The translations under genes and the position numbers were made by a program. The notes below the pieces were generated by a model. The model was not told the DNA's origin and made no database searches. It was given only the letters and a program-made list of their open reading frames with translations. A stretch of 64,000 nt of DNA from Neiella litorisoli (GTDB lineage Bacteria; Pseudomonadota; Gammaproteobacteria; Enterobacterales; Neiellaceae): contig NZ_JACXAF010000009.1 of assembly GCF_014773395.1 (NCBI RefSeq), forward strand, positions 1 to 64,000, in the 5' to 3' direction. This document shows, in pieces, positions 1 to 64,000 of this stretch; within the stretch, counting starts at the first letter, position 1, and each line of letters begins with the position of its first letter.

Positions 1-216
1 ATCGCCTGAGTCCGATTCATCATCACCAGTTGAGCTATCGCCTGAGTCCGATTCATCATCGCCAGTTGAATCATCGCCTGAGTCCGATTCATCATCGCCA
101 GTTGAGCTATCGCCTGAGTCCGATTCATCATCGCCAGTTGAATCATCGCCTGAGTCCGATTCATCATCGCCAGTTGAGTCATCACCTGAGTCCGATTCAT
201 CATCGCCAGTTGAGTC
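1..216. repeat. Six tandem 36-bp repeats coding an acidic 12-residue unit
   Basis: Six back-to-back 36-bp units occur at 1-36, 37-72, 73-108, 109-144, 145-180 and 181-216, differing at only a few positions, and they continue past the left edge. On the minus strand each encodes TGDDESDSGD plus two residues from S/D. The near identity at DNA level suggests recent expansion by slippage or unequal recombination. They lie in the linker of the CobT-like protein. Confidence 0.9.
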
Positions 217-879
217 ATTGCTACTAGGTGGTGGCGGCTCATTGGCTTTGTGCTCCAATTCATCCGCAATCTGCCTAGCGACATCAAGTGCGTCACGAGT
301 GGATTTCAGGTTCGGGATTGCACTCATTGCGCCTTCAATCAGATCAACCAACTCGCCTGCCCCTGCCTGTAACAAGAGCTCGCGTGTTGCTTCTGCGATG
401 TGAGTTAAGGGATAACCATGTTTTTGGTAAGCGCTACGTCCGTGATACAAGACATAGTTTATTACCAGTTCTGGCACACTCGCTTCAGGTCTAGGCATGG
501 CGAAAATTTCACGCTCAATGCATTCACTGATCGTATTACCAAGTGTTTTTGCACAGCCAGGGAACTTGGCAGCAACGGCATTCTCCATTCGAACATCTTC
601 AATACGATTAAGTAGTGAAAAAACCAAACGGCTCTCACCCATCGCGCAGTGTTGATCTGTAAATGCCAAGTGCCCATGCTCATGGTCACACAACCCTTCC
701 ACCAGACGTCGATAGCTTGGATCTTCAAGGTTTCCTTTAGGTAGAAAGACCCGCTGGAAATCGGTAGCAGGAGCGAAATGATCCTGCAGCACATGTTGAA
801 TATCACTCCGACGGCCAATAACACTAGCCATCGCTTGCAGCCGCTTTTGAAAACGGCGTTGCTGTCTTGCGTTATGCAT
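1..879 (-). CDS. CobT-like protein, N-terminal part (runs off left edge)
   Basis: The reading frame starts at an ATG at 879 behind GGAGGAGACA and stays open to the left edge, so only the N-terminal half is visible. Early on it shows the motif CDHEHGHLAFTD, a metalloprotease-like H-E-x-G-H sequence typical of CobT-type VWA proteins of mobile elements. It then becomes Pro-rich and runs into an acidic repeat of 12 residues (TGDDESDSGDSS-like). In CobT relatives an acidic linker precedes a C-terminal VWA domain, which would lie outside the window. The neighbours are DUF3150 and a CobS-like AAA+ ATPase, the usual partners. By analogy with chelatase-type AAA+/VWA pairs it probably acts as a remodelling complex rather than in cobalamin synthesis. 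Its substrate is unknown. Because the repeat is also open in other frames, the frame choice rests on the motif, SD and conserved leader. Confidence 0.8.
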   Translation of the reverse strand, partial: MHNARQQRRFQKRLQAMASVIGRRSDIQHVLQDHFAPATDFQRVFLPKGNLEDPSYRRLVEGLCDHEHGHLAFTDQHCAMGESRLVFSLLNRIEDVRMENAVAAKFPGCAKTLGNTISECIEREIFAMPRPEASVPELVINYVLYHGRSAYQKHGYPLTHIAEATRELLLQAGAGELVDLIEGAMSAIPNLKSTRDALDVARQIADELEHKANEPPPPSSNDSTGDDESDSGDDSTGDDESDSGDDSTGDDESDSGDSSTGDDESDSGDDSTGDDESDSGDSSTGDDESDSGD

Positions 880-950
880 ATTGTCTCCTCCAAGAGAGTT
901 GCCCAAACCAATGGTTGCTCAAACAGCGAGCAACACATTTAAGTTTGGTA
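880..950 (-). promoter_or_regulatory. Structured leader and SD of the cobT-like gene
   Basis: The leader RNA contains a 7-bp hairpin (GTTGCTC/GAGCAAC) inside a weaker outer stem (CCAAAC/GTTTGG), followed by TCTTGGAGGAGACAA (895 down to 881) directly before the ATG at 879. This SD block is the same as in the DUF3150 and cobS-like leaders and is the exact complement of the predicted small RNA at 7360-7374. Confidence 0.65.
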
Positions 951-956
951 GGGGGT

Positions 957-2000
957 TTACAGGCCTGCTCCCCATGAGTCGAGGTCATCCTGTTGATTGA
1001 TATCGCCGGTTTCCAAGACTTCAAACAAATCGAGTGCTACAGGAGCAACGCTTTGTTCTTGTGCTTCGGAAATAGGATCGGCTTCTGAGGTTGGATCAAA
1101 TGTAAAGAGTGGGGCATGACCCTCTGCAAAGCTTCGGATCATATCTTCGTTGCCCAGCGCCAACACAAAGTGCTGCAAACGAGCAAAGTCTTCACCTTCG
1201 ATGTAACCAGCCTTTGGTAGCTTCGCTAACTCAGCTCGCGCTGCATCAACGATGTTGCCAATGGATGGATCTAGAAAGCTCAGGGATGTGAGCTTTGACA
1301 TCAATCGGTCAATGCCTGAGTTAATCACTGACTGCTTGATCTTCTCCCGCAATTTCTTGCTGCCTCCGGGAAGCGGCTCAAAAAAACTTTTGGTGTATAC
1401 ATCAGATGCCATTTTCGCGACATCTTCATATACCAATCCAATGGTCTCCTCGATAACCTCATCGGCATCACCTTCATCGGCCGGCGCAAACGCTAGCGGC
1501 GGTGAGGCTTTGAAGATGAAGCTTTTCTCGAATTGCTCTTTGTTCCAAGAGTACTCTCGGATTAACTCCTCGACCTCTTGGTTCTCAGCGACATGACCCG
1601 CCATGAGCTGGTCAAAATCCTTCACGACCTTACTTAGCTTGTCGTAAAAGCGTTCTTCTATGTCGTTGATCCCATCGTGAAGCTCATCCAACCGACTAAC
1701 CGGCAGTAATGTTGCTCCGCCCGCCACTTTGACACCCAAGCTGGCAAGCAGACGCTCAACAGCACGTGCGGCATTTCCTTTGAACGTCAGGTGTTCTTGA
1801 GGAAACCAGTTGAAACTGGTGCCTCGCATAAGCTTGGACTCAATTTGTTGACCATCAATGATGATTTTCTTTGAGTTCAATGATTTTTCACCGCAACAAC
1901 CTCGGACAGTTACTGCGACAAGACAACAGCCTTGTTTCAGTGCTTCTAAACGGTCTAGGGTGCTTTGAGTGTTTTGTTTTGCGTCGTCTAAGTTAGACAT
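957..2000 (-). CDS. DUF3150 family protein
   Basis: A 347-residue soluble protein without signal peptide or membrane segment. Its overall character and its position between a CobS-like ATPase and a CobT-like protein match DUF3150, a family of unknown function that accompanies these two on SXT-, IncA/C- and phage-like elements. The N-terminal third contains a CC pair (CLVAVTVRGCCGEKSLNSKK). The middle is rich in helix and the C-terminal 60 residues are acidic. The start is the ATG at 2000, preceded by GGAGGAGACA with 5 nt spacing. It is followed by the cobT-like gene. Co-regulation is implied by the shared leader. The function cannot be stated beyond participation in the CobS/CobT module. Confidence 0.75.
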   Translation of the reverse strand: MSNLDDAKQNTQSTLDRLEALKQGCCLVAVTVRGCCGEKSLNSKKIIIDGQQIESKLMRGTSFNWFPQEHLTFKGNAARAVERLLASLGVKVAGGATLLPVSRLDELHDGINDIEERFYDKLSKVVKDFDQLMAGHVAENQEVEELIREYSWNKEQFEKSFIFKASPPLAFAPADEGDADEVIEETIGLVYEDVAKMASDVYTKSFFEPLPGGSKKLREKIKQSVINSGIDRLMSKLTSLSFLDPSIGNIVDAARAELAKLPKAGYIEGEDFARLQHFVLALGNEDMIRSFAEGHAPLFTFDPTSEADPISEAQEQSVAPVALDLFEVLETGDINQQDDLDSWGAGL

Positions 2001-2070
2001 GATTTGTCTCCTCCAAGAGATTTATCGGGAGACAGATCTATCCCCGACAGGGTAGAAATTGTCTCCCTGT
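2001..2070 (-). promoter_or_regulatory. Two-stem leader with SD, DUF3150 gene
   Basis: In RNA sense the leader has an outer stem GGGAGACA (2067-2060) with TGTCTCCC (2034-2027), and an inner stem CTACCC with GGG..TAG (2055-2038). After a short spacer comes TCTTGGAGGAGACAA (2018-2004) and the ATG at 2000. The 3' arm TGTCTCC is also complementary to GGAGACA in the SD block, so closing the outer stem and masking the SD are mutually exclusive. This is the clearest member of the leader family seen upstream of 3751, 4356 and 6702. Confidence 0.7.
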
Positions 2071-2102
2071 TTAGGGGTTGTGCAACTGAAGGTTGCTAGG
2101 TG

Positions 2103-2708
2103 TTAGAACGGGATATCGAACTTGATAACACCATCCCACACGTTGAATGCCCAAGGCGCTCCTTTCGTGTTTTCGGTGTAACCTTTGTTGATTTTTTCCG
2201 TTATTTTCTGGTTGTACTTTTGCCCAGACTCAGTGAGCGATTGACCCATGGTTCTAACATAGATCCATTCATCATCACTCAATTCACTGCGCCACCAAAC
2301 GTGCAGCGTGCAATCATCTTGCTTGATCGCCCACTGTTTGCCATCGGGATGTTCGAACATTCGAAACCCCTCTCGCACATCTTTGAACACCTGCCCGCTG
2401 TCATCCAAAGCGCAATGACATCGCAACGCAGGCTTGGCGGCTTGGCCTAATGAAAGACGCACCATTTCAATCAAGTCCCACCCTTTTTGCATAAAGCGTT
2501 CTCTTGCCTTTATGCCCTCTAGGTAGCTCACTTCATTGACACTGCCAATGATGTCGTTGTCATCAAACTCCACAAATACCGACTTCTGGCTTGAGATATT
2601 ACGAATCGCAAAGTGTCTCTTGCCATTTGGCAGCTCAGCAGTTAACCGCTCGAACAGTTTTCCCTCCCACTCTTTAAGCGGGATTGAAGCAGTGTTCGAG
2701 CTAACTAC
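2103..2708 (-). CDS. ORF in -1 frame after cobS, probably translated by frameshift
   Basis: About 200 codons are open in the -1 frame directly after the cobS-like stop codon. The protein-like sequence begins right after the stop (PLKEWEGKLFERLTAELP) and runs on to FNVWDGVIKFDIPF. No ATG, GTG or TTG occurs in frame until a GTG at 2571-2573, about 45 codons in and without a clear SD. Starting there would discard a normal-looking N-terminus. A CTG at the codon for GKL has GGGAGGG upstream and is a weak alternative start. The simplest reading is a C-terminal extension of the AAA+ ATPase made by -1 frameshifting at 2708-2714, giving a fusion of about 550 residues. I do not recognise the domain. 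Confidence 0.7.
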   Translation of the reverse strand, partial: VVSSNTASIPLKEWEGKLFERLTAELPNGKRHFAIRNISSQKSVFVEFDDNDIIGSVNEVSYLEGIKARERFMQKGWDLIEMVRLSLGQAAKPALRCHCALDDSGQVFKDVREGFRMFEHPDGKQWAIKQDDCTLHVWWRSELSDDEWIYVRTMGQSLTESGQKYNQKITEKINKGYTENTKGAPWAFNVWDGVIKFDIPF

Positions 2709-2714
2709 TTTTTT
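2640..2714 (-). promoter_or_regulatory. Candidate programmed -1 frameshift signal
   Basis: The last sense codons of the cobS-like gene are GCA AAA AAG followed by TAG, so the slippery heptamer A AAA AAG (2714-2708) sits in the correct phase. After 6 nt (TAGTTA) begins a perfect 9-bp stem, GCTCGAACA (2701-2693) with TGTTCGAGC (2656-2648). It can be extended by AGTTA/TAACT past a 3-nt bulge. Inside the loop a second hairpin CCCGCT/AGTGGG can form. Heptamer, spacer length and downstream stem match the dnaX/IS3-type layout. No upstream SD-like stimulator was seen. Confidence 0.7.
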
Positions 2715-3751
2715 GCGGCGTTACTGATCAGCTCTTTCACGGGCTCATCAATACTTTCGCTCCAGATAGCAGTCACAATCGCTTGTGCAGCATCTTCGTC
2801 TTCAGCATCAACGTTACCCCAAAAGGCAAAGCTCAGAGAGTCTCGCGGTGTGCAGTTCATGCCAAAGCGCAGCATGTAATATGCCCATGCTACTAAGTCG
2901 GCCGTACTGAACGTGCAACGAATCGAACCTTCTATCTTGCCGCTTCGATCTTCGCCTAAAAGCGCGTCTCGAAAGGCATTCGCCGTTTCAACCATCCGCG
3001 TAATGATCACAGTTGGTAGTTGGGTGAATTGATTAGACAAGATTTTGGTCTCATGAATTGCATCCGGGTACTTCGTCTCAAACCAACCAATGCGACGACG
3101 AAGCGCAGCATCAAGTGCTTGAGAAGTGATGTACCTGTCATGACCGCCCTCACCTTTGGTGTTGGATGTCGTCATGATGTAGCACTGCGGATGTTTTTTC
3201 AGTGTGCCGAGCCCTGGGACATGCCATGGTTTCCCTTCCAAAATATTATGAAGGGACGTTGTCATGTCATCCGTGGCTTTATCCACTTCGTCCAGCAGCA
3301 GCAATCCACCATCGCGATAAGCTTGAGCAGCTGGCAGCAAAATTCGCTGCGTTACTACCTGACCATTTTCAGCAACCAGTTCTTGCTCGGTTTCTAAATG
3401 ATGGCCACGCTTTTCTGGTGTGATCGACACTTTGTAGAACGGCAAGTTAAATCGCGATGCTAACCACATCGCAAACTCAGTCTTACCAGTGCCGGTTTCT
3501 CCCCAAAGCCCAAAGACCTTGAGTTGTGCTGGCGCCTGCAACCACATGACGGCAAACCGCAAAATGTCATCTTGCGGCAAGTAGTTCGGGTTGGGGCTGA
3601 TGCAATCTGCATGGCGGTGCTTGCGCATCTTGAAATCAGCCTCTTTCCATTCAGCTTTCTCAGGAAAGATATGCTCGCCTTTCACAATACCCATTTGGGT
3701 GTAATCGACAGGTTGCACTTGCTGCAATTGCGCGGCTGGTTGAGTTGTCAT
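2705..3751 (-). CDS. CobS-like AAA+ ATPase
   Basis: A 348-residue MoxR/CobS-type AAA+ ATPase. Walker A GETGTGKT lies at about residues 84-91 and Walker B GGLLLLDEVDKA at about 148-159, followed by a sensor-1-like MTTSN and an arginine-rich ALRRRIGWFE. The start at 3751 (MTTQPAAQLQ) is set by GGAGGAGACA 3 nt upstream; a longer frame to 3838 would run through the structured leader. Partners are the DUF3150 and CobT-like proteins downstream. Such ATPases hand energy to VWA proteins to insert metal or remodel complexes; on mobile elements the target is not known. The unusual feature is the 3' end, a frameshift-type sequence that can extend the product into the next ORF. Confidence 0.85.
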   Translation of the reverse strand: MTTQPAAQLQQVQPVDYTQMGIVKGEHIFPEKAEWKEADFKMRKHRHADCISPNPNYLPQDDILRFAVMWLQAPAQLKVFGLWGETGTGKTEFAMWLASRFNLPFYKVSITPEKRGHHLETEQELVAENGQVVTQRILLPAAQAYRDGGLLLLDEVDKATDDMTTSLHNILEGKPWHVPGLGTLKKHPQCYIMTTSNTKGEGGHDRYITSQALDAALRRRIGWFETKYPDAIHETKILSNQFTQLPTVIITRMVETANAFRDALLGEDRSGKIEGSIRCTFSTADLVAWAYYMLRFGMNCTPRDSLSFAFWGNVDAEDEDAAQAIVTAIWSESIDEPVKELISNAAKK

Positions 3752-3824
3752 AGGTGTCTCCTCCAAGAGAGTAAATTGGGAGATACACCGATCCCCAAAA
3801 CGGGCATCTTCAAATGTATCCCCG
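3752..3824 (-). promoter_or_regulatory. Two-stem leader with SD, cobS-like gene
   Basis: The outer stem GGGGATACA (3823-3815) pairs with TGTATCTCCC (3787-3778). The inner stem GAT.CCC pairs with GGGGATC (3808-3790). The SD block TCTTGGAGGAGACA (3768-3755) precedes the ATG at 3751. Compared with the DUF3150 leader a G-C pair of the outer stem has become T-A, a compensatory change that supports a real RNA fold. Confidence 0.7.
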
Positions 3825-3831
3825 TATTGGG

Positions 3832-4356
3832 TTACCACTGAGCGTTGTACTCAATGGGAGTTAAGTCGAACGACAACACTTCCGGCAGTCGCAGAATCGC
3901 TTTCATCAAAGCGGCTGCAGTGTCGGAGAGTTCGCGACCTTGTTTTTTGGCAATATGGGCAATTTCGAGTCGGATCAGATTTGCATCTTTTCCGAACGCT
4001 CGACAGTAGGTTTCAAACTGTTGTGAACAAACCCACTCCAACTCACGCGTATAAGTGCCTGAGCCAGTGCTTGAGTCTCGCAACAAACGTAACGAGTACT
4101 CCAAGTGCCCTTCGAGAAACTGCTCAATATCGTCATCAGTCCAGCGCATGTAAAACACGCCTTCCTGACCATCGAAGCATGGATCAAATGAGAAATTCTC
4201 ATCGTAGGCTTCGTTTGGAACTGTGCTCTGTCTCTCTAGCCGTTCTTGAATGTAGTCATCCAGCGAATGGGGTTTGTAATCGCTGTCCGACGACAAAGGG
4301 TGAAGTTGCTTTTTGCCGCGTCGTTTCGATGCGGGTACAAAGTTAACCTTTCCCAT
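3832..4356 (-). CDS. Hypothetical protein, 174 aa, first in CobS operon part
   Basis: A soluble protein with a basic N-terminus (SKRRGKKQ) and an acidic central part (FDPCFDGQEGVFYMRWTDDD). No membrane segment, signal peptide or known motif was recognised. The start ATG at 4356 follows AGGAGGAGACT with a short spacer; a longer frame to 4422 would cover the leader hairpins. Stop TAA at 3832-3834 lies just upstream of the cobS-like leader, so the two are probably cotranscribed. Its place in the module suggests an accessory role, but no function can be given. Confidence 0.7.
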   Translation of the reverse strand: MGKVNFVPASKRRGKKQLHPLSSDSDYKPHSLDDYIQERLERQSTVPNEAYDENFSFDPCFDGQEGVFYMRWTDDDIEQFLEGHLEYSLRLLRDSSTGSGTYTRELEWVCSQQFETYCRAFGKDANLIRLEIAHIAKKQGRELSDTAAALMKAILRLPEVLSFDLTPIEYNAQW

Positions 4357-4445
4357 AGTCTCCTCCTGATATGGGTTACCCAACATCACAGGTGAAGACA
4401 GATCGAGCCCTCGACAGGACAAGACAATCTCACCCTGCTGGGTCT
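4357..4445 (-). promoter_or_regulatory. Leader of the same family, divergent copy
   Basis: In RNA sense, GGTGA (outer 5' arm) can pair with TCACC, and between them lie CCTGTCGAGGGCTCGATCTG with a CGAGGGCTCG hairpin and the family signature GATCTGTCT. The SD block is AGGAGGAGACT, matching the small-RNA complement over 9 nt (GGAGGAGAC). It is a weaker member than the copies at 2001 and 3752. Confidence 0.45.
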
Positions 4446-4459
4446 AGTGGGGTTAGCAA

Positions 4460-4633
4460 TTAAGCGAGAAAGATTTCCTCGTTCGCTTGCTGTTGGTAGC
4501 GCTTTGCTTTAATCAAAGCTCGCGCCATCTGTGCCGGCGGTAAAATGGCATCTTTCAATCGACGATAAAGCTTGCGCTCACGACGACGAAGATACGCACC
4601 GTTGGCTTTAGAGGTTTTGGATGCTCTAGACAT
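4460..4633 (-). CDS. Small basic protein, 57 aa
   Basis: The product is strongly basic, with AYLRRRERKLYRRLKDAI in the middle, and ends QQQANEEIFLA. The ATG at 4633 follows GGAGGAGGCT at good spacing; a longer frame to 4744 would include the leader. The helical, Arg/Lys-rich composition would suit nucleic-acid binding, but this is inference from composition only. It is the most upstream gene of the minus-strand CobS/CobT series. Confidence 0.6.
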   Translation of the reverse strand: MSRASKTSKANGAYLRRRERKLYRRLKDAILPPAQMARALIKAKRYQQQANEEIFLA

Positions 4634-4730
4634 AGCCTCCTCCGTGGTGGTTAGGTCAAAAAGACCATTGGGCAGCCTGTATACACAGGTCATTGAAGCG
4701 TTTTCTCTTGCGCGACCAAGGCACATTGAA
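4634..4730 (-). promoter_or_regulatory. Leader hairpins upstream of the 57-aa gene
   Basis: GACC and GGTC can form an outer stem around the short palindrome CCTGTGTATACAGG, echoing the outer-plus-inner architecture of the other leaders though with different sequence. GGAGGAGGCT precedes the ATG, only 7 nt of which match the small-RNA complement. No clear promoter was identified. Confidence 0.35.
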
Positions 4731-4939
4731 TTCAGACAACTCAATGCACATCTGCATCATTGATTAAGACACTCGAAGCGAGTCGAGACAGCGAACTGCA
4801 AAGTCAAAACAAATCATGCTGAGATTTTCAGATGCCAGGCTTGGCAAAGGGAGGCACTTTCGTGCATTCGATAGTTTTGCAGTGCTTACCACATCACTTT
4901 GGTTACTCTTTGTGAAAAGCTCCAAGCTGGAACTTTTTA

Positions 4940-5320
4940 GAAAGAGCAAACGAATTTGCTCTTAAATGGACAGCCCTGTTAGGAAGGCAAGCCCAAACGT
5001 TTTTCCAAGGATAGATCCAAGGTCAACGCGTAGCCTCAACAAAGTTGAGGTGATCTTCGGCTCATTAAATGAGTCCGTCACCGACAGAAACTGACGGTCG
5101 CTGATAACTGCATTACTCAGCTGTAATGGGAAACACAACACAAGATGCGAGGCATTTCTCTAATCCATTTCAGACGAAATGGAAGTGTCTTTATTTTCAC
5201 ACAAGACAAAAGTGCCGATCAGATGATCGATTGAGAAACTGGATGTTCGGGAAAGCACTTTTGACAGAAAAGCACTTTCCAAAACCACCAGCAGGTCGTT
5301 TTGGCTCTTATTTAAGAGGC
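4940..5320. repeat. Hairpin-dense non-coding region
   Basis: At least seven separate short inverted repeats follow each other: 4942-4963 (9 bp, CGAA loop), 5034-5050 (CCTCAAC/GTTGAGG), 5059-5074, 5075-5097 (CCGTCA/TGACGG), 5111-5128 (CATTAC/GTAATG), 5165-5182 (CCATTT/AAATGG), 5250-5280 (GGAAAG/CTTTCC) and 5305-5318. No convincing gene lies here on either strand; a plus-strand frame starting at 5126 lacks an SD and overlaps the real gene at 5355. Such density suits a structured RNA, or a single-strand promoter or priming site in a leading region. Confidence 0.5.
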
Positions 5321-5354
5321 TATGCAGGAGTATTTCTTGCGATGGGAAGCCGCA

Positions 5355-5549
5355 CTAACGGCATTCGTTGACTCGGGCGCTTGCGACCACAATATCCATT
5401 GGGCCGATAAGCTTGCGCTGTCGGCTGGCTGCTTGAACGCGAGCAATGATTTCATCATCGTTCAGCGAATAATCAAGCTCCAACGGGATGGTCGCGCCAT
5501 CAGCAATGCTAATGGTTCCTGAGTCTATATTAAGCGAATGTTGCTTCAT
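5355..5549 (-). CDS. Hypothetical protein, 64 aa
   Basis: A small acidic protein (MKQHSLNIDSGTISIADG...). The ATG at 5549 has an excellent SD, AAGGAGG with 5 nt spacing. No recognised family and no membrane segment. A long imperfect hairpin lies just upstream (5569-5633) and may control it. It belongs to a row of very small minus-strand genes between the CobS module and ssb. Confidence 0.65.
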   Translation of the reverse strand: MKQHSLNIDSGTISIADGATIPLELDYSLNDDEIIARVQAASRQRKLIGPMDIVVASARVNECR

Positions 5550-5568
5550 GAGGCCTCCTTAGAATGCA

Positions 5569-5633
5569 AAGTGGGATCGCTTCGCAAATGCACTTTGAAT
5601 TTTCAAAAATGCACTTGAAAAGCGACCCCACTT
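5569..5633. repeat. Long inverted repeat upstream of the 64-aa gene
   Basis: AAGTGGGATCGCTT (5569-5582) pairs with AAGCGACCCCACTT (5620-5633) at 13 of 14 positions. The loop contains a near-direct repeat of AAATGCACTTTGAA. It precedes the minus-strand gene at 5549, so it is either a 5'-UTR structure or a protein-binding site. Confidence 0.55.
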
Positions 5634-5676
5634 CTTAAGAAGACTTGGTTTCGCTAACCGGCCAAACGACTAAAGA

Positions 5677-5817
5677 TTAGTGTTTGGGCTTTTGTGGGTG
5701 GGATTTGTCATAAGCTGTCTTTGCTACGATGCTGCCTCCAACTAGCACAGCCACAAACAAACACACACTTAAGATCACCCACGCATAAATCGTCATTGGT
5801 GCTACCACTGAATTCAA
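5677..5817 (-). CDS. Tiny membrane protein, about 46 aa
   Basis: One hydrophobic helix (YAWVILSVCLFVAVLVGGSIV) is followed by a short Lys/His-rich tail ending PKH. AAGGAGG lies 4-5 nt before a TTG at 5817, which I take as the start; an ATG at 5796 is in frame seven codons later. Single-pass inner-membrane peptide of unknown role. Too small for most gene finders. Confidence 0.55.
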   Translation of the reverse strand: MNSVVAPMTIYAWVILSVCLFVAVLVGGSIVAKTAYDKSHPQKPKH

Positions 5818-5866
5818 TGGACCTCCTTAATATTGTAGCAAACATGATCGACAGTCAGAAAGACTG

Positions 5867-6079
5867 TCAATCTGAATACAACAACATGACGATGTTACCG
5901 CCAATAAACGCCACCATAAGAACCGCACCTATAACCAATGACCAGACTGCAAAATGCAACTGAGACACCGACAAAGGGCCAATTCCGATAGTAGTTAAAC
6001 CAGCGACAAACAGGCTTGCTCCGATTGCTAGCAATACAGCCAGAACCGAACCAAACAAAACTTGAGTAAATTTGTTCAT
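5867..6079 (-). CDS. Small membrane protein, 70 aa, two helices
   Basis: Two hydrophobic stretches are visible, at about residues 8-33 and 45-67 (LVIGAVLMVAFIGGNIVMLL), with a short charged N-terminus. ATG at 6079 with GGGGAGCGAGAC upstream. No family recognised. It lies immediately downstream of the ssb terminator and upstream of another tiny membrane gene. Confidence 0.6.
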   Translation of the reverse strand: MNKFTQVLFGSVLAVLLAIGASLFVAGLTTIGIGPLSVSQLHFAVWSLVIGAVLMVAFIGGNIVMLLYSD

Positions 6080-6138
6080 GTCTCGCTCCCCATTTCTCTT
6101 ACTTCAAACTTCAAGAGAAAGAGACAGAACTCCCCTTT

Positions 6139-6161
6139 GAAAAAGGCGAGAAGCTCTCGCC
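6139..6161 (-). terminator. Rho-independent terminator after ssb
   Basis: On the minus strand GGCGAGAGCTTCTCGCC forms a 7-bp GC-rich stem followed by TTTTT, just past the ssb stop codon. Confidence 0.75.
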
Positions 6162-6174
6162 CCTTTCAGAATAA

Positions 6175-6702
6175 TTAATAGTTGTATGCTCCTTCATTGA
6201 ATCCACCCGGTTGTGGCGCAGGTTGCTGTGGAGCACTTTGATAACCGCCTTGTTGCTGCGGTTGTGCAGGCTGTTGATTGTGTTGCGGAGCAGCTTGTTG
6301 GTTGGTCTGCGGTGCAGTTTGTTGCGCACCTAAGAATCCGGCTGCTTTCAAACAATCTTTGGCTGCCTTTGGAATATGGACAGCGACTCGATAACCTTGC
6401 ACTTTCATCGCTTGGCGATCTTGCTGGGTATCCTTGTCCTTCCATTTTTCGACGACGAGCTTGCCTTCAATTTCGACATAGTCACCTTTTGCCAATGTCG
6501 CTTTCACTGACTTCAAGAATTTGTCAGCAACTTTGACTTCGACAAAGTAAACACGGTCAACCCACTGCTGGGTTTGTTGATCGCGATAGCCATCATCAAC
6601 CGCAATACTCAATGAACCGAAGTAACCGCGCTGACCATTTTTTACGTCGACGTTTGAGATGTTTCCAGAAATACAAACATCATTTTTCTTTGCCATTTTC
6701 AT
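6175..6702 (-). CDS. ssb: Single-stranded DNA-binding protein
   Basis: 175 residues. The N-terminal 115 residues look like an OB-fold (YFGSLSIAVDDGYRD, then KGDYVEIEGKLVVEKWKDKD, matching the SSB core G-x-x-V-x-V-E-G-x-L). The C-terminal third is a Gln/Pro/Gly-rich linker. The usual acidic DDDIPF tip of bacterial SSB is absent; the protein ends GGFNEGAYNY, so it may not recruit host SSB-interacting proteins in the usual way. ATG at 6702 with GAGGAGATAACGCT upstream. It would coat the incoming or displaced strand in transfer and recombination, and fits with the exo-bet system at 57.5-59.4 kb. Structured leader and palindromes lie upstream; a terminator follows. Confidence 0.85.
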   Translation of the reverse strand: MKMAKKNDVCISGNISNVDVKNGQRGYFGSLSIAVDDGYRDQQTQQWVDRVYFVEVKVADKFLKSVKATLAKGDYVEIEGKLVVEKWKDKDTQQDRQAMKVQGYRVAVHIPKAAKDCLKAAGFLGAQQTAPQTNQQAAPQHNQQPAQPQQQGGYQSAPQQPAPQPGGFNEGAYNY

Positions 6703-6810
6703 AGCGTTATCTCCTCATTACTTATGCTTAAAGCAGGGGTAATTCACCGTACTGCGTGCAGGAAGCATTGGAGACAGATCGCCCCAGTGAGGTCGATTCA
6801 ATCTCCACCC
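6703..6810 (-). promoter_or_regulatory. Leader of the same family upstream of ssb
   Basis: In RNA sense GGAGA (6806-6802) pairs with TCTCC (6774-6770), enclosing ATCGACC (6797-6791) with GGGGCGAT (6785-6778). The signature GATCTGTCTCC is exact. About 50 nt separate this fold from the ssb SD (GAGGAGATAACGCT). The inner stem uses different bases from the DUF3150 and cobS copies but the same pairing, supporting a shared structure. Confidence 0.6.
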
Positions 6811-6828
6811 ACACTGGGTGCCAATTCA

Positions 6829-6877
6829 CTATGAGAATTAATTTCTCACAGGTTTTCGACCGTGCAACCGCACAGTC
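6829..6877. promoter_or_regulatory. Two palindromes upstream of the ssb leader
   Basis: TGAGAA-N5-TTCTCA lies near 6830-6846, and the quasi-palindrome GACCGTGCAACCGCACAGTC at about 6858-6877. Their location upstream of the ssb leader suits operators for an element-encoded regulator. No convincing -10/-35 pair was identified beside them. Confidence 0.35.
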
Positions 6878-6959
6878 AACCGCAGGGTTTGTCACCCATT
6901 GGTTAGAAATGATTTCTCGCGAGTCATTAGCGATCTAGACAGATCTGAAAAGGAAAAAT

Positions 6960-7318
6960 CATTGCTGAAATTCGAGGCACATGATGCATAACACACCATT
7001 TAGCCAAAGCGCAGGCCTTGGCTAAATGCAGTGAAAAACATACAGAAATCCCGCCGTCCGCGTCGGGTAAACCGAGCTTCCGGTGAGCAATATACGAAGG
7101 GTAGTAACACTGTTACTGAGCAACTTGACGTTGCGTTAGGGAGGGATATACATCCACATTTAAGGCGATAAAGCCACAGGGTCGTTGCACGAAGCAATCT
7201 ATAGGTAACGATAACCAACGCGCCCGATTCATGCAACGGACTTTTGGGTCAACTAACGCGCCATTTTGCGATTTTTTTCATGCAACCCATCAATTCACGC
7301 AGTCTAGGAAGTTTGAGA
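6960..7318. other. Gene-free region with palindromes
   Basis: No supportable gene. Notable are an 11-bp perfect inverted repeat CATTTAGCCAA (6997-7007)/TTGGCTAAATG (7018-7028), a hairpin GCAAC/GTTGC near 7119-7133, a palindrome around AGTAACACTGTTACT (7103-7117), and two imperfect direct repeats of the type AACGCGCC..ATT..CATGCAAC at about 7219-7240 and 7255-7286. This could be an origin, a transfer site or a regulator-binding region; nothing decides between these. Confidence 0.35.
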
Positions 7319-7348
7319 TTGACACGCAGCTAACAGAGGCTCTATAAA
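7319..7348 (+). promoter_or_regulatory. Consensus sigma-70 promoter of the small RNA
   Basis: TTGACA (7319-7324) and TATAAA (7343-7348) are separated by 18 nt. The predicted start is near 7354-7356. Both hexamers are at or one step from consensus, stronger than anything else seen in this region, and no ORF follows. Confidence 0.75.
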
Positions 7349-7353
7349 GAACA

Positions 7354-7437
7354 CCAGCGTTGTCTCCTCCAAGATATAACGCAGTCAAGGAGGGGTCCTT
7401 GGCGGGAACTGAGCACCTTCGGGTGCTCTTTTTCTTT
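7354..7437 (+). ncRNA. Predicted ~80-nt trans-acting anti-SD small RNA
   Basis: The unit lies between a consensus promoter and a strong terminator. It folds into three hairpins. In SL1, GCGTT (7357-7361) pairs with AACGC (7378-7382), displaying the pyrimidine-rich loop TCTCCTCCAAGA. SL2 is CAAGGA-GGGG-TCCTTG (7386-7401). SL3 is the terminator. The loop region TTGTCTCCTCCAAGA (7360-7374) is exactly complementary, over 15, 15 and 14 nt, to the SD leaders of the cobT-like (879), DUF3150 (2000) and cobS-like (3751) genes. Weaker 7-9-nt matches exist at 4356, 4633 and ssb. It would therefore block ribosome binding on several mRNAs of the same element. An alternative is that it is a leftover copy of a leader in antisense, but the flanking promoter and terminator argue against that. 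Confidence 0.65.
7411..7437 (+). terminator. Rho-independent terminator of the small RNA
   Basis: GAGCACC-TTCG-GGTGCTC followed by TTTTTCTTT, a 7-bp stem with a stable UUCG-type loop and T-tract in plus orientation only. Confidence 0.9.
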
Positions 7438-7454
7438 GTCAGGCTCACTCAACC

Positions 7455-7799
7455 CTATCCTGCCGCGACAGCAGTCATTCTCTCATCCCACGCCATCAAC
7501 ACTTCATCGGCCATATTTCTCTCTTTACAACTAATCTGACGCAACACTTTTTTGGTACTCACCACTGGCGCTTGATAAATCTGCCGTGTACGTAAGGTGT
7601 CGCTATTGCTCACCAAAACATGCACGCCGCGATTGGAAGCTATGTGGCATGCCTGCGCTAAGCGCTGCTGGTCATTCTCTGTGAAACCGCCTTGGGCATA
7701 AGCCGTAAAGTTGCTCGTTTCTGAGCTACCAATGTACGGCGGGTCGAAATAACCCCAGGCTCCTGCGGGAAGTTCAGCCAGGACTCGCTCAATTGACAT
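7455..7799 (-). pseudogene. Dam-type adenine methylase, C-terminal fragment
   Basis: This carries the catalytic motif DPPY (YFDPPYIGSSETSNFTAYAQ), followed by the typical Dam tail VLVSNSDT and MADEVLMAW. It corresponds to the last 40% of a D12-class N6-adenine methyltransferase. The matching N-terminus (KWAGQKTKL) lies at 9146-9238 on the other side of an insertion sequence, and the roughly 140 residues that should join them are missing. The gene is therefore destroyed, not merely split. The apparent ATG at 7799 is unlikely to be a true start. Confidence 0.8.
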
Positions 7800-7879
7800 C
7801 CTCCCCCACCTGACTCAGTGGGGCATTCCCATTACTATGGGCGCACACTAAATTGCTTTAGTTGCAAGTTCCTGATTCA
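7800..7879 (-). ncRNA. Candidate omega/right-end guide RNA of TnpB
   Basis: In this family the RNA scaffold covers the 3' end of tnpB and the right end, with the guide taken from the flank. Here the stretch includes the GTGGGG/CCCCAC hairpin and would run into the dam fragment at about 7797. Placement is by family knowledge; only the hairpin is seen directly. Confidence 0.4.
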
Positions 7880-9058
7880 TCAAGCAGCTAATGCCGACTC
7901 TCCACAGGCTAACAAGCGGTGTCCCCGCTCTAAAATATTTAGTGCACCAACAATATCTGCATTGTTGGTGTAACCACATTCAACACACTCAAACTGCGCT
8001 TGAGTTTGACGGTTTTCTTTCGACACATGACCGCAGCAAGGGCATGTTTGGCTGGTGTACTGTGCTGGTACAGCGACAACCAAGCCACCATTCCATAATT
8101 GCTTATACTCAAGCTGCCTTCTGAACTCATACCAACCCTGATCGAGTATAGACTTGTTCAGTCCTGACTTGGCTTTCACGTTCTTGCCGTGTTGCTCTGC
8201 ATCACCTTTCGCTGACTTGGACATATTTGATACCCGTAAATCTTCAATTGCTATCATTGCGTGATTCTTGCTGATCTCAAAAGATGATTTATGTAGGTAG
8301 TCCTTGCGGCAGTTGGCGATACGGGTGTGCAGCTTTTGAGTCTTGGCTTTCTGCTTTTGCCAGTTAGCAGAAAACTTAACTTTTTTGGACAGCTTACGTT
8401 GCTCAATAGCTAGGCGTTTTTCGTGCTTACCAAATGCGTTAAGCGGTTTAAGGTGCGAGCCATCTGATAGCGTTACAAACTTTGCTATGCCAACATCAAC
8501 ACCCACAGCAGATGTTGAACTATGCTTTGGCTCTGCAATCTCTTGCTCAACCTGAAAAGATATATACCAGTGACCTGATTTGAAGCTAACGGTGCAGTTC
8601 TTGATTGTGCCTTGTACGCCTTGGGACTTACAAAACTTCACCCAACCTAGCTTACTAGGCAACTTGACGCGGTTGCCCTCAAGTTGACAATACTTGTTGA
8701 AGTTAACAAAGCGGATTGAATCTTGGTTTTTGCCTTTCTTCTTGAATCTAGGTTTTTCAGCCGAGAGCGACCTGTCGAAGCATCGCATCCAAGCGCTATG
8801 CAAATCTTTAAGTTTTTGCTGTAGATTGTCGGTGTAGGCTTCCTTGAGCCAAGCTAGATCGTCTTGCTTTTTCCACTGCGTTACCAACTTATTAAGCTCA
8901 AATGCACTTGGGATCTTCTCGCCAGAATCCAGTTTCTCTAAGCAGTAGCGCAAGCCTTGATTCCACACAAATCGAGCGTGACCGCAAAGCACAGCAAGCC
9001 TAGCCGTTTGCTCAGCGGTCGGTTGGAGTCGAAATTTGTAAGCTTTTCGGATATGCAT
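7880..9058 (-). CDS. tnpB: TnpB, RNA-guided nuclease of IS605-type element
   Basis: 392 residues, full length. The RuvC-like catalytic residues are present: D188 in GVDVGIAKF, E272 in IAIEDLRV and D368 in NNADIVGALN. The zinc ribbon CPCC...CVEC (C339, C342, C358, C361) lies between the last two. The N-terminal part starts MHIRKAYKFRLQPTAEQ, a classical OrfB helix-turn-helix start. A frame extending upstream to 9238 is only a chance fusion with the dam start. TnpB cleaves DNA guided by the right-end RNA and helps retain the element; transposition would need a TnpA in trans. All catalytic residues are intact, so it may be active. Confidence 0.9.
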   Translation of the reverse strand: MHIRKAYKFRLQPTAEQTARLAVLCGHARFVWNQGLRYCLEKLDSGEKIPSAFELNKLVTQWKKQDDLAWLKEAYTDNLQQKLKDLHSAWMRCFDRSLSAEKPRFKKKGKNQDSIRFVNFNKYCQLEGNRVKLPSKLGWVKFCKSQGVQGTIKNCTVSFKSGHWYISFQVEQEIAEPKHSSTSAVGVDVGIAKFVTLSDGSHLKPLNAFGKHEKRLAIEQRKLSKKVKFSANWQKQKAKTQKLHTRIANCRKDYLHKSSFEISKNHAMIAIEDLRVSNMSKSAKGDAEQHGKNVKAKSGLNKSILDQGWYEFRRQLEYKQLWNGGLVVAVPAQYTSQTCPCCGHVSKENRQTQAQFECVECGYTNNADIVGALNILERGHRLLACGESALAA

Positions 9059-9145
9059 ACTGTGATTATATACAGCGCTAACGCAAGATGCTATCGCACC
9101 TTGGGCTATTCCCCCTCCCTGCTGCTTCGCAGGGAGCCTTCTAGC

Positions 9146-9238
9146 CATTAAGGATGGGCCAACGGGCAGGTGTGCATGAATCCAAGGTATGAGCTTGGTT
9201 TTCTGGCCCGCCCATTTGAGCCACGACTTGGTATACAT
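9146..9238 (-). pseudogene. Dam-type adenine methylase, N-terminal fragment
   Basis: About 31 codons starting at ATG 9238 (MYTKSWLKWAGQKTKLIPWI). The KWAGxK motif is the S-adenosylmethionine-binding N-terminus of Dam. In this copy KWAGQK replaces the usual KWAGGK. The start overlaps the helicase stop (TAATG), so the two were translationally coupled before the insertion. Beyond this fragment the frame enters the insertion sequence. Confidence 0.75.
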
Positions 9239-11019
9239 TAGGCAACATCCCCAACCATTTTTTTCAATTCAGCCAACTCATCCGAATCGCTTTTAGGCGA
9301 AACCAATTCCCCAAACCCGGTGATGAGAAATGGACTGGGTGTTTTGGGACACGAACCAATCAAGACACGCTTCGCGCGCGTCATCGCAACAAAGCAAAGT
9401 CGACGCTCTTCGGCTAAGTCACTGCTGTTCTTGCTTGGACAAATGTCACTGGTCATTTTTGGCATCCAGACCCGTTCAAACTCCAATCCTTTAGAGCCAT
9501 GAAACGTGGCCAACGTCAGCAAGCTTCGGCAGTCGTCCTTCTTGCCTTGTTTGCTCTCGCACATTTCCACCAGCTTCTCGATACGCTCAAGCCAGCTCCC
9601 TTTGAGCTTCATCACCATGTCGATGACCGATCCCGCGAGACCTAGCTTGTCACGCTCACGGCTTTGCGCAACTGACAACAGCTCGAGTAACTTGTTTGCT
9701 CTTTCTTGCATCACACCTACCTCATGAGTGTCGGTGTGAAGTCCAATCAGCTGCTCGTGCAACATCGATGTCGCAGTACACCATTGCTCCGAGTGGTTAA
9801 CAAAACCAAACCCCTTCGCTCTCTCGGCCGCATGCACAATTTCCTCAATGATCGATTCATGCTCATGCAAAAATCCAAGCGCATTAATCAAGGCTGATCG
9901 GTTGAACGGTTGGGCACAGATCTTGAGCAACATGGCGGTACCAATCGCATCTGGCTTATCCCAAATAGACTGCCCACCTAGTCGTCGAACGGTAATGCCA
10001 TAGCTAGCTAGTGCGGTTTCCACATCATTTAAGACAAAGTTGGTTCGAGCAAGAATTGCCCAATGGTGAGGCTCAACCGCCACAGTATCGATCAATGCGC
10101 TGAGTTCCTTGTCCCATGACCCAAAGGCATAAGCTTTCAGAACCGACTGGCCTGGGGGGATAGAGCACATCATTTCTTTTTCAATACGGTCTTCGTTATC
10201 CTCAACGACACGAACGGCCCCATCCAGTATCTCTGGTGAGCAGCGAAAACAGGTTGAAAGAAAGTGCGTATGAGCGCTGAATTTTTGCTGGAACCGCACC
10301 ATGATGGCGTAGCCTTGACTGCCGCGCCAACCATAGATGCTTTGATCATCATCCCCGACGCACGTCAGTTTCGTACCATTTTCACCGTGCGCCTCAAGCC
10401 ACAAGTACTGGAGTTCGCTGGTATCCTGAAATTCATCAACCAGCAGGTGTGTTTTCGGCATCGGCGATAATTCACCACGAGCTAGCGCAGCGACCACTTG
10501 CCGCGCCACGCCGTTGAGATCAACTCGGTGGTAACGTTGCAGCATGGCTTCGTACTCTGCGTAAAGCTCGAACGTCACCGGAGGATGACTTGCTTTGTCT
10601 TCTCCCGGATGCACTTGCCGACCGTAGTGACCAATCCAGTAATCGGCCTGCCCGACTGTCCATTTATGCAACCCGAGATGTCGTTTTACGCGATCAACCC
10701 AAACAGTATGCTCTCCGCCAATAAGTAACTTATTAGGAAGCCGAAGTTGCCGCCACATTTGCAGCATCAAGGAATCGAAGGTGCCAATTTGAACGCGTTC
10801 AAGGGCCGACTGGGACAACACGGACTTAATCCGCCCTTGCATTTCGCTTGTTGCTTCATTGGTAAACGTCACCATTCCAACTCGATTTCTAGCATGCTGA
10901 GTCAGATATTCGGCAACACCGACCATGGTGTGTGTTTTGCCGGAACCGGGAAGCGCGCAAACCAGCTGATGGTCGTCACTCATGTGAATGACATTGGTCT
11001 GATTTGTTGTATAAGTCAT
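9238..11019 (-). CDS. UvrD/Rep-like superfamily 1 DNA helicase
   Basis: 593 residues. Motif I is ALPGSGKT (22-29), the Q/Ia region includes VTFTNEAT, motif II is VDEFQDT (194-200), motif III GDDDQSIYGWRG (222-233) and motif IV/V FHGSKGLEFERVWMPK; motif VI is FVAMTRAKRVL. This is the standard set for a 3'-5' helicase that unwinds DNA during repair or replication. It is shorter than host UvrD (about 720). The stop overlaps the dam start, suggesting a former helicase-methylase operon. No strong SD precedes the ATG at 11019. Confidence 0.85.
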   Translation of the reverse strand: MTYTTNQTNVIHMSDDHQLVCALPGSGKTHTMVGVAEYLTQHARNRVGMVTFTNEATSEMQGRIKSVLSQSALERVQIGTFDSLMLQMWRQLRLPNKLLIGGEHTVWVDRVKRHLGLHKWTVGQADYWIGHYGRQVHPGEDKASHPPVTFELYAEYEAMLQRYHRVDLNGVARQVVAALARGELSPMPKTHLLVDEFQDTSELQYLWLEAHGENGTKLTCVGDDDQSIYGWRGSQGYAIMVRFQQKFSAHTHFLSTCFRCSPEILDGAVRVVEDNEDRIEKEMMCSIPPGQSVLKAYAFGSWDKELSALIDTVAVEPHHWAILARTNFVLNDVETALASYGITVRRLGGQSIWDKPDAIGTAMLLKICAQPFNRSALINALGFLHEHESIIEEIVHAAERAKGFGFVNHSEQWCTATSMLHEQLIGLHTDTHEVGVMQERANKLLELLSVAQSRERDKLGLAGSVIDMVMKLKGSWLERIEKLVEMCESKQGKKDDCRSLLTLATFHGSKGLEFERVWMPKMTSDICPSKNSSDLAEERRLCFVAMTRAKRVLIGSCPKTPSPFLITGFGELVSPKSDSDELAELKKMVGDVA

Positions 11020-11345
11020 TGCTTTGGCATATCAACTGTCATGCACGTCAGTCTAGCGATTGTCCAAGAACGACTCAGGTCAGTTTAAGGCACTTTTGCG
11101 GGTCAAACGGACTCTCCGCAAGCACATCCACCAGCTTAAGCACAGGTATTGGATGGTGTACGTATCAACACTAACAATTTACTCAACCCTAGCCAGAAAC
11201 CCAAAGTGACACCATTATGACGTCACCTATTGACTTTAGCTTTGAAGTTTAGTAGTATGCAAGATGTGACATTTCACAACACAAATATAGGCCGCTAGTC
11301 CCAAAGCGAAGTGGATAGCGGATATTTCGTTTGTAATGCAACAAC
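11020..11345. other. Intergenic region between helicase and TacAT
   Basis: Divergent promoter region. An inverted repeat CCGCTA/TAGCGG lies at about 11292-11321. No gene is supported here. Confidence 0.4.
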
Positions 11346-11360
11346 GCTGAGATTCTCAGC
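11346..11360. promoter_or_regulatory. Palindromic operator before tacA
   Basis: GCTGAGATTCTCAGC is a perfect palindrome around a central base, 12 nt before the tacA ATG and abutting its SD (AAGGAGAG). Antitoxins of this type repress their own operon, so this is the likely TacA binding site. Confidence 0.5.
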
Positions 11361-11372
11361 AAGGAGAGCCAA

Positions 11373-11669
11373 ATGGCTACTAATGATTGCGAGAGACTAA
11401 CAACTCGCATGAGCACTGAAACAAAAGAGCTACTTGAGAAGGCGCTTGTTTTGTCGGGGCACTCAAACTTGAACAGTTTCATCACTAGCGCAGCTGCGCT
11501 GTCAGCGAAGAAACTGATTGAGCAAGAGGCGAATATTCATCTTAGTCAAGATGAGGCAGTTGATTTCCTAACCGCCTTAGATAGACCAAGAACCGCAAAC
11601 GCGCATTTCCTTAAGGCTGCTCGCAGACACAAGGAAACTATTACTAATGCAGATTACGCAACTAGATAA
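11373..11669 (+). CDS. tacA: DUF1778/TacA-type antitoxin
   Basis: 98 residues. The N-terminal half (RLTTRMSTETKELLEKALVLSGHSNLNSFI) is a ribbon-helix-helix DNA-binding segment of the DUF1778 family; the C-terminal part (LDRPRTANAHFLKAARRH) is the typical toxin-binding tail. SD AAGGAGAG precedes the ATG. It overlaps the toxin gene by 23 nt in another frame, the usual arrangement for coupled translation. It neutralises the acetyltransferase toxin and with it represses the operon. Confidence 0.85.
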   Translation: MATNDCERLTTRMSTETKELLEKALVLSGHSNLNSFITSAAALSAKKLIEQEANIHLSQDEAVDFLTALDRPRTANAHFLKAARRHKETITNADYATR

Positions 11670-12156
11670 AACGCGACACAACAGAGAGAAATTTGACTGC
11701 GGCGTTCGCGCCCTTAATGAGTACTTAAAGAAAACAGCTCGCCAGCACGACAGACTCGACCTATCGAGAACATTCGTCCTGACGGACCAGAATTCCCCTC
11801 AAGACATCTTAGGGTTCTACTCACTGTCCACCTGCAGAATCGACTGGCCAGAGTTACCCGAAAATCTCCGAAAAAAGTACCCGAACACGAGCATGTCCGC
11901 CGCGCTCATCGGGCGACTCGCTGTTGACCTGAAAAAGCAAGGCCAAGGGTATGGAGGAGATTTACTCATCGATGCGATAACAAATATTGTCAGCTCAGTC
12001 GCGCACCTCGCTTTACCACTGATAGTCGTCGACGCTAAGGATGACAAGGCTCAGCGGTATTATGAGAAATTCGGCTTTGAACCCATCGCTCCAAGTAGTA
12101 GGCGACTCTTCATGACAGTCAAGCACGCCAAAGAAATGCTCGACAGCGTTTCGTAA
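11647..12156 (+). CDS. tacT: GNAT-type toxin, TacT family
   Basis: 169 residues. The acetyl-CoA site is LAVDLKKQGQGYGGDLLIDA, containing the Q-x-x-G-x-G/A signature, and the late tyrosine motif is AQRYYEKFGFEP. TacT toxins acetylate the amino group of aminoacyl-tRNA and stop translation. The start at 11647 lies inside tacA. Such pairs stabilise plasmids and are common in Vibrio cassette arrays; no attC site with a VCR signature was found directly after it. Confidence 0.85.
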   Translation: MQITQLDKTRHNREKFDCGVRALNEYLKKTARQHDRLDLSRTFVLTDQNSPQDILGFYSLSTCRIDWPELPENLRKKYPNTSMSAALIGRLAVDLKKQGQGYGGDLLIDAITNIVSSVAHLALPLIVVDAKDDKAQRYYEKFGFEPIAPSSRRLFMTVKHAKEMLDSVS

Positions 12157-12178
12157 TTGAAGCACAGGGCAGAGCGAC

Positions 12179-12299
12179 TTGTGGGTAAGTGAGAAGTGAA
12201 GCTATGGCATGGCGAAATTCACTTTCTTGCTTACCGGAAGCACAATGCGATTAGTTGTTAACCTTCTAAGTTGAGCACTAGAAGGTTGCGACTAACTGA
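12179..12299. repeat. Two long imperfect hairpins after tacT
   Basis: 12179-12245 folds with TTGTG/CACAA and GGTAAG/CTTACC at its base and AGTGAA/TTCACT further in. 12252-12299 folds with AACCTTCT/AGAAGGTT. They could be a degenerate attC site and a terminator for tacAT, but the core boxes are not clear. No gene is present between 12157 and 12445. Confidence 0.4.
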
Positions 12300-12348
12300 T
12301 TGATAAATAGGGTGGATAGTCTCGAAGCTCACTGATTTTATCGTTCAA

Positions 12349-12430
12349 ATGGATTAGTCTGGACGTAATTCGGCACTCTTATATTCAAAACTAGATCCAA
12401 TCTGATAAGTTGCTCTAACTCATTTGTACC
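12349..12430 (+). repeat. Copy 1 of an ~80-bp dispersed inverted repeat
   Basis: About 90% identical to the reverse complement of 36841-36924, beginning ATGGATTAGTCTGGACG and ending at CTCTAACTCATTT. It lies between the TacAT locus and a convergent minus-strand gene. See the second copy beside a DUF6471-like fragment. Confidence 0.75.
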
Positions 12431-12445
12431 CCAAAGCGCGAGTAA

Positions 12446-12751
12446 CTACTCACCTGCTAAACGGGGCATTGCCTTTCTGAGCGCAGCAAGTACGCAGCTC
12501 CAACCCATTCGCCTTTGCCACAATTGACCATCCACAACGACGTCATAGCAGTCGATTCGATCAGTCTTAAGTAACTCAATTTTGTGAGTGACCGGCCCAC
12601 CGGAATCAAAGTCGGCTATGTCGATGATCCGACGCAGTTTAGGTATCTGCCGAGGCTTGTCATAATCTTGAACTGGCTCAGATTCTCGATTGGCGCAGTT
12701 ACTGTATGATTGGTTTATGTTTTTTTGATATTTATTTGTGCGACGATACAT
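12446..12751 (-). CDS. Hypothetical protein, 101 aa
   Basis: The C-terminal 60 residues (RRIIDIADFDSGGPVTHKIE and VVVDGQLWQRRMGWSCVLAA) read like a real small globular protein; the N-terminus is polar and less certain. No motif recognised. An SD is not obvious before the ATG at 12751. It lies within the accessory block of cassette-like genes and may be a cassette inserted in reverse. Confidence 0.5.
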   Translation of the reverse strand: MYRRTNKYQKNINQSYSNCANRESEPVQDYDKPRQIPKLRRIIDIADFDSGGPVTHKIELLKTDRIDCYDVVVDGQLWQRRMGWSCVLAALRKAMPRLAGE

Positions 12752-12829
12752 AGGAGCCTTCTACCTTGCAAGGTAGACCAACCTTGCACGGTTGCACTAA
12801 TAAACTGTTAGCACTACAGGAGACAAAGT

Positions 12830-13192
12830 ATGGAAACCATAGTAAAAACAAAAGAAGAACTCCAGCAGGCCAAAGAGTCAGGAGCTGAACTCATCCTTGT
12901 GAAAGGCGAGTTAGCTAATAAACTGAAAAAATCTAAGAAAGTAGCACAACTAAGTGGCGTTGGCCTTGCTGCATTAACTGCAGCTTTAGGCGTAGCAACG
13001 GTTACAGCTCCAGCCACAGGCGGGATATCTTATTTAGCAGCTGCTCCCGTAGCTGCATTAACAGGAGTTGAGATTGCAGCCATTATCGCAGCAGCATCAC
13101 TTGGTATCGGGTTAGTCGTTGCGATCTTTATGGGGTATGAGGAAATTGATTACTCGGAAGGTAGTTTAAAACTTAGGAAAAAACGAAAATAA
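12830..13192 (+). CDS. Integron-cassette membrane protein, 120 aa
   Basis: The polar N-terminal 35 residues are followed by two hydrophobic Ala/Gly-rich segments, about residues 40-70 and 76-104 (IAAIIAAASLGIGLVVAIF), and a basic tail LRKKRK. ATG at 12830 with AGGAGACAAAGT upstream. Its stop overlaps the start of a small zinc-ribbon gene (TAATG), so the two form one translational unit closed by an attC site at 13336. Possible roles include a membrane-acting toxin or defence effector with a small partner, but that is only context-based. Confidence 0.65.
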   Translation: METIVKTKEELQQAKESGAELILVKGELANKLKKSKKVAQLSGVGLAALTAALGVATVTAPATGGISYLAAAPVAALTGVEIAAIIAAASLGIGLVVAIFMGYEEIDYSEGSLKLRKKRK

Positions 13193-13335
13193 TGAGCAAA
13201 TTCTATCCCGGTCCGCCTTATTTTTATTTTTGTAAGAGCTGCGGATATAAGTTCTCAAGGAAAGTGAGAGTGGGCTTATTTTGTCCTAAGTGTAAATCAT
13301 TGCGTGTAGTTACCGATCCCTCTGTACGCAAATAG
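13192..13335 (+). CDS. Small zinc-ribbon protein, 47 aa
   Basis: Starts at the ATG inside TAATG at the end of the preceding gene and stops at TAG 13333-13335, immediately before the attC site. Two CxxC pairs (FCKSCGYKF at residues 13-21 and FCPKCKSL at 30-37) make a four-cysteine zinc ribbon. Reads like a partner or regulator of the membrane protein it is coupled to. Confidence 0.65.
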   Translation: MSKFYPGPPYFYFCKSCGYKFSRKVRVGLFCPKCKSLRVVTDPSVRK

Positions 13336-13465
13336 TGCTAACAAACGCATCAAAAGAGCTCGCAGGCTCGCTGGGACGTCAAAATTGCGGCAATTTGGTT
13401 TTGTGCAAGCCCAATTATTCAGCAAAATTGCCGCAAATTTTTGTCGCTCTTTATGCGGGCGTTAG
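13336..13465. other. VCR-like attC recombination site
   Basis: Begins TGCTAACAAACGC and ends GCGGGCGTTAG, the boundary sequences of Vibrio VCR sites, about 130 bp long. Self-complementary arms pair GCAT..AAAGAGC with GCTCTTT..ATGC and AAATTGCGGCAATTT with its complement, giving the long hairpin recognised by integron integrases. It marks the end of a two-gene cassette and the start (GTTAG) of the next. Confidence 0.8.
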
Positions 13466-13490
13466 TTATTTGGCATCAAGGATTTAGTGC

Positions 13491-14189
13491 ATGAAGCAAA
13501 TAGAAAGGATGAATCTGGTTAACTCGATAGCCTGTAATCTTCAAGAACAGATGAATACAACCAGTATCAATACATTCCTTTCTGGGTTTGGAATCGCTTG
13601 CGAAGATGTGTCTATTGTTCCCTCAAAACGTACATACGTTGAGGGGCTTCTCAAGTCAGCGGCGAACGACCTTGTAATTGAAATAGCTAGCCAGCTTGGT
13701 TTGTATCGAGCCAAAACCATAGCGACGGAGAACCTGGCTAGCTATCTGGAAGCTGAAGACTATAGGGCAGCAAATGATGACTTTGAGCGAGCCATTGCAT
13801 TTATTGACTCCGACCCTGAGCAGGCAATGGGTAGTGCTTCATCAATTCTAGAGAGTATATGCAAAGGTATTCTTGAAAGGCTGGCCAAACCCATACCCAA
13901 AGATCAAACACTTAAGTCTCTTGTTAAAGCTACGTATGGGGCAATGGATCTTTCTCCAGAATCTCACGCAGATCCCGACATAAAACAAGTATTGGGTGGC
14001 ATTGCAAATGCGGCCGTAGGTATTGGTGTAATCCGAACCAAACATAGTAGTTTTCACGGGCGTAGTGACTCACAAAAACGGTATCGTTTAACCGCTCGTC
14101 ATGCGCGTTTAGCCGTAGGTAGTTCAGCAGTTCTCGGCTGTTTTCTTATCGAAACTTACCTCGAAAGGTTCGCTGCAAATGCCAAATAA
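13491..14189 (+). CDS. Abi_C-like (abortive infection C-terminal) protein
   Basis: 232 residues. The C-terminal third (GGIANAAVGIGVIRTKHSSF then HG) resembles the Abi_C domain, with an R-x6-H motif (RTKHSSFH) like that of HEPN ribonucleases. The N-terminus (about 100 residues) is not recognised. ATG at 13491 with AAGGA 9 nt upstream. It directly follows the VCR-like attC and is followed by a second, more degenerate site, so it is a cassette gene. A role in phage defence is plausible but not shown by sequence. Confidence 0.7.
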   Translation: MKQIERMNLVNSIACNLQEQMNTTSINTFLSGFGIACEDVSIVPSKRTYVEGLLKSAANDLVIEIASQLGLYRAKTIATENLASYLEAEDYRAANDDFERAIAFIDSDPEQAMGSASSILESICKGILERLAKPIPKDQTLKSLVKATYGAMDLSPESHADPDIKQVLGGIANAAVGIGVIRTKHSSFHGRSDSQKRYRLTARHARLAVGSSAVLGCFLIETYLERFAANAK

Positions 14190-14272
14190 CACGCATCAAA
14201 AATCGCCGACAAAAAAAGCGTGGGCTGGACTCGCTAACGCTCGCCTTTTATGTGGGCGGTTGACCTTGCTGA
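14188..14272. other. Degenerate attC-like site
   Basis: TAACACGCATCAAAA near the start and TTTTATGTGGGCGGTTG at the end pair through CAT..AAAA/TTTT..ATG. The core boxes deviate from consensus, so recombination activity is doubtful. A further CGCCTAACGCCC at about 14350 could be the left half of another broken site. Confidence 0.45.
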
Positions 14273-14441
14273 TATACGCGGGTTTGGTTATCCGCATGAC
14301 TTGTTTGCGCCGTTGGGGCCTTGCCTCAGTCTAGGAGCGCGAATTTAAATCGCCTAACGCCCTCGAGGGTTGCTCGCACTGCTGCCGCCGATCAGTCTCA
14401 TTCAGGTTGTAACAGGCTCTCTTTTCTTAGCTGCTTTTGGG

Positions 14442-14603
14442 TTACCCTACTGCCTTGCTGTTGGGCTCAAATCGTTGCGCAATGTCCCAGATAAAGCCGA
14501 GCAACTCTCGGGCAACAGCAACCACCACTTTGTTTTGCTCTTTGCCTTTGGCCTTCATCCGTCGGAATTTGTTGCGCCCATTAACAGTGTGGCTCTGGTT
14601 CGA
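14442..14603 (-). pseudogene. Transposase C-terminal remnant
   Basis: About 53 codons open on the minus strand end in VAVARELLGFIWDIAQRF and a short tail, preceded by RNKFRRMKAKGKE. This is the style of the C-terminus of IS110/IS1111-type transposases. A stop codon closes the frame upstream and the rest of the gene is absent, so it is a remnant. The family assignment is by resemblance only. Confidence 0.5.
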
Positions 14604-14875
14604 CTAACCCACGATAAATCGCAGGAGATCGACACTTCAGTTCAGGGAATCATGATGTCTAACTTCGGGTCACACTGTGCAATCGACAGTGTCGTGTATG
14701 AGCTAATACAGTTCAAATGACAATTTACTTTCGAACTTCACGAGTTTAGTGTTCAATCGTGTCCGTCGAGGACAATTTGTGTACAGTGTGTACTTCGCAG
14801 GGATTGCGACAAATAAAAACTAAGCAATGATAGCCCTGTCATCACCTGTTTTTATTGAAAGAAGGACTTACTCTA

Positions 14876-15829
14876 ATGAAACACTATCTCATGGGCCTGC
14901 TTGGCGCCTTAACTCTCACAGCCTGTGCCACCAATGACACTTCTTATGCGGCCAAAGGGGAGTACTTCCAACCTCACCCTGATCGCTCAGAAGCATGGAA
15001 TACTCTCAGCGCAGGCATCAAGAACACCAAGATCCGAGATGCTTCTGCCCCAGCCGATGCCTGGAACGATACCGGAGCTTTCAGCTATGCAGCATCTGGT
15101 TTGGCAGGCTATGCGATGGATGGAGTTTCGGGAGCAGCGGGCTTTACAGGGTTAAATTGGCTTACAGACCAAGATTATCCACTCGATATGTCCAATGTCA
15201 TTATGTGGCATCCTGCTGATCACACCCAGTTTGAAAGCGAAATCGCTCAAGCAAAAGCGAAAGACGAAATTTGGAACTTAATTTACGCACTCTTTGAAGC
15301 CAATTCCAAGATTCTAAGTGTGAAGCCTCACAATGCTCGCAGTCCAGGAGAGATGAACCAAATCCAATACACTGGCGAGCTATGCGTCACTGCTTATGAA
15401 AGATATAAATCTCGAATGATTGCTATTGGCGCTTGGAGTAAAGATACTTGGGAGCGCAATGCTCAAGGCGATTTAATCTGTAGAGCTTACCCTTCAGTAA
15501 GTATTGTACGCCCAGTTCGGCCAAACGACTGGAGGCCTTCAAATGTCGAGGCTAGCGAAACGGGTTACTTTGTCGCGACCATCTACCTATACCTATGGGC
15601 CCAGGGAGAGTCTCTATTTGGTGACTTGCCAAATGCGAGCGTGTTCGTGCCAAAAGGCGAACACAGCAATTATCTGGTCAATGATCGCATCCGAGTACGT
15701 GAAGTCGGCAGAGGTTTTCCGTATGTATTTACTGACGGTAATCTCAACGTGTTCGTACGCCCTACTTCCGGCAATCAAGCAAGAATGAGCGGACCAGAAG
15801 CGCAATCCAAGGCGCCGTATCAGTACTAA
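14876..15829 (+). CDS. Outer-membrane lipoprotein, unknown function
   Basis: 317 residues from ATG 14876 (AAGGA upstream); an in-frame TTG at 14855 is less likely because the lipoprotein signal starts at MKHYLMGLLGALTLTAC, with Cys at the lipobox end. The mature part has a Gly/Ala-rich hydrophobic stretch near residues 70-95 and otherwise looks globular. No family recognised. The gene converges on traN and the stops overlap by 4 nt, an unusually tight tail-to-tail junction. Its place next to mating-pair genes suggests an envelope role in transfer or entry exclusion; this is inference. Confidence 0.7.
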   Translation: MKHYLMGLLGALTLTACATNDTSYAAKGEYFQPHPDRSEAWNTLSAGIKNTKIRDASAPADAWNDTGAFSYAASGLAGYAMDGVSGAAGFTGLNWLTDQDYPLDMSNVIMWHPADHTQFESEIAQAKAKDEIWNLIYALFEANSKILSVKPHNARSPGEMNQIQYTGELCVTAYERYKSRMIAIGAWSKDTWERNAQGDLICRAYPSVSIVRPVRPNDWRPSNVEASETGYFVATIYLYLWAQGESLFGDLPNASVFVPKGEHSNYLVNDRIRVREVGRGFPYVFTDGNLNVFVRPTSGNQARMSGPEAQSKAPYQY

Positions 15830-18800
15830 GGCGGATTGAGAAGATCAAGCCCGTAGTCACAGATAGGTGGCGCGGGCACGATCGAACAATCAACGTCATC
15901 TGCGTCCATCAGAGTATTGGCTTCATCGGCTCGATCAGTCAGGTTGTCAGTGCTTGTTTCTAACCTATCAGCAGTTCGATCCTCGACGTTATCTCGCCCA
16001 TACGGATTGAGTATTCGCCCGTCACCGGTCAACGAATCCATTGTTATTTCCGAGGACTCCGGCATTAAATCAGCCTCAAGCATCATGTTAACCCATTCGG
16101 TCAAATCGATTGCCTCCCAGTCCAAGCTGGCCAACTCACCTGGAGTAAGGCCATTGCATCCCACCGGGCTTTTACCCAGCATAGGATAAGCTTGTTCCAT
16201 GATAATTCTGGCCAAAGGTGAATTGAAACAACACCAGTCCTGAATTTTTTGAATACAAACCCCAAGCGCCTCTTTGTTGCAACGTGATCTACCCTCTTTC
16301 ATGCAAGATTTTTGGGCTATCTTGAGGCCCATGTCCATTTCTTCGTCTTCGCACTTCGTGATCAGTGTTAAACCTAACTTCACCATCTGATAGGCGGTAT
16401 AGGCTGCCATAACACCCCCAACAACGTTCACAGCTGTTTCAGCAACACTAGAGAGCGCGTATGTTGTTGTAGCTCCACTTCCCGATTGAACAAATAGAGT
16501 CTGGGCCAACTCCTCCGGCAAATGTTCGTATAAGAACTCCATGGCGGCTTGCTTTAGGGAATCCATCGATAGATCCGCGGTAACATCGCCTAACACTTCG
16601 CCTGCACTGCTAACGACTTCCGATGATTCCGAACCCAACAATGAATCCACACCAGACGATATCGAGCTGCTAACGCTCTCCCACGCGCCCGACATTTTTT
16701 CTCCAACAGTGGTCAGACCCTCACCTATCGCCTCGCGGGTATCCATCCAATATCCGGGCAAATAATCCGTATTGGTCGCCAAATAAGCTTCAATGTCCAT
16801 CATGCCTTTGGTGGCAACGAAATAATCGACCATGCTGACACCGGCTGGTTTTTCGCAACAATCGACACCCGAGACTGATGTCGCATCCCAAGTACAATAG
16901 CGCGGTTCCCCTGCAAAGATTTCGCATGTGTTTGGATCACTCGGGTCGGTACAGTTTGCGTCATGCCCCATGTAATCAAGCACAGACAATTGAGCCACAG
17001 CAGCTTCGAAATCAATGTTGACCTGATCGGTACCAAAGTCACAGTCATTGCCAAGGCATGGCATATCCCCTAGACATACGTTTGTTGTTACTTGTTCTGT
17101 TTGTGTAATAGTTGTCGCCGTATTGCACTCAAAGTAGGTGTCTTGGACATAGCAGGTGCCAGTAAACGGATCTTCCCAACCCTCCGAGCACTCGGAATAG
17201 CTTTCGACACAAGTTGGATCCTCCCGATACACCAAGCACTGGTCTTCTAGATTTCGAATCATTTCGTAGTCGTAGCACTCCTCCTCCCCATCAAGATCGA
17301 AGTCATTGCAAATAGGCTGTTCAGCCAAGGGATCGCAAAAATAACCATCAAAATTTGCTTCCCAGCAAACGTTGGCAGTATCGCCTTCGAAAAAAGGACC
17401 AATCTGATTGAGCAATGCTTGATCAAAGCCTCTGGCTCCCTCATCTAAACAGCTAATCGAGTTATAGGAGCAAAACTGATCTGTGATGCAGCCATCTTCA
17501 CCGGGAGTGCACGGCTCTTCTCCGGGCAAAGACCAACCCACTTTCTCGGCGCATCCTTCAGGTTCCTGAATGACTTCCTGTAGTGGTTTTACGTCTTGAT
17601 CAAACTCAATCACAAACTCATAGAAGACCTCCCCCAGACCGCCCACACCAAGCAAGTATTCGATGACAATCTTATTGCCATTGACCATATTTGACACTTC
17701 AGATGTGACATCTACAGAGCTATTGTCGGATGTCGTGTGATGATCGCACTTGATGATGTTGCCCGTACCAACGTGGTCTTGCCACAACTTGAAATCCATT
17801 GGATGATTGGCATAACGACTTCGCGGCAACGTTAGTGCTGAATCAGGCACCTGAGCCCAATAGGAATTTGACTCATCACTCGAGTGCGCTCGATATTGCC
17901 GGTGGAACGAATTGTTAATCCACATGGTAAGTGCATCATCGATACGAATGCGCGAACGGGTCGCTCTCGCTACGCTGATGCCCGGATCAACCTCAAACAC
18001 AAACTGTGCCGCATAAACCTTACATTGATCCTCATTACCGCCATCCAACCGCGCATCGCTCAAGTAGTTCCCTTCATCTCGACCAACCGATAGTCGAACG
18101 GTTCTTGCGTCGTCGAACGACAATGTATAGTCACCGGCGTTTCCGGCGAAACTCACCAACCGAAACGGTAAAGACGCGGTGCGCTCGATATTGCATGACG
18201 AAGGGTTATCTCGTTTCGGCTCCATGCACCGAAACTCTTCCCAATTTGGAATGTTGCGTTCGGTCGTCACAGTCGTCGTTGTATCTGAGCAAGTGGTCTC
18301 CCAAATTCCGGTGCCAGCTTCGACTTGGTCTAGCGAATCAAAGCCGAAATTCAGCACACTATCTTGGGGGCTCATATTGGCGGGGCGATTGTTGTTATAC
18401 ATACCCAAGAAAGACTGGTATGCAATGCCGGCACTGTTGGTGGAACTCTTGAGGTCGGTGATGTCCTCTTTGGCAACGTCTTTAAAATCGCTCTCTTCGT
18501 CATAGTAGTTGCCAACATTGAACACTGATTGGGAATGTCCCATTTCCGCCGACTGCACTTGGGTCTGGTCAATCACATGCCCTGTTTGCCCAGGATCTGG
18601 GTTGTCTATAAAGACCAATTCCCCAGTGCTTGAATCCCGCTGCACTAGTTGAGCGCCATTCTGGCTGTAACTGACATTGATGGAATGATCGGAATTCATT
18701 GATGGAATTGACCCGGTCGTTCCCGCCATATCGGCTTGAGCTTGGCTGTACCTTGTATCGAATTCCAAGGTATACGGGCTCAAATCAGGCGCCACGCCTC

Positions 18801-19086
18801 CCCCCGTTGTGTATTCGGTCGCCAGCTCACTCTCTATGTTCCGAGAGAATGCCCCTCCCGTTCCGTACTGGTCACTTAAATCCGTTACACGCTGAGTGCC
18901 CGTAAAGTTGTCATCAGGATCGTCGGTATTGTACTTGGCTTTTAGTTCGCTAACTTTCTCATCAACAGCCCAAGCGGGCATCGCCATGCTGGCCAGCGTC
19001 ACAGCAAAGGAAACTGTGACCACGTGACAGCACATGACACCAGCCATCACTCCGCTTAACCACTGAAACCAAATCCGATCCCTCAT
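15826..19086 (-). CDS. traN: TraN-like mating-pair stabilisation protein
   Basis: 1086 residues with an N-terminal signal sequence ending around AMPAWA. The middle is very cysteine-rich (repeated short C-x-C and CC motifs, e.g. VDCCEKPAG, WCCF), matching TraN of F/SXT/IncA/C systems, which is an outer-membrane adhesin that contacts the recipient surface. It is long compared with F TraN (about 600) but similar to SXT-type proteins. It starts 1 nt after the traU stop and ends the operon trhF-traW-orf-traU-traN. The many disulphides explain the DsbC-like gene at 29.1 kb. Confidence 0.85.
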   Translation of the reverse strand: MRDRIWFQWLSGVMAGVMCCHVVTVSFAVTLASMAMPAWAVDEKVSELKAKYNTDDPDDNFTGTQRVTDLSDQYGTGGAFSRNIESELATEYTTGGGVAPDLSPYTLEFDTRYSQAQADMAGTTGSIPSMNSDHSINVSYSQNGAQLVQRDSSTGELVFIDNPDPGQTGHVIDQTQVQSAEMGHSQSVFNVGNYYDEESDFKDVAKEDITDLKSSTNSAGIAYQSFLGMYNNNRPANMSPQDSVLNFGFDSLDQVEAGTGIWETTCSDTTTTVTTERNIPNWEEFRCMEPKRDNPSSCNIERTASLPFRLVSFAGNAGDYTLSFDDARTVRLSVGRDEGNYLSDARLDGGNEDQCKVYAAQFVFEVDPGISVARATRSRIRIDDALTMWINNSFHRQYRAHSSDESNSYWAQVPDSALTLPRSRYANHPMDFKLWQDHVGTGNIIKCDHHTTSDNSSVDVTSEVSNMVNGNKIVIEYLLGVGGLGEVFYEFVIEFDQDVKPLQEVIQEPEGCAEKVGWSLPGEEPCTPGEDGCITDQFCSYNSISCLDEGARGFDQALLNQIGPFFEGDTANVCWEANFDGYFCDPLAEQPICNDFDLDGEEECYDYEMIRNLEDQCLVYREDPTCVESYSECSEGWEDPFTGTCYVQDTYFECNTATTITQTEQVTTNVCLGDMPCLGNDCDFGTDQVNIDFEAAVAQLSVLDYMGHDANCTDPSDPNTCEIFAGEPRYCTWDATSVSGVDCCEKPAGVSMVDYFVATKGMMDIEAYLATNTDYLPGYWMDTREAIGEGLTTVGEKMSGAWESVSSSISSGVDSLLGSESSEVVSSAGEVLGDVTADLSMDSLKQAAMEFLYEHLPEELAQTLFVQSGSGATTTYALSSVAETAVNVVGGVMAAYTAYQMVKLGLTLITKCEDEEMDMGLKIAQKSCMKEGRSRCNKEALGVCIQKIQDWCCFNSPLARIIMEQAYPMLGKSPVGCNGLTPGELASLDWEAIDLTEWVNMMLEADLMPESSEITMDSLTGDGRILNPYGRDNVEDRTADRLETSTDNLTDRADEANTLMDADDVDCSIVPAPPICDYGLDLLNPP

Positions 19087-19087
19087 G

Positions 19088-20188
19088 CTATATCCCCGGC
19101 AATTCCCTTACGCAACAATCCGTATAGCGCCAAATCACATAGACAAAATCTTCCATACCTGGTCGATGCCGTCCACCGACGGGCGTACTCCACTTGTGAA
19201 TACTTTCACCCAACGGATGAGCGCAATTTTGCGGCGAATTAATGGTTTCAGGATTACCTGATGCATCTCTGATTACGTAGCCATCGGTATCCGTTTTGGG
19301 AATAGTCACCGTTGTTGAACTTGCTTCGGCGACAGGATAGAACATTTGCAGCTGATACATACTTCTAGGCAACATCGGTGCAAATTCTCGGTCGCACATT
19401 GCATCCAGCCCCATTGTTTTTAACGCCAAGCCCTTGCGGTGCAGCGAGGCAAGCAGACGTTGAGTGATCAGACTAGAGTTTCTCACCGGATCGGACGCGG
19501 CATTGATGTGGCCGGTAAACGGATAGATGCACGACGCATCACAACCAGCGCTTCCAAAGAACTCCTCTTGTACCACGCCTGCTGTAGTGGCCACGCAATC
19601 CGCCATGCACCATAGCTTGGCCGGCGGCGTTGAGAAGGCCACCGCTTCTGGATTTAGTGCCAATGCCAGCACATCATCATTCCACGTTGGATCCACTTCA
19701 CTCATATACATCAAGTCAAAATCGACCATCCCGTCTTGCATGCAGTCGGGTATGACAAACATTTCCAACATGGTTGCCAGCGGAAACGAGAAGTAGTGAT
19801 AGTGGAGCATCGCCATATCGTTGTTACCATGACCATCTTGCCCACCAGCGACCCCCATGTTGCCAAAACTGCTCTGCAACCTCGTATTCAATGACGGACT
19901 GCACCAAGGCACACGGACCACTTCTGCAATTCTGGCGGGCAGCCAAATCCCTAGCTGCCAACCAACTTCCGGCACTCCCAATGGATCGGTGCAAGCGCAA
20001 ACCGACGTTGGAGGCGCTGAACCATCCGGTTTATCCCCCAAGCCCATCAACGAAATCGGGAAAATACGAGTCCAACAAATCTTATCGATGATCCCTGACC
20101 ATAAATCAGCATCTGGGCACATGTCCGCCTTTGCCGCAGGACTAGCCATCAGCAGACACAACAACGCCAGCGTGACAACGGGCTTCAT
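19088..20188 (-). CDS. traU: TraU-like conjugative transfer protein
   Basis: 366 residues. Signal peptide MKPVVTLALLCLLMASPAAKA, then DMCPDADLWSGIIDKICW, the conserved TraU N-terminus. Further cysteine motifs (SVCACTDPLG, WCMADCVA) fit the family. The start at 20188 overlaps the stop of a 46-aa gene (ATGA) and gives a proper signal peptide; the longer frame to 20227 does not. TraU is a periplasmic or outer-membrane-linked component needed for mating-pair formation and DNA transfer in F-like systems. Confidence 0.85.
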   Translation of the reverse strand: MKPVVTLALLCLLMASPAAKADMCPDADLWSGIIDKICWTRIFPISLMGLGDKPDGSAPPTSVCACTDPLGVPEVGWQLGIWLPARIAEVVRVPWCSPSLNTRLQSSFGNMGVAGGQDGHGNNDMAMLHYHYFSFPLATMLEMFVIPDCMQDGMVDFDLMYMSEVDPTWNDDVLALALNPEAVAFSTPPAKLWCMADCVATTAGVVQEEFFGSAGCDASCIYPFTGHINAASDPVRNSSLITQRLLASLHRKGLALKTMGLDAMCDREFAPMLPRSMYQLQMFYPVAEASSTTVTIPKTDTDGYVIRDASGNPETINSPQNCAHPLGESIHKWSTPVGGRHRPGMEDFVYVIWRYTDCCVRELPGI

Positions 20189-20325
20189 GCTAGCCCTCGA
20201 ACGAAGTTCAGGAGCATGTTCAACCACGACTGCAATTGAACGTATATTTGTTGCCCTATCTCTGGATGCTCAAACGCCACGTACAGTCCAATTCCAAATG
20301 CGGCCACTAGCAGTGGTAGTCTCAT
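20185..20325 (-). CDS. 46-aa membrane protein between traW and traU
   Basis: Starts MRLPLLVAAFGIGLYVAFEH, one N-terminal hydrophobic helix, then an amphipathic stretch. ATG at 20325 overlaps the end of the traW-like gene and its stop overlaps the traU start, so it is translated in the operon. Too short for common annotation. A small mating-pair subunit is likely; TrbI has a similar size class in F, but no homology can be claimed. Confidence 0.6.
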   Translation of the reverse strand: MRLPLLVAAFGIGLYVAFEHPEIGQQIYVQLQSWLNMLLNFVRGLA

Positions 20326-21617
20326 AATGTTGGTAATCCTTTATTGTCGACGAGCCATTCATTGCCGATCTCCATCACATGGAAATAGGCTTCTTTTGTC
20401 TGGATGACGGTGGGAGTTTGCTGAACAAAAAATCGATCTTTCAGGTCTTTCTTCAGTAAATAGACCTGCATGCCAAATCGTTGCGTTAAGCTATCCAACT
20501 GCTTGCTGCCGTTACGCTTATCAATATGAGTCGCGATAGGCATGATCTTGCGATAGCCGAGTGTTGGAATCGTATCCAGCGCCCATTGGAGTTGATGACG
20601 GTTGCTCGGATCGAATACCAATAGAGTCAGCGGATAGTTCGCATCTTTAATCGGATTGATGATCTGACCTTTACGACCTAAAACCTGATCACCGCGTTTG
20701 ATGTCAGCATTCAATCGTACCGTCGGATCGATGTACCACTGTTTGTGTTTTTTAGCTTTCGGTAAGTTAGAAAACTCACCATGAGACGCCCAGAACCGCT
20801 TGATCGCTCGCTTCTTAGCGCGCTCAAAGTCATAATTGGCCAAGCGTTGCTGCATGAGAAGCTTGGCATCTGGCTCGGCAATGTCGTAAACCTTGCCGAT
20901 AACACCAAAGTCTTTGCCTTGCTCATCAGGGTGAAGCTCTATTTGCTCACTGAGCCATTCTTTGGAGTACAGCCCGCGAACCACCCATTGCTTTTGTCCG
21001 TCGCGGTAAGCGATAGCTGGTACGCGATTGATACTAAAGGCTTTGAACTCATCGGGATGAAGCCCTATTTTGACATCATCACCATAATCAGAAACTACCT
21101 GCATCATCGCCTTGAACGTGGCCGCAACTGGCGAATCAGCCTCTATGAATCCGCGAAGGTAAATCGGCATATCTCGATCACGTGCATAACGTATAGCTCG
21201 ACCTAGCTCCGATGAACTCATTGAGGAACTGATAAACATCATCCAGCCTTCTGTGTTCGCTGAATCGTTGCAGTCTTCAGCCTCTAGATCAGTCGCTTTG
21301 GGCACATCCATGGCTAACGGTACATTTAGATCACCAAGAGTAACTGCGTCCTGAAACGACAACTGCTCGTTGATTGTCGGGTTCACGGACTGATTAAGAT
21401 ATTGCTCAGCACGTTTTGCAGCCTCCAGCGCCTCTCCTTCGTATTGCGCCACACGATCCGCAAGCGCTTTTTCATCGTAATCAGTCCAACCTTGCTCTTT
21501 TGCAAACTGGATGGCTTCTTCTGCTGTACGGTTGGTTGACTGAGCATGATTTTCGGTTGCCTTGGAAGGCAATATCAAAACCGCCAGCACCAACGCCATA
21601 CCCTTAAAACAGCGCAT
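20322..21617 (-). CDS. traW: TrbC-TraW fusion, pilus assembly protein
   Basis: 431 residues with signal peptide (MALVLAVLILPSKA). The first half contains a TrbC-type thioredoxin-like segment (WMMFISSSMSSSELGRAIRY ... YLRGFIEADS); the second half has the TraW signature YIDPTVRLNADIKRGD followed by GRKGQIINPI. In F these are separate proteins; SXT-like elements carry the fusion, as here. ATG at 21617 with GGGAGAGC upstream; it overlaps the peptidase gene before it. It acts in the periplasm in pilus assembly. Confidence 0.85.
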   Translation of the reverse strand: MRCFKGMALVLAVLILPSKATENHAQSTNRTAEEAIQFAKEQGWTDYDEKALADRVAQYEGEALEAAKRAEQYLNQSVNPTINEQLSFQDAVTLGDLNVPLAMDVPKATDLEAEDCNDSANTEGWMMFISSSMSSSELGRAIRYARDRDMPIYLRGFIEADSPVAATFKAMMQVVSDYGDDVKIGLHPDEFKAFSINRVPAIAYRDGQKQWVVRGLYSKEWLSEQIELHPDEQGKDFGVIGKVYDIAEPDAKLLMQQRLANYDFERAKKRAIKRFWASHGEFSNLPKAKKHKQWYIDPTVRLNADIKRGDQVLGRKGQIINPIKDANYPLTLLVFDPSNRHQLQWALDTIPTLGYRKIMPIATHIDKRNGSKQLDSLTQRFGMQVYLLKKDLKDRFFVQQTPTVIQTKEAYFHVMEIGNEWLVDNKGLPTL

Positions 21618-22092
21618 ATGCTCTCCCTATGATGGCGTCTGTGCTCACGGTTCCCCAGAAGCGCGAGTCATAGCTAAATCGTGTTGTTCCCGATAAGAAC
21701 ACTTCGCTCGCCGGAACAGTGAGGCGGCGTTCTAATTCTTCGGGCGCTTGCTCGACGATGATCGGCAATTCGCCAAAGAAAAGAGGAATGGGCTTGGACT
21801 TGTTGACAGTGATTGAATACCGGTCGATATCGACGGTATCGCCGCTAACGGCACGTACCACTTTGACTAAGCGTGTGCCTTGCGGAATCTTGGTATCCGC
21901 TCGCAGCATTTCGTATGCCATTAAATTGCCGCGCGCTATGTCCTTATCCCACGTATCGACGAGGTACCAATGGGTGAATAGGCAGCTAGGTTGTTGAGGA
22001 TCAAATCCGATGTAAAAGCGCTGAGCGAGCCCCCATACGCACAGTGCGGGAATCCCTAAACACCAAAATGCAACTTTCAATTGGCGGTGCAT
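21604..22092 (-). CDS. trhF: TrhF/TraF-type signal peptidase (S26 family)
   Basis: About 162 residues from ATG 22092, or 176 if a TTG at 22134 is used; AGGAGG lies between them at a spacing that suits neither well. N-terminal membrane helix (VAFWCLGIPALCVWGLA), catalytic Ser in QQPSCLF, Lys in LVKVVRAVSGDTV and the late block SYDSRFWG. Such conjugative peptidases process pilin or cyclise it. It heads transfer block 1. A separate full-length signal peptidase lies next to the pilin gene. Confidence 0.75.
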   Translation of the reverse strand: MHRQLKVAFWCLGIPALCVWGLAQRFYIGFDPQQPSCLFTHWYLVDTWDKDIARGNLMAYEMLRADTKIPQGTRLVKVVRAVSGDTVDIDRYSITVNKSKPIPLFFGELPIIVEQAPEELERRLTVPASEVFLSGTTRFSYDSRFWGTVSTDAIIGRAYALF

Positions 22093-22176
22093 GTCTCGGT
22101 CCGTTGACTTTAAAACCTCCTCATTGTCAGGCAATTCAAGATTGAATTTAGGTCAACTAAACGCGTTGTTTAGAGA

Positions 22177-22207
22177 AAAGCTCGCCCGATAGAGACAGGC
22201 GAGCTTT
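22177..22207 (-). terminator. Terminator after the giant protein gene
   Basis: AAAGCTCGCC/GGCGAGCTTT, a 10-bp stem with T-rich flank on the minus strand, immediately after the stop at 22214. Confidence 0.75.
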
Positions 22208-22213
22208 ATTTGC

Positions 22214-25200
22214 TTATGGGAACCAAACAGTCTGACTCATTTCGGTATATTCACCCGAATCATCAAAAGCTCGCACGGTGACATCGACGGGACCTGAATA
22301 CTGCGAGTACATCATCGACAGGCGCAATGTGGTCGTACCCTGTGCTTCTCCATCCACTTCCCACTGGTAGAAACTCATGCGGCCATCGACATCATCACAA
22401 TCTGCCCACATACTCAGACCTGTGGAGTAATCCACCTGCTTGAGCGCACAAATTGGACGCACATTATCCGCGACCTCTACTGTCTCGGTGAGCGTTTTGG
22501 TTTGGCCAAATAAGGTCTCGATTTCCATCGTGATCTCATAAACACCCGCCGCCAACGTACCAAAACTCTGGGTTAAGGTTATCGGGGTTTCAGGATCCGA
22601 CTTGAGCACTCCATCCTGATAGAAGCGCACCGACGTCAACCTGTCATCTGGATGAGGTACAGACACACTAACACGTGCACTAAGAGTCATAGGTTCACGG
22701 TGTTTGGTGTTGCCGTAGTACATGCGTGTAAACGTACCCAACTCCTCTTCAGGCAGGACTTCGACAAAGACCGTTGAGCGAGTTTCTCCACCCTCCGAAT
22801 CTCGCAATACGCCTTCAACGGTGTAAACACCTGGTTGCGTAATACTGACCGTTTGAGCCTTGGTACCATGACCGCTGATAACTGTAATATCCGGCGTTTC
22901 AATGATTTCGTAGCTATACGTCACACCCGGCATGTAGGGCCTGTCATGAATAAAGGAGAATTTCACTTTGGCTGGCGCATATTTGTAGTAGACCTGGCTC
23001 ATGAGCAATAAATCCTGTGGCTCATAGACCCATGTTCTTAGCGATGCCGTGTAACTGGTCGACGTGGAGGCAGAGAACCCGTCATACCATGCCTCGACCG
23101 TGATCGGGATTCGACTGTTAACCACCCACGCCGGATCGGTGGTTATTGTCACTGTTTCGCCACCCAGAATAGATCCGTCTGGCAACGTCCACTTGTAAAT
23201 GATTGGAAGATCAATCCCGCCTGACTGAGTCATCTTCGCCGTCAGCTCGACCGTATCACCGGCCCGAATCAAGCTTGGTACCGATACGAAAACCGACTTA
23301 GGTTGTGGCTCTTGCGACGAAATCGTTAGCTTACGGGTAAACCAAACATTGTCCATTTCTGGCATATCAGAGAATCGGGCTCTGGCATACAGCGTCATGC
23401 GAGACGATTCGTTCAGCTCCAGATTGTATTCACTGCCATCAAAGTCAAAGTTGTTTGGATCATTTTCCGACCACTGCACGATGACATCACTTGGATCGAT
23501 GCCTTCGGCCAAATCAAGCGAGTAGCTCGCGAGCTGATCATTGAATACTCGGGTTGGTCCATCAATGTTAAACGATGGCGTTGAGTAAGCTAATACTTCT
23601 ATCGATTCGGTAGTGCTAACGATACCTGTATGGCGATTAACCATTCGAGCCCGAACAAACATAATGTCGCGTTCTTCGAATCTGTGGCTGAATCGACTGT
23701 TGTTGTCGAACTCACTGGCCGTACTCCACGAGATCCCGTCTTCTGATACCTGCCAACTCAGATGGCCCAATGCCTCTGTATCCGCTTGAGTGAGACCTCG
23801 ATATGACAACGTTAAGCTAAACGGTGTCCGCCCGACCACTCGGCTACCTACAACTTGACCATCAATTGCTTCACCCTTGAGAACGCGGGCATAAAGGCGA
23901 TCCGAATCGATTTCTCGCGAGTACGCAATACCATCTGGAACCACCAAGCGCCCTAGTACCTTAACTTGCTGGGCTTCAACCAACTCACCCGGAGTCCAGT
24001 CAAATTCAACTTGTCCATTTTCGTCGACACGAGTCCAAGTTGTTAGCGGCTCCTCCTCGGTTCGGTCGATCCGAACCAGCATCGCCTCCCACTGCCCCAT
24101 GGTCTCCGCATCATATTCCATCTCCTTGGTCTGGTAACTGTACTGACCCAACCGAGCTTCGATGGTATGCGTTTCAGTGTTGAGCATGTCCGTTATTGCA
24201 GACCAATTAGCTCGCATCGTCACGTATTTTGACGGGACGTACACGCCTTGAACCGATTTACTTCTGCGGATCAGCGGATTCTTGTCGTACCAAGCATTCA
24301 AATCAATGTCGAACGTATCCCACAACACGCCTTCTGGAACAGCCAGCCGCATACCAACTCGCTGACTTGTGCCACGTGAGGTTTGACGCCCCTTCGATGT
24401 AGTTACGCCAAGCGATGAAGTGGCTTCGAACGTCGCCTCACCCACATTAAACTCAGCAACAGCCGAACCGATGTAGCGAGTACCCGCGTAGATCGCACCA
24501 ACTCCCTCTTCCATTTCTTCGGTCATGTTGACCACAATTTCAGGGGCGCTTGGATCAATGGTACTGAAGGACTCTGTTGACTCTTGGAGAACGACTGAAT
24601 GACCTTCGCCATCATACATAGTGACGCGGTAGGTAAATTCATGCGGTCCATTTTCTTCGGTGTAACCCGATAGCATCATGCGGTCATAGCCAGGTGTAGC
24701 GACAAACCCTGCTGGAATGGTCGTAAATTCGTACACACAACGTGGACGACTTCGGTTGGCGTAGTATTCCGCCTGTTCCGAGTCTACCGCCGTGTAGCAA
24801 CGCCGGCCGGAGTCTTGCAGAAGGGTGATGTCATGACGCTGCGTAATGTTGAAGTTTTCTTCGCGCATTCCTGACAGCTGGAACGACATTGGTAGGTACT
24901 TCCCAACTATCGTTTTAGTAAATTGCTGATCATTGATATTGCTGGCCGTGATGGTGATATCGTACTCGCTGTTCGGTACCAAATTGTCAAACGCACCCTC
25001 TCCAAACGCGTACACACCATCATTGATAAATTCTAGCGGCATCACTTCATCACCAATGGTGACTTCATCGACTCGCATGCTGTCTGCAACACCGTTAAAG
25101 GCTACGACATGCATGTGTTCGCTAAAGTCGAACGCGTCGCCCGTATCCATGATCTGATAGTTGTCCAGCACATCGAATACAGCTCCACTTCTCAAGATCG

Positions 25201-28200
25201 CTATTTCTTCTACACCCGCTATCACTTTCGGCAAGCGGTTACCATTACCATCTTCTCCAACAACCTCCAGAGAGTACATCCCCTCTGGCACATCGGTGAC
25301 ATCGACGGTATAGATGATTTCGCGTTGATAACCATATTCTGGTGCGGACAACGAGGTCAGATGTTCCTCTTTGCCACCCATAGAGCTTAGGGTGACCACT
25401 TGCGATGCTTCAGCGACATCAATATCAAGATCATAAATCTCAACATCATCGACTAAGAACAAACCGTCGATCACGCGGCTCTCTTCAATCGGCGTCAATT
25501 TCAATTGGATCACATCTGGCGCGGCCCAATTAAAGTTCTCATCATGAGGCGCAGTTCGCACATGCACTTTTGCTAGGTTACGCTCGACATCAACAACAAT
25601 GCCCTCCGCCACCGGAATAGTCACCTCTAATTCCTCGTTGGCGACATTCGCGGCAGCCGCTAATGCGACCGGCGGGATGAGGTATGCGTGCAGGATATTG
25701 TCAAACGGATTCGCATTGAAATACTCATTGCCAGAATCCACAGCAACACTGAATACGCTATCAATTGAAAACTCTGCGCCATAGCTCAGGAAGTTGTCGT
25801 AGTCGAACACGTCATGATTGAAATCATCGAATTGGATATTGCAGTAGTCTTGTCCAGCCCGAACCACGCAACGTTGCTCGACTGAATTTGACTCTGGCAA
25901 TTCCTCGCTCTCAAACACCCCAGGGATTTGCATGATGTTTAGATCATGAAGTACTACATGCTGGTCATAGTTACGTGCTTCCACCTCAACGCGCAGCCCA
26001 GACACTTGTGCATTTGGGTTATATAGAAGTTCAGCCTCCTGCCCCTCAATTGGGCTATTCAGCATAACCGGTCCACCACTTGCTGTGGCTGACACGCTTG
26101 TGACCACCGGATCAATTGGCGCTTCAGTCGTAAACTCGTATGTGCCTTGCAGTAGTTCAATCGGCTCGGCACTCAAGTCCGACAGGTAACTTACCCGGTA
26201 AGGGAAACTACTCTCTCCTGCATCGCTCAGCAAAACCGAAGCTTTGTTGATCGTGCCTGTTTCAACGGATGTAACAGGCGATTCAACAAGCCATTCAAAC
26301 AAACATTCTTTACGGTACTCGGTGCTGGTGATGGCAATGGAGTCTGACGAGGTCAAATGGCATCCAACCGCATCGAGCAGTGGCGTCACCTCATAGTCTC
26401 GTACACCGACTAACGGCTCTCCATTCTCTTCAAAATCAGGTTCAGGTAATACGGCTCGCAGCGTCCCAACAATGCTAAGCTCAGTGTTTTCGAAGAATCC
26501 GCTACCGGTAAACACCCCTTCGAGGGAAGCTATAAATGCTTGTTCTCCAACAGAGCCGATCACGCTATCAATGCTTAAACTAAAGGTATCCGTGACATTA
26601 GCTACATTGCCTTCGCCTAACGAACGATCGTCCAACGCATTATGATTAAATGGCGCAAATGCCAGCTCACAACTATCTTCTCCAGCCTTAATCGTACAAC
26701 TTAGATTGGAGTCAATCTCTATCGGTTCAGGGTAGAAAATATGTGGAATTTCGCTTCGCGAAATCCAGTGCAATGTGGCCTCCGTATCGTACCCTACTGG
26801 CGAGATCGTGACCGTGACGCCATCAATGGCATCTGCTATGTCGGTCAGCACAAACTCGCTATATTGAGGGTCTGGATTTTCTCCAGGCTCAATTGGTTGT
26901 AATTCGCCTTCGACGGTCACGTAGGTCTCTTTTAGAACCGGCGGCTGAGCTTCGGCAACAAACCAATCTTCATAGCCACTGAAAGCAAGAGCTTCATGAC
27001 CCAAGTGATCGTACATTCGCACTGTGTATTGAATGGGGTGAGTCCCGTGAGCATCCACAACTCCGCGAGCGACCATGCGATCGCCCTCAATTGTCGCAGT
27101 TAATTCAGGAGGCAAAACGTCTACTGTGATAACACAACCAAATGAGGAGTCCGTTGCGACACCTGCGGCGATCTCAGAATCTGGTGTGACGGTGCAGTTG
27201 GCACCAAACTCTTGGACAAACGTCAGTGTTTGCTCTTGAACCGCCGCGACGGGGAGTATTTCTTCGCTGGTGACCTTATAGCCAAATGGCATGTAATTCA
27301 CATCAACACGCTGAACAAACTCTTCACCATTACTGGTGGTCGCTGTTACTTGTAGTTCAACAATGTCATTTCGATTCAGCGTGAGGCCATTTGTGGAGAG
27401 TTGGGCCACTTCAGCTCTAGGACTGCTGAAGGACACAGGTTGACCATCCCACAAGACTTCGGTGATCGCGACTGAATTCACGACACCATTGAAAGCCGCG
27501 ACTGTGAGGTGTTCCGGGAAGTAGTTTTCTCCGCCGCTGGTGAATGGCTCCAATAGTTGAAATACACCCATTTCCGGCGCAGTTCGCAGTAGGGTCAACT
27601 CAGTAAGATGGTCGTCAATTGCAGGAATTTCGTGCCCCAGTTCATCCTGCCCTATTACGCTGACTTCATAGTTTCCCATCGGCACACTAGATAGATCCAC
27701 TGCATACACTAGGTCAGTAAGCCACCCACCGGCTGCATTGAATTCACTTGAGGGGTATTCATCCATGTCAATGGTATCGATAGATACCGTGTCACTTAAC
27801 TCAATAGGCGGCACCTCTAGCAATATGCGCCCATCAACAACCAACTGCTCTTCTAATTGCATTTCGCCTACAGGCGTTAGCTGTACTGTGATTTTGTTGG
27901 GACGCCGCCAACCGAAGTCTGACTGATGTCGTGGCAATTGGACTTGTATTAAAGCTGAGTCTTGAGGAACTGGAATATCACCGTGGCCTGCAATGGATAA
28001 AACAGGCAAGTCGGTCGCCCCCTCCGATTGACCGTTTACGACCAACGCGGGAATGGAAGGAGGCGTCATATTCGCCACTATGTCGGCAGTTTGGGCGACG
28101 GCCCCAAAACCGCGAATTTGGCTATCAACAGTGAAGGTGAATTCACTAACAATATGCAGTTCATCGCCAGTGGCAAGCTGTTGATAGTCGACGCTCTGAT

Positions 28201-28933
28201 GATCGAAGCCATCAAACAATGCCTCACACATAGTTTGTCCTGGCGCGACATCGCAATAGCTTGTCTCTGGGACTAAAGTCGGCTGCTCAGGTTCATAGAT
28301 CCCGGGCGCCACACCAATCGTCACTCCCTCTAAGAATACCCGCTGGACGTATGTTCTTGGCTGAACCTCAATTCGAACCCCCATAAGCGGGTCGCTCGGA
28401 TCAACGACTTGCTGCGGCACAAGGCTCGCATCATCTCGATCATCGACCAAGATGTTGCTGGTACCGACTTTGACGTAGACTCGTTCGACCGTAGGAGCAT
28501 CCACATCGTTGACGACGTATGAATGTGCAGAATCCACCAGCACAATGGGGTCCAACGCAGGATCCTCAACGTAGCTGATACGGTAGTTCAGCGAATAAAT
28601 GCCGCCTGCAGTGGGTAGGATGGTTGCTTGAGGAAGCCCACCTATGTCCTCAATGGCATAGCCTGTTACGTCGTACCACTCAAACAAACAATACACGTTG
28701 CCGGGAGAACTAGACGACGCCAATGCAAAATCGGTCGTCAACTGACAACCGAGCGCATTAGCCTCTGGGAGCACGCTATATTCATCGACCGACGCCGAGA
28801 CCTCGCCCGAGTCAATAAACGAAGGATGCACAGGAAACGCTTCAATTTGCCCCGTAAATCGGACTGATTTTGCATGAACATTAAACGCACACAACAACAG
28901 AGCGCAGCATCCTACGGCATATCGACTAAACAT
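22214..28933 (-). CDS. Giant exported Ig/PKD-like repeat protein, 2239 aa
   Basis: Starts MFSRYAVGCCALLLCAFNVHA (signal peptide) at 28933; the ATG 7 codons upstream lacks support. The N-terminal 1600 residues contain duplicated modules: the block LGCQLTTDFALA..CLFEW..YRISYVEDPALDPI recurs as VGCHLTSSDSIAI..CLFEW..YRVSYLSDLSAEPI, and a C-x6-C-containing block (SYCDVAPGQTMCEALFDGFD) appears three times with changes. The C-terminus has PKD/Ig-like sheets (VRAFDDSGEYTEMSQTVWF). Similar giant surface proteins occur on IncHI- and SXT/pAQU-like elements, some annotated with DUF4165. Probably surface-exposed and involved in cell contact; not proven. Own terminator downstream. Confidence 0.75.
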   Translation of the reverse strand: MFSRYAVGCCALLLCAFNVHAKSVRFTGQIEAFPVHPSFIDSGEVSASVDEYSVLPEANALGCQLTTDFALASSSSPGNVYCLFEWYDVTGYAIEDIGGLPQATILPTAGGIYSLNYRISYVEDPALDPIVLVDSAHSYVVNDVDAPTVERVYVKVGTSNILVDDRDDASLVPQQVVDPSDPLMGVRIEVQPRTYVQRVFLEGVTIGVAPGIYEPEQPTLVPETSYCDVAPGQTMCEALFDGFDHQSVDYQQLATGDELHIVSEFTFTVDSQIRGFGAVAQTADIVANMTPPSIPALVVNGQSEGATDLPVLSIAGHGDIPVPQDSALIQVQLPRHQSDFGWRRPNKITVQLTPVGEMQLEEQLVVDGRILLEVPPIELSDTVSIDTIDMDEYPSSEFNAAGGWLTDLVYAVDLSSVPMGNYEVSVIGQDELGHEIPAIDDHLTELTLLRTAPEMGVFQLLEPFTSGGENYFPEHLTVAAFNGVVNSVAITEVLWDGQPVSFSSPRAEVAQLSTNGLTLNRNDIVELQVTATTSNGEEFVQRVDVNYMPFGYKVTSEEILPVAAVQEQTLTFVQEFGANCTVTPDSEIAAGVATDSSFGCVITVDVLPPELTATIEGDRMVARGVVDAHGTHPIQYTVRMYDHLGHEALAFSGYEDWFVAEAQPPVLKETYVTVEGELQPIEPGENPDPQYSEFVLTDIADAIDGVTVTISPVGYDTEATLHWISRSEIPHIFYPEPIEIDSNLSCTIKAGEDSCELAFAPFNHNALDDRSLGEGNVANVTDTFSLSIDSVIGSVGEQAFIASLEGVFTGSGFFENTELSIVGTLRAVLPEPDFEENGEPLVGVRDYEVTPLLDAVGCHLTSSDSIAITSTEYRKECLFEWLVESPVTSVETGTINKASVLLSDAGESSFPYRVSYLSDLSAEPIELLQGTYEFTTEAPIDPVVTSVSATASGGPVMLNSPIEGQEAELLYNPNAQVSGLRVEVEARNYDQHVVLHDLNIMQIPGVFESEELPESNSVEQRCVVRAGQDYCNIQFDDFNHDVFDYDNFLSYGAEFSIDSVFSVAVDSGNEYFNANPFDNILHAYLIPPVALAAAANVANEELEVTIPVAEGIVVDVERNLAKVHVRTAPHDENFNWAAPDVIQLKLTPIEESRVIDGLFLVDDVEIYDLDIDVAEASQVVTLSSMGGKEEHLTSLSAPEYGYQREIIYTVDVTDVPEGMYSLEVVGEDGNGNRLPKVIAGVEEIAILRSGAVFDVLDNYQIMDTGDAFDFSEHMHVVAFNGVADSMRVDEVTIGDEVMPLEFINDGVYAFGEGAFDNLVPNSEYDITITASNINDQQFTKTIVGKYLPMSFQLSGMREENFNITQRHDITLLQDSGRRCYTAVDSEQAEYYANRSRPRCVYEFTTIPAGFVATPGYDRMMLSGYTEENGPHEFTYRVTMYDGEGHSVVLQESTESFSTIDPSAPEIVVNMTEEMEEGVGAIYAGTRYIGSAVAEFNVGEATFEATSSLGVTTSKGRQTSRGTSQRVGMRLAVPEGVLWDTFDIDLNAWYDKNPLIRRSKSVQGVYVPSKYVTMRANWSAITDMLNTETHTIEARLGQYSYQTKEMEYDAETMGQWEAMLVRIDRTEEEPLTTWTRVDENGQVEFDWTPGELVEAQQVKVLGRLVVPDGIAYSREIDSDRLYARVLKGEAIDGQVVGSRVVGRTPFSLTLSYRGLTQADTEALGHLSWQVSEDGISWSTASEFDNNSRFSHRFEERDIMFVRARMVNRHTGIVSTTESIEVLAYSTPSFNIDGPTRVFNDQLASYSLDLAEGIDPSDVIVQWSENDPNNFDFDGSEYNLELNESSRMTLYARARFSDMPEMDNVWFTRKLTISSQEPQPKSVFVSVPSLIRAGDTVELTAKMTQSGGIDLPIIYKWTLPDGSILGGETVTITTDPAWVVNSRIPITVEAWYDGFSASTSTSYTASLRTWVYEPQDLLLMSQVYYKYAPAKVKFSFIHDRPYMPGVTYSYEIIETPDITVISGHGTKAQTVSITQPGVYTVEGVLRDSEGGETRSTVFVEVLPEEELGTFTRMYYGNTKHREPMTLSARVSVSVPHPDDRLTSVRFYQDGVLKSDPETPITLTQSFGTLAAGVYEITMEIETLFGQTKTLTETVEVADNVRPICALKQVDYSTGLSMWADCDDVDGRMSFYQWEVDGEAQGTTTLRLSMMYSQYSGPVDVTVRAFDDSGEYTEMSQTVWFP

Positions 28934-29045
28934 GGTTTGCTTCCCTTTTGGCACAAATAGGCTTATCCCACGCTATAAACGTACCGAAAGAGACCCGCAA
29001 TTAAAGGTCAGTTATTGTGCCGTTTCGGCTAATTTTGAGTGCAAT

Positions 29046-29076
29046 AAAGCAGGCTCATGATGGTTGAGCCTGCTTT
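29046..29076 (-). terminator. Terminator after dsbC-like gene
   Basis: AAAGCAGGCTCA/TGAGCCTGCTTT, a perfect 12-bp stem with 7-nt loop between the dsbC-like and giant-protein genes. Confidence 0.75.
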
Positions 29077-29113
29077 GTTGGCGAGTTGATAAATGTAGGG
29101 ATTGAGAAGTGGC

Positions 29114-29968
29114 TTACCGCTGTGCGAGGTTGACTGACGGGATACCAATATGCCGCAGTACAGTAGTCACTGGCTGTGCTCCCGGAATCGAATCGGAATT
29201 CGCTAAATAAATAGCGGGCGTGCCACGGACACCAAGCTTCTCACCCAATGTGTAGTGCTGACCAATGATTGCCGGATCACAGGTCTGTCGACCAGGTACA
29301 TTCACTGAGTTTGTCATTACGGCGCTATCGAACGCAGCCTGCTGATCCTGCGCGCACCATGCTGTGAGCATGGTCATGGCTGATTCCTGACTAACACCAC
29401 CGCGCGGAAATGCTAAGTAGTGAACGGTAATCCCTTCATCCAAGTAGGTTTGGATGTTTTCATGAAAGCGACGACAATAACCACACGTCGTATCAGTGAA
29501 GACATAGATCTCCGCTCGCTCATTACCTGCTTTATAGGTTAATGCCGTTGACCGTGCCTTGGCCAACACCTCCGCACGAAGGCCTTTCTCGCGCTCATAG
29601 GTCAAATTCACATTGCCATCGATGGTATCAATCAGCGCACCACGCATAATGTAGCGACCCTGCTCTGACATCCAATAAAGCGCGGGACCAACGCTAACCT
29701 CGACCCAACCATCGACATCGCTACTGCGAACATCATCAGGCTTTAACTCAGTTTTGCCGTAAAACGAAGCGCTCAACTCTTCCAATGAAAGTGTTGGGTG
29801 CTGCGGTGCCACAGGGACACTAGGCTTAGGTTCCGCGGCCTTTTTCGCCCCGAACCCTGCGCCGACGAACGCGCCCAAAACTAAACCGAACAAACAGGCG
29901 CCAGCAATACTGCCTGCTATCCATCCTCTCTGCTTCTCGACTTCGTGCTTCTCTTGCGCTTCGCTCAT
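29114..29968 (-). CDS. dsbC: DsbC-like thiol:disulphide isomerase
   Basis: 284 residues from ATG 29968 (AAGGA upstream). A single membrane anchor (WIAGSIAGACLFGLVLGAFV) replaces the cleavable signal of host DsbC. The dimerisation-like middle is followed by a thioredoxin fold with the active site TDTTCGYCRRF (C162, C165) and the cis-proline loop GVRGTPAIYL. SXT and IncA/C elements carry the same type of gene. It would correct disulphides in TraN, TraU and the other cysteine-rich exported proteins of this element. Confidence 0.85.
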   Translation of the reverse strand: MSEAQEKHEVEKQRGWIAGSIAGACLFGLVLGAFVGAGFGAKKAAEPKPSVPVAPQHPTLSLEELSASFYGKTELKPDDVRSSDVDGWVEVSVGPALYWMSEQGRYIMRGALIDTIDGNVNLTYEREKGLRAEVLAKARSTALTYKAGNERAEIYVFTDTTCGYCRRFHENIQTYLDEGITVHYLAFPRGGVSQESAMTMLTAWCAQDQQAAFDSAVMTNSVNVPGRQTCDPAIIGQHYTLGEKLGVRGTPAIYLANSDSIPGAQPVTTVLRHIGIPSVNLAQR

Positions 29969-30183
29969 TTGGTGGATTCCTTTATTGAATGTCATTGCGG
30001 GTCATTGTAAGGATGAGAGGGCTATCAAATGGGTCAGATATGGACTCAAATCAGCCCAAACATGCCCCATGCGTCGTGTAGCAACACGATACGATGCAAC
30101 GTGTACAAACCGGACAAATATGCTTGCTGTCTTAGAATGACGCTCGCTACACTGCGGGAAAATGTTGTTTAAGGACACCGATC

Positions 30184-30543
30184 ATGACTCGTTTCATCAT
30201 TCCATTGGTCGCTACTGGACTATCGTGGTTTGCCGTAGCAGAGCCTGTCTGTGTAAGTACAAGTCGCCCCAACGCAGAAGCATTGGTTAAACAGCTTGCA
30301 GTTGAGCACTCTGCAGCCAAAGACGTTGGACAAGAATTAGTGACAGGGCAGATCACCACCGAACAGTTCGGTGAAAACAGTACGTTGCGCGAGTCAATCA
30401 CCATGGTTAGCGGCGCCTATGTACTTCCTGATGATGACGCAATTCAAACTTGGCTGGCCGAAGTAAATGGCAAGCCTGTTATCTGTGCAAAATTGTCAGA
30501 AGTCGTTCAGCCCTTAGCAACACAGGGATCATTTGATGAATAA
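30184..30543 (+). CDS. Secreted hypothetical protein, 119 aa
   Basis: Signal peptide MTRFIIPLVATGLSWFAVA, then two cysteines (EPVCVSTS and KPVICAKL). SD AAGGACACCGATC before the ATG. The 3' end overlaps the next gene by 8 nt, so the two are coupled. Family not recognised. Confidence 0.65.
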   Translation: MTRFIIPLVATGLSWFAVAEPVCVSTSRPNAEALVKQLAVEHSAAKDVGQELVTGQITTEQFGENSTLRESITMVSGAYVLPDDDAIQTWLAEVNGKPVICAKLSEVVQPLATQGSFDE

Positions 30544-31576
30544 GAAGGCATCAACCAATACATTGCACAAACACTGGCAGCGACTGGCCAAAGAACTTGA
30601 TCTATCGCTGCCCGAGCAGTTGGGCATTTGTTTCTTGAATGGCGGCATGCTGTCGATATCTACTAGCAAAGCGCCACGTGACCTTCAGCGTCACGTAAAG
30701 CGGGCCAACCTATTCGCAGCAGTTAACAAGCAAGCAAAGCCGACAGCAAATCCTCAGATCGCCCAAACAATCTTGACGGCAGCTTGCAGCTTGAGACCTG
30801 GCCTAATCGCAGAGCTGCACGGTGCCAACGGCCAGCCATCCAATGTTTGGGATCTGAACAATGCCACCAGCACGTTAATTGCTCCAAAACTCACCGAAAC
30901 CATTGAAGCCTTTCAGCGTCTCACAACAGCGATAGGCCAACACCTGCTGCAAGCAGAAGTTAAGACAATTGAAAACGCTTATCGGCAGGGCTTTTTGTTT
31001 CTCAAGCACCAGATAGACCGTGATCCGAAACGAACTAAAAACGTCTACCAATTGCTGCGAGCTTTTTTACCACCGCATCTTGCTGCGCTGCTACACCTTG
31101 GAGATTACGTCCTATCGAAGAACGCTTCCTTGCTTCAAATGCGAGCCTTATCTCACATCACTGCGCAGTTGCTAGTCGACACGCCAGAGCAGCTACGAGA
31201 CGCCGTTTGGAATTGGCACCAGATGATGTACTACGAACCAAATACCAATAATACCCGCGTTCGCCCCCAGTTTTATGCCGATTTTCATACCATTGGCGAT
31301 TATGGGAACTACGGGTTTGTGATGGTTGAAAACATTCCTGCGGATGTTCACCAAAGCGCAGCCAAGGCGCTCGAACAATACCGTCCTGAATTTAGCAAGC
31401 CAACACTTGCCGAAGCTGCTCTCGATAACGTGAATCAGCGAATGGCTAACATTCATGGTTTCGAAGATATGCATCAAGACAACCCGATTGCACTTCTAAC
31501 TGGCTCTGCGTTGCTATTCTGCGAATCATCCATGCAGTCGCTCAGTATCAGACTTGAAGAACCTGCAATGGCTTAA
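30536..31576 (+). CDS. Hypothetical protein, 346 aa
   Basis: A soluble, largely helical protein; the ATG at 30536 lies inside the end of the secreted 119-aa gene (ATGAATAA). No signal peptide, membrane helix or catalytic motif was recognised. Tail LLTGSALLFCESSMQSLSIR. Coupled translation with an exported protein suggests a functional pair, but I cannot name it. Confidence 0.6.
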   Translation: MNKKASTNTLHKHWQRLAKELDLSLPEQLGICFLNGGMLSISTSKAPRDLQRHVKRANLFAAVNKQAKPTANPQIAQTILTAACSLRPGLIAELHGANGQPSNVWDLNNATSTLIAPKLTETIEAFQRLTTAIGQHLLQAEVKTIENAYRQGFLFLKHQIDRDPKRTKNVYQLLRAFLPPHLAALLHLGDYVLSKNASLLQMRALSHITAQLLVDTPEQLRDAVWNWHQMMYYEPNTNNTRVRPQFYADFHTIGDYGNYGFVMVENIPADVHQSAAKALEQYRPEFSKPTLAEAALDNVNQRMANIHGFEDMHQDNPIALLTGSALLFCESSMQSLSIRLEEPAMA

Positions 31577-31701
31577 TCAAGATTATACCGAGCTTGAATT
31601 AAATAGCCCCAAACCGAGAATCATTCAGTCGTACTCGCTTATAATGATGTTGTTGAAGTAAAGTTCCCTACAACACTCTTGGGCGACAAGGGGATTAAGA
31701 A

Positions 31702-32394
31702 TTGAAGAAGCTCACTTATAACCAAAGCGTTTCTTTAAACCTAGGTGAGAACCCTGACTACAAAAAACTGAATAATGATAGTTACGTGTTACAGGTTATG
31801 GAGAAGCAACAAGCTCTTTCAGAAATATATCTCCATAACCGCTCTTGCGTCATTACTATGGCTATAGAAATTGAGGGTACGATGGGAAGCTTATTGGGGG
31901 CTTTCTTCACCTATACAAATCCTGAGACTGAGTATGGCGAGCTTGTTGCCCCTCCACATGAAATAACCCCCAGCTATCTATTTGAAGAGTTGCTTTTAGA
32001 GTCACCTTTGCTTTCATTCACCGCAAGGAGAAAATTAGTCGATCAGCTTTTAAAAAAAACGAAGCTAATCAATGGGAAGAACTTGCAGAAGTTAGTAAAG
32101 GGCTTGTCACAGCTTGAGGAGTGGAGGAATGCAATGGCGCATGGCTCGACGTTCTATAACGTTGAAACTGAACTCCTAGAGCTCAGCTATCACAGAGGCG
32201 GCTCTCGTAAACTTGTTCTCACTAACGAGTTATTTGAAAGGATAAACGAAACAGCGAACTTGACTACTAAGCTTCTCTCAGACGCTATTCAGACAGTGGA
32301 ATTGAACAGAGGTCTTTTGGCAGCTAAAGAAAATGGTGAAACGGTCATTAGATACCACGATAGAGAAAGACCTACAAAGCTTTCAAGCTGTTAA
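31702..32394 (+). CDS. HEPN-like protein, possible defence gene
   Basis: 230 residues, helical, starting at TTG 31702 (KKLTYNQSVSL). The segment LEEWRNAMAHGSTFYN contains R-x4-H, the catalytic signature of HEPN ribonucleases, in the expected late position. The region is AT-richer than the surrounding conjugation genes and the gene stands alone, both consistent with cargo. No partner antitoxin or nucleotidyltransferase was found beside it. The HEPN assignment is by motif only. Confidence 0.55.
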   Translation: MKKLTYNQSVSLNLGENPDYKKLNNDSYVLQVMEKQQALSEIYLHNRSCVITMAIEIEGTMGSLLGAFFTYTNPETEYGELVAPPHEITPSYLFEELLLESPLLSFTARRKLVDQLLKKTKLINGKNLQKLVKGLSQLEEWRNAMAHGSTFYNVETELLELSYHRGGSRKLVLTNELFERINETANLTTKLLSDAIQTVELNRGLLAAKENGETVIRYHDRERPTKLSSC

Positions 32395-32475
32395 CCGTTG
32401 ACGCCGACTCAACGATGACCATCGACAAGCTAAGCTTGCGAGGTCAAAGCTGTCCAACCCCTTGCTTGAAACTGA

Positions 32476-33651
32476 TTAAACACAGCGGTCGTGACATCCT
32501 GTTTTAACAAGCAACCCGCAAACTACCACGTTGACAGCTATTGCAGCCACACTCCACATGCTTGAATTGCCATCACTCATGATAGTCGATAGCGCTGCAA
32601 ACGAATTCCCAATAGGAATTAGGGTTAACCAAACATTTGGCTCTACGATACCGGTCGCAAACGCAATGATCTCCAAATGAGGCAAGATCACCCCTAACAG
32701 AACCAACTTGCTACGGATCTGCTCTTGAGTCTGACAACGACGCAGTAACAGCTGCATCCACGCCAAATATACTGTTAGAGCACTGGCCAGCGATATGATA
32801 TTGATGACGAGACTAACCAAGTCGATCTGAGCCCATGCCGCCAAAAAGCCATGCGTTAGTTCAACTACGAATGCAGGTGAATCACTAGGGTTAATCTCCG
32901 GAGCTACGTTTGTCACTAGCAGAGAATAGAGCCACATCCAAAACCAATAATGGGTCGCATAGACCGCTATCGTGATCAGCGACAATACCAATCCGAACCC
33001 TTGCTTGGCCACCACGAAACGCTCTCGACTAACACCGTGCAACCAATACTGCTCCAAGGCCCCTCGCTCCTGCTCAGCCATCCAGATCTGCTGACATTTC
33101 GCTGCGGTCATCGCCATGCCGGCGCCAAACAACAAAGGCCACATCAAATACACCAAAGCAATGGTTGCATAAGGCTTACTCGACTTAGGTTGGGCAGGTA
33201 GTTCACTCTCAATTCGAATCGCGCCAAGCCAGTTGAAGTGTGAGTGCCCTTTTGCTTGAAACGCTTCTTTCCGGTAAGCAGTTACGTATTCTGATAACGC
33301 TCGCTCTAACTGGGCTTCGGGAAAGCCTTCCGGTGCTTCATGCAGCGTCAGCACAACCTGATGATTGGTTAATTCGAGCGAAGCCGTCACAGGGACTGTC
33401 TGCGCAATATCCAAGCCCTGATTCAAATGCGCTGTTAAGCCTGGTAGAAGCTGGTCATCCAAAGCAATTGACCATTCAACCCGCTCACTATCCCGTTGAG
33501 TTTTTTGCATACTGATCAGTAGTGTCCCTATCACCAACAGTAACAGGGGCAACGCAAACGGGATGACGATGTATCGGCGGATCAGTGTTGGGCGGTCCCG
33601 ATAATATTGGCGCCAGTCAGCTAAGAACAATGCAGCAAACTGGGACATCAA
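32476..33651 (-). CDS. ABC-2 type permease
   Basis: 391 residues. An N-terminal helix (YIVIPFALPLLLLVIGTLLI) is followed by a large extracytoplasmic loop (to about residue 155), then about five membrane helices, the layout of ABC-2 exporters. The start overlaps the ATPase stop (ATGA). Export substrate unknown. Confidence 0.75.
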   Translation of the reverse strand: MMSQFAALFLADWRQYYRDRPTLIRRYIVIPFALPLLLLVIGTLLISMQKTQRDSERVEWSIALDDQLLPGLTAHLNQGLDIAQTVPVTASLELTNHQVVLTLHEAPEGFPEAQLERALSEYVTAYRKEAFQAKGHSHFNWLGAIRIESELPAQPKSSKPYATIALVYLMWPLLFGAGMAMTAAKCQQIWMAEQERGALEQYWLHGVSRERFVVAKQGFGLVLSLITIAVYATHYWFWMWLYSLLVTNVAPEINPSDSPAFVVELTHGFLAAWAQIDLVSLVINIISLASALTVYLAWMQLLLRRCQTQEQIRSKLVLLGVILPHLEIIAFATGIVEPNVWLTLIPIGNSFAALSTIMSDGNSSMWSVAAIAVNVVVCGLLVKTGCHDRCV

Positions 33652-34334
33652 GCTGCTCTCTCGTTTAGGGCTATCCGCCGCAGTCGCTCCGTCAAATTAG
33701 GTCCAGGCTGCCAATCAGACTCATCAAGCGAGGTGGCCATCTCGCCACCTTTTAGTACCCACGCTCCTTGACAAATTCGCACCGCTTCATCCACTTGGTG
33801 TGTCGCGTAGATACAACTGACGCCTTCAGACTGAGCATCGACAATGAGTTGTTCCAAGCAGAGAGCTCCCTCTAGGTCGATCCCGGTACTAGGCTCATCA
33901 AGCAGCAATAATCGAGGTTTAGCTATTAGTAGTTGAGCTAAGCGAACACGCTGCACTTGGCCAAAACTCAAATCAGTGACGGGCTTATCAAGCAACGGCT
34001 CAAGAGCCAAAGAGCTAACAAATCGTTGCGCATAGGCAGGGCTATAATTACCCCGCAACTCGGCAAGTTGCCTCACCACTTCCTTCACTTTTAAGAACGC
34101 TGTAGGCACAACGCTAGCTGGAAGCCAACCCAATGCAGGACGCTTGGATGACCACTTCACACTGCCAGATGTTGGCTCAATTAACTGGCCAACAAGTTTA
34201 AGCAGGGTAGATTTGCCACTGCCGTTTGGCCCCAGTAAGGCTTTGCTTTCCCCTGCCGACAAATGCAACGAGATGTCACGGAGTGCCCAAGCACTTCCAG
34301 AATAGCGATAGCTAACTTGATTCAGCTGCAGCAT
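33648..34334 (-). CDS. ABC transporter ATP-binding protein
   Basis: 228 residues from ATG 34334 (MLQLNQVSYRY). Walker A GPNGSGKST, signature LSFGQVQRVRLAQ, Walker B LLLLDEPSTGID, and the H-loop ATHQVDEA are all present. The sequence upstream of this ATG is the end of the previous gene in another frame. Forms an exporter with the downstream permease; CcmA/NosF-like in size. Part of a four-gene operon 35089 to 32476. Confidence 0.85.
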   Translation of the reverse strand: MLQLNQVSYRYSGSAWALRDISLHLSAGESKALLGPNGSGKSTLLKLVGQLIEPTSGSVKWSSKRPALGWLPASVVPTAFLKVKEVVRQLAELRGNYSPAYAQRFVSSLALEPLLDKPVTDLSFGQVQRVRLAQLLIAKPRLLLLDEPSTGIDLEGALCLEQLIVDAQSEGVSCIYATHQVDEAVRICQGAWVLKGGEMATSLDESDWQPGPNLTERLRRIALNERAA

Positions 34335-34578
34335 GTTGTTTGCGGTAGTAAATGGCGCTTTCAGCCATCGTGGCAAGTTTGCGTCCAGCCCAGACAAAAC
34401 ACGCAGCAACAAGCAACATAACGGATGACTCCGCGACCGCGTAGATACTGCCATCGCCATGTTGAAGGGCGGATGCTCGTGTAATAAGCATGATGATTAA
34501 ATTGACGCTTGCAAAGAAGCCAGCAATCATCAGAACGATTCCAAAAACTTGCTGTGCTCTATCTTTAAGATTAACCAT
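34312..34578 (-). CDS. Small membrane protein of the ABC operon, 88 aa
   Basis: Two helices (VFGIVLMIAGFFASVNLIIM and SVMLLVAACFVWAGRKLA) and a charged tail RKQHAAAESS. Start overlaps the stop of the previous gene; its end overlaps the ATPase start by 23 nt, which indicates coupled translation. No family recognised. Confidence 0.65.
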   Translation of the reverse strand: MVNLKDRAQQVFGIVLMIAGFFASVNLIIMLITRASALQHGDGSIYAVAESSVMLLVAACFVWAGRKLATMAESAIYYRKQHAAAESS

Positions 34579-35089
34579 GAGACCTCCGTAGTTCTCTTCT
34601 AAACCCTGTGCGATTTTTTGATGTTAAATCCTCAATCACGCCGTATTGCTCACACTGCTCGATCAGTTGAGTATCATTACAATTACTCTCTATATATTGG
34701 GTCACCCTACCCAACAAACTGTCACGCAATCGCTTCAGTCCAATCTCAGTTCGCCAGATCTCAACATTTTTGTCGGCATTGAAACCAAGCCTTGCTGCTC
34801 GTGCTTCACGCTCAAGAATAGCGACTTTGATCGGTCGATTAGCATGCGGAAGAACGATCACCGATTGCCCATAATTGCGATTGATTAATAAATTGTTGTC
34901 TGCGCCGTTCGGCCGCCACGCAGCAGACGCGAGCGCGAAGGTGTTGCTATGAGCACTCACAGCAACACACAACTTGCCGCCTTCTCCGGGAAGAACGGTG
35001 ACAGTTAGGGGATTAAAACTGTTGGTCTCGCTGGGTGTAATAATGAGCTGTTCAGTCCGCCTTAATAGCACCCGTTGAATGACGGTCAT
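34571..35089 (-). CDS. Hypothetical protein heading ABC operon, 172 aa
   Basis: First gene of the ABC operon. A soluble protein, basic at the C-terminus (RTGFRRELRRSHG). No motif recognised. ATG at 35089 with GGAAGG upstream at suitable spacing. Its coupling to a membrane protein and an exporter suggests a role as substrate, regulator or modifier. Confidence 0.55.
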   Translation of the reverse strand: MTVIQRVLLRRTEQLIITPSETNSFNPLTVTVLPGEGGKLCVAVSAHSNTFALASAAWRPNGADNNLLINRNYGQSVIVLPHANRPIKVAILEREARAARLGFNADKNVEIWRTEIGLKRLRDSLLGRVTQYIESNCNDTQLIEQCEQYGVIEDLTSKNRTGFRRELRRSHG

Positions 35090-35405
35090 TCGCCCCTTCC
35101 TTCCTTGGTAGATTTAGCAGAAGTGTGTCATGTGATCGGCTACAAATCAGGTCATCTATCAGGGGGATCTGCGGGCAAAACTGCCCATGCTTGCTAGCAG
35201 CTCTTGAAATAGAAACTAACCACTCACAATCACACAATAAGTGCCACGCACACTAAGCAAGAACATATCAAACCCGTATTAATTGGCAGACACCGGAGGC
35301 GTTTCTAGCAAAGTGCATCTAAACTCAGACCGGACAGAGCCTCAAACTGGATTGTTCGACTCATTATTGGAAGCCAAATAGCACTTGCCGCCCAAGGAAA
35401 AGCTG
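35090..35405. other. Divergent intergenic region
   Basis: Promoter space between the ABC operon and the amidase gene. Nothing specific beyond AT-rich stretches was recognised. Confidence 0.4.
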
Positions 35406-35939
35406 ATGAAAACTGTTGCACTCGTAATCGGTCACAAAAAGACCTCACCGGGAGCGGTAAACGCTACGAGTGGCCTTACTGAATTTGTATTCAATGAAAA
35501 GCTATCGTTGGACATCGAAGGGCAGATTCACGGAGTTAACTTGCAGCGGGTTTATCGACGAACATATACATCGCTACCGAATGACTTGAATGAGCTCAAT
35601 CCCGCCCTGATAGTGAGCCTTCACTGCAATGCCTTTAACACTGAGGTCTCAGGGACTGAAGTTCTTTATTATCACAAATCGACCAAAGGAAAGCTTGCCG
35701 CTAGGCTCCTCAATGATCACCTAGTTGGCGCTCTAGGGTTGCACAACAGAGGCGCTCGCCCCAAAACCAGCGAAGACCGTGGTGGCTACCTGCTTAAAAA
35801 TACCAATGCCCCGTGTGTTATTGCCGAGCCGTTCTTTATCGACAACGATAATGACTTGGCCATCGCGCAGGAAAAGTACGCCGAACTGGTACTAGCTTAC
35901 GTGGAAGCCATAGTGTCTATAGTTAAAGAAATATCATAA
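35406..35939 (+). CDS. N-acetylmuramoyl-L-alanine amidase (Amidase_3)
   Basis: 177 residues starting MKTVALVIGHKKTSPGAVNA. Zinc ligands of the family appear as GH near the N-terminus, a central H in IVSLHCNAF, and the catalytic E in VIAEPFFIDN. ATG 35406 follows AAGGAAAAGCTG. No signal peptide, so it needs another route or acts after lysis, like phage endolysins. It cuts the amide bond between muramic acid and the peptide stem. In a conjugative element it might open peptidoglycan, but no transfer genes flank it. Confidence 0.8.
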   Translation: MKTVALVIGHKKTSPGAVNATSGLTEFVFNEKLSLDIEGQIHGVNLQRVYRRTYTSLPNDLNELNPALIVSLHCNAFNTEVSGTEVLYYHKSTKGKLAARLLNDHLVGALGLHNRGARPKTSEDRGGYLLKNTNAPCVIAEPFFIDNDNDLAIAQEKYAELVLAYVEAIVSIVKEIS

Positions 35940-36219
35940 CTGAAGCGATCACCATATCACCAACCAAGATTCGAGACGCTGTTCAACACAAACTAGAATT
36001 GGCGATTGCCACAATTATTCAGCACTACCAACAAAACAACTCTGCCTTCTTTGGCAGCGCCCGAAAGCCATTTGGGTAAGCTTCCGCGATGTAACAACCC
36101 AACGAAGGGATAACAGCAATAGACTAAACATTGCCCACAGCCCACCTATTAAGGTTTACGCATAATATCTTTAGATGTACATTTAGCCATGTGTATTTGC
36201 AAAGTAAAGAGGAGGTATT
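35940..36219. other. Gene-free stretch after the amidase
   Basis: About 280 bp with no supportable ORF or strong repeat. It ends with the SD (AAAGAGGAGG) of the tiny ORF at 36220. Confidence 0.4.
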
Positions 36220-36276
36220 ATGTTAACCAAACTTTTGAATGCCTCTGAATTGTCGCTGAGTACTCCGTCTCAGTAG
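36220..36276 (+). CDS. 18-codon ORF with strong SD, possible leader peptide
   Basis: AAAGAGGAGGTATT precedes an ATG opening an 18-codon frame (MLTKLLNASELSLSTPSQ, then TAG). Its last codons form the 5' strands of the pseudoknot described at 36254, so ribosome movement would directly affect that fold. No larger gene follows. Confidence 0.4.
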   Translation: MLTKLLNASELSLSTPSQ

Positions 36277-36371
36277 TAGCCGAAAAGAGTGTGAATATAC
36301 TGGAGATAGCCGGATTTTTGGTACTCAGCGTCGTGAGACAGCTGTGGCTAAATGCCCTCTTTTTCTGAGGG
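36254..36371 (+). ncRNA. Candidate pseudoknotted structured RNA
   Basis: Stem 1: CGCTGAGTAC (36254-36263) with GTACTCAGCG (36321-36330), 10 bp. Stem 2: GTCTCA (36267-36272, inside the stem 1 loop) with TGAGAC (36334-36339, just after stem 1). This is an H-type pseudoknot with 3-nt junctions on both sides. TAGCC (36277-36281) can pair with GGCTA (36346-36350), and CCCTC/GAGGG (36355-36371) forms a further hairpin. Up to about 36540 more hairpins follow (GGAGC/GCTCC near 36440, GCGA/TCGC near 36520) without any gene. The strand follows the upstream SD-ORF. Confidence 0.5.
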
Positions 36372-36615
36372 ATTGACGTTGATGGGAGTAGAGTTGGCTA
36401 CACGGCTGCCCGCAGTTTAGCTATGAGAATAAGCCGGGGAGCATTCCGCTCCTCTTCATGGCATTTTAAAACGGAGATGTCGTGATTGAAGCCTCATTGT
36501 AAACGGCAAAGCAGATGAAGCGAGGGACTCGCTCATCACCCCCTATCAGTGGGCTGGTTCGTCCTATGGTTTGTGATAAATTCTTTGCTCCTGCTCCAAT
36601 TTTAAAATATCTATT

Positions 36616-36867
36616 TCAATTTGATATAACTTTAATTAAGTCCCAGTACCAAGTGGTTTGATGAGTGCATTGGCTTACTTTGTTGCGTAAGCCTTGCTCA
36701 CTGATCGGGCGGCCAAACTTTGTTAGTCGCTCAGCCACATCCCGATAAGATAGTCCTGCTAAAGCCATTTCAGCTTTGATCTGACGCTTAATTTCAACAG
36801 GTACCGCTTCATCTAGTCTTCGTGCCTGCTCGCTTTTGGCGGGGCATAAATGAGTTAGAGCAACTTG
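36616..36867 (-). pseudogene. DUF6471-like helix-turn-helix fragment
   Basis: The minus-strand frame reads VEIKRQIKAEMALAGLSYRD then VAERLTKFGRPISEQGLRNK, the pattern of DUF6471 proteins, which resemble small DNA-binding domains. No usable start codon precedes the ATG at 36768, inside the domain, and the first codons fall in the ~80-bp dispersed repeat. I treat it as a 5'-truncated gene; a non-standard start cannot be excluded. Confidence 0.5.
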
Positions 36868-36924
36868 TCAGATTGGATCGAGTCTTGAATCTAAGAGTGA
36901 CCGATTACGTCCAGACTAATCCAT
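36841..36924 (-). repeat. Copy 2 of the ~80-bp dispersed inverted repeat
   Basis: Reverse complement about 90% identical to 12349-12430, with eight or so differences. It lies immediately 5' of the DUF6471-like fragment, as if the repeat were the boundary of a moved segment. Confidence 0.75.
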
Positions 36925-36946
36925 ATTAGTTGTGGGCTTAGCTTAG

Positions 36947-37393
36947 CTATTTTTTTAACCGAAACGTCATCATGTTTTTTTTCAGGTAACGACCGTTATG
37001 TTGCTCCTCATTGACATCGAAAACTTCCCAACCTCTCCGCCCCAAAAAAGATAGAAAAATTGGTTCAAAACCGGAAACATCCTTTGGATGGAAATTGTTG
37101 GGCCTCATGACACCGAAATGATCCCTCATTTTATCAAGGCACTTTTTTCTCAGGTCAATGCCAAAGCTATTTTTACTATTCGGCTCTTTCTCCACACACT
37201 CAAAAGAAGCACCTCTATCGGTCTCAAATCTTACCGTGAGAGTACGCTCGCCTATAACCTCGTTGGGAATAATCGTTTCATCAATAAAAAACGTTGCATA
37301 TTCAAGAGTGCGAGCTGTAGCTCTAGGCGAGAACGCCAGCACCAACATTAAACAACAGGATGTTAATTCTACCTTGTTAAGTACTTTCATCAT
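36947..37393 (-). CDS. Secreted hypothetical protein, 148 aa
   Basis: Signal peptide (VELTSCCLMLVLAFSPRATA), then a globular part with two cysteines (FECVEKEP, KKCLDKMRD). The start is ATG 37393, or the next codon ATG 37390. No family recognised. AT-rich region of single cargo genes. Confidence 0.6.
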   Translation of the reverse strand: MMKVLNKVELTSCCLMLVLAFSPRATARTLEYATFFIDETIIPNEVIGERTLTVRFETDRGASFECVEKEPNSKNSFGIDLRKKCLDKMRDHFGVMRPNNFHPKDVSGFEPIFLSFLGRRGWEVFDVNEEQHNGRYLKKNMMTFRLKK

Positions 37394-37533
37394 CTTCTAT
37401 GTGTTCAGATACATACAACAATTTGTTAATGCAGGTTTGCAGTAAGTCCGACAGCAAAGCTTAACAAATTGAGCCTGGATAGACTTCTGACGCTCGTTTT
37501 TATCTTCGACTTTTACGGCCGAAGAAGCCTCTC

Positions 37534-37773
37534 CTAGAAACGGTCACCACAAGCAAATTTACCGTCAACAATAATCTTGCCAGCACACGCCATAGCGCAC
37601 AGACGAAAACCTCCATCAAGTATTCCACACCATTTATCGATACTTTTTCTGATGAAAGGAGAGTTATTGTCAAGGGAAAACCAAGAATCGTTTTCGATTA
37701 GTAACGGCTCAGCAATAAAAAGCCGTGCACGGTTAAACCAAGTGTTTCCAGACCTGATTTCTGCTGAGCACAC
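37534..37773 (-). CDS. Doubtful small protein, 79 aa
   Basis: GTG start at 37773 without a clear SD; five cysteines (e.g. WCGILDGGFRLCAMACAGK). The composition is protein-like, but the gene may be a fragment of a longer exported protein. Confidence 0.35.
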   Translation of the reverse strand: MCSAEIRSGNTWFNRARLFIAEPLLIENDSWFSLDNNSPFIRKSIDKWCGILDGGFRLCAMACAGKIIVDGKFACGDRF

Positions 37774-37813
37774 ACGATAGTCTTAATAATCTTCTTCGCC
37801 ATATTTAGTATGT

Positions 37814-38599
37814 TTATTCAGTGCATTGTTCGAAAACGTATCGGTTGCCAACACCTTGGGCTGCCTCTATACGGCGATTCCGCTCACACTCCCAGGCACT
37901 GACGGGATCAAGCAAACTCCAATCACGCATTAATGCCAACGTGTCGTCGTCAACTTGGGCCTGATGGGCTTCAATCATGTAGAAGTACACCCTCGCGACA
38001 TCACCTTTGACATCATCGGCAGGCTCAGCCAAGTCATGTTCAAAGTCGACTTCGAAATCACAATGTCCGTAGATCCGTTCCTCTCCATCTATAACAGCAA
38101 AGTCATAATTTGACCGATCGCCGTTAAGTTCACCGACGGCGGGTACTAGGTTGTTTAAGTCATCATGAGCTTTTTTAAAAGCAGGGTTCAACTTGTATGC
38201 ACAGTCCCGACCGGAGATAAACTTGCCATTGTTTTTCTTACATTCAGGGTGATTGTGCTTATTGACCCATTCATCTAACTGCCCACCAAATAAATGGGCA
38301 GGCATGATGTGTTCCCACTCAATACGGGACGCGCGCTGATTAATCTTTCCACGTTTAGTTTTTGGATTACGGGGGGTATAGCCGCATTTTAGTGGATTGA
38401 TCATCGTCTCATGCTTGTTCCCGTCGCCGTCAAGGTCTTCGATATCATCAAAGACGTAATCGCATCCGCAATAGAAGGTTTGCAAGTGATCGAAGTACAC
38501 TTCTTTTTCGGCTTTTGATTTTGCATTTGAAAAACTAGTCGGGTACGCAGCACTAGCTGTGGCCGAGACTAGCAGCATAACAATGACTGGCCATTTCAT
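37814..38599 (-). CDS. endA: Endonuclease I family secreted nuclease
   Basis: 261 residues. Signal peptide MKWPVIVMLLVSATASA, then the family core RASRIEWEHIMPAHLFGG with the catalytic histidine, an acidic metal-like loop DIEDLDGDGNKHE, and HDDLNNLVPAVGELNGDRSN. Cysteines match those of Vibrio EndA/Vvn-type periplasmic nucleases. ATG 38599, SD AAGGAA. Cuts DNA and RNA in the periplasm or outside. As cargo it could block entry of competing DNA or supply nucleotides. Confidence 0.85.
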   Translation of the reverse strand: MKWPVIVMLLVSATASAAYPTSFSNAKSKAEKEVYFDHLQTFYCGCDYVFDDIEDLDGDGNKHETMINPLKCGYTPRNPKTKRGKINQRASRIEWEHIMPAHLFGGQLDEWVNKHNHPECKKNNGKFISGRDCAYKLNPAFKKAHDDLNNLVPAVGELNGDRSNYDFAVIDGEERIYGHCDFEVDFEHDLAEPADDVKGDVARVYFYMIEAHQAQVDDDTLALMRDWSLLDPVSAWECERNRRIEAAQGVGNRYVFEQCTE

Positions 38600-38625
38600 C
38601 ACAATGGGTTCCTTACAAAGCGGTT

Positions 38626-38817
38626 CTAACGAGGCCGAGTATCAGAGTTTTCATGCTGAAATGCTACGTGCCAACCTTGGGTATATCGTTGGGCTTGCTC
38701 AATACTTCCAAACAAGTCACATAGCTGGTCGTTTGCTGCGGCAGACGCAACAGGGTTTTCTTTAAGGCTAACGATATGCAGCCAAGTCTCAACGAGGGGA
38801 ATTGATGGGTATTTCAT
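38626..38817 (-). CDS. Hypothetical protein, 63 aa
   Basis: ATG 38817 with AAAGGAGTGAACACGT upstream. Soluble and mostly helical (ANDQLCDLFGSIEQAQRYTQ). It ends 27 nt before the endonuclease I start, so the two are probably cotranscribed; it could be a cytoplasmic inhibitor, but that is guesswork from position. Confidence 0.55.
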   Translation of the reverse strand: MKYPSIPLVETWLHIVSLKENPVASAAANDQLCDLFGSIEQAQRYTQGWHVAFQHENSDTRPR

Positions 38818-39079
38818 ACGTGTTCACTCCTTTGAACATGACAGATGCCATAATCCTTTATAGCTACGATTGAGCTTAGCAGATGTTTGCCATCCCCGAA
38901 ATGGAACATCTCCCGAATGCTTGACCACTAAAACTCTATCACTCAACTCACTGATTGGGCGTTAGAAAATGGGAGCACAGAGCAGTCATCGCTTCACAGA
39001 CATAAGGGTCCAATGTCTGAACATGACAGATCGGATGTGAGACAATACGCTCCCACCAATTGTTCGCTCCTGAATGGTG

Positions 39080-39907
39080 TCATTTTCTATACCGCTCAAT
39101 GCATTGTTCAATATAGTGAAATACCGTAGCAGCTGCGTTTGTCATTGCTCGAGCTTCCGGTTCAAAAAGCAAGTCATTATTGTGAGCAAGACTTGCATGA
39201 TTACGAAGAGTACCCAAGGCATTAATGGTACCCGCCATACTATTGAGAACAGCAGCAACTTCTGCGGGCCTATTTCCCTGCGGCTTAAGTGCCGGGTGAT
39301 TGCTCTTGAGCTCTTTGAATGCCTTTTGTGCGGTAACCGTTGGATCCAATGTAATCCCAGCATCTTCGCAAAGGTTCACCAAATAGGCTTGGAGCGCCGT
39401 ATGGACACGGTCAATTGCACTAGCGGGCGATAGGCTTCGTGCATCGTCAAGTGCACGAGTTACAGTCTCAGGCATTGACGGCGAGGGCGTTGGCAACTGA
39501 ACCGCTCCTACTATTACTAACTCTCCGTTAGCAATATGACACCCCACTCCACAGCTTGAGAGAATTCGATTTATGTGATTCTCGGAGGGTACCGTCAATC
39601 CGAAGCTTTCTAATTGCTCAAATGCGTTATAAATTGCGCACACAAAACTTGGACCATTCTCGCGGGCATCTAACATCAGTTCTTCGAGATCTCGTTTTGC
39701 CCAGTCAATATTAGAGCTTTTGACCTGCTCTCTGCCTACCGACTTAGCCATGTGCCACTTGTACGATTCGATGAGACTCTTTTCATCACACGTTTCACTG
39801 GTGATGACTTTTCCCATCAACCCCCGCAGCTCATTGAAGGCGTCATTTGGAATAGCAAACGGGTATTCAGTTGCAAATTGGAGTTCAGCAGGTAATTCGA
39901 GAGGCAC
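39080..39907 (-). CDS. Abi_C-like protein, 275 aa
   Basis: The C-terminal 90 residues match the abortive-infection C-terminal style: NSMAGTINALGTLRNHASLA followed by HNNDLLFEPEARAMTN, including R-x6-H. The middle holds a helical N-terminal extension with a short CGVGCH motif. It stands alone, with no obvious partner. It is not a copy of the cassette Abi_C at 13491; only the C-terminal domain style is shared. Defence role plausible by family. Confidence 0.7.
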   Translation of the reverse strand: MPLELPAELQFATEYPFAIPNDAFNELRGLMGKVITSETCDEKSLIESYKWHMAKSVGREQVKSSNIDWAKRDLEELMLDARENGPSFVCAIYNAFEQLESFGLTVPSENHINRILSSCGVGCHIANGELVIVGAVQLPTPSPSMPETVTRALDDARSLSPASAIDRVHTALQAYLVNLCEDAGITLDPTVTAQKAFKELKSNHPALKPQGNRPAEVAAVLNSMAGTINALGTLRNHASLAHNNDLLFEPEARAMTNAAATVFHYIEQCIERYRK

Positions 39908-40112
39908 GTTGTTCCTAGTTTTGTGAGTAGCTTATTGCAGCGATACTATCGCGATACCTAGCTATAATAATAGCCGTAACATACTGCTTATAATGGACAT
40001 TATGACCTGAATCAACATTCACATCGAGTGAAACCCACCTGCGAAGGAGGTGGGTTCAAGCTCACAATAGAAAAGCCCCAATGGCGGAGCTTCTAATTGA
40101 TGCAATTCGCTG

Positions 40113-43100
40113 CTAATCGAACGTGGGCTTGATCAAAGCCCATCGAGTCATGCACCTACCAAGATCGTTATACACGCATCCGTAAAGAGCCAGCTTGCCA
40201 TTTGCCGAGATTTCTCCCGTTCCCGGCAGCATTTGATTAACTGAAACTCCGTCAACCTCATGTCCCCTGCCAGCCAGCCATGTAACCTCCATATTTTGAG
40301 TGTCAATGACATAAGCATCCGTATCCCGATTATAATCTTCGCCTGCAACCCATTTTCCCTTTGACGTAAAGAATGCATAACGCCCTGAGCGACTTACATC
40401 GATCAAAAAGCTATCGTGCACTACGCTGACCGGATACACGTCGTGATCAATCACTCGCTCCCACTCTCCTCCGTCGACTGGGCGCCTAAATAACTGGTAA
40501 TGATTACCAACCCAAACGGAGCTGAGCGTTTTATTCGTGCTTACATAAATCCACTCACCATCGCCGCTGAGCTTCGCGACAGAGCCCGGCATTGCTGGTG
40601 TCAGTGGTTCATCATTGCCCACCAAGTACAGCTGGTAATCTTGCCAATATATGGCGCTCTTCCCGTTATCAGACATATCCGCCAAACGTGCGCCATCTTT
40701 AATGAACCACTCCATTTGGCCATTTGCATGAAACCGATATATTCCGCCATTGGCTCCACCGTCCGTAATATGTGCAATGACAGAATTACCCCTAAACGTT
40801 ATTGGTCTGGCCACGGCTCGACTACTAACTCCACTTCGAGCAAGTACGCGATAGTTCGGTGGGTTCACACACACATCGTGATCTTCGGGTAAGTGATCGT
40901 ACTCACATGGGGCAGGATACCTTGCAAACCATGGCCCTTCCCCTCTGAGTTCGTACTGGTTTCCAGTTATGTATTGTTCCCAAACCACATTATTACGATC
41001 GATAAGATAGGAACTGTAGTGATGATTTCCTTCATACCCCATGCCGACATTAGTGCACGACTCTTCCCAACAATCATTTCTCCACAACCCGGTCGCATAA
41101 GGATAGGTGCTTTTTCGTCCGACGAATTCTGAACCATCGGCCATCCAATAGCCTTCTTGCCCCCATCCAACTTTTGGTGAGTAATAGCGCGTAGGATCGT
41201 CATTTGTATCGAGCACAGATAACCATGCTCGATCTTCCTCGGGCATGGGATCGGTAAAAAATTGAAAAGGCTGGTTGCAGCTTGTTGCCGCCCACGGCTC
41301 ATTCACCCGATCACCAAATAACGCTTCGTCTCCATTAGACATGGCATCCAACACCGCACAGCCATACCAAACCCCCTCTGGGTTAAATGCCACATTATTC
41401 AAGTTCACGGGCTGATTTGTCAGTGGATTTATCACCGCCAATTCATGCAAGTCATCACTCTGGAATGTATCGATACTCAGCGTGGTATAAACCGGAGTGT
41501 TCTCGCTGATAGTGCCGCTTGTAGAAACCATTAGCCGTGCATCATGGAGCGACACGGGCCAATCCGATTTGCCACCAACCGATTCGCCTGGCGCAGTATC
41601 TCGAACTCGCGGCATATCGAGAAGCAACACATCTTCGTTAGCACTAACATCATTGACGCGAATCGGCGCTGCTGACGAGTTAGAAAACTGGGCCATGTAA
41701 CCATCAATTAGGCCTAATGCACCAATTCGAACCTCACCAAAAGCATTCACAAAGCCTGTGAGGTTATAGCCATCTGGTCGACTGCTCGCCCCCAGGTATC
41801 CATTAAGTTCGAGCTTCAACAAATCCAACACCAGAAGCTTGAGATCGCGCCCAATAGCTAGATCGAACTCTACACCAACGGTACCAAACAGCTCCTCGCC
41901 TTCATAAGAATCAGCTGGCACTTGCGTTTTGCTCGAAGCAACACTAAAACCTCCCCTGATGACCTCAAATTGCCCAGCCAATGACGACGAATCAAGCCAG
42001 TCAGTCAGGTTTGTTTCAACCGCGATAGGCGCATCTACGGCTAATCGAAATGGAACAAATCCTACAACTACTTGCAGTTGGCATTTGGGAGTGAGCTTTA
42101 ACTGATCATCTACTGTCAGGGCTACTTCGGCAATTTGATGCCTTGCATCACCGCCGACTGCAAATGCCAATGAAGTGTTAGCCTTGATATCTAAAGTGAA
42201 CTGCCACGCAGAGAAAGCTTTACCTGTCTTATCAGACACAATTTCAGTTGGCACAGGAGCCGATGGTTGCATGTCCTCAGCAACACCCCACGAACAATCC
42301 AAAACCGACTTTCGTAGAGCTTTCAACGCTTTCCGAGGCAGAATACCGCCGGTCGTTTGTTCTGCTTCCTCCTCATTCTCTGAGCGATAAACAGCATGCG
42401 CAATCACATCCGCAATACTGAGACTATCCAGCGGGTTCTTACGAAAAACATCAGCGGAGTTAACTGGCTCTAGTTGAACCTGCGTATTACCGTTGTCTAA
42501 AGCATCATGTGATGCCACGCGGCCGATGATATCCTCAGATACAATTAGAGAACCAACAGGAGGGCTCGTGACCATCTCAACCTGCAGGTTTTCTTCATCA
42601 ACACTCATAACTTCTGACGCATCGACGACAACAACATCATCGTGAAGCCATTCAGACGCTGATTCGGTATCCAAATCCGTTGTCATCCACCCGCCGGCAA
42701 AGATACCTGCGGCATCACCTACAGCATGATAATGCTGCGCAGTATCGAGAGTGCTGGTATCTTGCATACGCTCTACCAACACTGAGCCGGAACCATTCAT
42801 TACACCATCGATTGCAAAATCATCGACAATGTCAGCAACCGCTGCTGGCTCCCAGCCATTCAAATCCGTCATGGCCGCACTAAGTAAAATATCCGTACCA
42901 ACGGCAGGCGCTTCATCTAAGTAAAGTTCATTGACGTTGATATGCAGCAGGCTTTCTGCCGGTAACTCAATAGAAAACGCGGCCTCCAGTTCGCCTGCAA
43001 CCACACTTTCTGCTTCGGCTAGCGTGACTCCCCCACTCACAAGCTGGTCTCGACGCGCCAAGAATAAATTGGTTAATAACGAGACATATTTTTGCTCGGA

Positions 43101-43349
43101 ATCCAAGTCAACCTCGAACGCTACCGGTTGATCATTAACGGTATAATTCAGTGTCAACGTGCCTTCTGTGATCCCATCGAGAGTAACAGTCACCTCGGTC
43201 TTATGGCTCACGACATAAGCTGATGAATCGGTGCTTATTTCGTGCTCTAGTGGAATGATCTGCGATAACTCAACAGACGCAACTGCTGCTGGAGCGCACA
43301 GCAATCCGACCCCAACACTCATAGCGCATGCATTAACAATGCTATTCAT
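40113..43349 (-). CDS. Large exported protein with beta-propeller-like C-terminus
   Basis: 1078 residues. Signal peptide (ACAMSVGVGLLCAPAAVA). The first 650 residues are beta-rich with acidic segments; residues about 840-1070 contain short repeats of TolB/WD type (NGQMEWFIKDGARLADMSDN, ISANGKLALYGCVYN). No enzyme signature was seen. A single gene with a hairpin (AACCCACCT/AGGTGGGTT, near 40031-40056) downstream. Probably a surface or secreted cargo protein. Confidence 0.65.
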   Translation of the reverse strand: MNSIVNACAMSVGVGLLCAPAAVASVELSQIIPLEHEISTDSSAYVVSHKTEVTVTLDGITEGTLTLNYTVNDQPVAFEVDLDSEQKYVSLLTNLFLARRDQLVSGGVTLAEAESVVAGELEAAFSIELPAESLLHINVNELYLDEAPAVGTDILLSAAMTDLNGWEPAAVADIVDDFAIDGVMNGSGSVLVERMQDTSTLDTAQHYHAVGDAAGIFAGGWMTTDLDTESASEWLHDDVVVVDASEVMSVDEENLQVEMVTSPPVGSLIVSEDIIGRVASHDALDNGNTQVQLEPVNSADVFRKNPLDSLSIADVIAHAVYRSENEEEAEQTTGGILPRKALKALRKSVLDCSWGVAEDMQPSAPVPTEIVSDKTGKAFSAWQFTLDIKANTSLAFAVGGDARHQIAEVALTVDDQLKLTPKCQLQVVVGFVPFRLAVDAPIAVETNLTDWLDSSSLAGQFEVIRGGFSVASSKTQVPADSYEGEELFGTVGVEFDLAIGRDLKLLVLDLLKLELNGYLGASSRPDGYNLTGFVNAFGEVRIGALGLIDGYMAQFSNSSAAPIRVNDVSANEDVLLLDMPRVRDTAPGESVGGKSDWPVSLHDARLMVSTSGTISENTPVYTTLSIDTFQSDDLHELAVINPLTNQPVNLNNVAFNPEGVWYGCAVLDAMSNGDEALFGDRVNEPWAATSCNQPFQFFTDPMPEEDRAWLSVLDTNDDPTRYYSPKVGWGQEGYWMADGSEFVGRKSTYPYATGLWRNDCWEESCTNVGMGYEGNHHYSSYLIDRNNVVWEQYITGNQYELRGEGPWFARYPAPCEYDHLPEDHDVCVNPPNYRVLARSGVSSRAVARPITFRGNSVIAHITDGGANGGIYRFHANGQMEWFIKDGARLADMSDNGKSAIYWQDYQLYLVGNDEPLTPAMPGSVAKLSGDGEWIYVSTNKTLSSVWVGNHYQLFRRPVDGGEWERVIDHDVYPVSVVHDSFLIDVSRSGRYAFFTSKGKWVAGEDYNRDTDAYVIDTQNMEVTWLAGRGHEVDGVSVNQMLPGTGEISANGKLALYGCVYNDLGRCMTRWALIKPTFD

Positions 43350-43562
43350 TGTGTGAATACCTTTAGTAGTTGAATGAAAAATGACCCCTTATTCGGTCAC
43401 CATCCAAGCTACCTCAAGTTTTCTGTCGGACTACCGAGCCCAAATTTGCCGTGTCCGTCTAACACTTTTGTCATGCGGGACTAGCAATCGCTTCATTTGG
43501 CGGTAGCTGTCTTGCTCTCTTCACGATAACTTAGAGCGATCAAACGCAGCTCCGGAGCGATT

Positions 43563-44066
43563 TTGAATCGAACTACCCCTTATATAGACAGCCCTTTCCC
43601 GACGTTTTTCGAAGTGCCCTCGCACCAAACGAAATCCGCACTCGTACTGAAACCTGTCAAGACTCAAAAAGATGGCTGGCATTCTGTTCAATTCTCAGGG
43701 GCGTGGCCTAAGCAGGGAACGAGGGAATACGACTGGAAAAACGACAAGGCACACCTGCATCTGCAAATCGGTCGATTTGAGCATCAAGAGCTGCTCGCCG
43801 TGATGGTCGGTTACATTGAGCAATGTGAGTTCACGTTTCACGGCTCTAATCGCAACAAATCACTTTCTCTCAACCGCCAAGGCTCTGCTATTTCCATTAA
43901 GTTATCTGGGCCCGCCTTTGCTATCACCCAAACACTCGGCACGGCGGTATCAAACCAAATGGCAGATCTTGTTGCGTACCAGTACGCGTTGAATTATCCG
44001 GGAATGAGTATTGATGCAGCACTTCTCAGCGCCAAACGATTCGGCTACTGGCATAAGCGAAGCTAA
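43563..44066 (+). CDS. Hypothetical protein, 167 aa
   Basis: Starts at TTG 43563, with GGAG 6-7 nt upstream. Soluble; a short beta-rich core (HLHLQIGRFEHQELLAVMVG) and a helical tail. No motif recognised. Confidence 0.5.
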   Translation: MNRTTPYIDSPFPTFFEVPSHQTKSALVLKPVKTQKDGWHSVQFSGAWPKQGTREYDWKNDKAHLHLQIGRFEHQELLAVMVGYIEQCEFTFHGSNRNKSLSLNRQGSAISIKLSGPAFAITQTLGTAVSNQMADLVAYQYALNYPGMSIDAALLSAKRFGYWHKRS

Positions 44067-44167
44067 AAGCCTTATATGATGAGTAATCACCTGCTTGAGC
44101 AATGGTGCCATTCCTCGAGACACCCGCCCCATCAATAGGTTGCCGCGGGCGCTCGACGTTTAACCAA

Positions 44168-45016
44168 TTACCAGCCCTGATAATTATCCAACAACTGTTT
44201 AATGAGGCGCTTATTGGTCTCATCCAGATTCCAGCACATAGCACCAAAACTAAAGTACTGGTTCGCATGGCGGGTCACTGAGTGATATACATCATCTTCA
44301 TTGTCCCAAGCTACTTGCGACAAATCGTGTTCCTCACCCGCGGCCAGAATCATTTGCTCAGCGACATATTGCTGAGTGGCTCTTGTGTTGTAGCAACTGG
44401 CGATCACATAGCGCATCGTTCGCTGCCCTCCTGAGCCATCTCCAAAAAGGAGTTGTCGCAGGTTGATACCAAGTTCGTGCTTTGATGTGACATCATCCAG
44501 CGTCATACCATTCGGTAACGCCAAAAAGTCAGTACCAACAAACCTTATGATGTCCTTCAATGCTTGTAGAAATCTTGCGTCCGCCCCTTTGCTTTTTTTC
44601 AAATCTAACAACATGCTGACCAAGCTTTCCGTGGCGGCTTTGACTTTGTCCTCAGTGGCAGTAAAACCCATGCGGCACTGGCGCTGCGTTCCATCGTTGA
44701 GGGTAAATACATAGCCATCGATCTCGCCTTCGTTAAGAACCAGACCAAAGGAGGCGCTTGGGCAACCAAACGTAGCTTGCACCATATCCTCAAACCCCTG
44801 CGAAATATCTCGAATGGATGGCAGCCCATTGCCCCAGCATATGAATCTCAACGCTTCTGTTTGAGACATTCCCTGTGCTTTTTTCAGCTCCTTGGCTTGT
44901 CTTTTTGCTTGCGATAGAGCTAGCCCTGACGGCAGCTTTAAATAGGGCTCAAGATCCGTGTAAGTGAGAACTCTTAGGCTGAATTTTGGTTCAGTTGAAG
45001 TGCTTGCATCGGTCAT
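44168..45016 (-). CDS. Hypothetical protein, 282 aa
   Basis: A soluble, helical protein with no signal peptide or membrane segment. ATG at 45016 with AGAGGAAATGA upstream. Contains a Lys-rich helix (LSQAKRQAKELKKAQGMSQT). It lies between an unknown gene and the signal peptidase. Family not recognised. Confidence 0.55.
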   Translation of the reverse strand: MTDASTSTEPKFSLRVLTYTDLEPYLKLPSGLALSQAKRQAKELKKAQGMSQTEALRFICWGNGLPSIRDISQGFEDMVQATFGCPSASFGLVLNEGEIDGYVFTLNDGTQRQCRMGFTATEDKVKAATESLVSMLLDLKKSKGADARFLQALKDIIRFVGTDFLALPNGMTLDDVTSKHELGINLRQLLFGDGSGGQRTMRYVIASCYNTRATQQYVAEQMILAAGEEHDLSQVAWDNEDDVYHSVTRHANQYFSFGAMCWNLDETNKRLIKQLLDNYQGW

Positions 45017-45288
45017 TCATTCATTTCCTCTGCTCATTTTGCTGCCGGTACCAATGAGCCAAAAATGAAAACAACCAACAGTACGAATTCAAAAAAGATG
45101 ACTGTAATTTGAGATTGGTAACTAAATATTCATTTTCAATCTAGTAGCAAAACTGATCTCGTTTCTTCGGCCCGGCAGTGCCGCGGTCGCTAACCGCTTT
45201 GGCTACACTACCTTGCTTCTAATCAAGGCTCAAGTGATTCTAATGCAATCAAATAGGGTACCTGCTAGTTTAAGGTTAAGGCACTTTC

Positions 45289-46119
45289 TTACTCGAGCAT
45301 ATCAATCGAACCAATGCGATCAGTTCGGACACGCACAGCATCATCCCGCTCTAAACTGAAAATAATATTTCTCGCTACCCCCACCATGAGATGCCGAGGA
45401 ACAAATCCCCAATAGCGGCTATCTTCACTATGAAAGCGATTATCGCCGATCACAAAGTAATGATTCTCAGGCACAACCCACTGACCCATCGGTTGGTTGA
45501 GTTGGCGCCAAAACTCCAATTGACTTCGTTTGGTGTCGTGATCAAATTGAATCCGGTACGATTTAGCGCCCAATACCTCGATATTGTCTAACTCCGATCG
45601 CGTCACTATCGACTCACACGCCCTGTCGCTATCACAACGAGGATAAACAAAAAGGGCACCGTCTCTTTCAATGATCGTGTCGCCTGGCAGCCCAACGATT
45701 CGTTTCACAAAGTGCTGTGCCGGATACAGCGGCCATTTGAAAACGACAACATCAGCGCGTTCTGGCTCCCCTAAGCGCAATAACTCCATTCGAAAAATGG
45801 GATCACGTAGGCTGTAGCTAAATTTTTCAACCGCAATGAAATCCCCCTTCAACAAAGAGGGCTCCATCGAAGCAGAAGGAATGGAATAAGGTTCATATCC
45901 CCAACTTCTAACCGCGACTAGGAGCATAACGGGCCAAAACAACAACCCTGCAGTGACCGAATATGGAAGGCGAACGGACAATGCTTTTAGCTGCTCAGGG
46001 GTAAATTGCGCTTCACTGTACTTTTTTTGGTCAATTATCAGTTTAGCTTTGCCTGCTCCCCACCAAACGCCGCAAGTCAGCGCCAACAGTGCCGTTGAGA
46101 CCGAGATTAATGAGTCCAT
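45289..46119 (-). CDS. lepB: Signal peptidase I
   Basis: 276 residues from ATG 46119 (GGAGG upstream). Two N-terminal helices, then the S26 boxes: catalytic Ser in PSASMEPSLLKGD, Lys in HFVKRIVGLPGDTI, and the late boxes MGQWVVPENHYFVIGDNR and DSRYWGFV. It is a full-size leader peptidase, unlike the small trhF-type enzyme at 21.6 kb. It sits divergently beside the pilin gene, suggesting it processes the pilin and other exported transfer proteins of the element. Confidence 0.85.
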   Translation of the reverse strand: MDSLISVSTALLALTCGVWWGAGKAKLIIDQKKYSEAQFTPEQLKALSVRLPYSVTAGLLFWPVMLLVAVRSWGYEPYSIPSASMEPSLLKGDFIAVEKFSYSLRDPIFRMELLRLGEPERADVVVFKWPLYPAQHFVKRIVGLPGDTIIERDGALFVYPRCDSDRACESIVTRSELDNIEVLGAKSYRIQFDHDTKRSQLEFWRQLNQPMGQWVVPENHYFVIGDNRFHSEDSRYWGFVPRHLMVGVARNIIFSLERDDAVRVRTDRIGSIDMLE

Positions 46120-46463
46120 TGCATCCTCCGTTTGTTGCAAATGGAGTATCCCCCACCCGCAAAGCGAGAAAGGGTCAACTATGGCGTTTTTTCGTATCGC
46201 TCCTTGACCCTCGCAACCTACCCAACTAATTCGGTCACTTTCCAGACAATTAATTTATTTATATTTTTCAGTGTGTTGAAAGGTAAATCTTGTCAGTGCG
46301 TCACAAGGCAATCGTTTACTGGTTTGTTTTAGGGTCATGTACGGGCAGTCAATTTAAAAATGATTGACCTGTTTTTGGTTGATGTTCGGAGTTTACTTTC
46401 ACTCGACGAAAGTCATCCGACAATTTAATTGAAAAACATCGAACTGAAACACAAGGATTAGTC
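46120..46463. other. Divergent promoter region lepB/traA
   Basis: Intergenic; holds a 7-bp inverted repeat GGGTCAA/TTGACCC near 46171-46208 and AT-rich stretches. The promoter of transfer block 2 should lie here, but no clear hexamer pair was picked. Confidence 0.4.
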
Positions 46464-46769
46464 ATGAAAACTATCTCTACTCGTATCGCGCTCATTGCTT
46501 CTATTGGCTTGCTGGCTGTTGAAGCTTCTGCATACACCGCCGGTGCATCTGGTGTAACTGGCTTCACTACCATCTCTGATGCATTCGCGACTTGGTTGAA
46601 TGGTGAACCAGGCAAGGTAGCTGCGGTACTGATGCTGTTGTCTGCTGTATTCCTCGGCGTAGTGAAGCAAAACTGGCTTGCTGCTGGCGGCTGTTTCGCA
46701 GGCTGTTTGTTGCTGGCCAATGCCAACGACATCATCGAAGGTCTGTTGGGCTACGCACTGGTTATCTAA
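46464..46769 (+). CDS. traA: Pilin, TraA-like
   Basis: 101 residues: a signal sequence (MKTISTRIALIASIGLLAVEASA) followed by a short mature pilin with two membrane helices (AAVLMLLSAVFLGVVKQNWL, then AGCLLLANANDIIEGLLGYA). SD AAGGATTAGTC. Size and layout match TraA/TrhA/VirB2-type pilins. First gene of transfer block 2. Confidence 0.75.
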   Translation: MKTISTRIALIASIGLLAVEASAYTAGASGVTGFTTISDAFATWLNGEPGKVAAVLMLLSAVFLGVVKQNWLAAGGCFAGCLLLANANDIIEGLLGYALVI

Positions 46770-46845
46770 TTCAAACCAGTTGGGTTCTGGCCGCAGGCCA
46801 GAGCCTATCCCCTTCTTAAAATCTCAATTGTACGGCTGACTTATT

Positions 46846-47139
46846 ATGGCTAATTCCAATGCATACCGCGTTCCTCGACGCATTAATGATCCCATGATTG
46901 CTCTGGTTTTCGATGTAGACCAGTTGGGCCCCAGTTTTATGATTGCTGGGTTTGGCAACATCCTCGGAGTCACACTCTACGGCGCTATCCTCGGCCTCAT
47001 TTGGTTTTTTGTATCAGGACACATTAAGCGCAAGTACCCAGATGGGTTCTTGCTTCATATGGCTTGGTACTACGGCATTGTCCCTTTTGGAGAATCACCG
47101 GCTCTACCTGATCCGCTTCGCCGTGACTGGCTCGGTTAA
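46846..47139 (+). CDS. traL: TraL-like pilus assembly protein
   Basis: 97 residues: RRINDPMIALVFDVDQLGP followed by a membrane helix (LGVTLYGAILGLIWFFVSG) and a conserved tail PDGFLLHMAWYYG. Motif R-x-x-D-P and order match TraL of F-type systems. SD weak. Confidence 0.85.
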   Translation: MANSNAYRVPRRINDPMIALVFDVDQLGPSFMIAGFGNILGVTLYGAILGLIWFFVSGHIKRKYPDGFLLHMAWYYGIVPFGESPALPDPLRRDWLG

Positions 47140-47159
47140 ACCAACAAGGATATGTACCC

Positions 47160-47828
47160 ATGAGTTTTGCAACACAAGTGCGCGAATCGTTCAGCCAAGC
47201 TATCGCAAGTAGAAACATTATGCTGCTTTCGAACTTCATTCTGGTTGTCATCGTTTTGTTCCTGTTCATCAAGACTGCAACCGAAGATGTACGAGTTGTC
47301 GCGATACCGCCGGTATTTCGAAGTGAAATTGAGCTTGTAGGCGATCAGGCTAATTCAACGTTCAAACAAGGTTGGGCGATTCACTTTGCCCAGATGATTG
47401 GCAATGTCAGCCCAAAGAACGTGGGGTTCGTTGTCGATCATGTCACAGGGTATCTCAGCCCTCGTCTTAAAAAAGCCATTGAGTCTTCCATGACCAAAGC
47501 CGCCTTATCCATTCAAACGCGCCGCATTCAGCGGAGCTTTGTTATTGACGATCTGCATCACAACCTTAACTCGGACATTGTTTATGTCTGGGGTCAGCGC
47601 ACAACTCAAGCCCCTCATTCAAAGCCATTAGTCGAGCGCTGGACATACGAATTCAAAATTGCTTCGTCTAATGGGATGCCGCGTATCGTCCATCAAGACA
47701 ACTATGAAGGTCTCCCACAACGTTCAGAAATGCGGAGCAATAAAGTCGTGGACGACGCGTACTTATCGAAAGATGTCGCTGATGTCGTTGACGCAAATGG
47801 CAACACCAAGAAAGGAACCGACCAATGA
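47160..47828 (+). CDS. traE: TraE-like pilus assembly protein
   Basis: 222 residues with an N-terminal membrane anchor (IMLLSNFILVVIVLFLFI) and a periplasmic VirB8-like body. AAGGATATGTACCC before the ATG. Ends overlapping traK (ATGA). Core mating-channel subunit in F-like systems. Confidence 0.85.
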   Translation: MSFATQVRESFSQAIASRNIMLLSNFILVVIVLFLFIKTATEDVRVVAIPPVFRSEIELVGDQANSTFKQGWAIHFAQMIGNVSPKNVGFVVDHVTGYLSPRLKKAIESSMTKAALSIQTRRIQRSFVIDDLHHNLNSDIVYVWGQRTTQAPHSKPLVERWTYEFKIASSNGMPRIVHQDNYEGLPQRSEMRSNKVVDDAYLSKDVADVVDANGNTKKGTDQ

Positions 47829-48961
47829 TGCGATGGACTACCACCATATTTGCCTTGATGACAGCGACACAAGTTATGGCAAATCCCGAAACAATGCCTG
47901 AGCAAGATGTTTTTAATATACCTGTGGAAGCCATTCATCCAGATGCTCTCCCGAAACCACCTGAGCTGCAACAAACCGAGCAAGAGCAGCAAAATGCAAT
48001 GCGAGAACAACTCGCTCGACAAGGGGATGCGGGCCCATTGCTATTGGACTCATCACCTGATCTACTAGCGTTGCTTGAACGTTCTGCGGAGCAAACAGAG
48101 CAATTGCTGGCAGAAGAAGAAGCCGCTCTGGAACAAGAGCAGGAAGGCTCAGATATTTACCGCCAAATGCAAAAGCAGTACGCGCCGCAACAATCGTTCA
48201 AGCGGCAGCCCGGCGGTGCACTAATGGTGCCAGTCGCCATGGGGTTGATGAATCGAATTGCAACCAACTACCAAATTGCATCGGTCAGAACAGCAGATGA
48301 AACAGCCTCCATTGAAACCAATGAGGGCTGGGTGTACATCACACCAACGACGCCTCTTCCAATCTCAATCATCGTCTCCGAAGAAGGGGTGCCCGAGTCT
48401 GAAGTGAACGTCACGATAGTACCACTCGAAGTGCCACCAACGATGATTCAGTTGGAAGTCGCTTTGACTAACGACATGGTCGCTAAAGGCCATGCGTTCC
48501 AACAAGAGCGCGAAGCACACGCCACTCTCAAAGCCGCCGTAGCGGCCGGCAAGCGTAAAAAAGACAACCCACGCCACGTTAACCGGATCAAAGATTTATT
48601 AACGACCGTTGCTCGACAAAAAATACCAATGGGATTTGAGTTTGTGAATGGTCGTCATGTCAAATCGCCATTCGACCGACCTTGCACGGTACCTATCTAT
48701 CAGCGCACCGGTCAACGGTTGAGCTCTAGCCGTGAGCACATCGATGTGGTGCTGATCCACAACAACAGTACCCGCCCCTATCAGGTCCGTGAGGAAATGT
48801 GCCTGTCCAAAGATGCACTCGCTGTGGGCATCATTAATAAGTCACTGCTTATGCCGGGCGAAGAGACTGAAATTTATATCGTGCGGGACAAAATGAAAAT
48901 GGCTTTGGAGCTGCAAACGCCAGAACGTCCGCGTCTAACTCTTTCTTCGGCGGAGGGTTAA
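47825..48961 (+). CDS. traK: TraK-like secretin (outer-membrane channel)
   Basis: 378 residues, signal peptide ending QVMA. An acidic, Gln-rich linker (EEEAALEQEQEGSD) precedes a beta-rich domain (YQIASVRTADETAS ... GWVYITPTTPLPI), as in TraK/VirB9-like proteins. Overlaps traE by 4 nt; traB follows after 2 nt. Confidence 0.85.
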   Translation: MMRWTTTIFALMTATQVMANPETMPEQDVFNIPVEAIHPDALPKPPELQQTEQEQQNAMREQLARQGDAGPLLLDSSPDLLALLERSAEQTEQLLAEEEAALEQEQEGSDIYRQMQKQYAPQQSFKRQPGGALMVPVAMGLMNRIATNYQIASVRTADETASIETNEGWVYITPTTPLPISIIVSEEGVPESEVNVTIVPLEVPPTMIQLEVALTNDMVAKGHAFQQEREAHATLKAAVAAGKRKKDNPRHVNRIKDLLTTVARQKIPMGFEFVNGRHVKSPFDRPCTVPIYQRTGQRLSSSREHIDVVLIHNNSTRPYQVREEMCLSKDALAVGIINKSLLMPGEETEIYIVRDKMKMALELQTPERPRLTLSSAEG

Positions 48962-48963
48962 TC

Positions 48964-50352
48964 ATGAATATTAAAGAACAAGCTGAAGAAATTTGGAATG
49001 ACCCTAAAAAGCGGAACTATGTATTGCTTATCGCAATGCTTCCTGTGGCCTATCTGCTCTACAAAGCCATGTTCGCTCAAGCCACACCACCACCGGCAGT
49101 TGTCACTGACGATACAACTCAGATCACCAACTTAATTGGTACGGGCTCCATCGACAAATTGGAGTCAAACCAGATCGCTGAATTTCTTCAAGAATATGAA
49201 GACAACATGCGCCGCCGCGAGGCAATTTTGGCCAAAAAGGAAAAAGATCAGGTTGCCAAACACAATGCGTTGCGCGAAGAGTTGGAAACCACTCAGTCAT
49301 CGCTACGCCAGCTACAGCAAACCTTTACCACCGCCCTGCAGAACATCAATACAGGACAGAATGGTCATGGCCGTCGCATTGTCGGTCGCAACGGCGGTCA
49401 GCAAGAAATGTCAACTGGCGATAATGGTCGGACCATCAATCGCTACCCAGCGGCTTCAAATCCACCGAATGATTTTAATGAACGCACGAAATCACCAAGT
49501 CCATATGTCTCATTCTACCGCGGCGCTAACGGCGAACAGCATGCAGAAGGATTTCCGAAGCCGGCAATTCGAACCATTACGCCACATACGGTACGTACCG
49601 TTAACGCCGATGGCGATGTAGAGGAAAAGCCTGCTCCTAACAGTGTTGCGTCACGTGCCGCCATTCGCCAAGAAAACGCCAATGTGATGCGTGACTATGA
49701 AGCACTGCCGGAGGAAGAAGAGAACGAGACAGGGTTCTTACCCGTCGGTTCAATCATCACAGGCGTACTAATCAATGGTGTTGATGCACCAACGAGTGGT
49801 AAAGCAGGTGACGTGCCGTTCCTCCTTCGAGTGAAGCACGAAGCGCAACTACCCAACTACTTTACCACCGATATTCGCGAGTGCTTCATTGTTGCATCTG
49901 GCCAAGGCAACTTAGCTACGTCTCGGGCTGATGTTCGCACCAATACAATTAGCTGCGTCAATGAAGATGGCGAAGCGATCGAAGCGAGCCTCAAAGCCTA
50001 CGCCGTATCGAGCAAAGACGGTAAAGCAGGCATTCCTGGCCGCCTCGTGACCAAGTCAGGTCAAGTCATTGCGCGCGCCATGATGTCAGGCTTCATGAGT
50101 GGCATTTCTGACGCGGCAGCGCCTCAAGCGGTGAACATTATTTCCGACAATACCGATGACGGTTGGCAGTCGCCTGATTGGGGCAAACTAGGTTCCAGCT
50201 CTGTATTCAATGGAGCATCTAACGCGCTCGATACGGTCGCTGAATACTACATCTCCCTTGCCGAAGAAATGCACCCAGTGATCGAAATCGGTGCCATGAA
50301 TGAAGTGAACTTCATCGTGACCAACGGCGCCACGCTCAAATTTTCTAACTAA
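48964..50352 (+). CDS. traB: TraB-like channel scaffold (VirB10 family)
   Basis: 462 residues. Membrane helix YVLLIAMLPVAYLLYKAMF near residues 18-36, then a coiled coil (about 75-125, EDNMRRREAILAKKEKDQVA) and the VirB10-like C-terminal domain with FLPVGSIITGVLINGVDAPT. GGAGG before the ATG lies in the end of traK. Links inner and outer membrane in the transfer channel. Confidence 0.9.
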   Translation: MNIKEQAEEIWNDPKKRNYVLLIAMLPVAYLLYKAMFAQATPPPAVVTDDTTQITNLIGTGSIDKLESNQIAEFLQEYEDNMRRREAILAKKEKDQVAKHNALREELETTQSSLRQLQQTFTTALQNINTGQNGHGRRIVGRNGGQQEMSTGDNGRTINRYPAASNPPNDFNERTKSPSPYVSFYRGANGEQHAEGFPKPAIRTITPHTVRTVNADGDVEEKPAPNSVASRAAIRQENANVMRDYEALPEEEENETGFLPVGSIITGVLINGVDAPTSGKAGDVPFLLRVKHEAQLPNYFTTDIRECFIVASGQGNLATSRADVRTNTISCVNEDGEAIEASLKAYAVSSKDGKAGIPGRLVTKSGQVIARAMMSGFMSGISDAAAPQAVNIISDNTDDGWQSPDWGKLGSSSVFNGASNALDTVAEYYISLAEEMHPVIEIGAMNEVNFIVTNGATLKFSN

Positions 50353-50371
50353 CACGAATCAGGGACGACTT

Positions 50372-50914
50372 ATGAGTGAAACTACGGCTCAACCCGAATC
50401 GAAAGCGGTCTCGCAGAAATCAGCGAGTCGCATTCAGGCAATTTTAGTAATTCTCATCATCACAGGGCTGCTCGTATCTGGCGCTACATGGTGTTACCGC
50501 CAAATCCAATACAGCACCATCGAGTACGTCAACGCGCAACTGGCACAACACCAACCTAGAGTCAAAGTGATCGACCTCAAGCAAGCGTACCTAACGCTCT
50601 CCGAGAAGGGTTACAGCGGTCAAGAAGCCGGTGAATACATTGAGCTCGCTGCGCGCATTGCGCAGGCTGACAATTTCACTCTCGTAACAAGCCAAGCCGT
50701 TTTGTTTGCACCAGCATCGATGCGCCTCAGTCTATCGCCATCTCTGCGACAACTTCGCGACTATTACCAGCAACTTAGAACAACTGATCCAATGCGCTTT
50801 CCGCCCGTGGCAACGCAAGTCGCTATCGATCCGGTCACGACAACCGAAGTTAACGAGCAAATGAAACAACTTAGCAGCGCCATACGCTCGCAAATGGCCA
50901 ATGACGCAAAATGA
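50372..50914 (+). CDS. Transfer-associated membrane protein, 180 aa
   Basis: One membrane helix near residues 25-45 (ILVILIITGLLVSGATWCY), then a periplasmic part. Sits in the traB-traV-traC run; its stop overlaps the next gene (ATGA). Not recognised; TrbI- or TraP-like functions would fit by position and topology. Confidence 0.6.
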   Translation: MSETTAQPESKAVSQKSASRIQAILVILIITGLLVSGATWCYRQIQYSTIEYVNAQLAQHQPRVKVIDLKQAYLTLSEKGYSGQEAGEYIELAARIAQADNFTLVTSQAVLFAPASMRLSLSPSLRQLRDYYQQLRTTDPMRFPPVATQVAIDPVTTTEVNEQMKQLSSAIRSQMANDAK

Positions 50915-50925
50915 TGAGGTTCAAC

Positions 50926-51672
50926 ATGAAAACTCTACTAGTCACTCTATCTTTGCTGTTTGCTGCGCCCTCCATGGCAAATGAGGAGGTCGCAGAGAGC
51001 ACTGCGGCCCTGGTCGAGTCACTCACGACCGAGATGCAAGAGGAGATGGAGGGCAAAGGCCCGATCAAGTCTTTGACCAAACTCCCGCTCAACTCTTTAA
51101 ATTTGGTCGAAACCAAAACGGGCGAAAGCTACTTTATTTCTAGCGATGGCCGTTTTGTTGTCATGGGCCGCGTCTTTGATAACTGGTCTCGGTCATTTAT
51201 TGAGACCGAAATTGACGCCAAGCGCACCATGCGGATCCCTCTTGATGCAATTGGTGTTGACCCGGCCGAGCTCGCTTCATTCTACATCGGTGATCGCAGC
51301 ATTGAATTACAGGCCACTGTGTTTGTCGATCCAACGAACGAGCGCTCGCAAGCCTTTATCAAAGAGATCATTAACAACCCGAATAATCGCTACATTCGAA
51401 TCGTGATTGCGCCGGTCAATGGTCACGCGGCAGGTGAACGAGCAAAGGCTTTTTGGTGCGCCGAAGACCGAGCACAAGCCATTGTCGACTTAGCCTACGG
51501 CACGTCGCGTAACTACCCTAGCAATCCGCATTGCGATTTGAGCCCGTTAGCGCGATCCATGATGGTTGTGCAAATGCTGAACATGCCATACCTACCCTAT
51601 TTTTTCCGCGATGATGGCCTAACCCACATCGGTATCCCCGTTAACTACGACGAATGGCTTGCGCAGCCGTAA
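50926..51672 (+). CDS. DsbC-like thioredoxin-fold protein lacking the CxxC site
   Basis: 248 residues from ATG 50926 (signal peptide MKTLLVTLSLLFAAPSMA); an ATG at 50911 is in frame. The layout resembles DsbC: dimerisation-like part, then LQATVFVDPTNERSQAFI, where an active isomerase would have F-T-D-x-x-C-x-Y-C. The two cysteines are replaced by ordinary residues; only single cysteines later (FWCAEDRAQ, HCDLSPLA) remain. Thus probably a structural or chaperone version. SXT has a dsbC gene near this place in its traB-V-A-C segment; here the active isomerase gene sits elsewhere (29.1 kb). Confidence 0.65.
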   Translation: MKTLLVTLSLLFAAPSMANEEVAESTAALVESLTTEMQEEMEGKGPIKSLTKLPLNSLNLVETKTGESYFISSDGRFVVMGRVFDNWSRSFIETEIDAKRTMRIPLDAIGVDPAELASFYIGDRSIELQATVFVDPTNERSQAFIKEIINNPNNRYIRIVIAPVNGHAAGERAKAFWCAEDRAQAIVDLAYGTSRNYPSNPHCDLSPLARSMMVVQMLNMPYLPYFFRDDGLTHIGIPVNYDEWLAQP

Positions 51673-51688
51673 GCAAGGAACACGACTT

Positions 51689-52474
51689 ATGAACAATCTA
51701 ATCAAAGTAACTTTGTTGACTGGCTTGATCAGCGCTGCGCTCTCTGGCTGTTCTTCATTGTCGATAGGCGAGGAGACCTTCAATTGTGACGAGCAACCTA
51801 AAGGCTATGTGGGTGAAGATCATGTTTGCGATGGCCCCCGCGAGATCTACAAGCTAACCAATAGCTACAAAAACGTAGACGAATACCGCGAAGCAAACGG
51901 CATGAATCAAGAGCCAGAGCAGGAGGATGACTCTTGGTTCGGCTCAAACGATGACGACGATAATGAAGAAGCGCCGATCGCGACCCCAACTGTCCCAGCG
52001 CCGCTCCACCCAGACTCAACCATGGTACTCAGCCCGGAGCAACACAACATTTATCAACCGCTGAACTCCAATACGCGGCACGATGCTAGTGATTATCAAG
52101 CTGCTCATGCAATCCAGCCGGAAGCAATAGCGTTGACACAATACAGCTACGCTCCATCGGACTTAGCGCCTGAACCTTTGGCTATCCTCAATCCCCCACA
52201 AATTCTTCGTATTTTGTTTGCTCCGTGGCGCGATGAAACAGGTGATTTGAATATGCCGGGCTACGTCTATTCCAACGTTCAAGAAGAGGAGTGGCTGGTT
52301 GGCGACGACGCCAATAATCGCCCTGGTCGCATGACGCCATTAGTGGTCAAAGGCGCCACAGCGACTGAAGGAAATGCCCGACAACATCGCGCCAAAGGTG
52401 TCGATGGTCTAGGCGTCAAACACCCTAGCCAGCCGAATATGACGCCAGCGTCAAAAGCTCAAGCGAACCAATAA
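51689..52474 (+). CDS. traV: TraV-like outer-membrane lipoprotein
   Basis: 261 residues from ATG 51689 (AAGGA upstream); lipobox ISAALSGC. Mature start CSSLSIGEETFNCDEQPKG then VCDGP matches the short cysteine pattern of TraV. The rest is acidic and Pro-rich. Anchors the TraK/TraB core to the outer membrane. Confidence 0.8.
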   Translation: MNNLIKVTLLTGLISAALSGCSSLSIGEETFNCDEQPKGYVGEDHVCDGPREIYKLTNSYKNVDEYREANGMNQEPEQEDDSWFGSNDDDDNEEAPIATPTVPAPLHPDSTMVLSPEQHNIYQPLNSNTRHDASDYQAAHAIQPEAIALTQYSYAPSDLAPEPLAILNPPQILRILFAPWRDETGDLNMPGYVYSNVQEEEWLVGDDANNRPGRMTPLVVKGATATEGNARQHRAKGVDGLGVKHPSQPNMTPASKAQANQ

Positions 52475-52487
52475 GGACTGTTAGTTC

Positions 52488-55073
52488 ATGCGCTATTTCA
52501 ATCTTATGAACAAGATTTGTCAGTTCAACCATGTTTCGGACTGCATCAGCATGGTCGACTACGATCCAGACTCCAACTTATTCGTTACCGAAGGGCCATA
52601 TGCCGGATTTGGCTTTATTTGCCAACCAACCAATGGCCGCAACGAAGAAATTCAATCTAACCTCGAACAAATTTATGAAATGCCATGGCCAGAAGGCACG
52701 TTAATGACATGGCAGCTAGTCCCGCTTCAGGACGTCGACGCATTCATGCTTGGTCACGAACGGATCCGCGGTCATCGTATGGACGGTGAAGACGGACGCT
52801 ACAGCGATGATGTTTCGCGTAACCGTCGGGACTATCTTCGCGATTCAATGCGTGAACCTATCTACAAAGAAACCGGACTTCGTGTACGCAATTTCGAACA
52901 GTGGATCACCGTCAAAATCAAAATCAGTGAACAATACCCTTCTGAAAAAGAAGAGTTAGCCATCACCAAGTTGCAAGACAGTATGTTTGCAAAGTTGCGT
53001 TCGATTGGATTCCACCCGCAACGAATGACCGATGAGCATTGGAAGTATCGGGTCAGCTCCATTCTCAACCGCAACGACAATGCTGCTTGCCGGACGGGTC
53101 ATCGCGCTGTTGATTCGTCACGCCCTTTAAGCCAACAAATCATCGATCCTGGCAATGGCGTCTTTGTACGACGCGGCGGTATGGAGTTCAAATCCGGCGA
53201 CCAAACCACTGGGTTCTGCAAATTCCTCTCTATCAAGGAATTTCCTGAGTGGCTTTACCACGGGCAAATGCTCGATTTAATTGTGGACTGGCGCGAAGGA
53301 ACGGACGGAATTAACGATCCATTTATTCTTACCTTGCAACTTGAGTTTATGGATAAGGAGAAATCGCGCGGATCCTTTGAGAAGAAACGGGGCTATGTCA
53401 CTCACAATGCATCGGGGCCAATGGCCAAATGGAGTGACCGCATTCGTTATCAGAAACAAGATTACGATCTCATGTACGAAGAGATCGAAAACAAAGGCGC
53501 CCACCTAGTCAAAGCGTACTTGCAACTTGCTATTTTTGGCGATGATGAAGAATCGTGTAACGAGGCAAGCCGACATGCAGAGTCCTACTACGGTAAGCAA
53601 CGTTTTCGTGCATACGAAGACAACTATTTCTGCTACCCCTTCTTTCTTGCCACATTGCCATTTGGCGTTGATGCAAAACCATTAAAACTATTTCGCCGAC
53701 AGGGGTTGTGGTCGTCCAAGGGGCTAGCTCACCTTACGCCACACCTAGCTAGCTGGAAAGGTAATACGGCCTACCCAGTATTGGAGTTGGTCACTAGAAC
53801 GGGGCAGCTGTTTGGCCTTGACCTGTTCAAAACCGATGGTTCGTACAACTGTGTCATTGCGGCCGCTTCGGGCTCGGGTAAGTCGTTTTTAACCAATGCC
53901 ATCATTCAGGGTTACTTAGGTTCGGGTGTGGCTCAAGATGGCGGTCTTAACCACGATTTAAGCGACGACTATCAACCAAACGATGGTGCTCGCGTGTTTG
54001 TGATCGACGTGGGTAAATCCTACGAAGCCTTGTGTGAACAGTATGCTGGCGGGCAGTTCCTAGACTTCGGAATGGAAATGAAATACTCCATGAATCCATT
54101 CCCTGCCATTGACGATTTCTATGGTGAAGAGAATGGCGAGCTCGGCCAGGCGCACATGGTACTTAACCTGCTCAAAACCATGGCATCTGAGTCAGGAGAG
54201 ATCCCTGATTCAACCAGTCAGCTAATGCTCACTTTGCTCACGGAGATGTGGGAAGAGCTTGGCAGTAACGGCACCATTACTCATTATGCAGCCAAATGTT
54301 TGGACTGCGTTCAGCATCCAGAATTGGTGCAGATTGGCCACCAGCTAAAACCTTGGTGTGAAGAAGGGGTGGACGAGCGTATTCCAAAGGGCTACTTCGG
54401 TCGATTCTTCGGGAACAAACACCCTCCTGTCGACTTCAAAGGGCGATTAATCATCTGCGAGTTGAACGCGCTCAAATCCGTACCTCACTTACAGAAGTGC
54501 GTGCTGATGGCCATTATTAATAATGCTCAGCATGCAATGATGACGGACGGTGGTTGTACTCGTAACTCGCTATTTATTCTTGACGAAGCTTGGGAGTACC
54601 TCAAAGACAATGCCGGCGGAGGCAAAAACTACTTTGCTGACTTCCTCGAAACCGGATGGCGCCGTTTCCGTAAAACGCGATGTGCGGGTATTTGTGTGAC
54701 CCAAAGCCTGTTCGACGCCTATCAGTCCCAAGCCGGTATTGCGATTGTCAACAACAGTCCATGGAAGCTATTACTCCACCAAGAGCCTGAAACGGTTGAA
54801 GCACTTCAGAAGGAAAAAGCCTTCGACGGTAGTGAGTTGGATTTTCAGATGATCAAATCGGTTCACACCAACAAGGGCTTCTATTCGGAAATCTACGTGC
54901 GCCTTGGTCAAGCGAAAGAAATATGCCGTCTGTTTGTAGATAAACGCACGGTGTTAATGTACTCAACCGACCCGGATGATCGAGCTGCGATTGCTGCGTA
55001 CCGACAACGAGGCTTGTCCATTACCGACTCAATTGATGCGGTACTCAACGACCGCAAAGGGAGGGCTGCCTAA
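52488..55073 (+). CDS. traC: TraC-like type IV secretion ATPase
   Basis: 861 residues, VirB4 family. Walker A ASGSGKSFLTNAI near residues 462-474, Walker B SLFILDEAWEYL near 692-703, then CVTQSLFDAY. No membrane segment. Powers pilus assembly and DNA transfer at the inner membrane. The stop overlaps the csp start (TAATG). Confidence 0.9.
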   Translation: MRYFNLMNKICQFNHVSDCISMVDYDPDSNLFVTEGPYAGFGFICQPTNGRNEEIQSNLEQIYEMPWPEGTLMTWQLVPLQDVDAFMLGHERIRGHRMDGEDGRYSDDVSRNRRDYLRDSMREPIYKETGLRVRNFEQWITVKIKISEQYPSEKEELAITKLQDSMFAKLRSIGFHPQRMTDEHWKYRVSSILNRNDNAACRTGHRAVDSSRPLSQQIIDPGNGVFVRRGGMEFKSGDQTTGFCKFLSIKEFPEWLYHGQMLDLIVDWREGTDGINDPFILTLQLEFMDKEKSRGSFEKKRGYVTHNASGPMAKWSDRIRYQKQDYDLMYEEIENKGAHLVKAYLQLAIFGDDEESCNEASRHAESYYGKQRFRAYEDNYFCYPFFLATLPFGVDAKPLKLFRRQGLWSSKGLAHLTPHLASWKGNTAYPVLELVTRTGQLFGLDLFKTDGSYNCVIAAASGSGKSFLTNAIIQGYLGSGVAQDGGLNHDLSDDYQPNDGARVFVIDVGKSYEALCEQYAGGQFLDFGMEMKYSMNPFPAIDDFYGEENGELGQAHMVLNLLKTMASESGEIPDSTSQLMLTLLTEMWEELGSNGTITHYAAKCLDCVQHPELVQIGHQLKPWCEEGVDERIPKGYFGRFFGNKHPPVDFKGRLIICELNALKSVPHLQKCVLMAIINNAQHAMMTDGGCTRNSLFILDEAWEYLKDNAGGGKNYFADFLETGWRRFRKTRCAGICVTQSLFDAYQSQAGIAIVNNSPWKLLLHQEPETVEALQKEKAFDGSELDFQMIKSVHTNKGFYSEIYVRLGQAKEICRLFVDKRTVLMYSTDPDDRAAIAAYRQRGLSITDSIDAVLNDRKGRAA

Positions 55074-55321
55074 TGGCTGATCGTTTATCCGGCATTATTA
55101 AGTGGTTCGATAATGCAAAAGGCTATGGTTTCATTGCACCTCTTGATACTGAGTCCATGACGCCCACAGACGTTGAGATTTTTCTGCACCATTCTGCGAT
55201 TGGTGGGAATGGTTTTCATAAAGTACACAAAGGTGTTCTGGTGACGTTTAGCACCGTTCCGCGTGACAAAGGGTTGGCTGCTAGCAATGTAGAAATGGTC
55301 AGCAGCCAATTTCAAGACTAA
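55073..55321 (+). CDS. csp: Cold-shock-domain protein coupled to traC
   Basis: 82 residues. GIIKWFDNAKGYGFI is the RNP1-containing core of CspA proteins, followed by DVEIFLHHSAI (RNP2). The family consensus FGFI reads YGFI here. The start overlaps the traC stop, so it is made together with the transfer ATPase. Such proteins bind single-stranded RNA or DNA and melt structure; given the many structured leaders on this element, an RNA chaperone role is an attractive inference. A strong terminator follows. Confidence 0.85.
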   Translation: MADRLSGIIKWFDNAKGYGFIAPLDTESMTPTDVEIFLHHSAIGGNGFHKVHKGVLVTFSTVPRDKGLAASNVEMVSSQFQD

Positions 55322-55349
55322 ACCGCACAATTAATTAGACTGACTCTGC

Positions 55350-55384
55350 CCAAGAACATTGGATCATACCTCCAATGTTCTTGG
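55350..55384. terminator. Terminator of transfer block 2
   Basis: CCAAGAACATTGGA/TCCAATGTTCTTGG, a perfect 14-bp stem with 7-nt loop between the csp gene and a convergent gene; can serve both strands. Confidence 0.8.
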
Positions 55385-55422
55385 CTCATTTGATCGGAAG
55401 CCTTATGTTCATGCCGACATGG

Positions 55423-56097
55423 TTAATGCCAGGTATGTCGGTTTCTTAAGATGTACTCCCATGCTAATTCACTTGCGAACTCATAGAGCGGCAAAAACGC
55501 CGGATCAGGCTCAACAGGTGGTAGACCGAACACCTCGGCAAGATCGCCAAGCAAGTATGAAACGGCCGGATAGGTCTGGCCTCGGGCGCGGCCGATTGCA
55601 GGTTTTAGTTTCTCCATTGTTTCTTCGATAGCATCAGAAGATAGTTCTTTGATCCGCTGGAGCTGTGCCAGGTAACTGCGGGCCATCAGAAGTAGTTCGT
55701 GGATTTGTGCCGATATAAACGGCGGCAGTTTTTCCTGAAATTGTGAAATCAACATATCGCGGATCGCATAAATGTCGTCTTCTATCAAGCTTCGAAGGTT
55801 GTGCGGGTAGTCATATCGCAATGCGTGAAGCTCTTGGGGGCTTGCGCCTTCAGCTTCTAGTTCGGCCACACGTTGTTGATAGTCGACATCCATTTCGCTG
55901 GTGTCAGCTTTCTCGGCGGCAACAAAATAATCGCGGTCGTGTGACACTTTAACATCAAGAGTTGAATAGTAATCGAGTAGCGCCAGTAACTCAGCTTGGG
56001 TGAGCTTACTTAAATCAGCGGTAATACCTGCGACTGCTGATAGATGGTCGCGCCATGTGGAGTTGGTTCTTGTGGAGGAGGTTGGTTGCATCATCAT
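55423..56097 (-). CDS. Hypothetical protein, 224 aa
   Basis: Soluble and strongly helical (RVAELEAEGASPQELHALRY), no motif recognised. ATG 56097 (or the next two ATG codons) with AAAGGATAAGT upstream. Convergent with transfer block 2. Confidence 0.6.
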   Translation of the reverse strand: MMMQPTSSTRTNSTWRDHLSAVAGITADLSKLTQAELLALLDYYSTLDVKVSHDRDYFVAAEKADTSEMDVDYQQRVAELEAEGASPQELHALRYDYPHNLRSLIEDDIYAIRDMLISQFQEKLPPFISAQIHELLLMARSYLAQLQRIKELSSDAIEETMEKLKPAIGRARGQTYPAVSYLLGDLAEVFGLPPVEPDPAFLPLYEFASELAWEYILRNRHTWH

Positions 56098-56216
56098 ACT
56101 TATCCTTTAAACAAGAAGTATGCTGAGGCCAGACATTACCAATCGCAAAACACGTAGCAATGCCCACTCACATAAGAGTGTTCGGCCTCAGCTACGGTTA
56201 TTTGCTGTAGGTAAAA

Positions 56217-56241
56217 AGAAAACGGCTTCGATTAAAGCCGT
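56217..56241 (-). terminator. Minus-strand terminator without an obvious gene
   Basis: ACGGCTTTAATCGAAGCCGT followed by TTTTCTTTTT on the minus strand. The next gene to the right is on the plus strand, so a short minus-strand transcript from within 56242-56480 is implied. An 18-codon frame (MITRFTSFKNRISVYRRL) overlaps it but has only a weak SD. Confidence 0.55.
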
Positions 56242-56486
56242 CTATAAACACTAATGCGATTTTTAAATGAAGTAAAGCGAGTGATCATAGTGCCCCGATA
56301 ACGTGATCCGCGTTGAGCAGTACAAGGCGCAGATAAAATTCGCACAGAGTTCGCGCAAATTCAGCGAGAGATCATAAAATGACCTTCGCAAAATCAACCA
56401 CTTATTTACTGGGGTTAAACCTCATGCTACAAACAGTCATACTGAACTGCCAGCATTGTCTCGATGCAGTATTTAGGAGCCATGAA

Positions 56487-56942
56487 ATGAAATGCAAGCT
56501 AATGATAGGCGTACTCTTATCGTGTGCAATGTCCGCCACTGCAGCAGCAGGAGGTATAGAGTTCGATAGTAGCCATTCATTTGAAGTGCGATGCGAGCAT
56601 TCAATGCAAGATCAACGAAAGATGGATTGGGGCATCACGTTAAAATCCACCAACGGGACTCTTGAGGAACATAATGATTTAACTCCCGACCTGTTAATCC
56701 AATCCCAATTAGTACGTATTAGCGCAATCGTCGACGGACACAATTGGGTGTTCCATACAGTTAATCAAGACGAGAGAAGAAAAATATATACAACGTACAA
56801 CTACTACAATGAGCCAACAAGCCGCTTAGGCAACAACCTTACTGTAGAATCCGCCACTATTCACTTAAAGTCTCAAACACTAATCTCAACCGACAAACAC
56901 TTCTTTAGCCAATGCGTGTCAATAGGACTGGAAAAACTCTAA
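56487..56942 (+). CDS. Secreted hypothetical protein, 151 aa
   Basis: ATG 56487 preceded by AGGAGCC; signal peptide MKCKLMIGVLLSCAMSATAA. Mature part beta-rich with two cysteines (FEVRCEHS, FFSQCVSI) that could form one disulphide. Family not recognised. Confidence 0.6.
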   Translation: MKCKLMIGVLLSCAMSATAAAGGIEFDSSHSFEVRCEHSMQDQRKMDWGITLKSTNGTLEEHNDLTPDLLIQSQLVRISAIVDGHNWVFHTVNQDERRKIYTTYNYYNEPTSRLGNNLTVESATIHLKSQTLISTDKHFFSQCVSIGLEKL

Positions 56943-56981
56943 CCTAAAAGGAACAACCTATTATTTGTGAAAACCTCCACC

Positions 56982-57317
56982 TTACGCTTCTTTCATGATT
57001 GGCGACCCCGCGTTTAAAGCAATGTAAACCCGATCACCGATCAGTATGGCCTTCAGGCCGGTGTTAGCGGGAATGCTCTGCCATCCGGTCATGCCATCGT
57101 CATCGGAAGTCCAAGCTTCAATCTCGACAACTAACGCACACGGTTCTCCGTGCTTAATTAATGAGGATTGCTTAAACCCTCCGCAACAAATGAATTGCTT
57201 GCTCCCATCCGGCAAAACCACCGGCAGCGAATTACCTGACACTCCCGATGATAATGCAGCTCCAGTGTTATCAATTACGATGCGTCGATAATTATGACGG
57301 TAAGCAACGCTAGGCAC
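56982..57317 (-). CDS. Hypothetical protein, 111 aa, behind the LexA box
   Basis: GTG start at 57317 with GGAGAGTAAAT. A short beta-rich protein (RRIVIDNTGAALSSGVSGNS ... LKAILIGDRVYIALNAG). No motif recognised. Transcribed away from the exo-bet operon; the LexA box at 57344 lies in the shared promoter region, so it may be SOS-controlled too. Confidence 0.6.
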   Translation of the reverse strand: MPSVAYRHNYRRIVIDNTGAALSSGVSGNSLPVVLPDGSKQFICCGGFKQSSLIKHGEPCALVVEIEAWTSDDDGMTGWQSIPANTGLKAILIGDRVYIALNAGSPIMKEA

Positions 57318-57343
57318 ATTTACTCTCCAACCAAACCATTAAA

Positions 57344-57359
57344 CTGTATATTTATACAG
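57344..57359. promoter_or_regulatory. LexA (SOS) box upstream of exo-bet
   Basis: CTGTATATTTATACAG fits the gammaproteobacterial LexA operator CTGT-N8-ACAG exactly, with the preferred AT-rich centre. It lies between the divergent genes at 57317 and 57541. Confidence 0.8.
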
Positions 57360-57540
57360 TATATTTATATTCAACGGAACAAGATGCTTTCCGGAGTGGA
57401 TTATCTGTCTGATTTTGCTTCGGATTTATTCCGTGTGTCGCAGCCCGACTCCACAAATAGCACCTCAACGACAAGGGTTGCGACGCACAGGATTCACGAT
57501 TCAATAGCATTGAACCAGATTGACATCCTATGGAGACGAC

Positions 57541-58581
57541 ATGGGTGCAGCACTTACCATTCAAGAACTAGACGACTCATGGCTGGATTGCATTCAGCCG
57601 GGCTATGACGAATTGGGTCAGCCTAACTTTATGACGCCAACCGGAGATTTAGTGACGGGGATCTTTGTTGATATTCCCAACGAGGTCTACCACAGCTTAC
57701 CTGCGCTCTCATCATCCGGTCTCAAGAAGTTTCGAGTGTCACCTGCACACTATTACCGCGAGTACATGTCAGATATCGAGCGGAAACGAACCACTGTACA
57801 GCAGCGCACACTGGATGCAGGCACCTATGGTCACGAGCTAGTACTTGAACCCGACGGATTTTATGACCGCTATTATCGCGGCATTGTCGAATCCCAAATG
57901 GAGAAAGGCGTTCTTTTTACTGCCGATGACTTAAAAAAGGAACTCATTGAGCTTGGTGCGCCACATTCGGGCAAAAAGGATGAGTTGGCCAAGCGACTAC
58001 TCAAGCTTGCACCAGAGAAAAAGATCTTCACCGTCATGCAAGAGGAGCTTGCTAAGGCAAATCCTGACAAGCAACTGATTGATGGTGTGGTCTGGGATGA
58101 TGCTCATCGCATTATGGATTCGGTTTACAAAAGCGTCGACGCCCCCGTCTTGCTTGAAGATGGCTTCTCGGAATTGACCGTGATCGCCACCTGCCCCATG
58201 ACCGGTTTGATCCTCAAATGTCGTTTTGACCGCCTTCGCCGAGATGCTGTGGCATCGGATGTGAAAACCACCATGGATGCCTCACCCGAAGGGTTTCGCC
58301 GTCAGATTGAAAAGCTGGGGTATCACTTACAAGAAGCATTTTATACCCATGTTGCTCGCGCCGCCGGTATCCCTATCGAGCATTTTTGGTTCATTGCAGT
58401 GGAATATCAGCAAGCCGACATCTGCGAAGTTTACGAAATTGGCCCGAAGGGCAAACAAAAGTCGATGTTTCAATTCTTGCAGCATCTGAATGAGTTTAAG
58501 GCTGTGTCCGAAGATGAAGACTGGTACGGCTATTCGAAAGATCGCACAGCGAAAACCATTGAATTGTCACGCTGGGCATAA
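57541..58581 (+). CDS. exo: RecE/YqaJ-type exonuclease with SAP-like insert
   Basis: 346 residues from ATG 57541 (GGAGACGAC upstream). N-terminus GIFVDIPNEVYHSLPALSSS is typical of the RecE/PDDEXK_1 (DUF3799) family; later DAGTYGHELVLEP, LKCRFDRLRRDAVASDVKTT (the D...xVK nuclease core) and YHLQEAFY. Residues about 130-160 (DDLKKELIELGAPHSGKKDE) look like a SAP DNA-binding motif inserted in the fold. Degrades duplex ends to give 3' single strands for the RecT-like proteins. First gene of the recombination operon. Confidence 0.85.
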   Translation: MGAALTIQELDDSWLDCIQPGYDELGQPNFMTPTGDLVTGIFVDIPNEVYHSLPALSSSGLKKFRVSPAHYYREYMSDIERKRTTVQQRTLDAGTYGHELVLEPDGFYDRYYRGIVESQMEKGVLFTADDLKKELIELGAPHSGKKDELAKRLLKLAPEKKIFTVMQEELAKANPDKQLIDGVVWDDAHRIMDSVYKSVDAPVLLEDGFSELTVIATCPMTGLILKCRFDRLRRDAVASDVKTTMDASPEGFRRQIEKLGYHLQEAFYTHVARAAGIPIEHFWFIAVEYQQADICEVYEIGPKGKQKSMFQFLQHLNEFKAVSEDEDWYGYSKDRTAKTIELSRWA

Positions 58582-58593
58582 CGGGAGAGAACA

Positions 58594-59424
58594 ATGAATC
58601 AATCTATGGCACAAACCACAGCTCAACCGATGGCTATCATCGCTTCAGTACTTCGAGACAGTAAAGAGCGACACCTCGAAGCCAATGCCAGGCTCCCCAT
58701 TCACTTGGACTACCGGCTTGAGGCAACCTACGCCCACCAACAAATTGAGCGTACGTTAGACCGGGGTCGCAACTCGTTGGTGAACGCAAATCCGGATTCC
58801 ATTCGTTTTGCCTTTTTGGAGGCTGCAGGGTTCGGTTTGACACTGGAGCTTCGCAAGCAACGTGCGTTCTTAATTCCTCGCTGGGATAGCGCTGTCGGCG
58901 AACTTCGCTGCCACTTAGATGTCGGCTACCGCGGATTTCAATTTTTGGCTGCCAGAGCCGGTTTGACCCAGCTTTCAATTGAGTTGGTCTACGACAAAGA
59001 TGAGTTCGAGTACAACGGCCCCGATCAACCTGTTGTTCACCGGTTCAAGTCCTTGAGCAGTGATCCCGAAAAACGCGGCGCATTGGCCGGAGGCTATGCC
59101 ATGGCCCGATTTGGGAATACGTTGATCACGACACCGGTATCGCCGGAGCACCTCCTTAGCGTGCAACAAGATGCCATTCACAACGCCCGCGGATTCACGC
59201 CCTGGACAGGCCCTTATGTCAATGAAATGCTGCGCAAGACTATTTGCCGCAAAGCATGGAAGGACTGGGAACATCAACTGATGCAAAGTGACATCAAGGC
59301 CTGCTATGCCGATGTCATCAAGCACATCGATGAAGAGTCCCAATCAGCGCCATTGGATCACAATGCTGACCAGCTGACTCACGGTGCACAATCTTCGGCA
59401 CCACAACAACGCGTGGAGGCTTAA
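58594..59424 (+). CDS. bet: RecT/Bet-family single-strand annealing protein
   Basis: 276 residues, SD GGGAGAGAACA. The RecT core is clear: LVYDKDEFEYNGPDQPVVH (132-149), GGYAMARFGNTLITTPVSPE, and FTPWTGPYVNEMLRKTICRKA. Ends in a variable Gln/Ala-rich tail. Anneals complementary single strands made by the exonuclease; on SXT-type elements the pair drives hybrid element formation. Confidence 0.85.
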   Translation: MNQSMAQTTAQPMAIIASVLRDSKERHLEANARLPIHLDYRLEATYAHQQIERTLDRGRNSLVNANPDSIRFAFLEAAGFGLTLELRKQRAFLIPRWDSAVGELRCHLDVGYRGFQFLAARAGLTQLSIELVYDKDEFEYNGPDQPVVHRFKSLSSDPEKRGALAGGYAMARFGNTLITTPVSPEHLLSVQQDAIHNARGFTPWTGPYVNEMLRKTICRKAWKDWEHQLMQSDIKACYADVIKHIDEESQSAPLDHNADQLTHGAQSSAPQQRVEA

Positions 59425-59425
59425 T

Positions 59426-60412
59426 ATGTTGCCTGTTGCACACCAGCAAGTGATTGAAAAGACAGTTGGCCATTCCATTTCATCGGAGCTTTATAACCAG
59501 TTGAGCGCATGCTTTGCCCATGCGTTTGAGTCCAACAAGATGCCCGTGTCGCTGTGCGACGTGCCCTTAGACTCAGTGGCTTCTGTGTTACTCGAGCTCA
59601 AGAACATGGGTTGGTTATCAGAGCTAGGACGGATGTGGAGCCTCGGTGTCCGCCGTGCACCGAACGGTACCTTGACTGCAGTCGCGGAAGTGCGCGCCAA
59701 CGGTCTCAGCTGGGCAATCGAACCTTGGCAGCAATGCAAAATGCAGGCTCGCTTGGTTTACTCCGACGACGAATTTGAATTCAAGGGCGCTGATCAGGTT
59801 CCAGATTTTACTGAAGGCCCCAAAAAAGGTTCTGTCGAAGGCGGGTTCGTTTCGATTTCTGTTGCCGATCGGGTAAATACCTACCAAATGAGTGCGGAGG
59901 AGATGACGGCAGCCCTGGCTGATACCATTGAGCAGAAATATGGCCATATCAAGCCCCCGATAGGTCGCCACGAGTATGCTATGTGCTGTCTAGTCCGCCG
60001 CGCACTAAAGTGGTTTGTGGAAACAATTCCCGAGCACCACACCGAAATCCGTCGCCGCATTTACGTTTTACTAGACTTGCAGAACCGCTACTTTGATGAG
60101 TTTCGGCGCCATCAAGATCGAATGGATAATTTGGCGTCAGCGCATGTATCGAGTCGGTCCATATCGCTTGATCAGGAAACGCCTGCTCAACTTCATCTCG
60201 CGAAACTAAGAGATGAGTACTACGAGACCCATGCCTATGGGAAGCGGACCCCATTAACTCAACCATCGACTACGCCGGTTATTGCCGTTGTCGAGGATCC
60301 AGTGCAAGCAGTCGAAATGATGGAATGTAATGTTCCTTCAGCTGTCGAGTTGTCGCCGGCCGAACAAACCATCGAGCCAGACCTGAACACTGGATTTGGA
60401 ACATCTCTTTGA
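59426..60412 (+). CDS. Second, divergent RecT-like protein
   Basis: 328 residues from ATG 59426, 2 nt after the bet stop; GGAGG lies in the bet end. LVYSDDEFEFKGADQVPDF (110-128) aligns with LVYDKDEFEYNGPDQPVVH of the first protein, followed by GGFVSISVADRVNTYQMSAE against GGYAMARFGNTLITTPVSPE, and HEYAMCCLVRRALKWF against the MLRKTICRKAWKDW helix. Elsewhere the two differ. It therefore seems a paralogue produced by old duplication, possibly a regulatory or mixed-ring subunit. This reading is by eye. Confidence 0.65.
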   Translation: MLPVAHQQVIEKTVGHSISSELYNQLSACFAHAFESNKMPVSLCDVPLDSVASVLLELKNMGWLSELGRMWSLGVRRAPNGTLTAVAEVRANGLSWAIEPWQQCKMQARLVYSDDEFEFKGADQVPDFTEGPKKGSVEGGFVSISVADRVNTYQMSAEEMTAALADTIEQKYGHIKPPIGRHEYAMCCLVRRALKWFVETIPEHHTEIRRRIYVLLDLQNRYFDEFRRHQDRMDNLASAHVSSRSISLDQETPAQLHLAKLRDEYYETHAYGKRTPLTQPSTTPVIAVVEDPVQAVEMMECNVPSAVELSPAEQTIEPDLNTGFGTSL

Positions 60413-60428
60413 GACCTTTGGATGTCAT

Positions 60429-61472
60429 ATGGATCAGAACGCAGTATACAAACGATGGATTCTTCGACATGAAGGCAAGTCTCGACAATGCGAGGTGACC
60501 TTGCTCCGCAATGCGGAACGAGGAGGCTTCCAAGTGATACAACTCGCAGGCGAGATTGGTAAACCAATGCGTAAAGCACGGGACCGGCATTATGCACTGC
60601 TACCACATGCCTTGGTACTTGCTGAGGAAATCGTGGACGATTTGACCAGCAATCGCGGCTTTGAAGTGCATGACGAAATTGACGACCCTGCGGCGATCAT
60701 TGAATTCGAGTGGTTGAACCGCTTGGACTGGCATCTGCGATCTAAACCGCCAAGTAACCAAACCCAATTTCACCGCTTCGACCTTCCGGTAGGCCATCGC
60801 GTGATGGTGGGTGTTGGTTTCCAACGCACCAATGCGGTCGATTGGTGGATGGAGCATGCCGATATTGGCTATCCCCCAGAGCCACTTGCAGCAGCAGTTC
60901 GCGCCTTGGCGGGTCAGCTCAACATACGTGACTTGGCACTCGAGGGGATCTGGGATGGCACCCAACTGCAAGTGTTTGACGTAGCTTGGTACAACGGCCA
61001 GCCCATGAAGCAAGGCGCATCCTTGCGCATGCAGCTACTAGACTCGCTGCGTATCGAAGAACATGGTTTGGGCAGGCTCAAGCCTTCACAGTCAGCAGAA
61101 TCGTCTTCATCCATTGCGCTTTGGTTGCCAGAAGCCTACAAGACATCAGCCGACGGACCTAACCCAATCCTGTTGGTGTCGCCTTCTGAGATACATGTGC
61201 TCCAAGCGACCAGCGTCCCAGGCTCAACAATGATGGCATTCTCAACCTTCGATCAGTTTGGTCAGATCGTGGATTTAGGCCATTGGCCTCAATTCAATGG
61301 CGCCATCAAAAGTTGCATGGAGTACATCAAAGTCATAGGTTCACCGTTGACTGGACAATTTAAAGTGATAAAGCGTCATGAGCCGCGTCAAGCCATCCAG
61401 ATCTATGTGGAAGATGCCTGTCCACCTCAACGCAAAGAAGTCAAAGTACCGAATGACTGGGGAGACCTGTAA
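60429..61472 (+). CDS. WGR/DNA-ligase-like protein, function uncertain
   Basis: 347 residues from ATG 60429. The N-terminal 90 residues (KRWILRHEGKSRQCEVTLLR, ALVLAEEIVDDLTSNRGFEV) resemble a WGR domain. The segment LEGIWDGTQLQVFDVAWYNG followed by QPMKQGASLRMQLLDSL resembles motifs III-IV of ATP-dependent DNA ligases. The catalytic K-x-D-G motif was not found, so it may be an inactive relative or another nucleotidyltransferase. Fourth gene of the exo-bet operon, before a strong terminator. Confidence 0.5.
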   Translation: MDQNAVYKRWILRHEGKSRQCEVTLLRNAERGGFQVIQLAGEIGKPMRKARDRHYALLPHALVLAEEIVDDLTSNRGFEVHDEIDDPAAIIEFEWLNRLDWHLRSKPPSNQTQFHRFDLPVGHRVMVGVGFQRTNAVDWWMEHADIGYPPEPLAAAVRALAGQLNIRDLALEGIWDGTQLQVFDVAWYNGQPMKQGASLRMQLLDSLRIEEHGLGRLKPSQSAESSSSIALWLPEAYKTSADGPNPILLVSPSEIHVLQATSVPGSTMMAFSTFDQFGQIVDLGHWPQFNGAIKSCMEYIKVIGSPLTGQFKVIKRHEPRQAIQIYVEDACPPQRKEVKVPNDWGDL

Positions 61473-61593
61473 TCACGAACAGGTCAATTAAGCGTGAAAG
61501 CAGAGCCATAATTGACCTGCCCTTCTCAGCCATTGAGCTAGTCTGACTGGTGTCAGCTAGCTTCTGTGACACTCCCAATACTGCTTTCTTTTG

Positions 61594-61618
61594 GCCAGCC
61601 TCCCGGCTGGCTTTTTTT
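61594..61618 (+). terminator. Terminator of the exo-bet operon
   Basis: GCCAGCC-TCCC-GGCTGGC followed by TTTTTTT, plus-strand orientation. Confidence 0.9.
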
Positions 61619-61732
61619 GTGACTTTGAAACAACGAGTTGCTATTCGAAGCTCGAAGTTTCTACGAGTAAAATTCCCGACAGAGGAAAGGTGAGTAAGAG
61701 ATGCAAAGCGCTGTTGAGCGCGTTACATGTGA

Positions 61733-62395
61733 TTATGCGTGATAACTGCTTAAGCTTCGGTAGAGGTGTTGAGCTGCGGATGCGAATTGCTGTGCCAACC
61801 GCTCATCTAAGGCTCCGATATGACATTCACTTCGAGCAATCTGCATTTGCTCAGCTATCCGCGCATATGCCTTATTTCTTGGTAATAAATTCTGCTTCCA
61901 AATCGGATCAAATACTTGATGGCAACGCTGCTTTGCTTTGCGTAGTTCGCTATTCGCCAGTCGACCAAGCGGCATGTGATCGTCTTGGTGAATACCTACG
62001 TAGCTGTCGCAACCTTTCCCATGGTTTTCACAAATGTACGCCAGCCCGAAGCTGCGGCCACCATACAACTGCGCACTGTCCTTCAAGTGTGCTTTCCCGT
62101 TGCAATAAGGGCACGTCAGGGTCAACTGAACAGGCACGGTCTTAAAGCCTGAACGGTAGTCATGCAGCAATCGCAACGAAAACCGGATATAAGCACGTTT
62201 TAAGCCGCGCCCAAAGGTGTGCTCAATCCATTGCTGAATAGCGGGAACATCCAATCGATAGAGCAGCATGCTTGGGTGCGCCTCACAAATGGCGCGGAGC
62301 GATTCGATGTACCGATAACGATCCACACGTTCCCATCCGCTGCGCTTGAGCTGCACGTTGATCACGTGCCAGATGTTCAATTCCCCAAGTTTCAT
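61733..62395 (-). CDS. DUF3268-type zinc-finger protein
   Basis: 220 residues from ATG 62395 with GGAGGTGCGT upstream (a GTG at 62401 falls inside the SD). The C-terminal part has LTCPYCNGKAHLKDS ... FGLAYICENHGKGCDSYVGI and MPLGRLANSELRKAKQRCHQ, the DUF3268 zinc-finger pattern found on phages and conjugative elements. The N-terminal 90 residues are helical and not recognised. Likely nucleic-acid binding; role unknown. Confidence 0.75.
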   Translation of the reverse strand: MKLGELNIWHVINVQLKRSGWERVDRYRYIESLRAICEAHPSMLLYRLDVPAIQQWIEHTFGRGLKRAYIRFSLRLLHDYRSGFKTVPVQLTLTCPYCNGKAHLKDSAQLYGGRSFGLAYICENHGKGCDSYVGIHQDDHMPLGRLANSELRKAKQRCHQVFDPIWKQNLLPRNKAYARIAEQMQIARSECHIGALDERLAQQFASAAQHLYRSLSSYHA

Positions 62396-62450
62396 ACGCA
62401 CCTCCGAAGTCAGTTTTCACGTTAACTCGGCTTTGATCTGCGGCAACCGG

Positions 62451-63194
62451 TTAATTCAACCGGCAACCTTTTGGAATAGACCAACTTGACGCTTGGCTTT
62501 GCAATTTTTGATTTGGGCTCAGTGGAAATATCCACCCACTCTTTTTCTCAATGTCGAGGACAGACACTCGATATAAATCTGCATGTCTAGCAACCGGCCG
62601 GTCGTCATTGGGCATCAGCCACGCTTGAGTTTGCCCGCCCTTTCGAACTAGCACCTTCCAAAGAAAGTCCGGCGTTGTGACACCATGACTTTCGATAAAG
62701 TGATCATTGCTCGTATCTGTTCCCCATATCACACCGGAGTAAACGGTGATGGAACCTTCTTCTCGATAGCATTCTGTGATTTTTTCCAAGTGCCGCCAGA
62801 GGCCACGTCGATTGAGTAGTGAGTTTTGCGGGACAATATTGGCCATCGTATTGCGCTCCCGCATTAACTCTTTGTTGTGATCAACAATATTCTGCTCTGC
62901 GAGATGGCCGCGATCATATTTCGGCGCAGCTGATGCAGGTCGTTTGTAGGATTTAGTTGAGAGCTGGCGACACCTTTCTGGTAGTCGAATTTCATGGTGG
63001 AATGGGCGATACCTTGGTTCATCACCAGCATCGGGCTCAGCACGAAAATGAACAAACTCTGCCCCTCGATGCTCGCAGTTATACCCTACTTCAAAGCTAC
63101 CAAAGTCGAGGTAAATGATGTCGTCGCTTGGTCTAGCTACAGCACATGCGGCGAAAGCGGCTCCAGCAAGTACAATTAATTGGAAGCAATTCAT
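62451..63194 (-). CDS. Secreted DNA/RNA non-specific endonuclease
   Basis: 247 residues, signal peptide FQLIVLAGAAFAACAVA. The catalytic motif DRGHL (KYDRGHLAEQNIV) and the downstream N in MANIVPQNSLLNRRGLW are both present, as in NucA/Serratia-type nucleases. Start overlaps the end of the 55-aa gene (ATGA). Second exported nuclease of the element, unrelated to endonuclease I at 38 kb. Confidence 0.85.
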   Translation of the reverse strand: MNCFQLIVLAGAAFAACAVARPSDDIIYLDFGSFEVGYNCEHRGAEFVHFRAEPDAGDEPRYRPFHHEIRLPERCRQLSTKSYKRPASAAPKYDRGHLAEQNIVDHNKELMRERNTMANIVPQNSLLNRRGLWRHLEKITECYREEGSITVYSGVIWGTDTSNDHFIESHGVTTPDFLWKVLVRKGGQTQAWLMPNDDRPVARHADLYRVSVLDIEKKSGWIFPLSPNQKLQSQASSWSIPKGCRLN

Positions 63195-63358
63195 CCGTAG
63201 AAGAACCGTTTCCTATCGGCGTAGCTAGCCGTCCAAAACAACACTCCGAGCACCAATGGAACAATCGCTGTACCGGCGCTACCTGACAAGCCAGCGTTTA
63301 CCGCAACCGCAACAGCGGCAAACGCCAATATTTTTAGAATGAGCTGTAGACTTTCCAT
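63191..63358 (-). CDS. Small membrane protein, 55 aa
   Basis: ATG 63358 with CAGGAGATCTTC upstream. Two short hydrophobic segments (ILKILAFAAVAVAVNAG and AIVPLVLGVLFWTASYA) and a basic end. Coupled to the nuclease gene by overlap; a role in its export or in immunity is possible. Confidence 0.6.
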   Translation of the reverse strand: MESLQLILKILAFAAVAVAVNAGLSGSAGTAIVPLVLGVLFWTASYADRKRFFYG

Positions 63359-63386
63359 GAAGATCTCCTGCTTGTTGACAACCAGG

Positions 63387-63743
63387 CTACCGCGCTTTTG
63401 CTTCAGCGCAACGCATACGAAATCTGGGATGACTAACAACGCTCTCTCGCCAATCTGTAGCAACGAACGCAATTTCGTCTTCCTCGTAGTAAGTCGCACA
63501 GACATGGGCAGCAAACCCCAATAGTCCAATCATGCCCTGATCGGTTAACGCTTGGTGCCGAGCAATCAAAACCGTTCCAATTGGCACTTGCCAGAATAGG
63601 ATTTCACCATCGATATCCTGAGTTGCGCAGGTCGCCTGATCTGGCCATCTTCCCACGGCAATATCTACCATGGATTCAAGCGTCATATCCTTGGTGCAGG
63701 CAGGCTCACTCGTTATGTCAAGGTTGATCAAAATATCGCCCAT
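63387..63743 (-). CDS. Hypothetical protein, 118 aa
   Basis: ATG 63743 has GGAGTTCTA upstream; an in-frame ATG 14 codons earlier is possible. Soluble, with three cysteines; TLESMVDIAVGRWPDQATCA in the middle. No family recognised. Upstream of the nuclease genes on the same strand. Confidence 0.55.
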   Translation of the reverse strand: MGDILINLDITSEPACTKDMTLESMVDIAVGRWPDQATCATQDIDGEILFWQVPIGTVLIARHQALTDQGMIGLLGFAAHVCATYYEEDEIAFVATDWRESVVSHPRFRMRCAEAKAR

Positions 63744-63804
63744 TAGAACTCCGAGAACATTAACTTTCTCGAACATCATACGGATCCGCCAACACCGAGT
63801 ACGG

Positions 63805-63993
63805 TCAGTTATGGGCTTGATTTGGCGCAATAGTCAGCCGAACCCTTTTGGGGTTGCTAATCCATTCCGTCTGCTTGCCGAGAGAAATGAATTTTGGCGC
63901 AAAAAAGTAAGTGATCACTACATCGTCGTTCACTGACATTATTGACGTGACTAGATTGTAGCAAGGTTGCGGGGCTTCCTCGCCATAATACAT
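63805..63993 (-). CDS. Possible small protein, may extend past right edge
   Basis: A 62-codon frame (SVNDDVVITYFFAPKFISLG) is open to the window edge upstream of its ATG at 63993, so the real start may lie outside. Protein-like composition; no motif. Confidence 0.4.
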   Translation of the reverse strand: MYYGEEAPQPCYNLVTSIMSVNDDVVITYFFAPKFISLGKQTEWISNPKRVRLTIAPNQAHN

Positions 63994-64000
63994 TGAAACT

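Follow-up and report, generated by a model that had tools for sequence, protein, structure and literature searches.

The 64,000-nt window analysed here (bases 1-64000 of C46, a large plasmid-like contig of 184,088 bp) carries a predicted small RNA (hereafter referred to as the sRNA) with a hairpin loop complementary to the Shine-Dalgarno (SD) regions of a whole module of genes. We put at roughly three in four the probability that this sRNA belongs to a plasmid-borne family of trans-acting sRNAs jointly repressing translation from repeated bistable leaders. The sRNA from 7319-7437 would act in trans, its 5' hairpin loop pairing with the SD regions of the genes for a CobS-like AAA ATPase, DUF3150, CobT-like and RadC-like proteins, of ssb and of others, and this pairing would most likely block translation of the module genes together. 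A first-pass annotation of this DNA had proposed an element-encoded, sRNA-like unit aimed at the SDs of the entire module, and this proposal holds, 10 of the 11 module SDs being complementary to the sRNA. The coordinates of the unit, its targets in the window and the leaders are given in Table 1.

Table 1. Coordinates in the window of the sRNA unit, the complementary SD regions and the leaders
Feature	Position	Strand	Observation
sRNA promoter TTGACA-N18-TATAAA	7319..7348	+	TTGACA 7319-7324, 18-nt spacer, TATAAA 7343-7348, read in the sequence
sRNA (predicted)	7355..7437	+	about 83 nt, 5' end placed from the -10 box; fold z -4.6
sRNA 5' hairpin	7357..7382	+	presents anti-SD loop TTGTCTCCTCCAAGA at 7360-7374
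sRNA second hairpin, loop GGGG	7384..7403	+	predicted folds
sRNA intrinsic terminator GAGCACC-TTCG-GGTGCTC-TTTTTCTTT	7411..7437	+	UUCG cap, T-run to 7437
CobT-like gene SD block	881..895	-	15-nt complement of the sRNA
DUF3150 gene SD block	2004..2018	-	15-nt complement; Pfam DUF3150 E 1.5e-26
CobS-like AAA gene SD block	3755..3768	-	14-nt complement; AAA_5 E 7.9e-15
Gene 3832-4356 SD block	4358..4366	-	9-nt complement
ssb SD region	6704..6717	-	14-pair sRNA duplex, 7-nt exact run; Pfam SSB E 2.4e-10
CobT-like gene leader	880..956	-	same SD block; upstream structure atypical
DUF3150 bistable leader	2001..2072	-	GGGAGACA / cis anti-SD TGTCTCCC / SD GGAGGAGACA
cobS bistable leader	3752..3831	-	GGGGATACA / cis anti-SD TGTATCTCC / SD
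Gene 3832-4356 leader	4357..4459	-	sequence

Anatomy of the sRNA unit and its match to the module SDs

The promoter and terminator sequences reported by the first-pass annotation are present as described, no convincing ORF lies between them, and the first hairpin does present the 15-mer TTGTCTCCTCCAAGA. The plus-strand ORFs located just upstream from the sRNA are all small and apparently spurious (e.g. 6756-6938, 60 aa). At the sequence level, the unit therefore has the features of a trans-acting base-pairing sRNA, with its own promoter and terminator and without a convincing ORF. It is not encoded on the strand opposite a target, as a cis-encoded plasmid antisense RNA would be. The promoter is one of only two sigma-70-type promoters on C46 with an 11/12 match in a simple scan; it is not among the matches of a standard promoter scan, because that scan requires a T at the last -10 position. 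The predicted 84-nt RNA has a folding energy of -37.3 kcal/mol (z = -4.6), and equally good folds were obtained in none of 200 shuffles. In several relatives, the hairpins at the place of the second hairpin carry, by eye, a UGGUU-type loop. A search of the whole window against Rfam at the gathering score gave 0 matches, and a relaxed search of window positions 1-8000 and stretches L050, L182, L183 and L288 gave sub-threshold matches only.

The complete host genome contains five copies of the 15-mer TTGTCTCCTCCAAGA, all of them on C46 (7360, 881, 2004, 177679 and 182048). The four copies other than that at 7360 are SDs of minus-strand genes, those at 177679 and 182048 belonging to further module genes, and 14 of the 15 nt are found at 3755-3768. 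For the 11 module SDs, the longest exact complements of the sRNA are 16, 16, 15, 15, 14, 14, 11, 10, 9, 9 and 7 nt, the loop complementing SD regions by 9-16 nt in 10 of the 11 module genes of C46. The CobT-like, DUF3150 and CobS-like genes had been named as the main targets, with complements of 15, 15 and 14 nt at their starts; all three are confirmed at these lengths, but the set is larger, six genes having complements of 14-16 nt (three of them outside the window) and ten having at least 9 nt. Of the shorter complements proposed at 4356, at 4633 and at ssb, the first stands at 9 nt, the ssb region is matched exactly over only 7 nt of its longer duplex, and the gene starting at 4633 has a complement of only 7 nt. 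The CobT-like gene scores below the Pfam CobT cut-off (16.8 of 26.1 bits), and a RadC-like gene, recognised by eye, is a further module member. The module spans the contig ends if C46 is circular, which is not proven, because the contig stops within a repeat in the CobT-like gene; the distance of 0.6 to about 15 kb from the sRNA to the matched SDs takes C46 as circular. The short repeat GATGATGAATCGGACTCAGGCGA... lies within the CobT-like gene (window 1-230), where the contig breaks, and the final 20 nt of C46 recur near the contig start.

Apart from the sRNA hairpin, the only 28-nt windows of either strand of C46 with complements of at least 9 nt to 9-10 of the 11 SDs were those antisense to the SDs themselves and, near 11,960, one coding site. 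On C46, with its 109 terminators, a coordinate-free search for 9-mers lying no more than 120 nt upstream from a terminator and having complements preceding start codons gave the sRNA unit the top rank, with nine targets, tied with a coding site at 11893. Of the 13 replicons or parts searched in this way, six (C46, G001, G018, pVb1182, P. spongiae and P. donghaensis) had an sRNA-like unit as their top match, the P. spongiae and P. donghaensis inputs being parts already known to hold a copy. In a folding-corrected analysis of sRNA interactions, all eight scored module starts ranked in the top 22 of 204 C46 starts, with ssb in third place; the other three module genes were unscored, their frames running off the contig or having fewer than 60 codons. 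The fourth and sixth ranks were occupied by non-module starts, which counts against the sRNA reading. The mean interaction with the 11 module leaders was -9.25, versus -6.24 for shuffled sRNAs (sd 1.49; best of 100, -10.0), so that the advantage over shuffles is no more than moderate once internal folding is counted. Seven of the 11 module starts of the window plasmid were placed 2-4 nt downstream from the ATG, and the analysed windows therefore include part of the start codon at these seven starts.

Recurrence on ten elements and co-variation with the SDs in trans

The same sRNA architecture was found on nine other elements (from Pseudoalteromonas, Vibrio, Photobacterium, G001 and G018), making ten with that of the window. 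In the plasmids of P. spongiae and P. donghaensis, the loop block occurs once outside the module, in a hairpin followed by a terminator. The same-genus genome G001 has two tandem copies (L035, 18013-18098 and 18236-18360) with identical anti-SD blocks and different 3' parts. G018 and pVb1182 have one copy each, and one sRNA each was located in the gap upstream from lepB in P. damselae p1, P. toruni, V. campbellii pIFL1 and V. cholerae pW7G. The sRNA lies divergently upstream from a lepB/S26 signal peptidase gene in all nine of the other elements; this is not its position in the window plasmid, in which lepB is at 21607-22080. The five Vibrio and Photobacterium copies have in common, by eye, a -35-like CTTGC(G/A)GAA, followed 16-18 nt on by a TA-rich -10-like box. 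According to the predicted folds, the window RNA has one anti-SD loop, and the RNAs of pVb1182, pW7G and pIFL1 add a hairpin with a CTCC-containing loop.

The loops of these RNAs differ between plasmids, together with the SDs that they face. The paired loop and SD are TGTCTCCTCCAAGA and TCTTGGAGGAGACA in the window, GTCTCCTCCAAAGA and TCTTTGGAGGAGAC in P. donghaensis, CTCCTCCACGAG and CTCGTGGAGGAG in G001, and CTCCTCCACAG and CTGTGGAGGA in pVb1182. The first-pass annotation had suggested, as a check, that loop and SD should change together in relatives, and the outcome was positive: on the basis of the mean exact complement, the element's own sRNA was the best for 8 of 10 SD sets and, for eight plasmid types, the true assignment of RNAs to SDs was the best of 40,320 permutations, a result to which shared ancestry contributes. 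The RNAs of pVb1182 and pW7G, which have the same 5' segment, tie in fit, and the two exceptions are the SDs of pIFL1 and P. toruni, which prefer the RNA of a close relative. When duplex energy was used, the own sRNA was best for 7 of 10 SD sets, the SDs of P. spongiae preferring the window RNA. These SD sets exclude starts without GGAG or GAGG (kept per set: 15/15, 14/17, 14/15, 17/21, 18/22, 19/21, 10/17, 9/18, 9/9 and 26/26). The co-variation rests on few lineages of shared ancestry, and the codes of the window, P. spongiae and P. donghaensis are close. In general, complementarity to translation initiation regions exceeds chance and is kept by co-variation, with the shuffle control being weaker and shared ancestry included.

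A whole-replicon 9-mer search did not find the sRNA on the replicons of S. xiamenensis, S. aestuarii, S. algae, S. baltica and Alteromonas or on the IncC plasmid, all six of which carry the leaders described below. This absence is not firm, because the same search missed the pIFL1 copy, the RNA of which is long. The Photobacterium copies also escaped the 9-mer search, one of them because CAT directly precedes the loop. No such unit was seen near lepB in S. xiamenensis, S. aestuarii, S. algae and Alteromonas. V. gigantis and a second P. toruni plasmid were searched for the sRNA in pieces only. At position 24609 of S. baltica pSBAL11701 (NC_017577), CTCACTCCA adjoins a terminator and complements five SD-like sites; this unit is possibly a further, divergent sRNA, and is a weaker candidate.

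Direct DNA searches with the sRNA region returned nothing in plasmids and, in 99 genomes including that of the host, only its own locus and a 31-nt terminator-like match. No relative was identified by a CobS-based scan of genome contigs; in viral contigs, DUF3150 gave one weak piece and a Pseudoalteromonas CobS gave nothing. A pattern scan for the window SD block followed by a start codon identified 68 genome-contig and 63 viral-contig stretches with one site each (L061 and L065 being overlapping copies of one site on one contig). None of the stretches examined contained a second window-type SD, and no relative with the exact code was found among them. Exact 12-mers in two Vibrio plasmids were considered as sRNA copies and rejected, the matches viewed being SDs; the Vibrio RNAs match their SDs over fewer than 12 nt.

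Repeated leaders upstream from the module genes

The SD block complemented by the sRNA loop is itself part of a larger structure. Many genes of the module (by eye, about 7 of the 11 on the window plasmid) are preceded by a leader of about 75-100 nt containing three mutually complementary stretches, namely the SD, a cis anti-SD and a segment upstream from both, as in the cobS leader with its upstream segment GGGGATACA and cis anti-SD TGTATCTCC. Given this mutual complementarity, the anti-SD would either be captured by the upstream segment, leaving the SD free, or mask the SD and close the leader, and the leader may thus be a switch between open and closed forms. Of 117 leaders picked by eye, 104 have the 5' arm, and 87 of these have a stop triplet no more than 14 nt from it; the upstream and anti-SD windows overlapped in this count. 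The first-pass annotation had described the near-identical SD block as the target of the sRNA; the block retains that role, but it also forms part of a repeated leader that supplies an anti-SD in cis, a feature that had gone unmentioned.

Comparison of the segments across elements, with non-overlapping windows and all 166 listed starts from 11 elements, indicated that the cis anti-SD pairs better with its own SD than with those of other plasmids (-11.2 vs. -8.9 kcal/mol, p = 2e-11), as does the upstream segment with its own anti-SD (-16.4 vs. -12.7 kcal/mol, p = 5e-8). In an alignment of 21 hand-picked leaders, the helix between upstream segment and anti-SD was 79% paired and its co-variation score was higher than those of 499 of 500 shuffles and six slid registers; neither the number of pairs changed on both sides nor the number of pair types was better than in shuffles. 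The anti-SD:SD helix was 68% paired, and only one of 500 shuffles was not exceeded by its co-variation. Shifting the register by 2 columns raised the pairing to 76%, which we attribute to differences in spacing between SD codes. For either helix, shuffles do as well in two of the five co-variation measures, and RNAalifold yielded no consensus fold for the leaders. Over 16 replicons or parts, a strict signature scan for the three segments gave 113 matches and the shuffled controls gave 32; the scan was set aside as evidence, as pVb1182 (13 vs. 8) and S. baltica (5 vs. 5) were near the shuffles and only 3 of the 6 matches on C46 lay within the module.

The same layout, with other letters, was recognised by eye in module leaders of Shewanella, Pseudoalteromonas, Vibrio and Alteromonas plasmids, and also on the IncC plasmid and one further element, which looks SXT-like and which we take to be so. 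It was not obvious, by eye, in the module of an Aeromonas plasmid. Leaders are widespread before CobS/DUF3150/CobT-module genes (L050, L038, L030, L041-L046, L048 and L049), including replicons on which the sRNA was not found. The earlier remark that no such RNA is known on SXT/IncA/C-like elements therefore needs qualification: the leaders are present on the IncC plasmid and on the SXT-like-looking element, but a search of the entire IncC plasmid did not find the RNA.

This distribution bears on whether an RNA acting in trans is needed at all. The leaders might regulate alone, by translational coupling involving the stop-codon-proximal hairpins and the cis anti-SD, in which case the block at 7360 would be an accidental inverted copy of part of an SD between promoter-like and terminator-like sequences. 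The presence of leaders on Shewanella, Alteromonas and IncC plasmids on which the sRNA was not found is consistent with this explanation, as is the frequent proximity of a stop triplet to the 5' arm. Nevertheless, the identity of the 7360 block to an SD stops after 16 nt, without the surrounding leader structure, and an anti-SD hairpin with a terminator is found on nine other elements, its letters fitted to their own SDs. We therefore regard regulation by the leaders alone as improbable.

Proposed mode of action and relation to known systems

The reading that we prefer is that of an added trans repressor, with the sRNA reading the same SD block as the cis anti-SD. By eye, a small hairpin (UCUC-UUGGAG-GAGA) can hold the SD in its loop, which renders an initial loop-loop contact followed by full pairing plausible; such pairing would keep the ribosome off. 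As one RNA would serve many leaders, each plasmid should keep its own SD code, with the sRNA loop changing along with it, and the refitting of the relatives' RNAs to their own SDs suggests that the module is switched as one unit by the matching RNA. The repressive sign is plausible. Activation, with the sRNA binding the SD hairpin or competing with the cis anti-SD and thereby opening the leader, would fit the bistable appearance of the leaders and the letters common to the cis anti-SD and the sRNA loop, and the available part of one account of RNAIII of S. aureus describes both activation and repression by that RNA (PMC3861533). In the best targets, however, pairing covers the SD core, so that the ribosome should be blocked, and we consider activation very unlikely. 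We give similarly little credence to a role elsewhere, in replication or incompatibility control or as a protein sponge, with the SD match as a by-product: several copies carry extra UGGUU-loop hairpins and antisense RNAs often serve plasmid copy control, but it is the loop complementary to the SDs that co-varies, and the RNA adjoins lepB in all nine relatives.

Plasmid antisense RNAs of the CopA/RNAI type are short, have a recognition loop and are encoded opposite a single target, whereas the RNA described here is encoded at a distance from its roughly ten predicted targets. In riboswitch-like or coupled translational leaders, the SD is free or masked depending on the partner with which the anti-SD pairs. 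The module leaders follow the same principle of alternative SD, anti-SD and anti-anti-SD pairing, but are repeated before many genes of one module, start near the previous stop codon, have no known ligand and are accompanied by a matching RNA in trans. In its mode of action, the window RNA would be akin to RNAIII and to other sRNAs with C-rich anti-SD loops. The hairpin domains of RNAIII expose UCCC motifs that pair, in part through loop-loop contacts, with the ribosome-binding sites of a number of mRNAs, and these mRNAs are repressed, as far as the available part of the source goes (PMC3861533). RNAIII is the 514-nt effector of the agr system and acts on numerous virulence genes, whereas the RNA considered here is short, plasmid-borne and directed at one module with near-identical SDs, and its loop and SDs co-vary between plasmids. 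The sgm-sRNA of Salmonella Genomic Island 1 is likewise encoded by a mobile element and is linked to IncC plasmids; in the available part of its description, it is processed from the 3' portion of a transcript of 650-700 nt and needed for transfer, its action is said by the authors to be unlike that of classical regulatory sRNAs, and no anti-SD loop, such as that of the window sRNA, is described (PMC9299015). No publication recognisable as describing this RNA or leader was found in the literature searched, most subscription papers lying outside the reach of that search. With respect to RNAIII-type regulation, the distinguishing features are carriage by a plasmid, the facing of one module and co-variation with a shared SD code.

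Joint repression of this kind would constitute a new way of running a whole mobile-element module as one unit, across large plasmids bearing tra genes. It would provide a regulatory handle on the CobS/DUF3150/CobT module and predicts the timing of its expression after plasmid entry. The repeated leader extends to the IncC plasmid and the SXT-like-looking element, groups well studied for other reasons.

A further-reaching reading, which we hold only tentatively and consider on balance unlikely, is that of a private translation code read by a co-evolving sRNA, with RNA-timed zygotic induction, incompatibility at the RNA level and a second loop contact. If it were true, the module would stay silent under the sRNA in an established host; in a naive cell, which as yet contains no sRNA, an entering plasmid would translate the module at once, until the sRNA built up. 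As each plasmid has its own code, the sRNA of a resident would silence an incoming plasmid of the same code and spare those with other codes. The extra hairpins of the sRNA would provide the second contact: the second loops (UGGUU; GGGG in the window) may, tentatively, touch the 5' arm of the leader (AACCA; AACCCC in the window). Leaders with the UGGUU-AACCA contact, counted without a background control, numbered 10 of 15 in pVb1182, 9 of 11 in pIFL1 and 2 of 11 in the window.

Two other features of the window were noted. A D12-class DNA adenine methylase gene (7455-9238, minus strand) contains within it a TnpB/OrfB gene of the IS605 type, the ORF at 7880-9238 (minus strand) having a methylase-like N-terminus, by eye, followed by TnpB, and the C-terminal methylase piece being at 7455-7799. 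A pair of small ORFs at 11373-12156 (plus strand) resembles a DUF1778-type antitoxin and a GNAT toxin.
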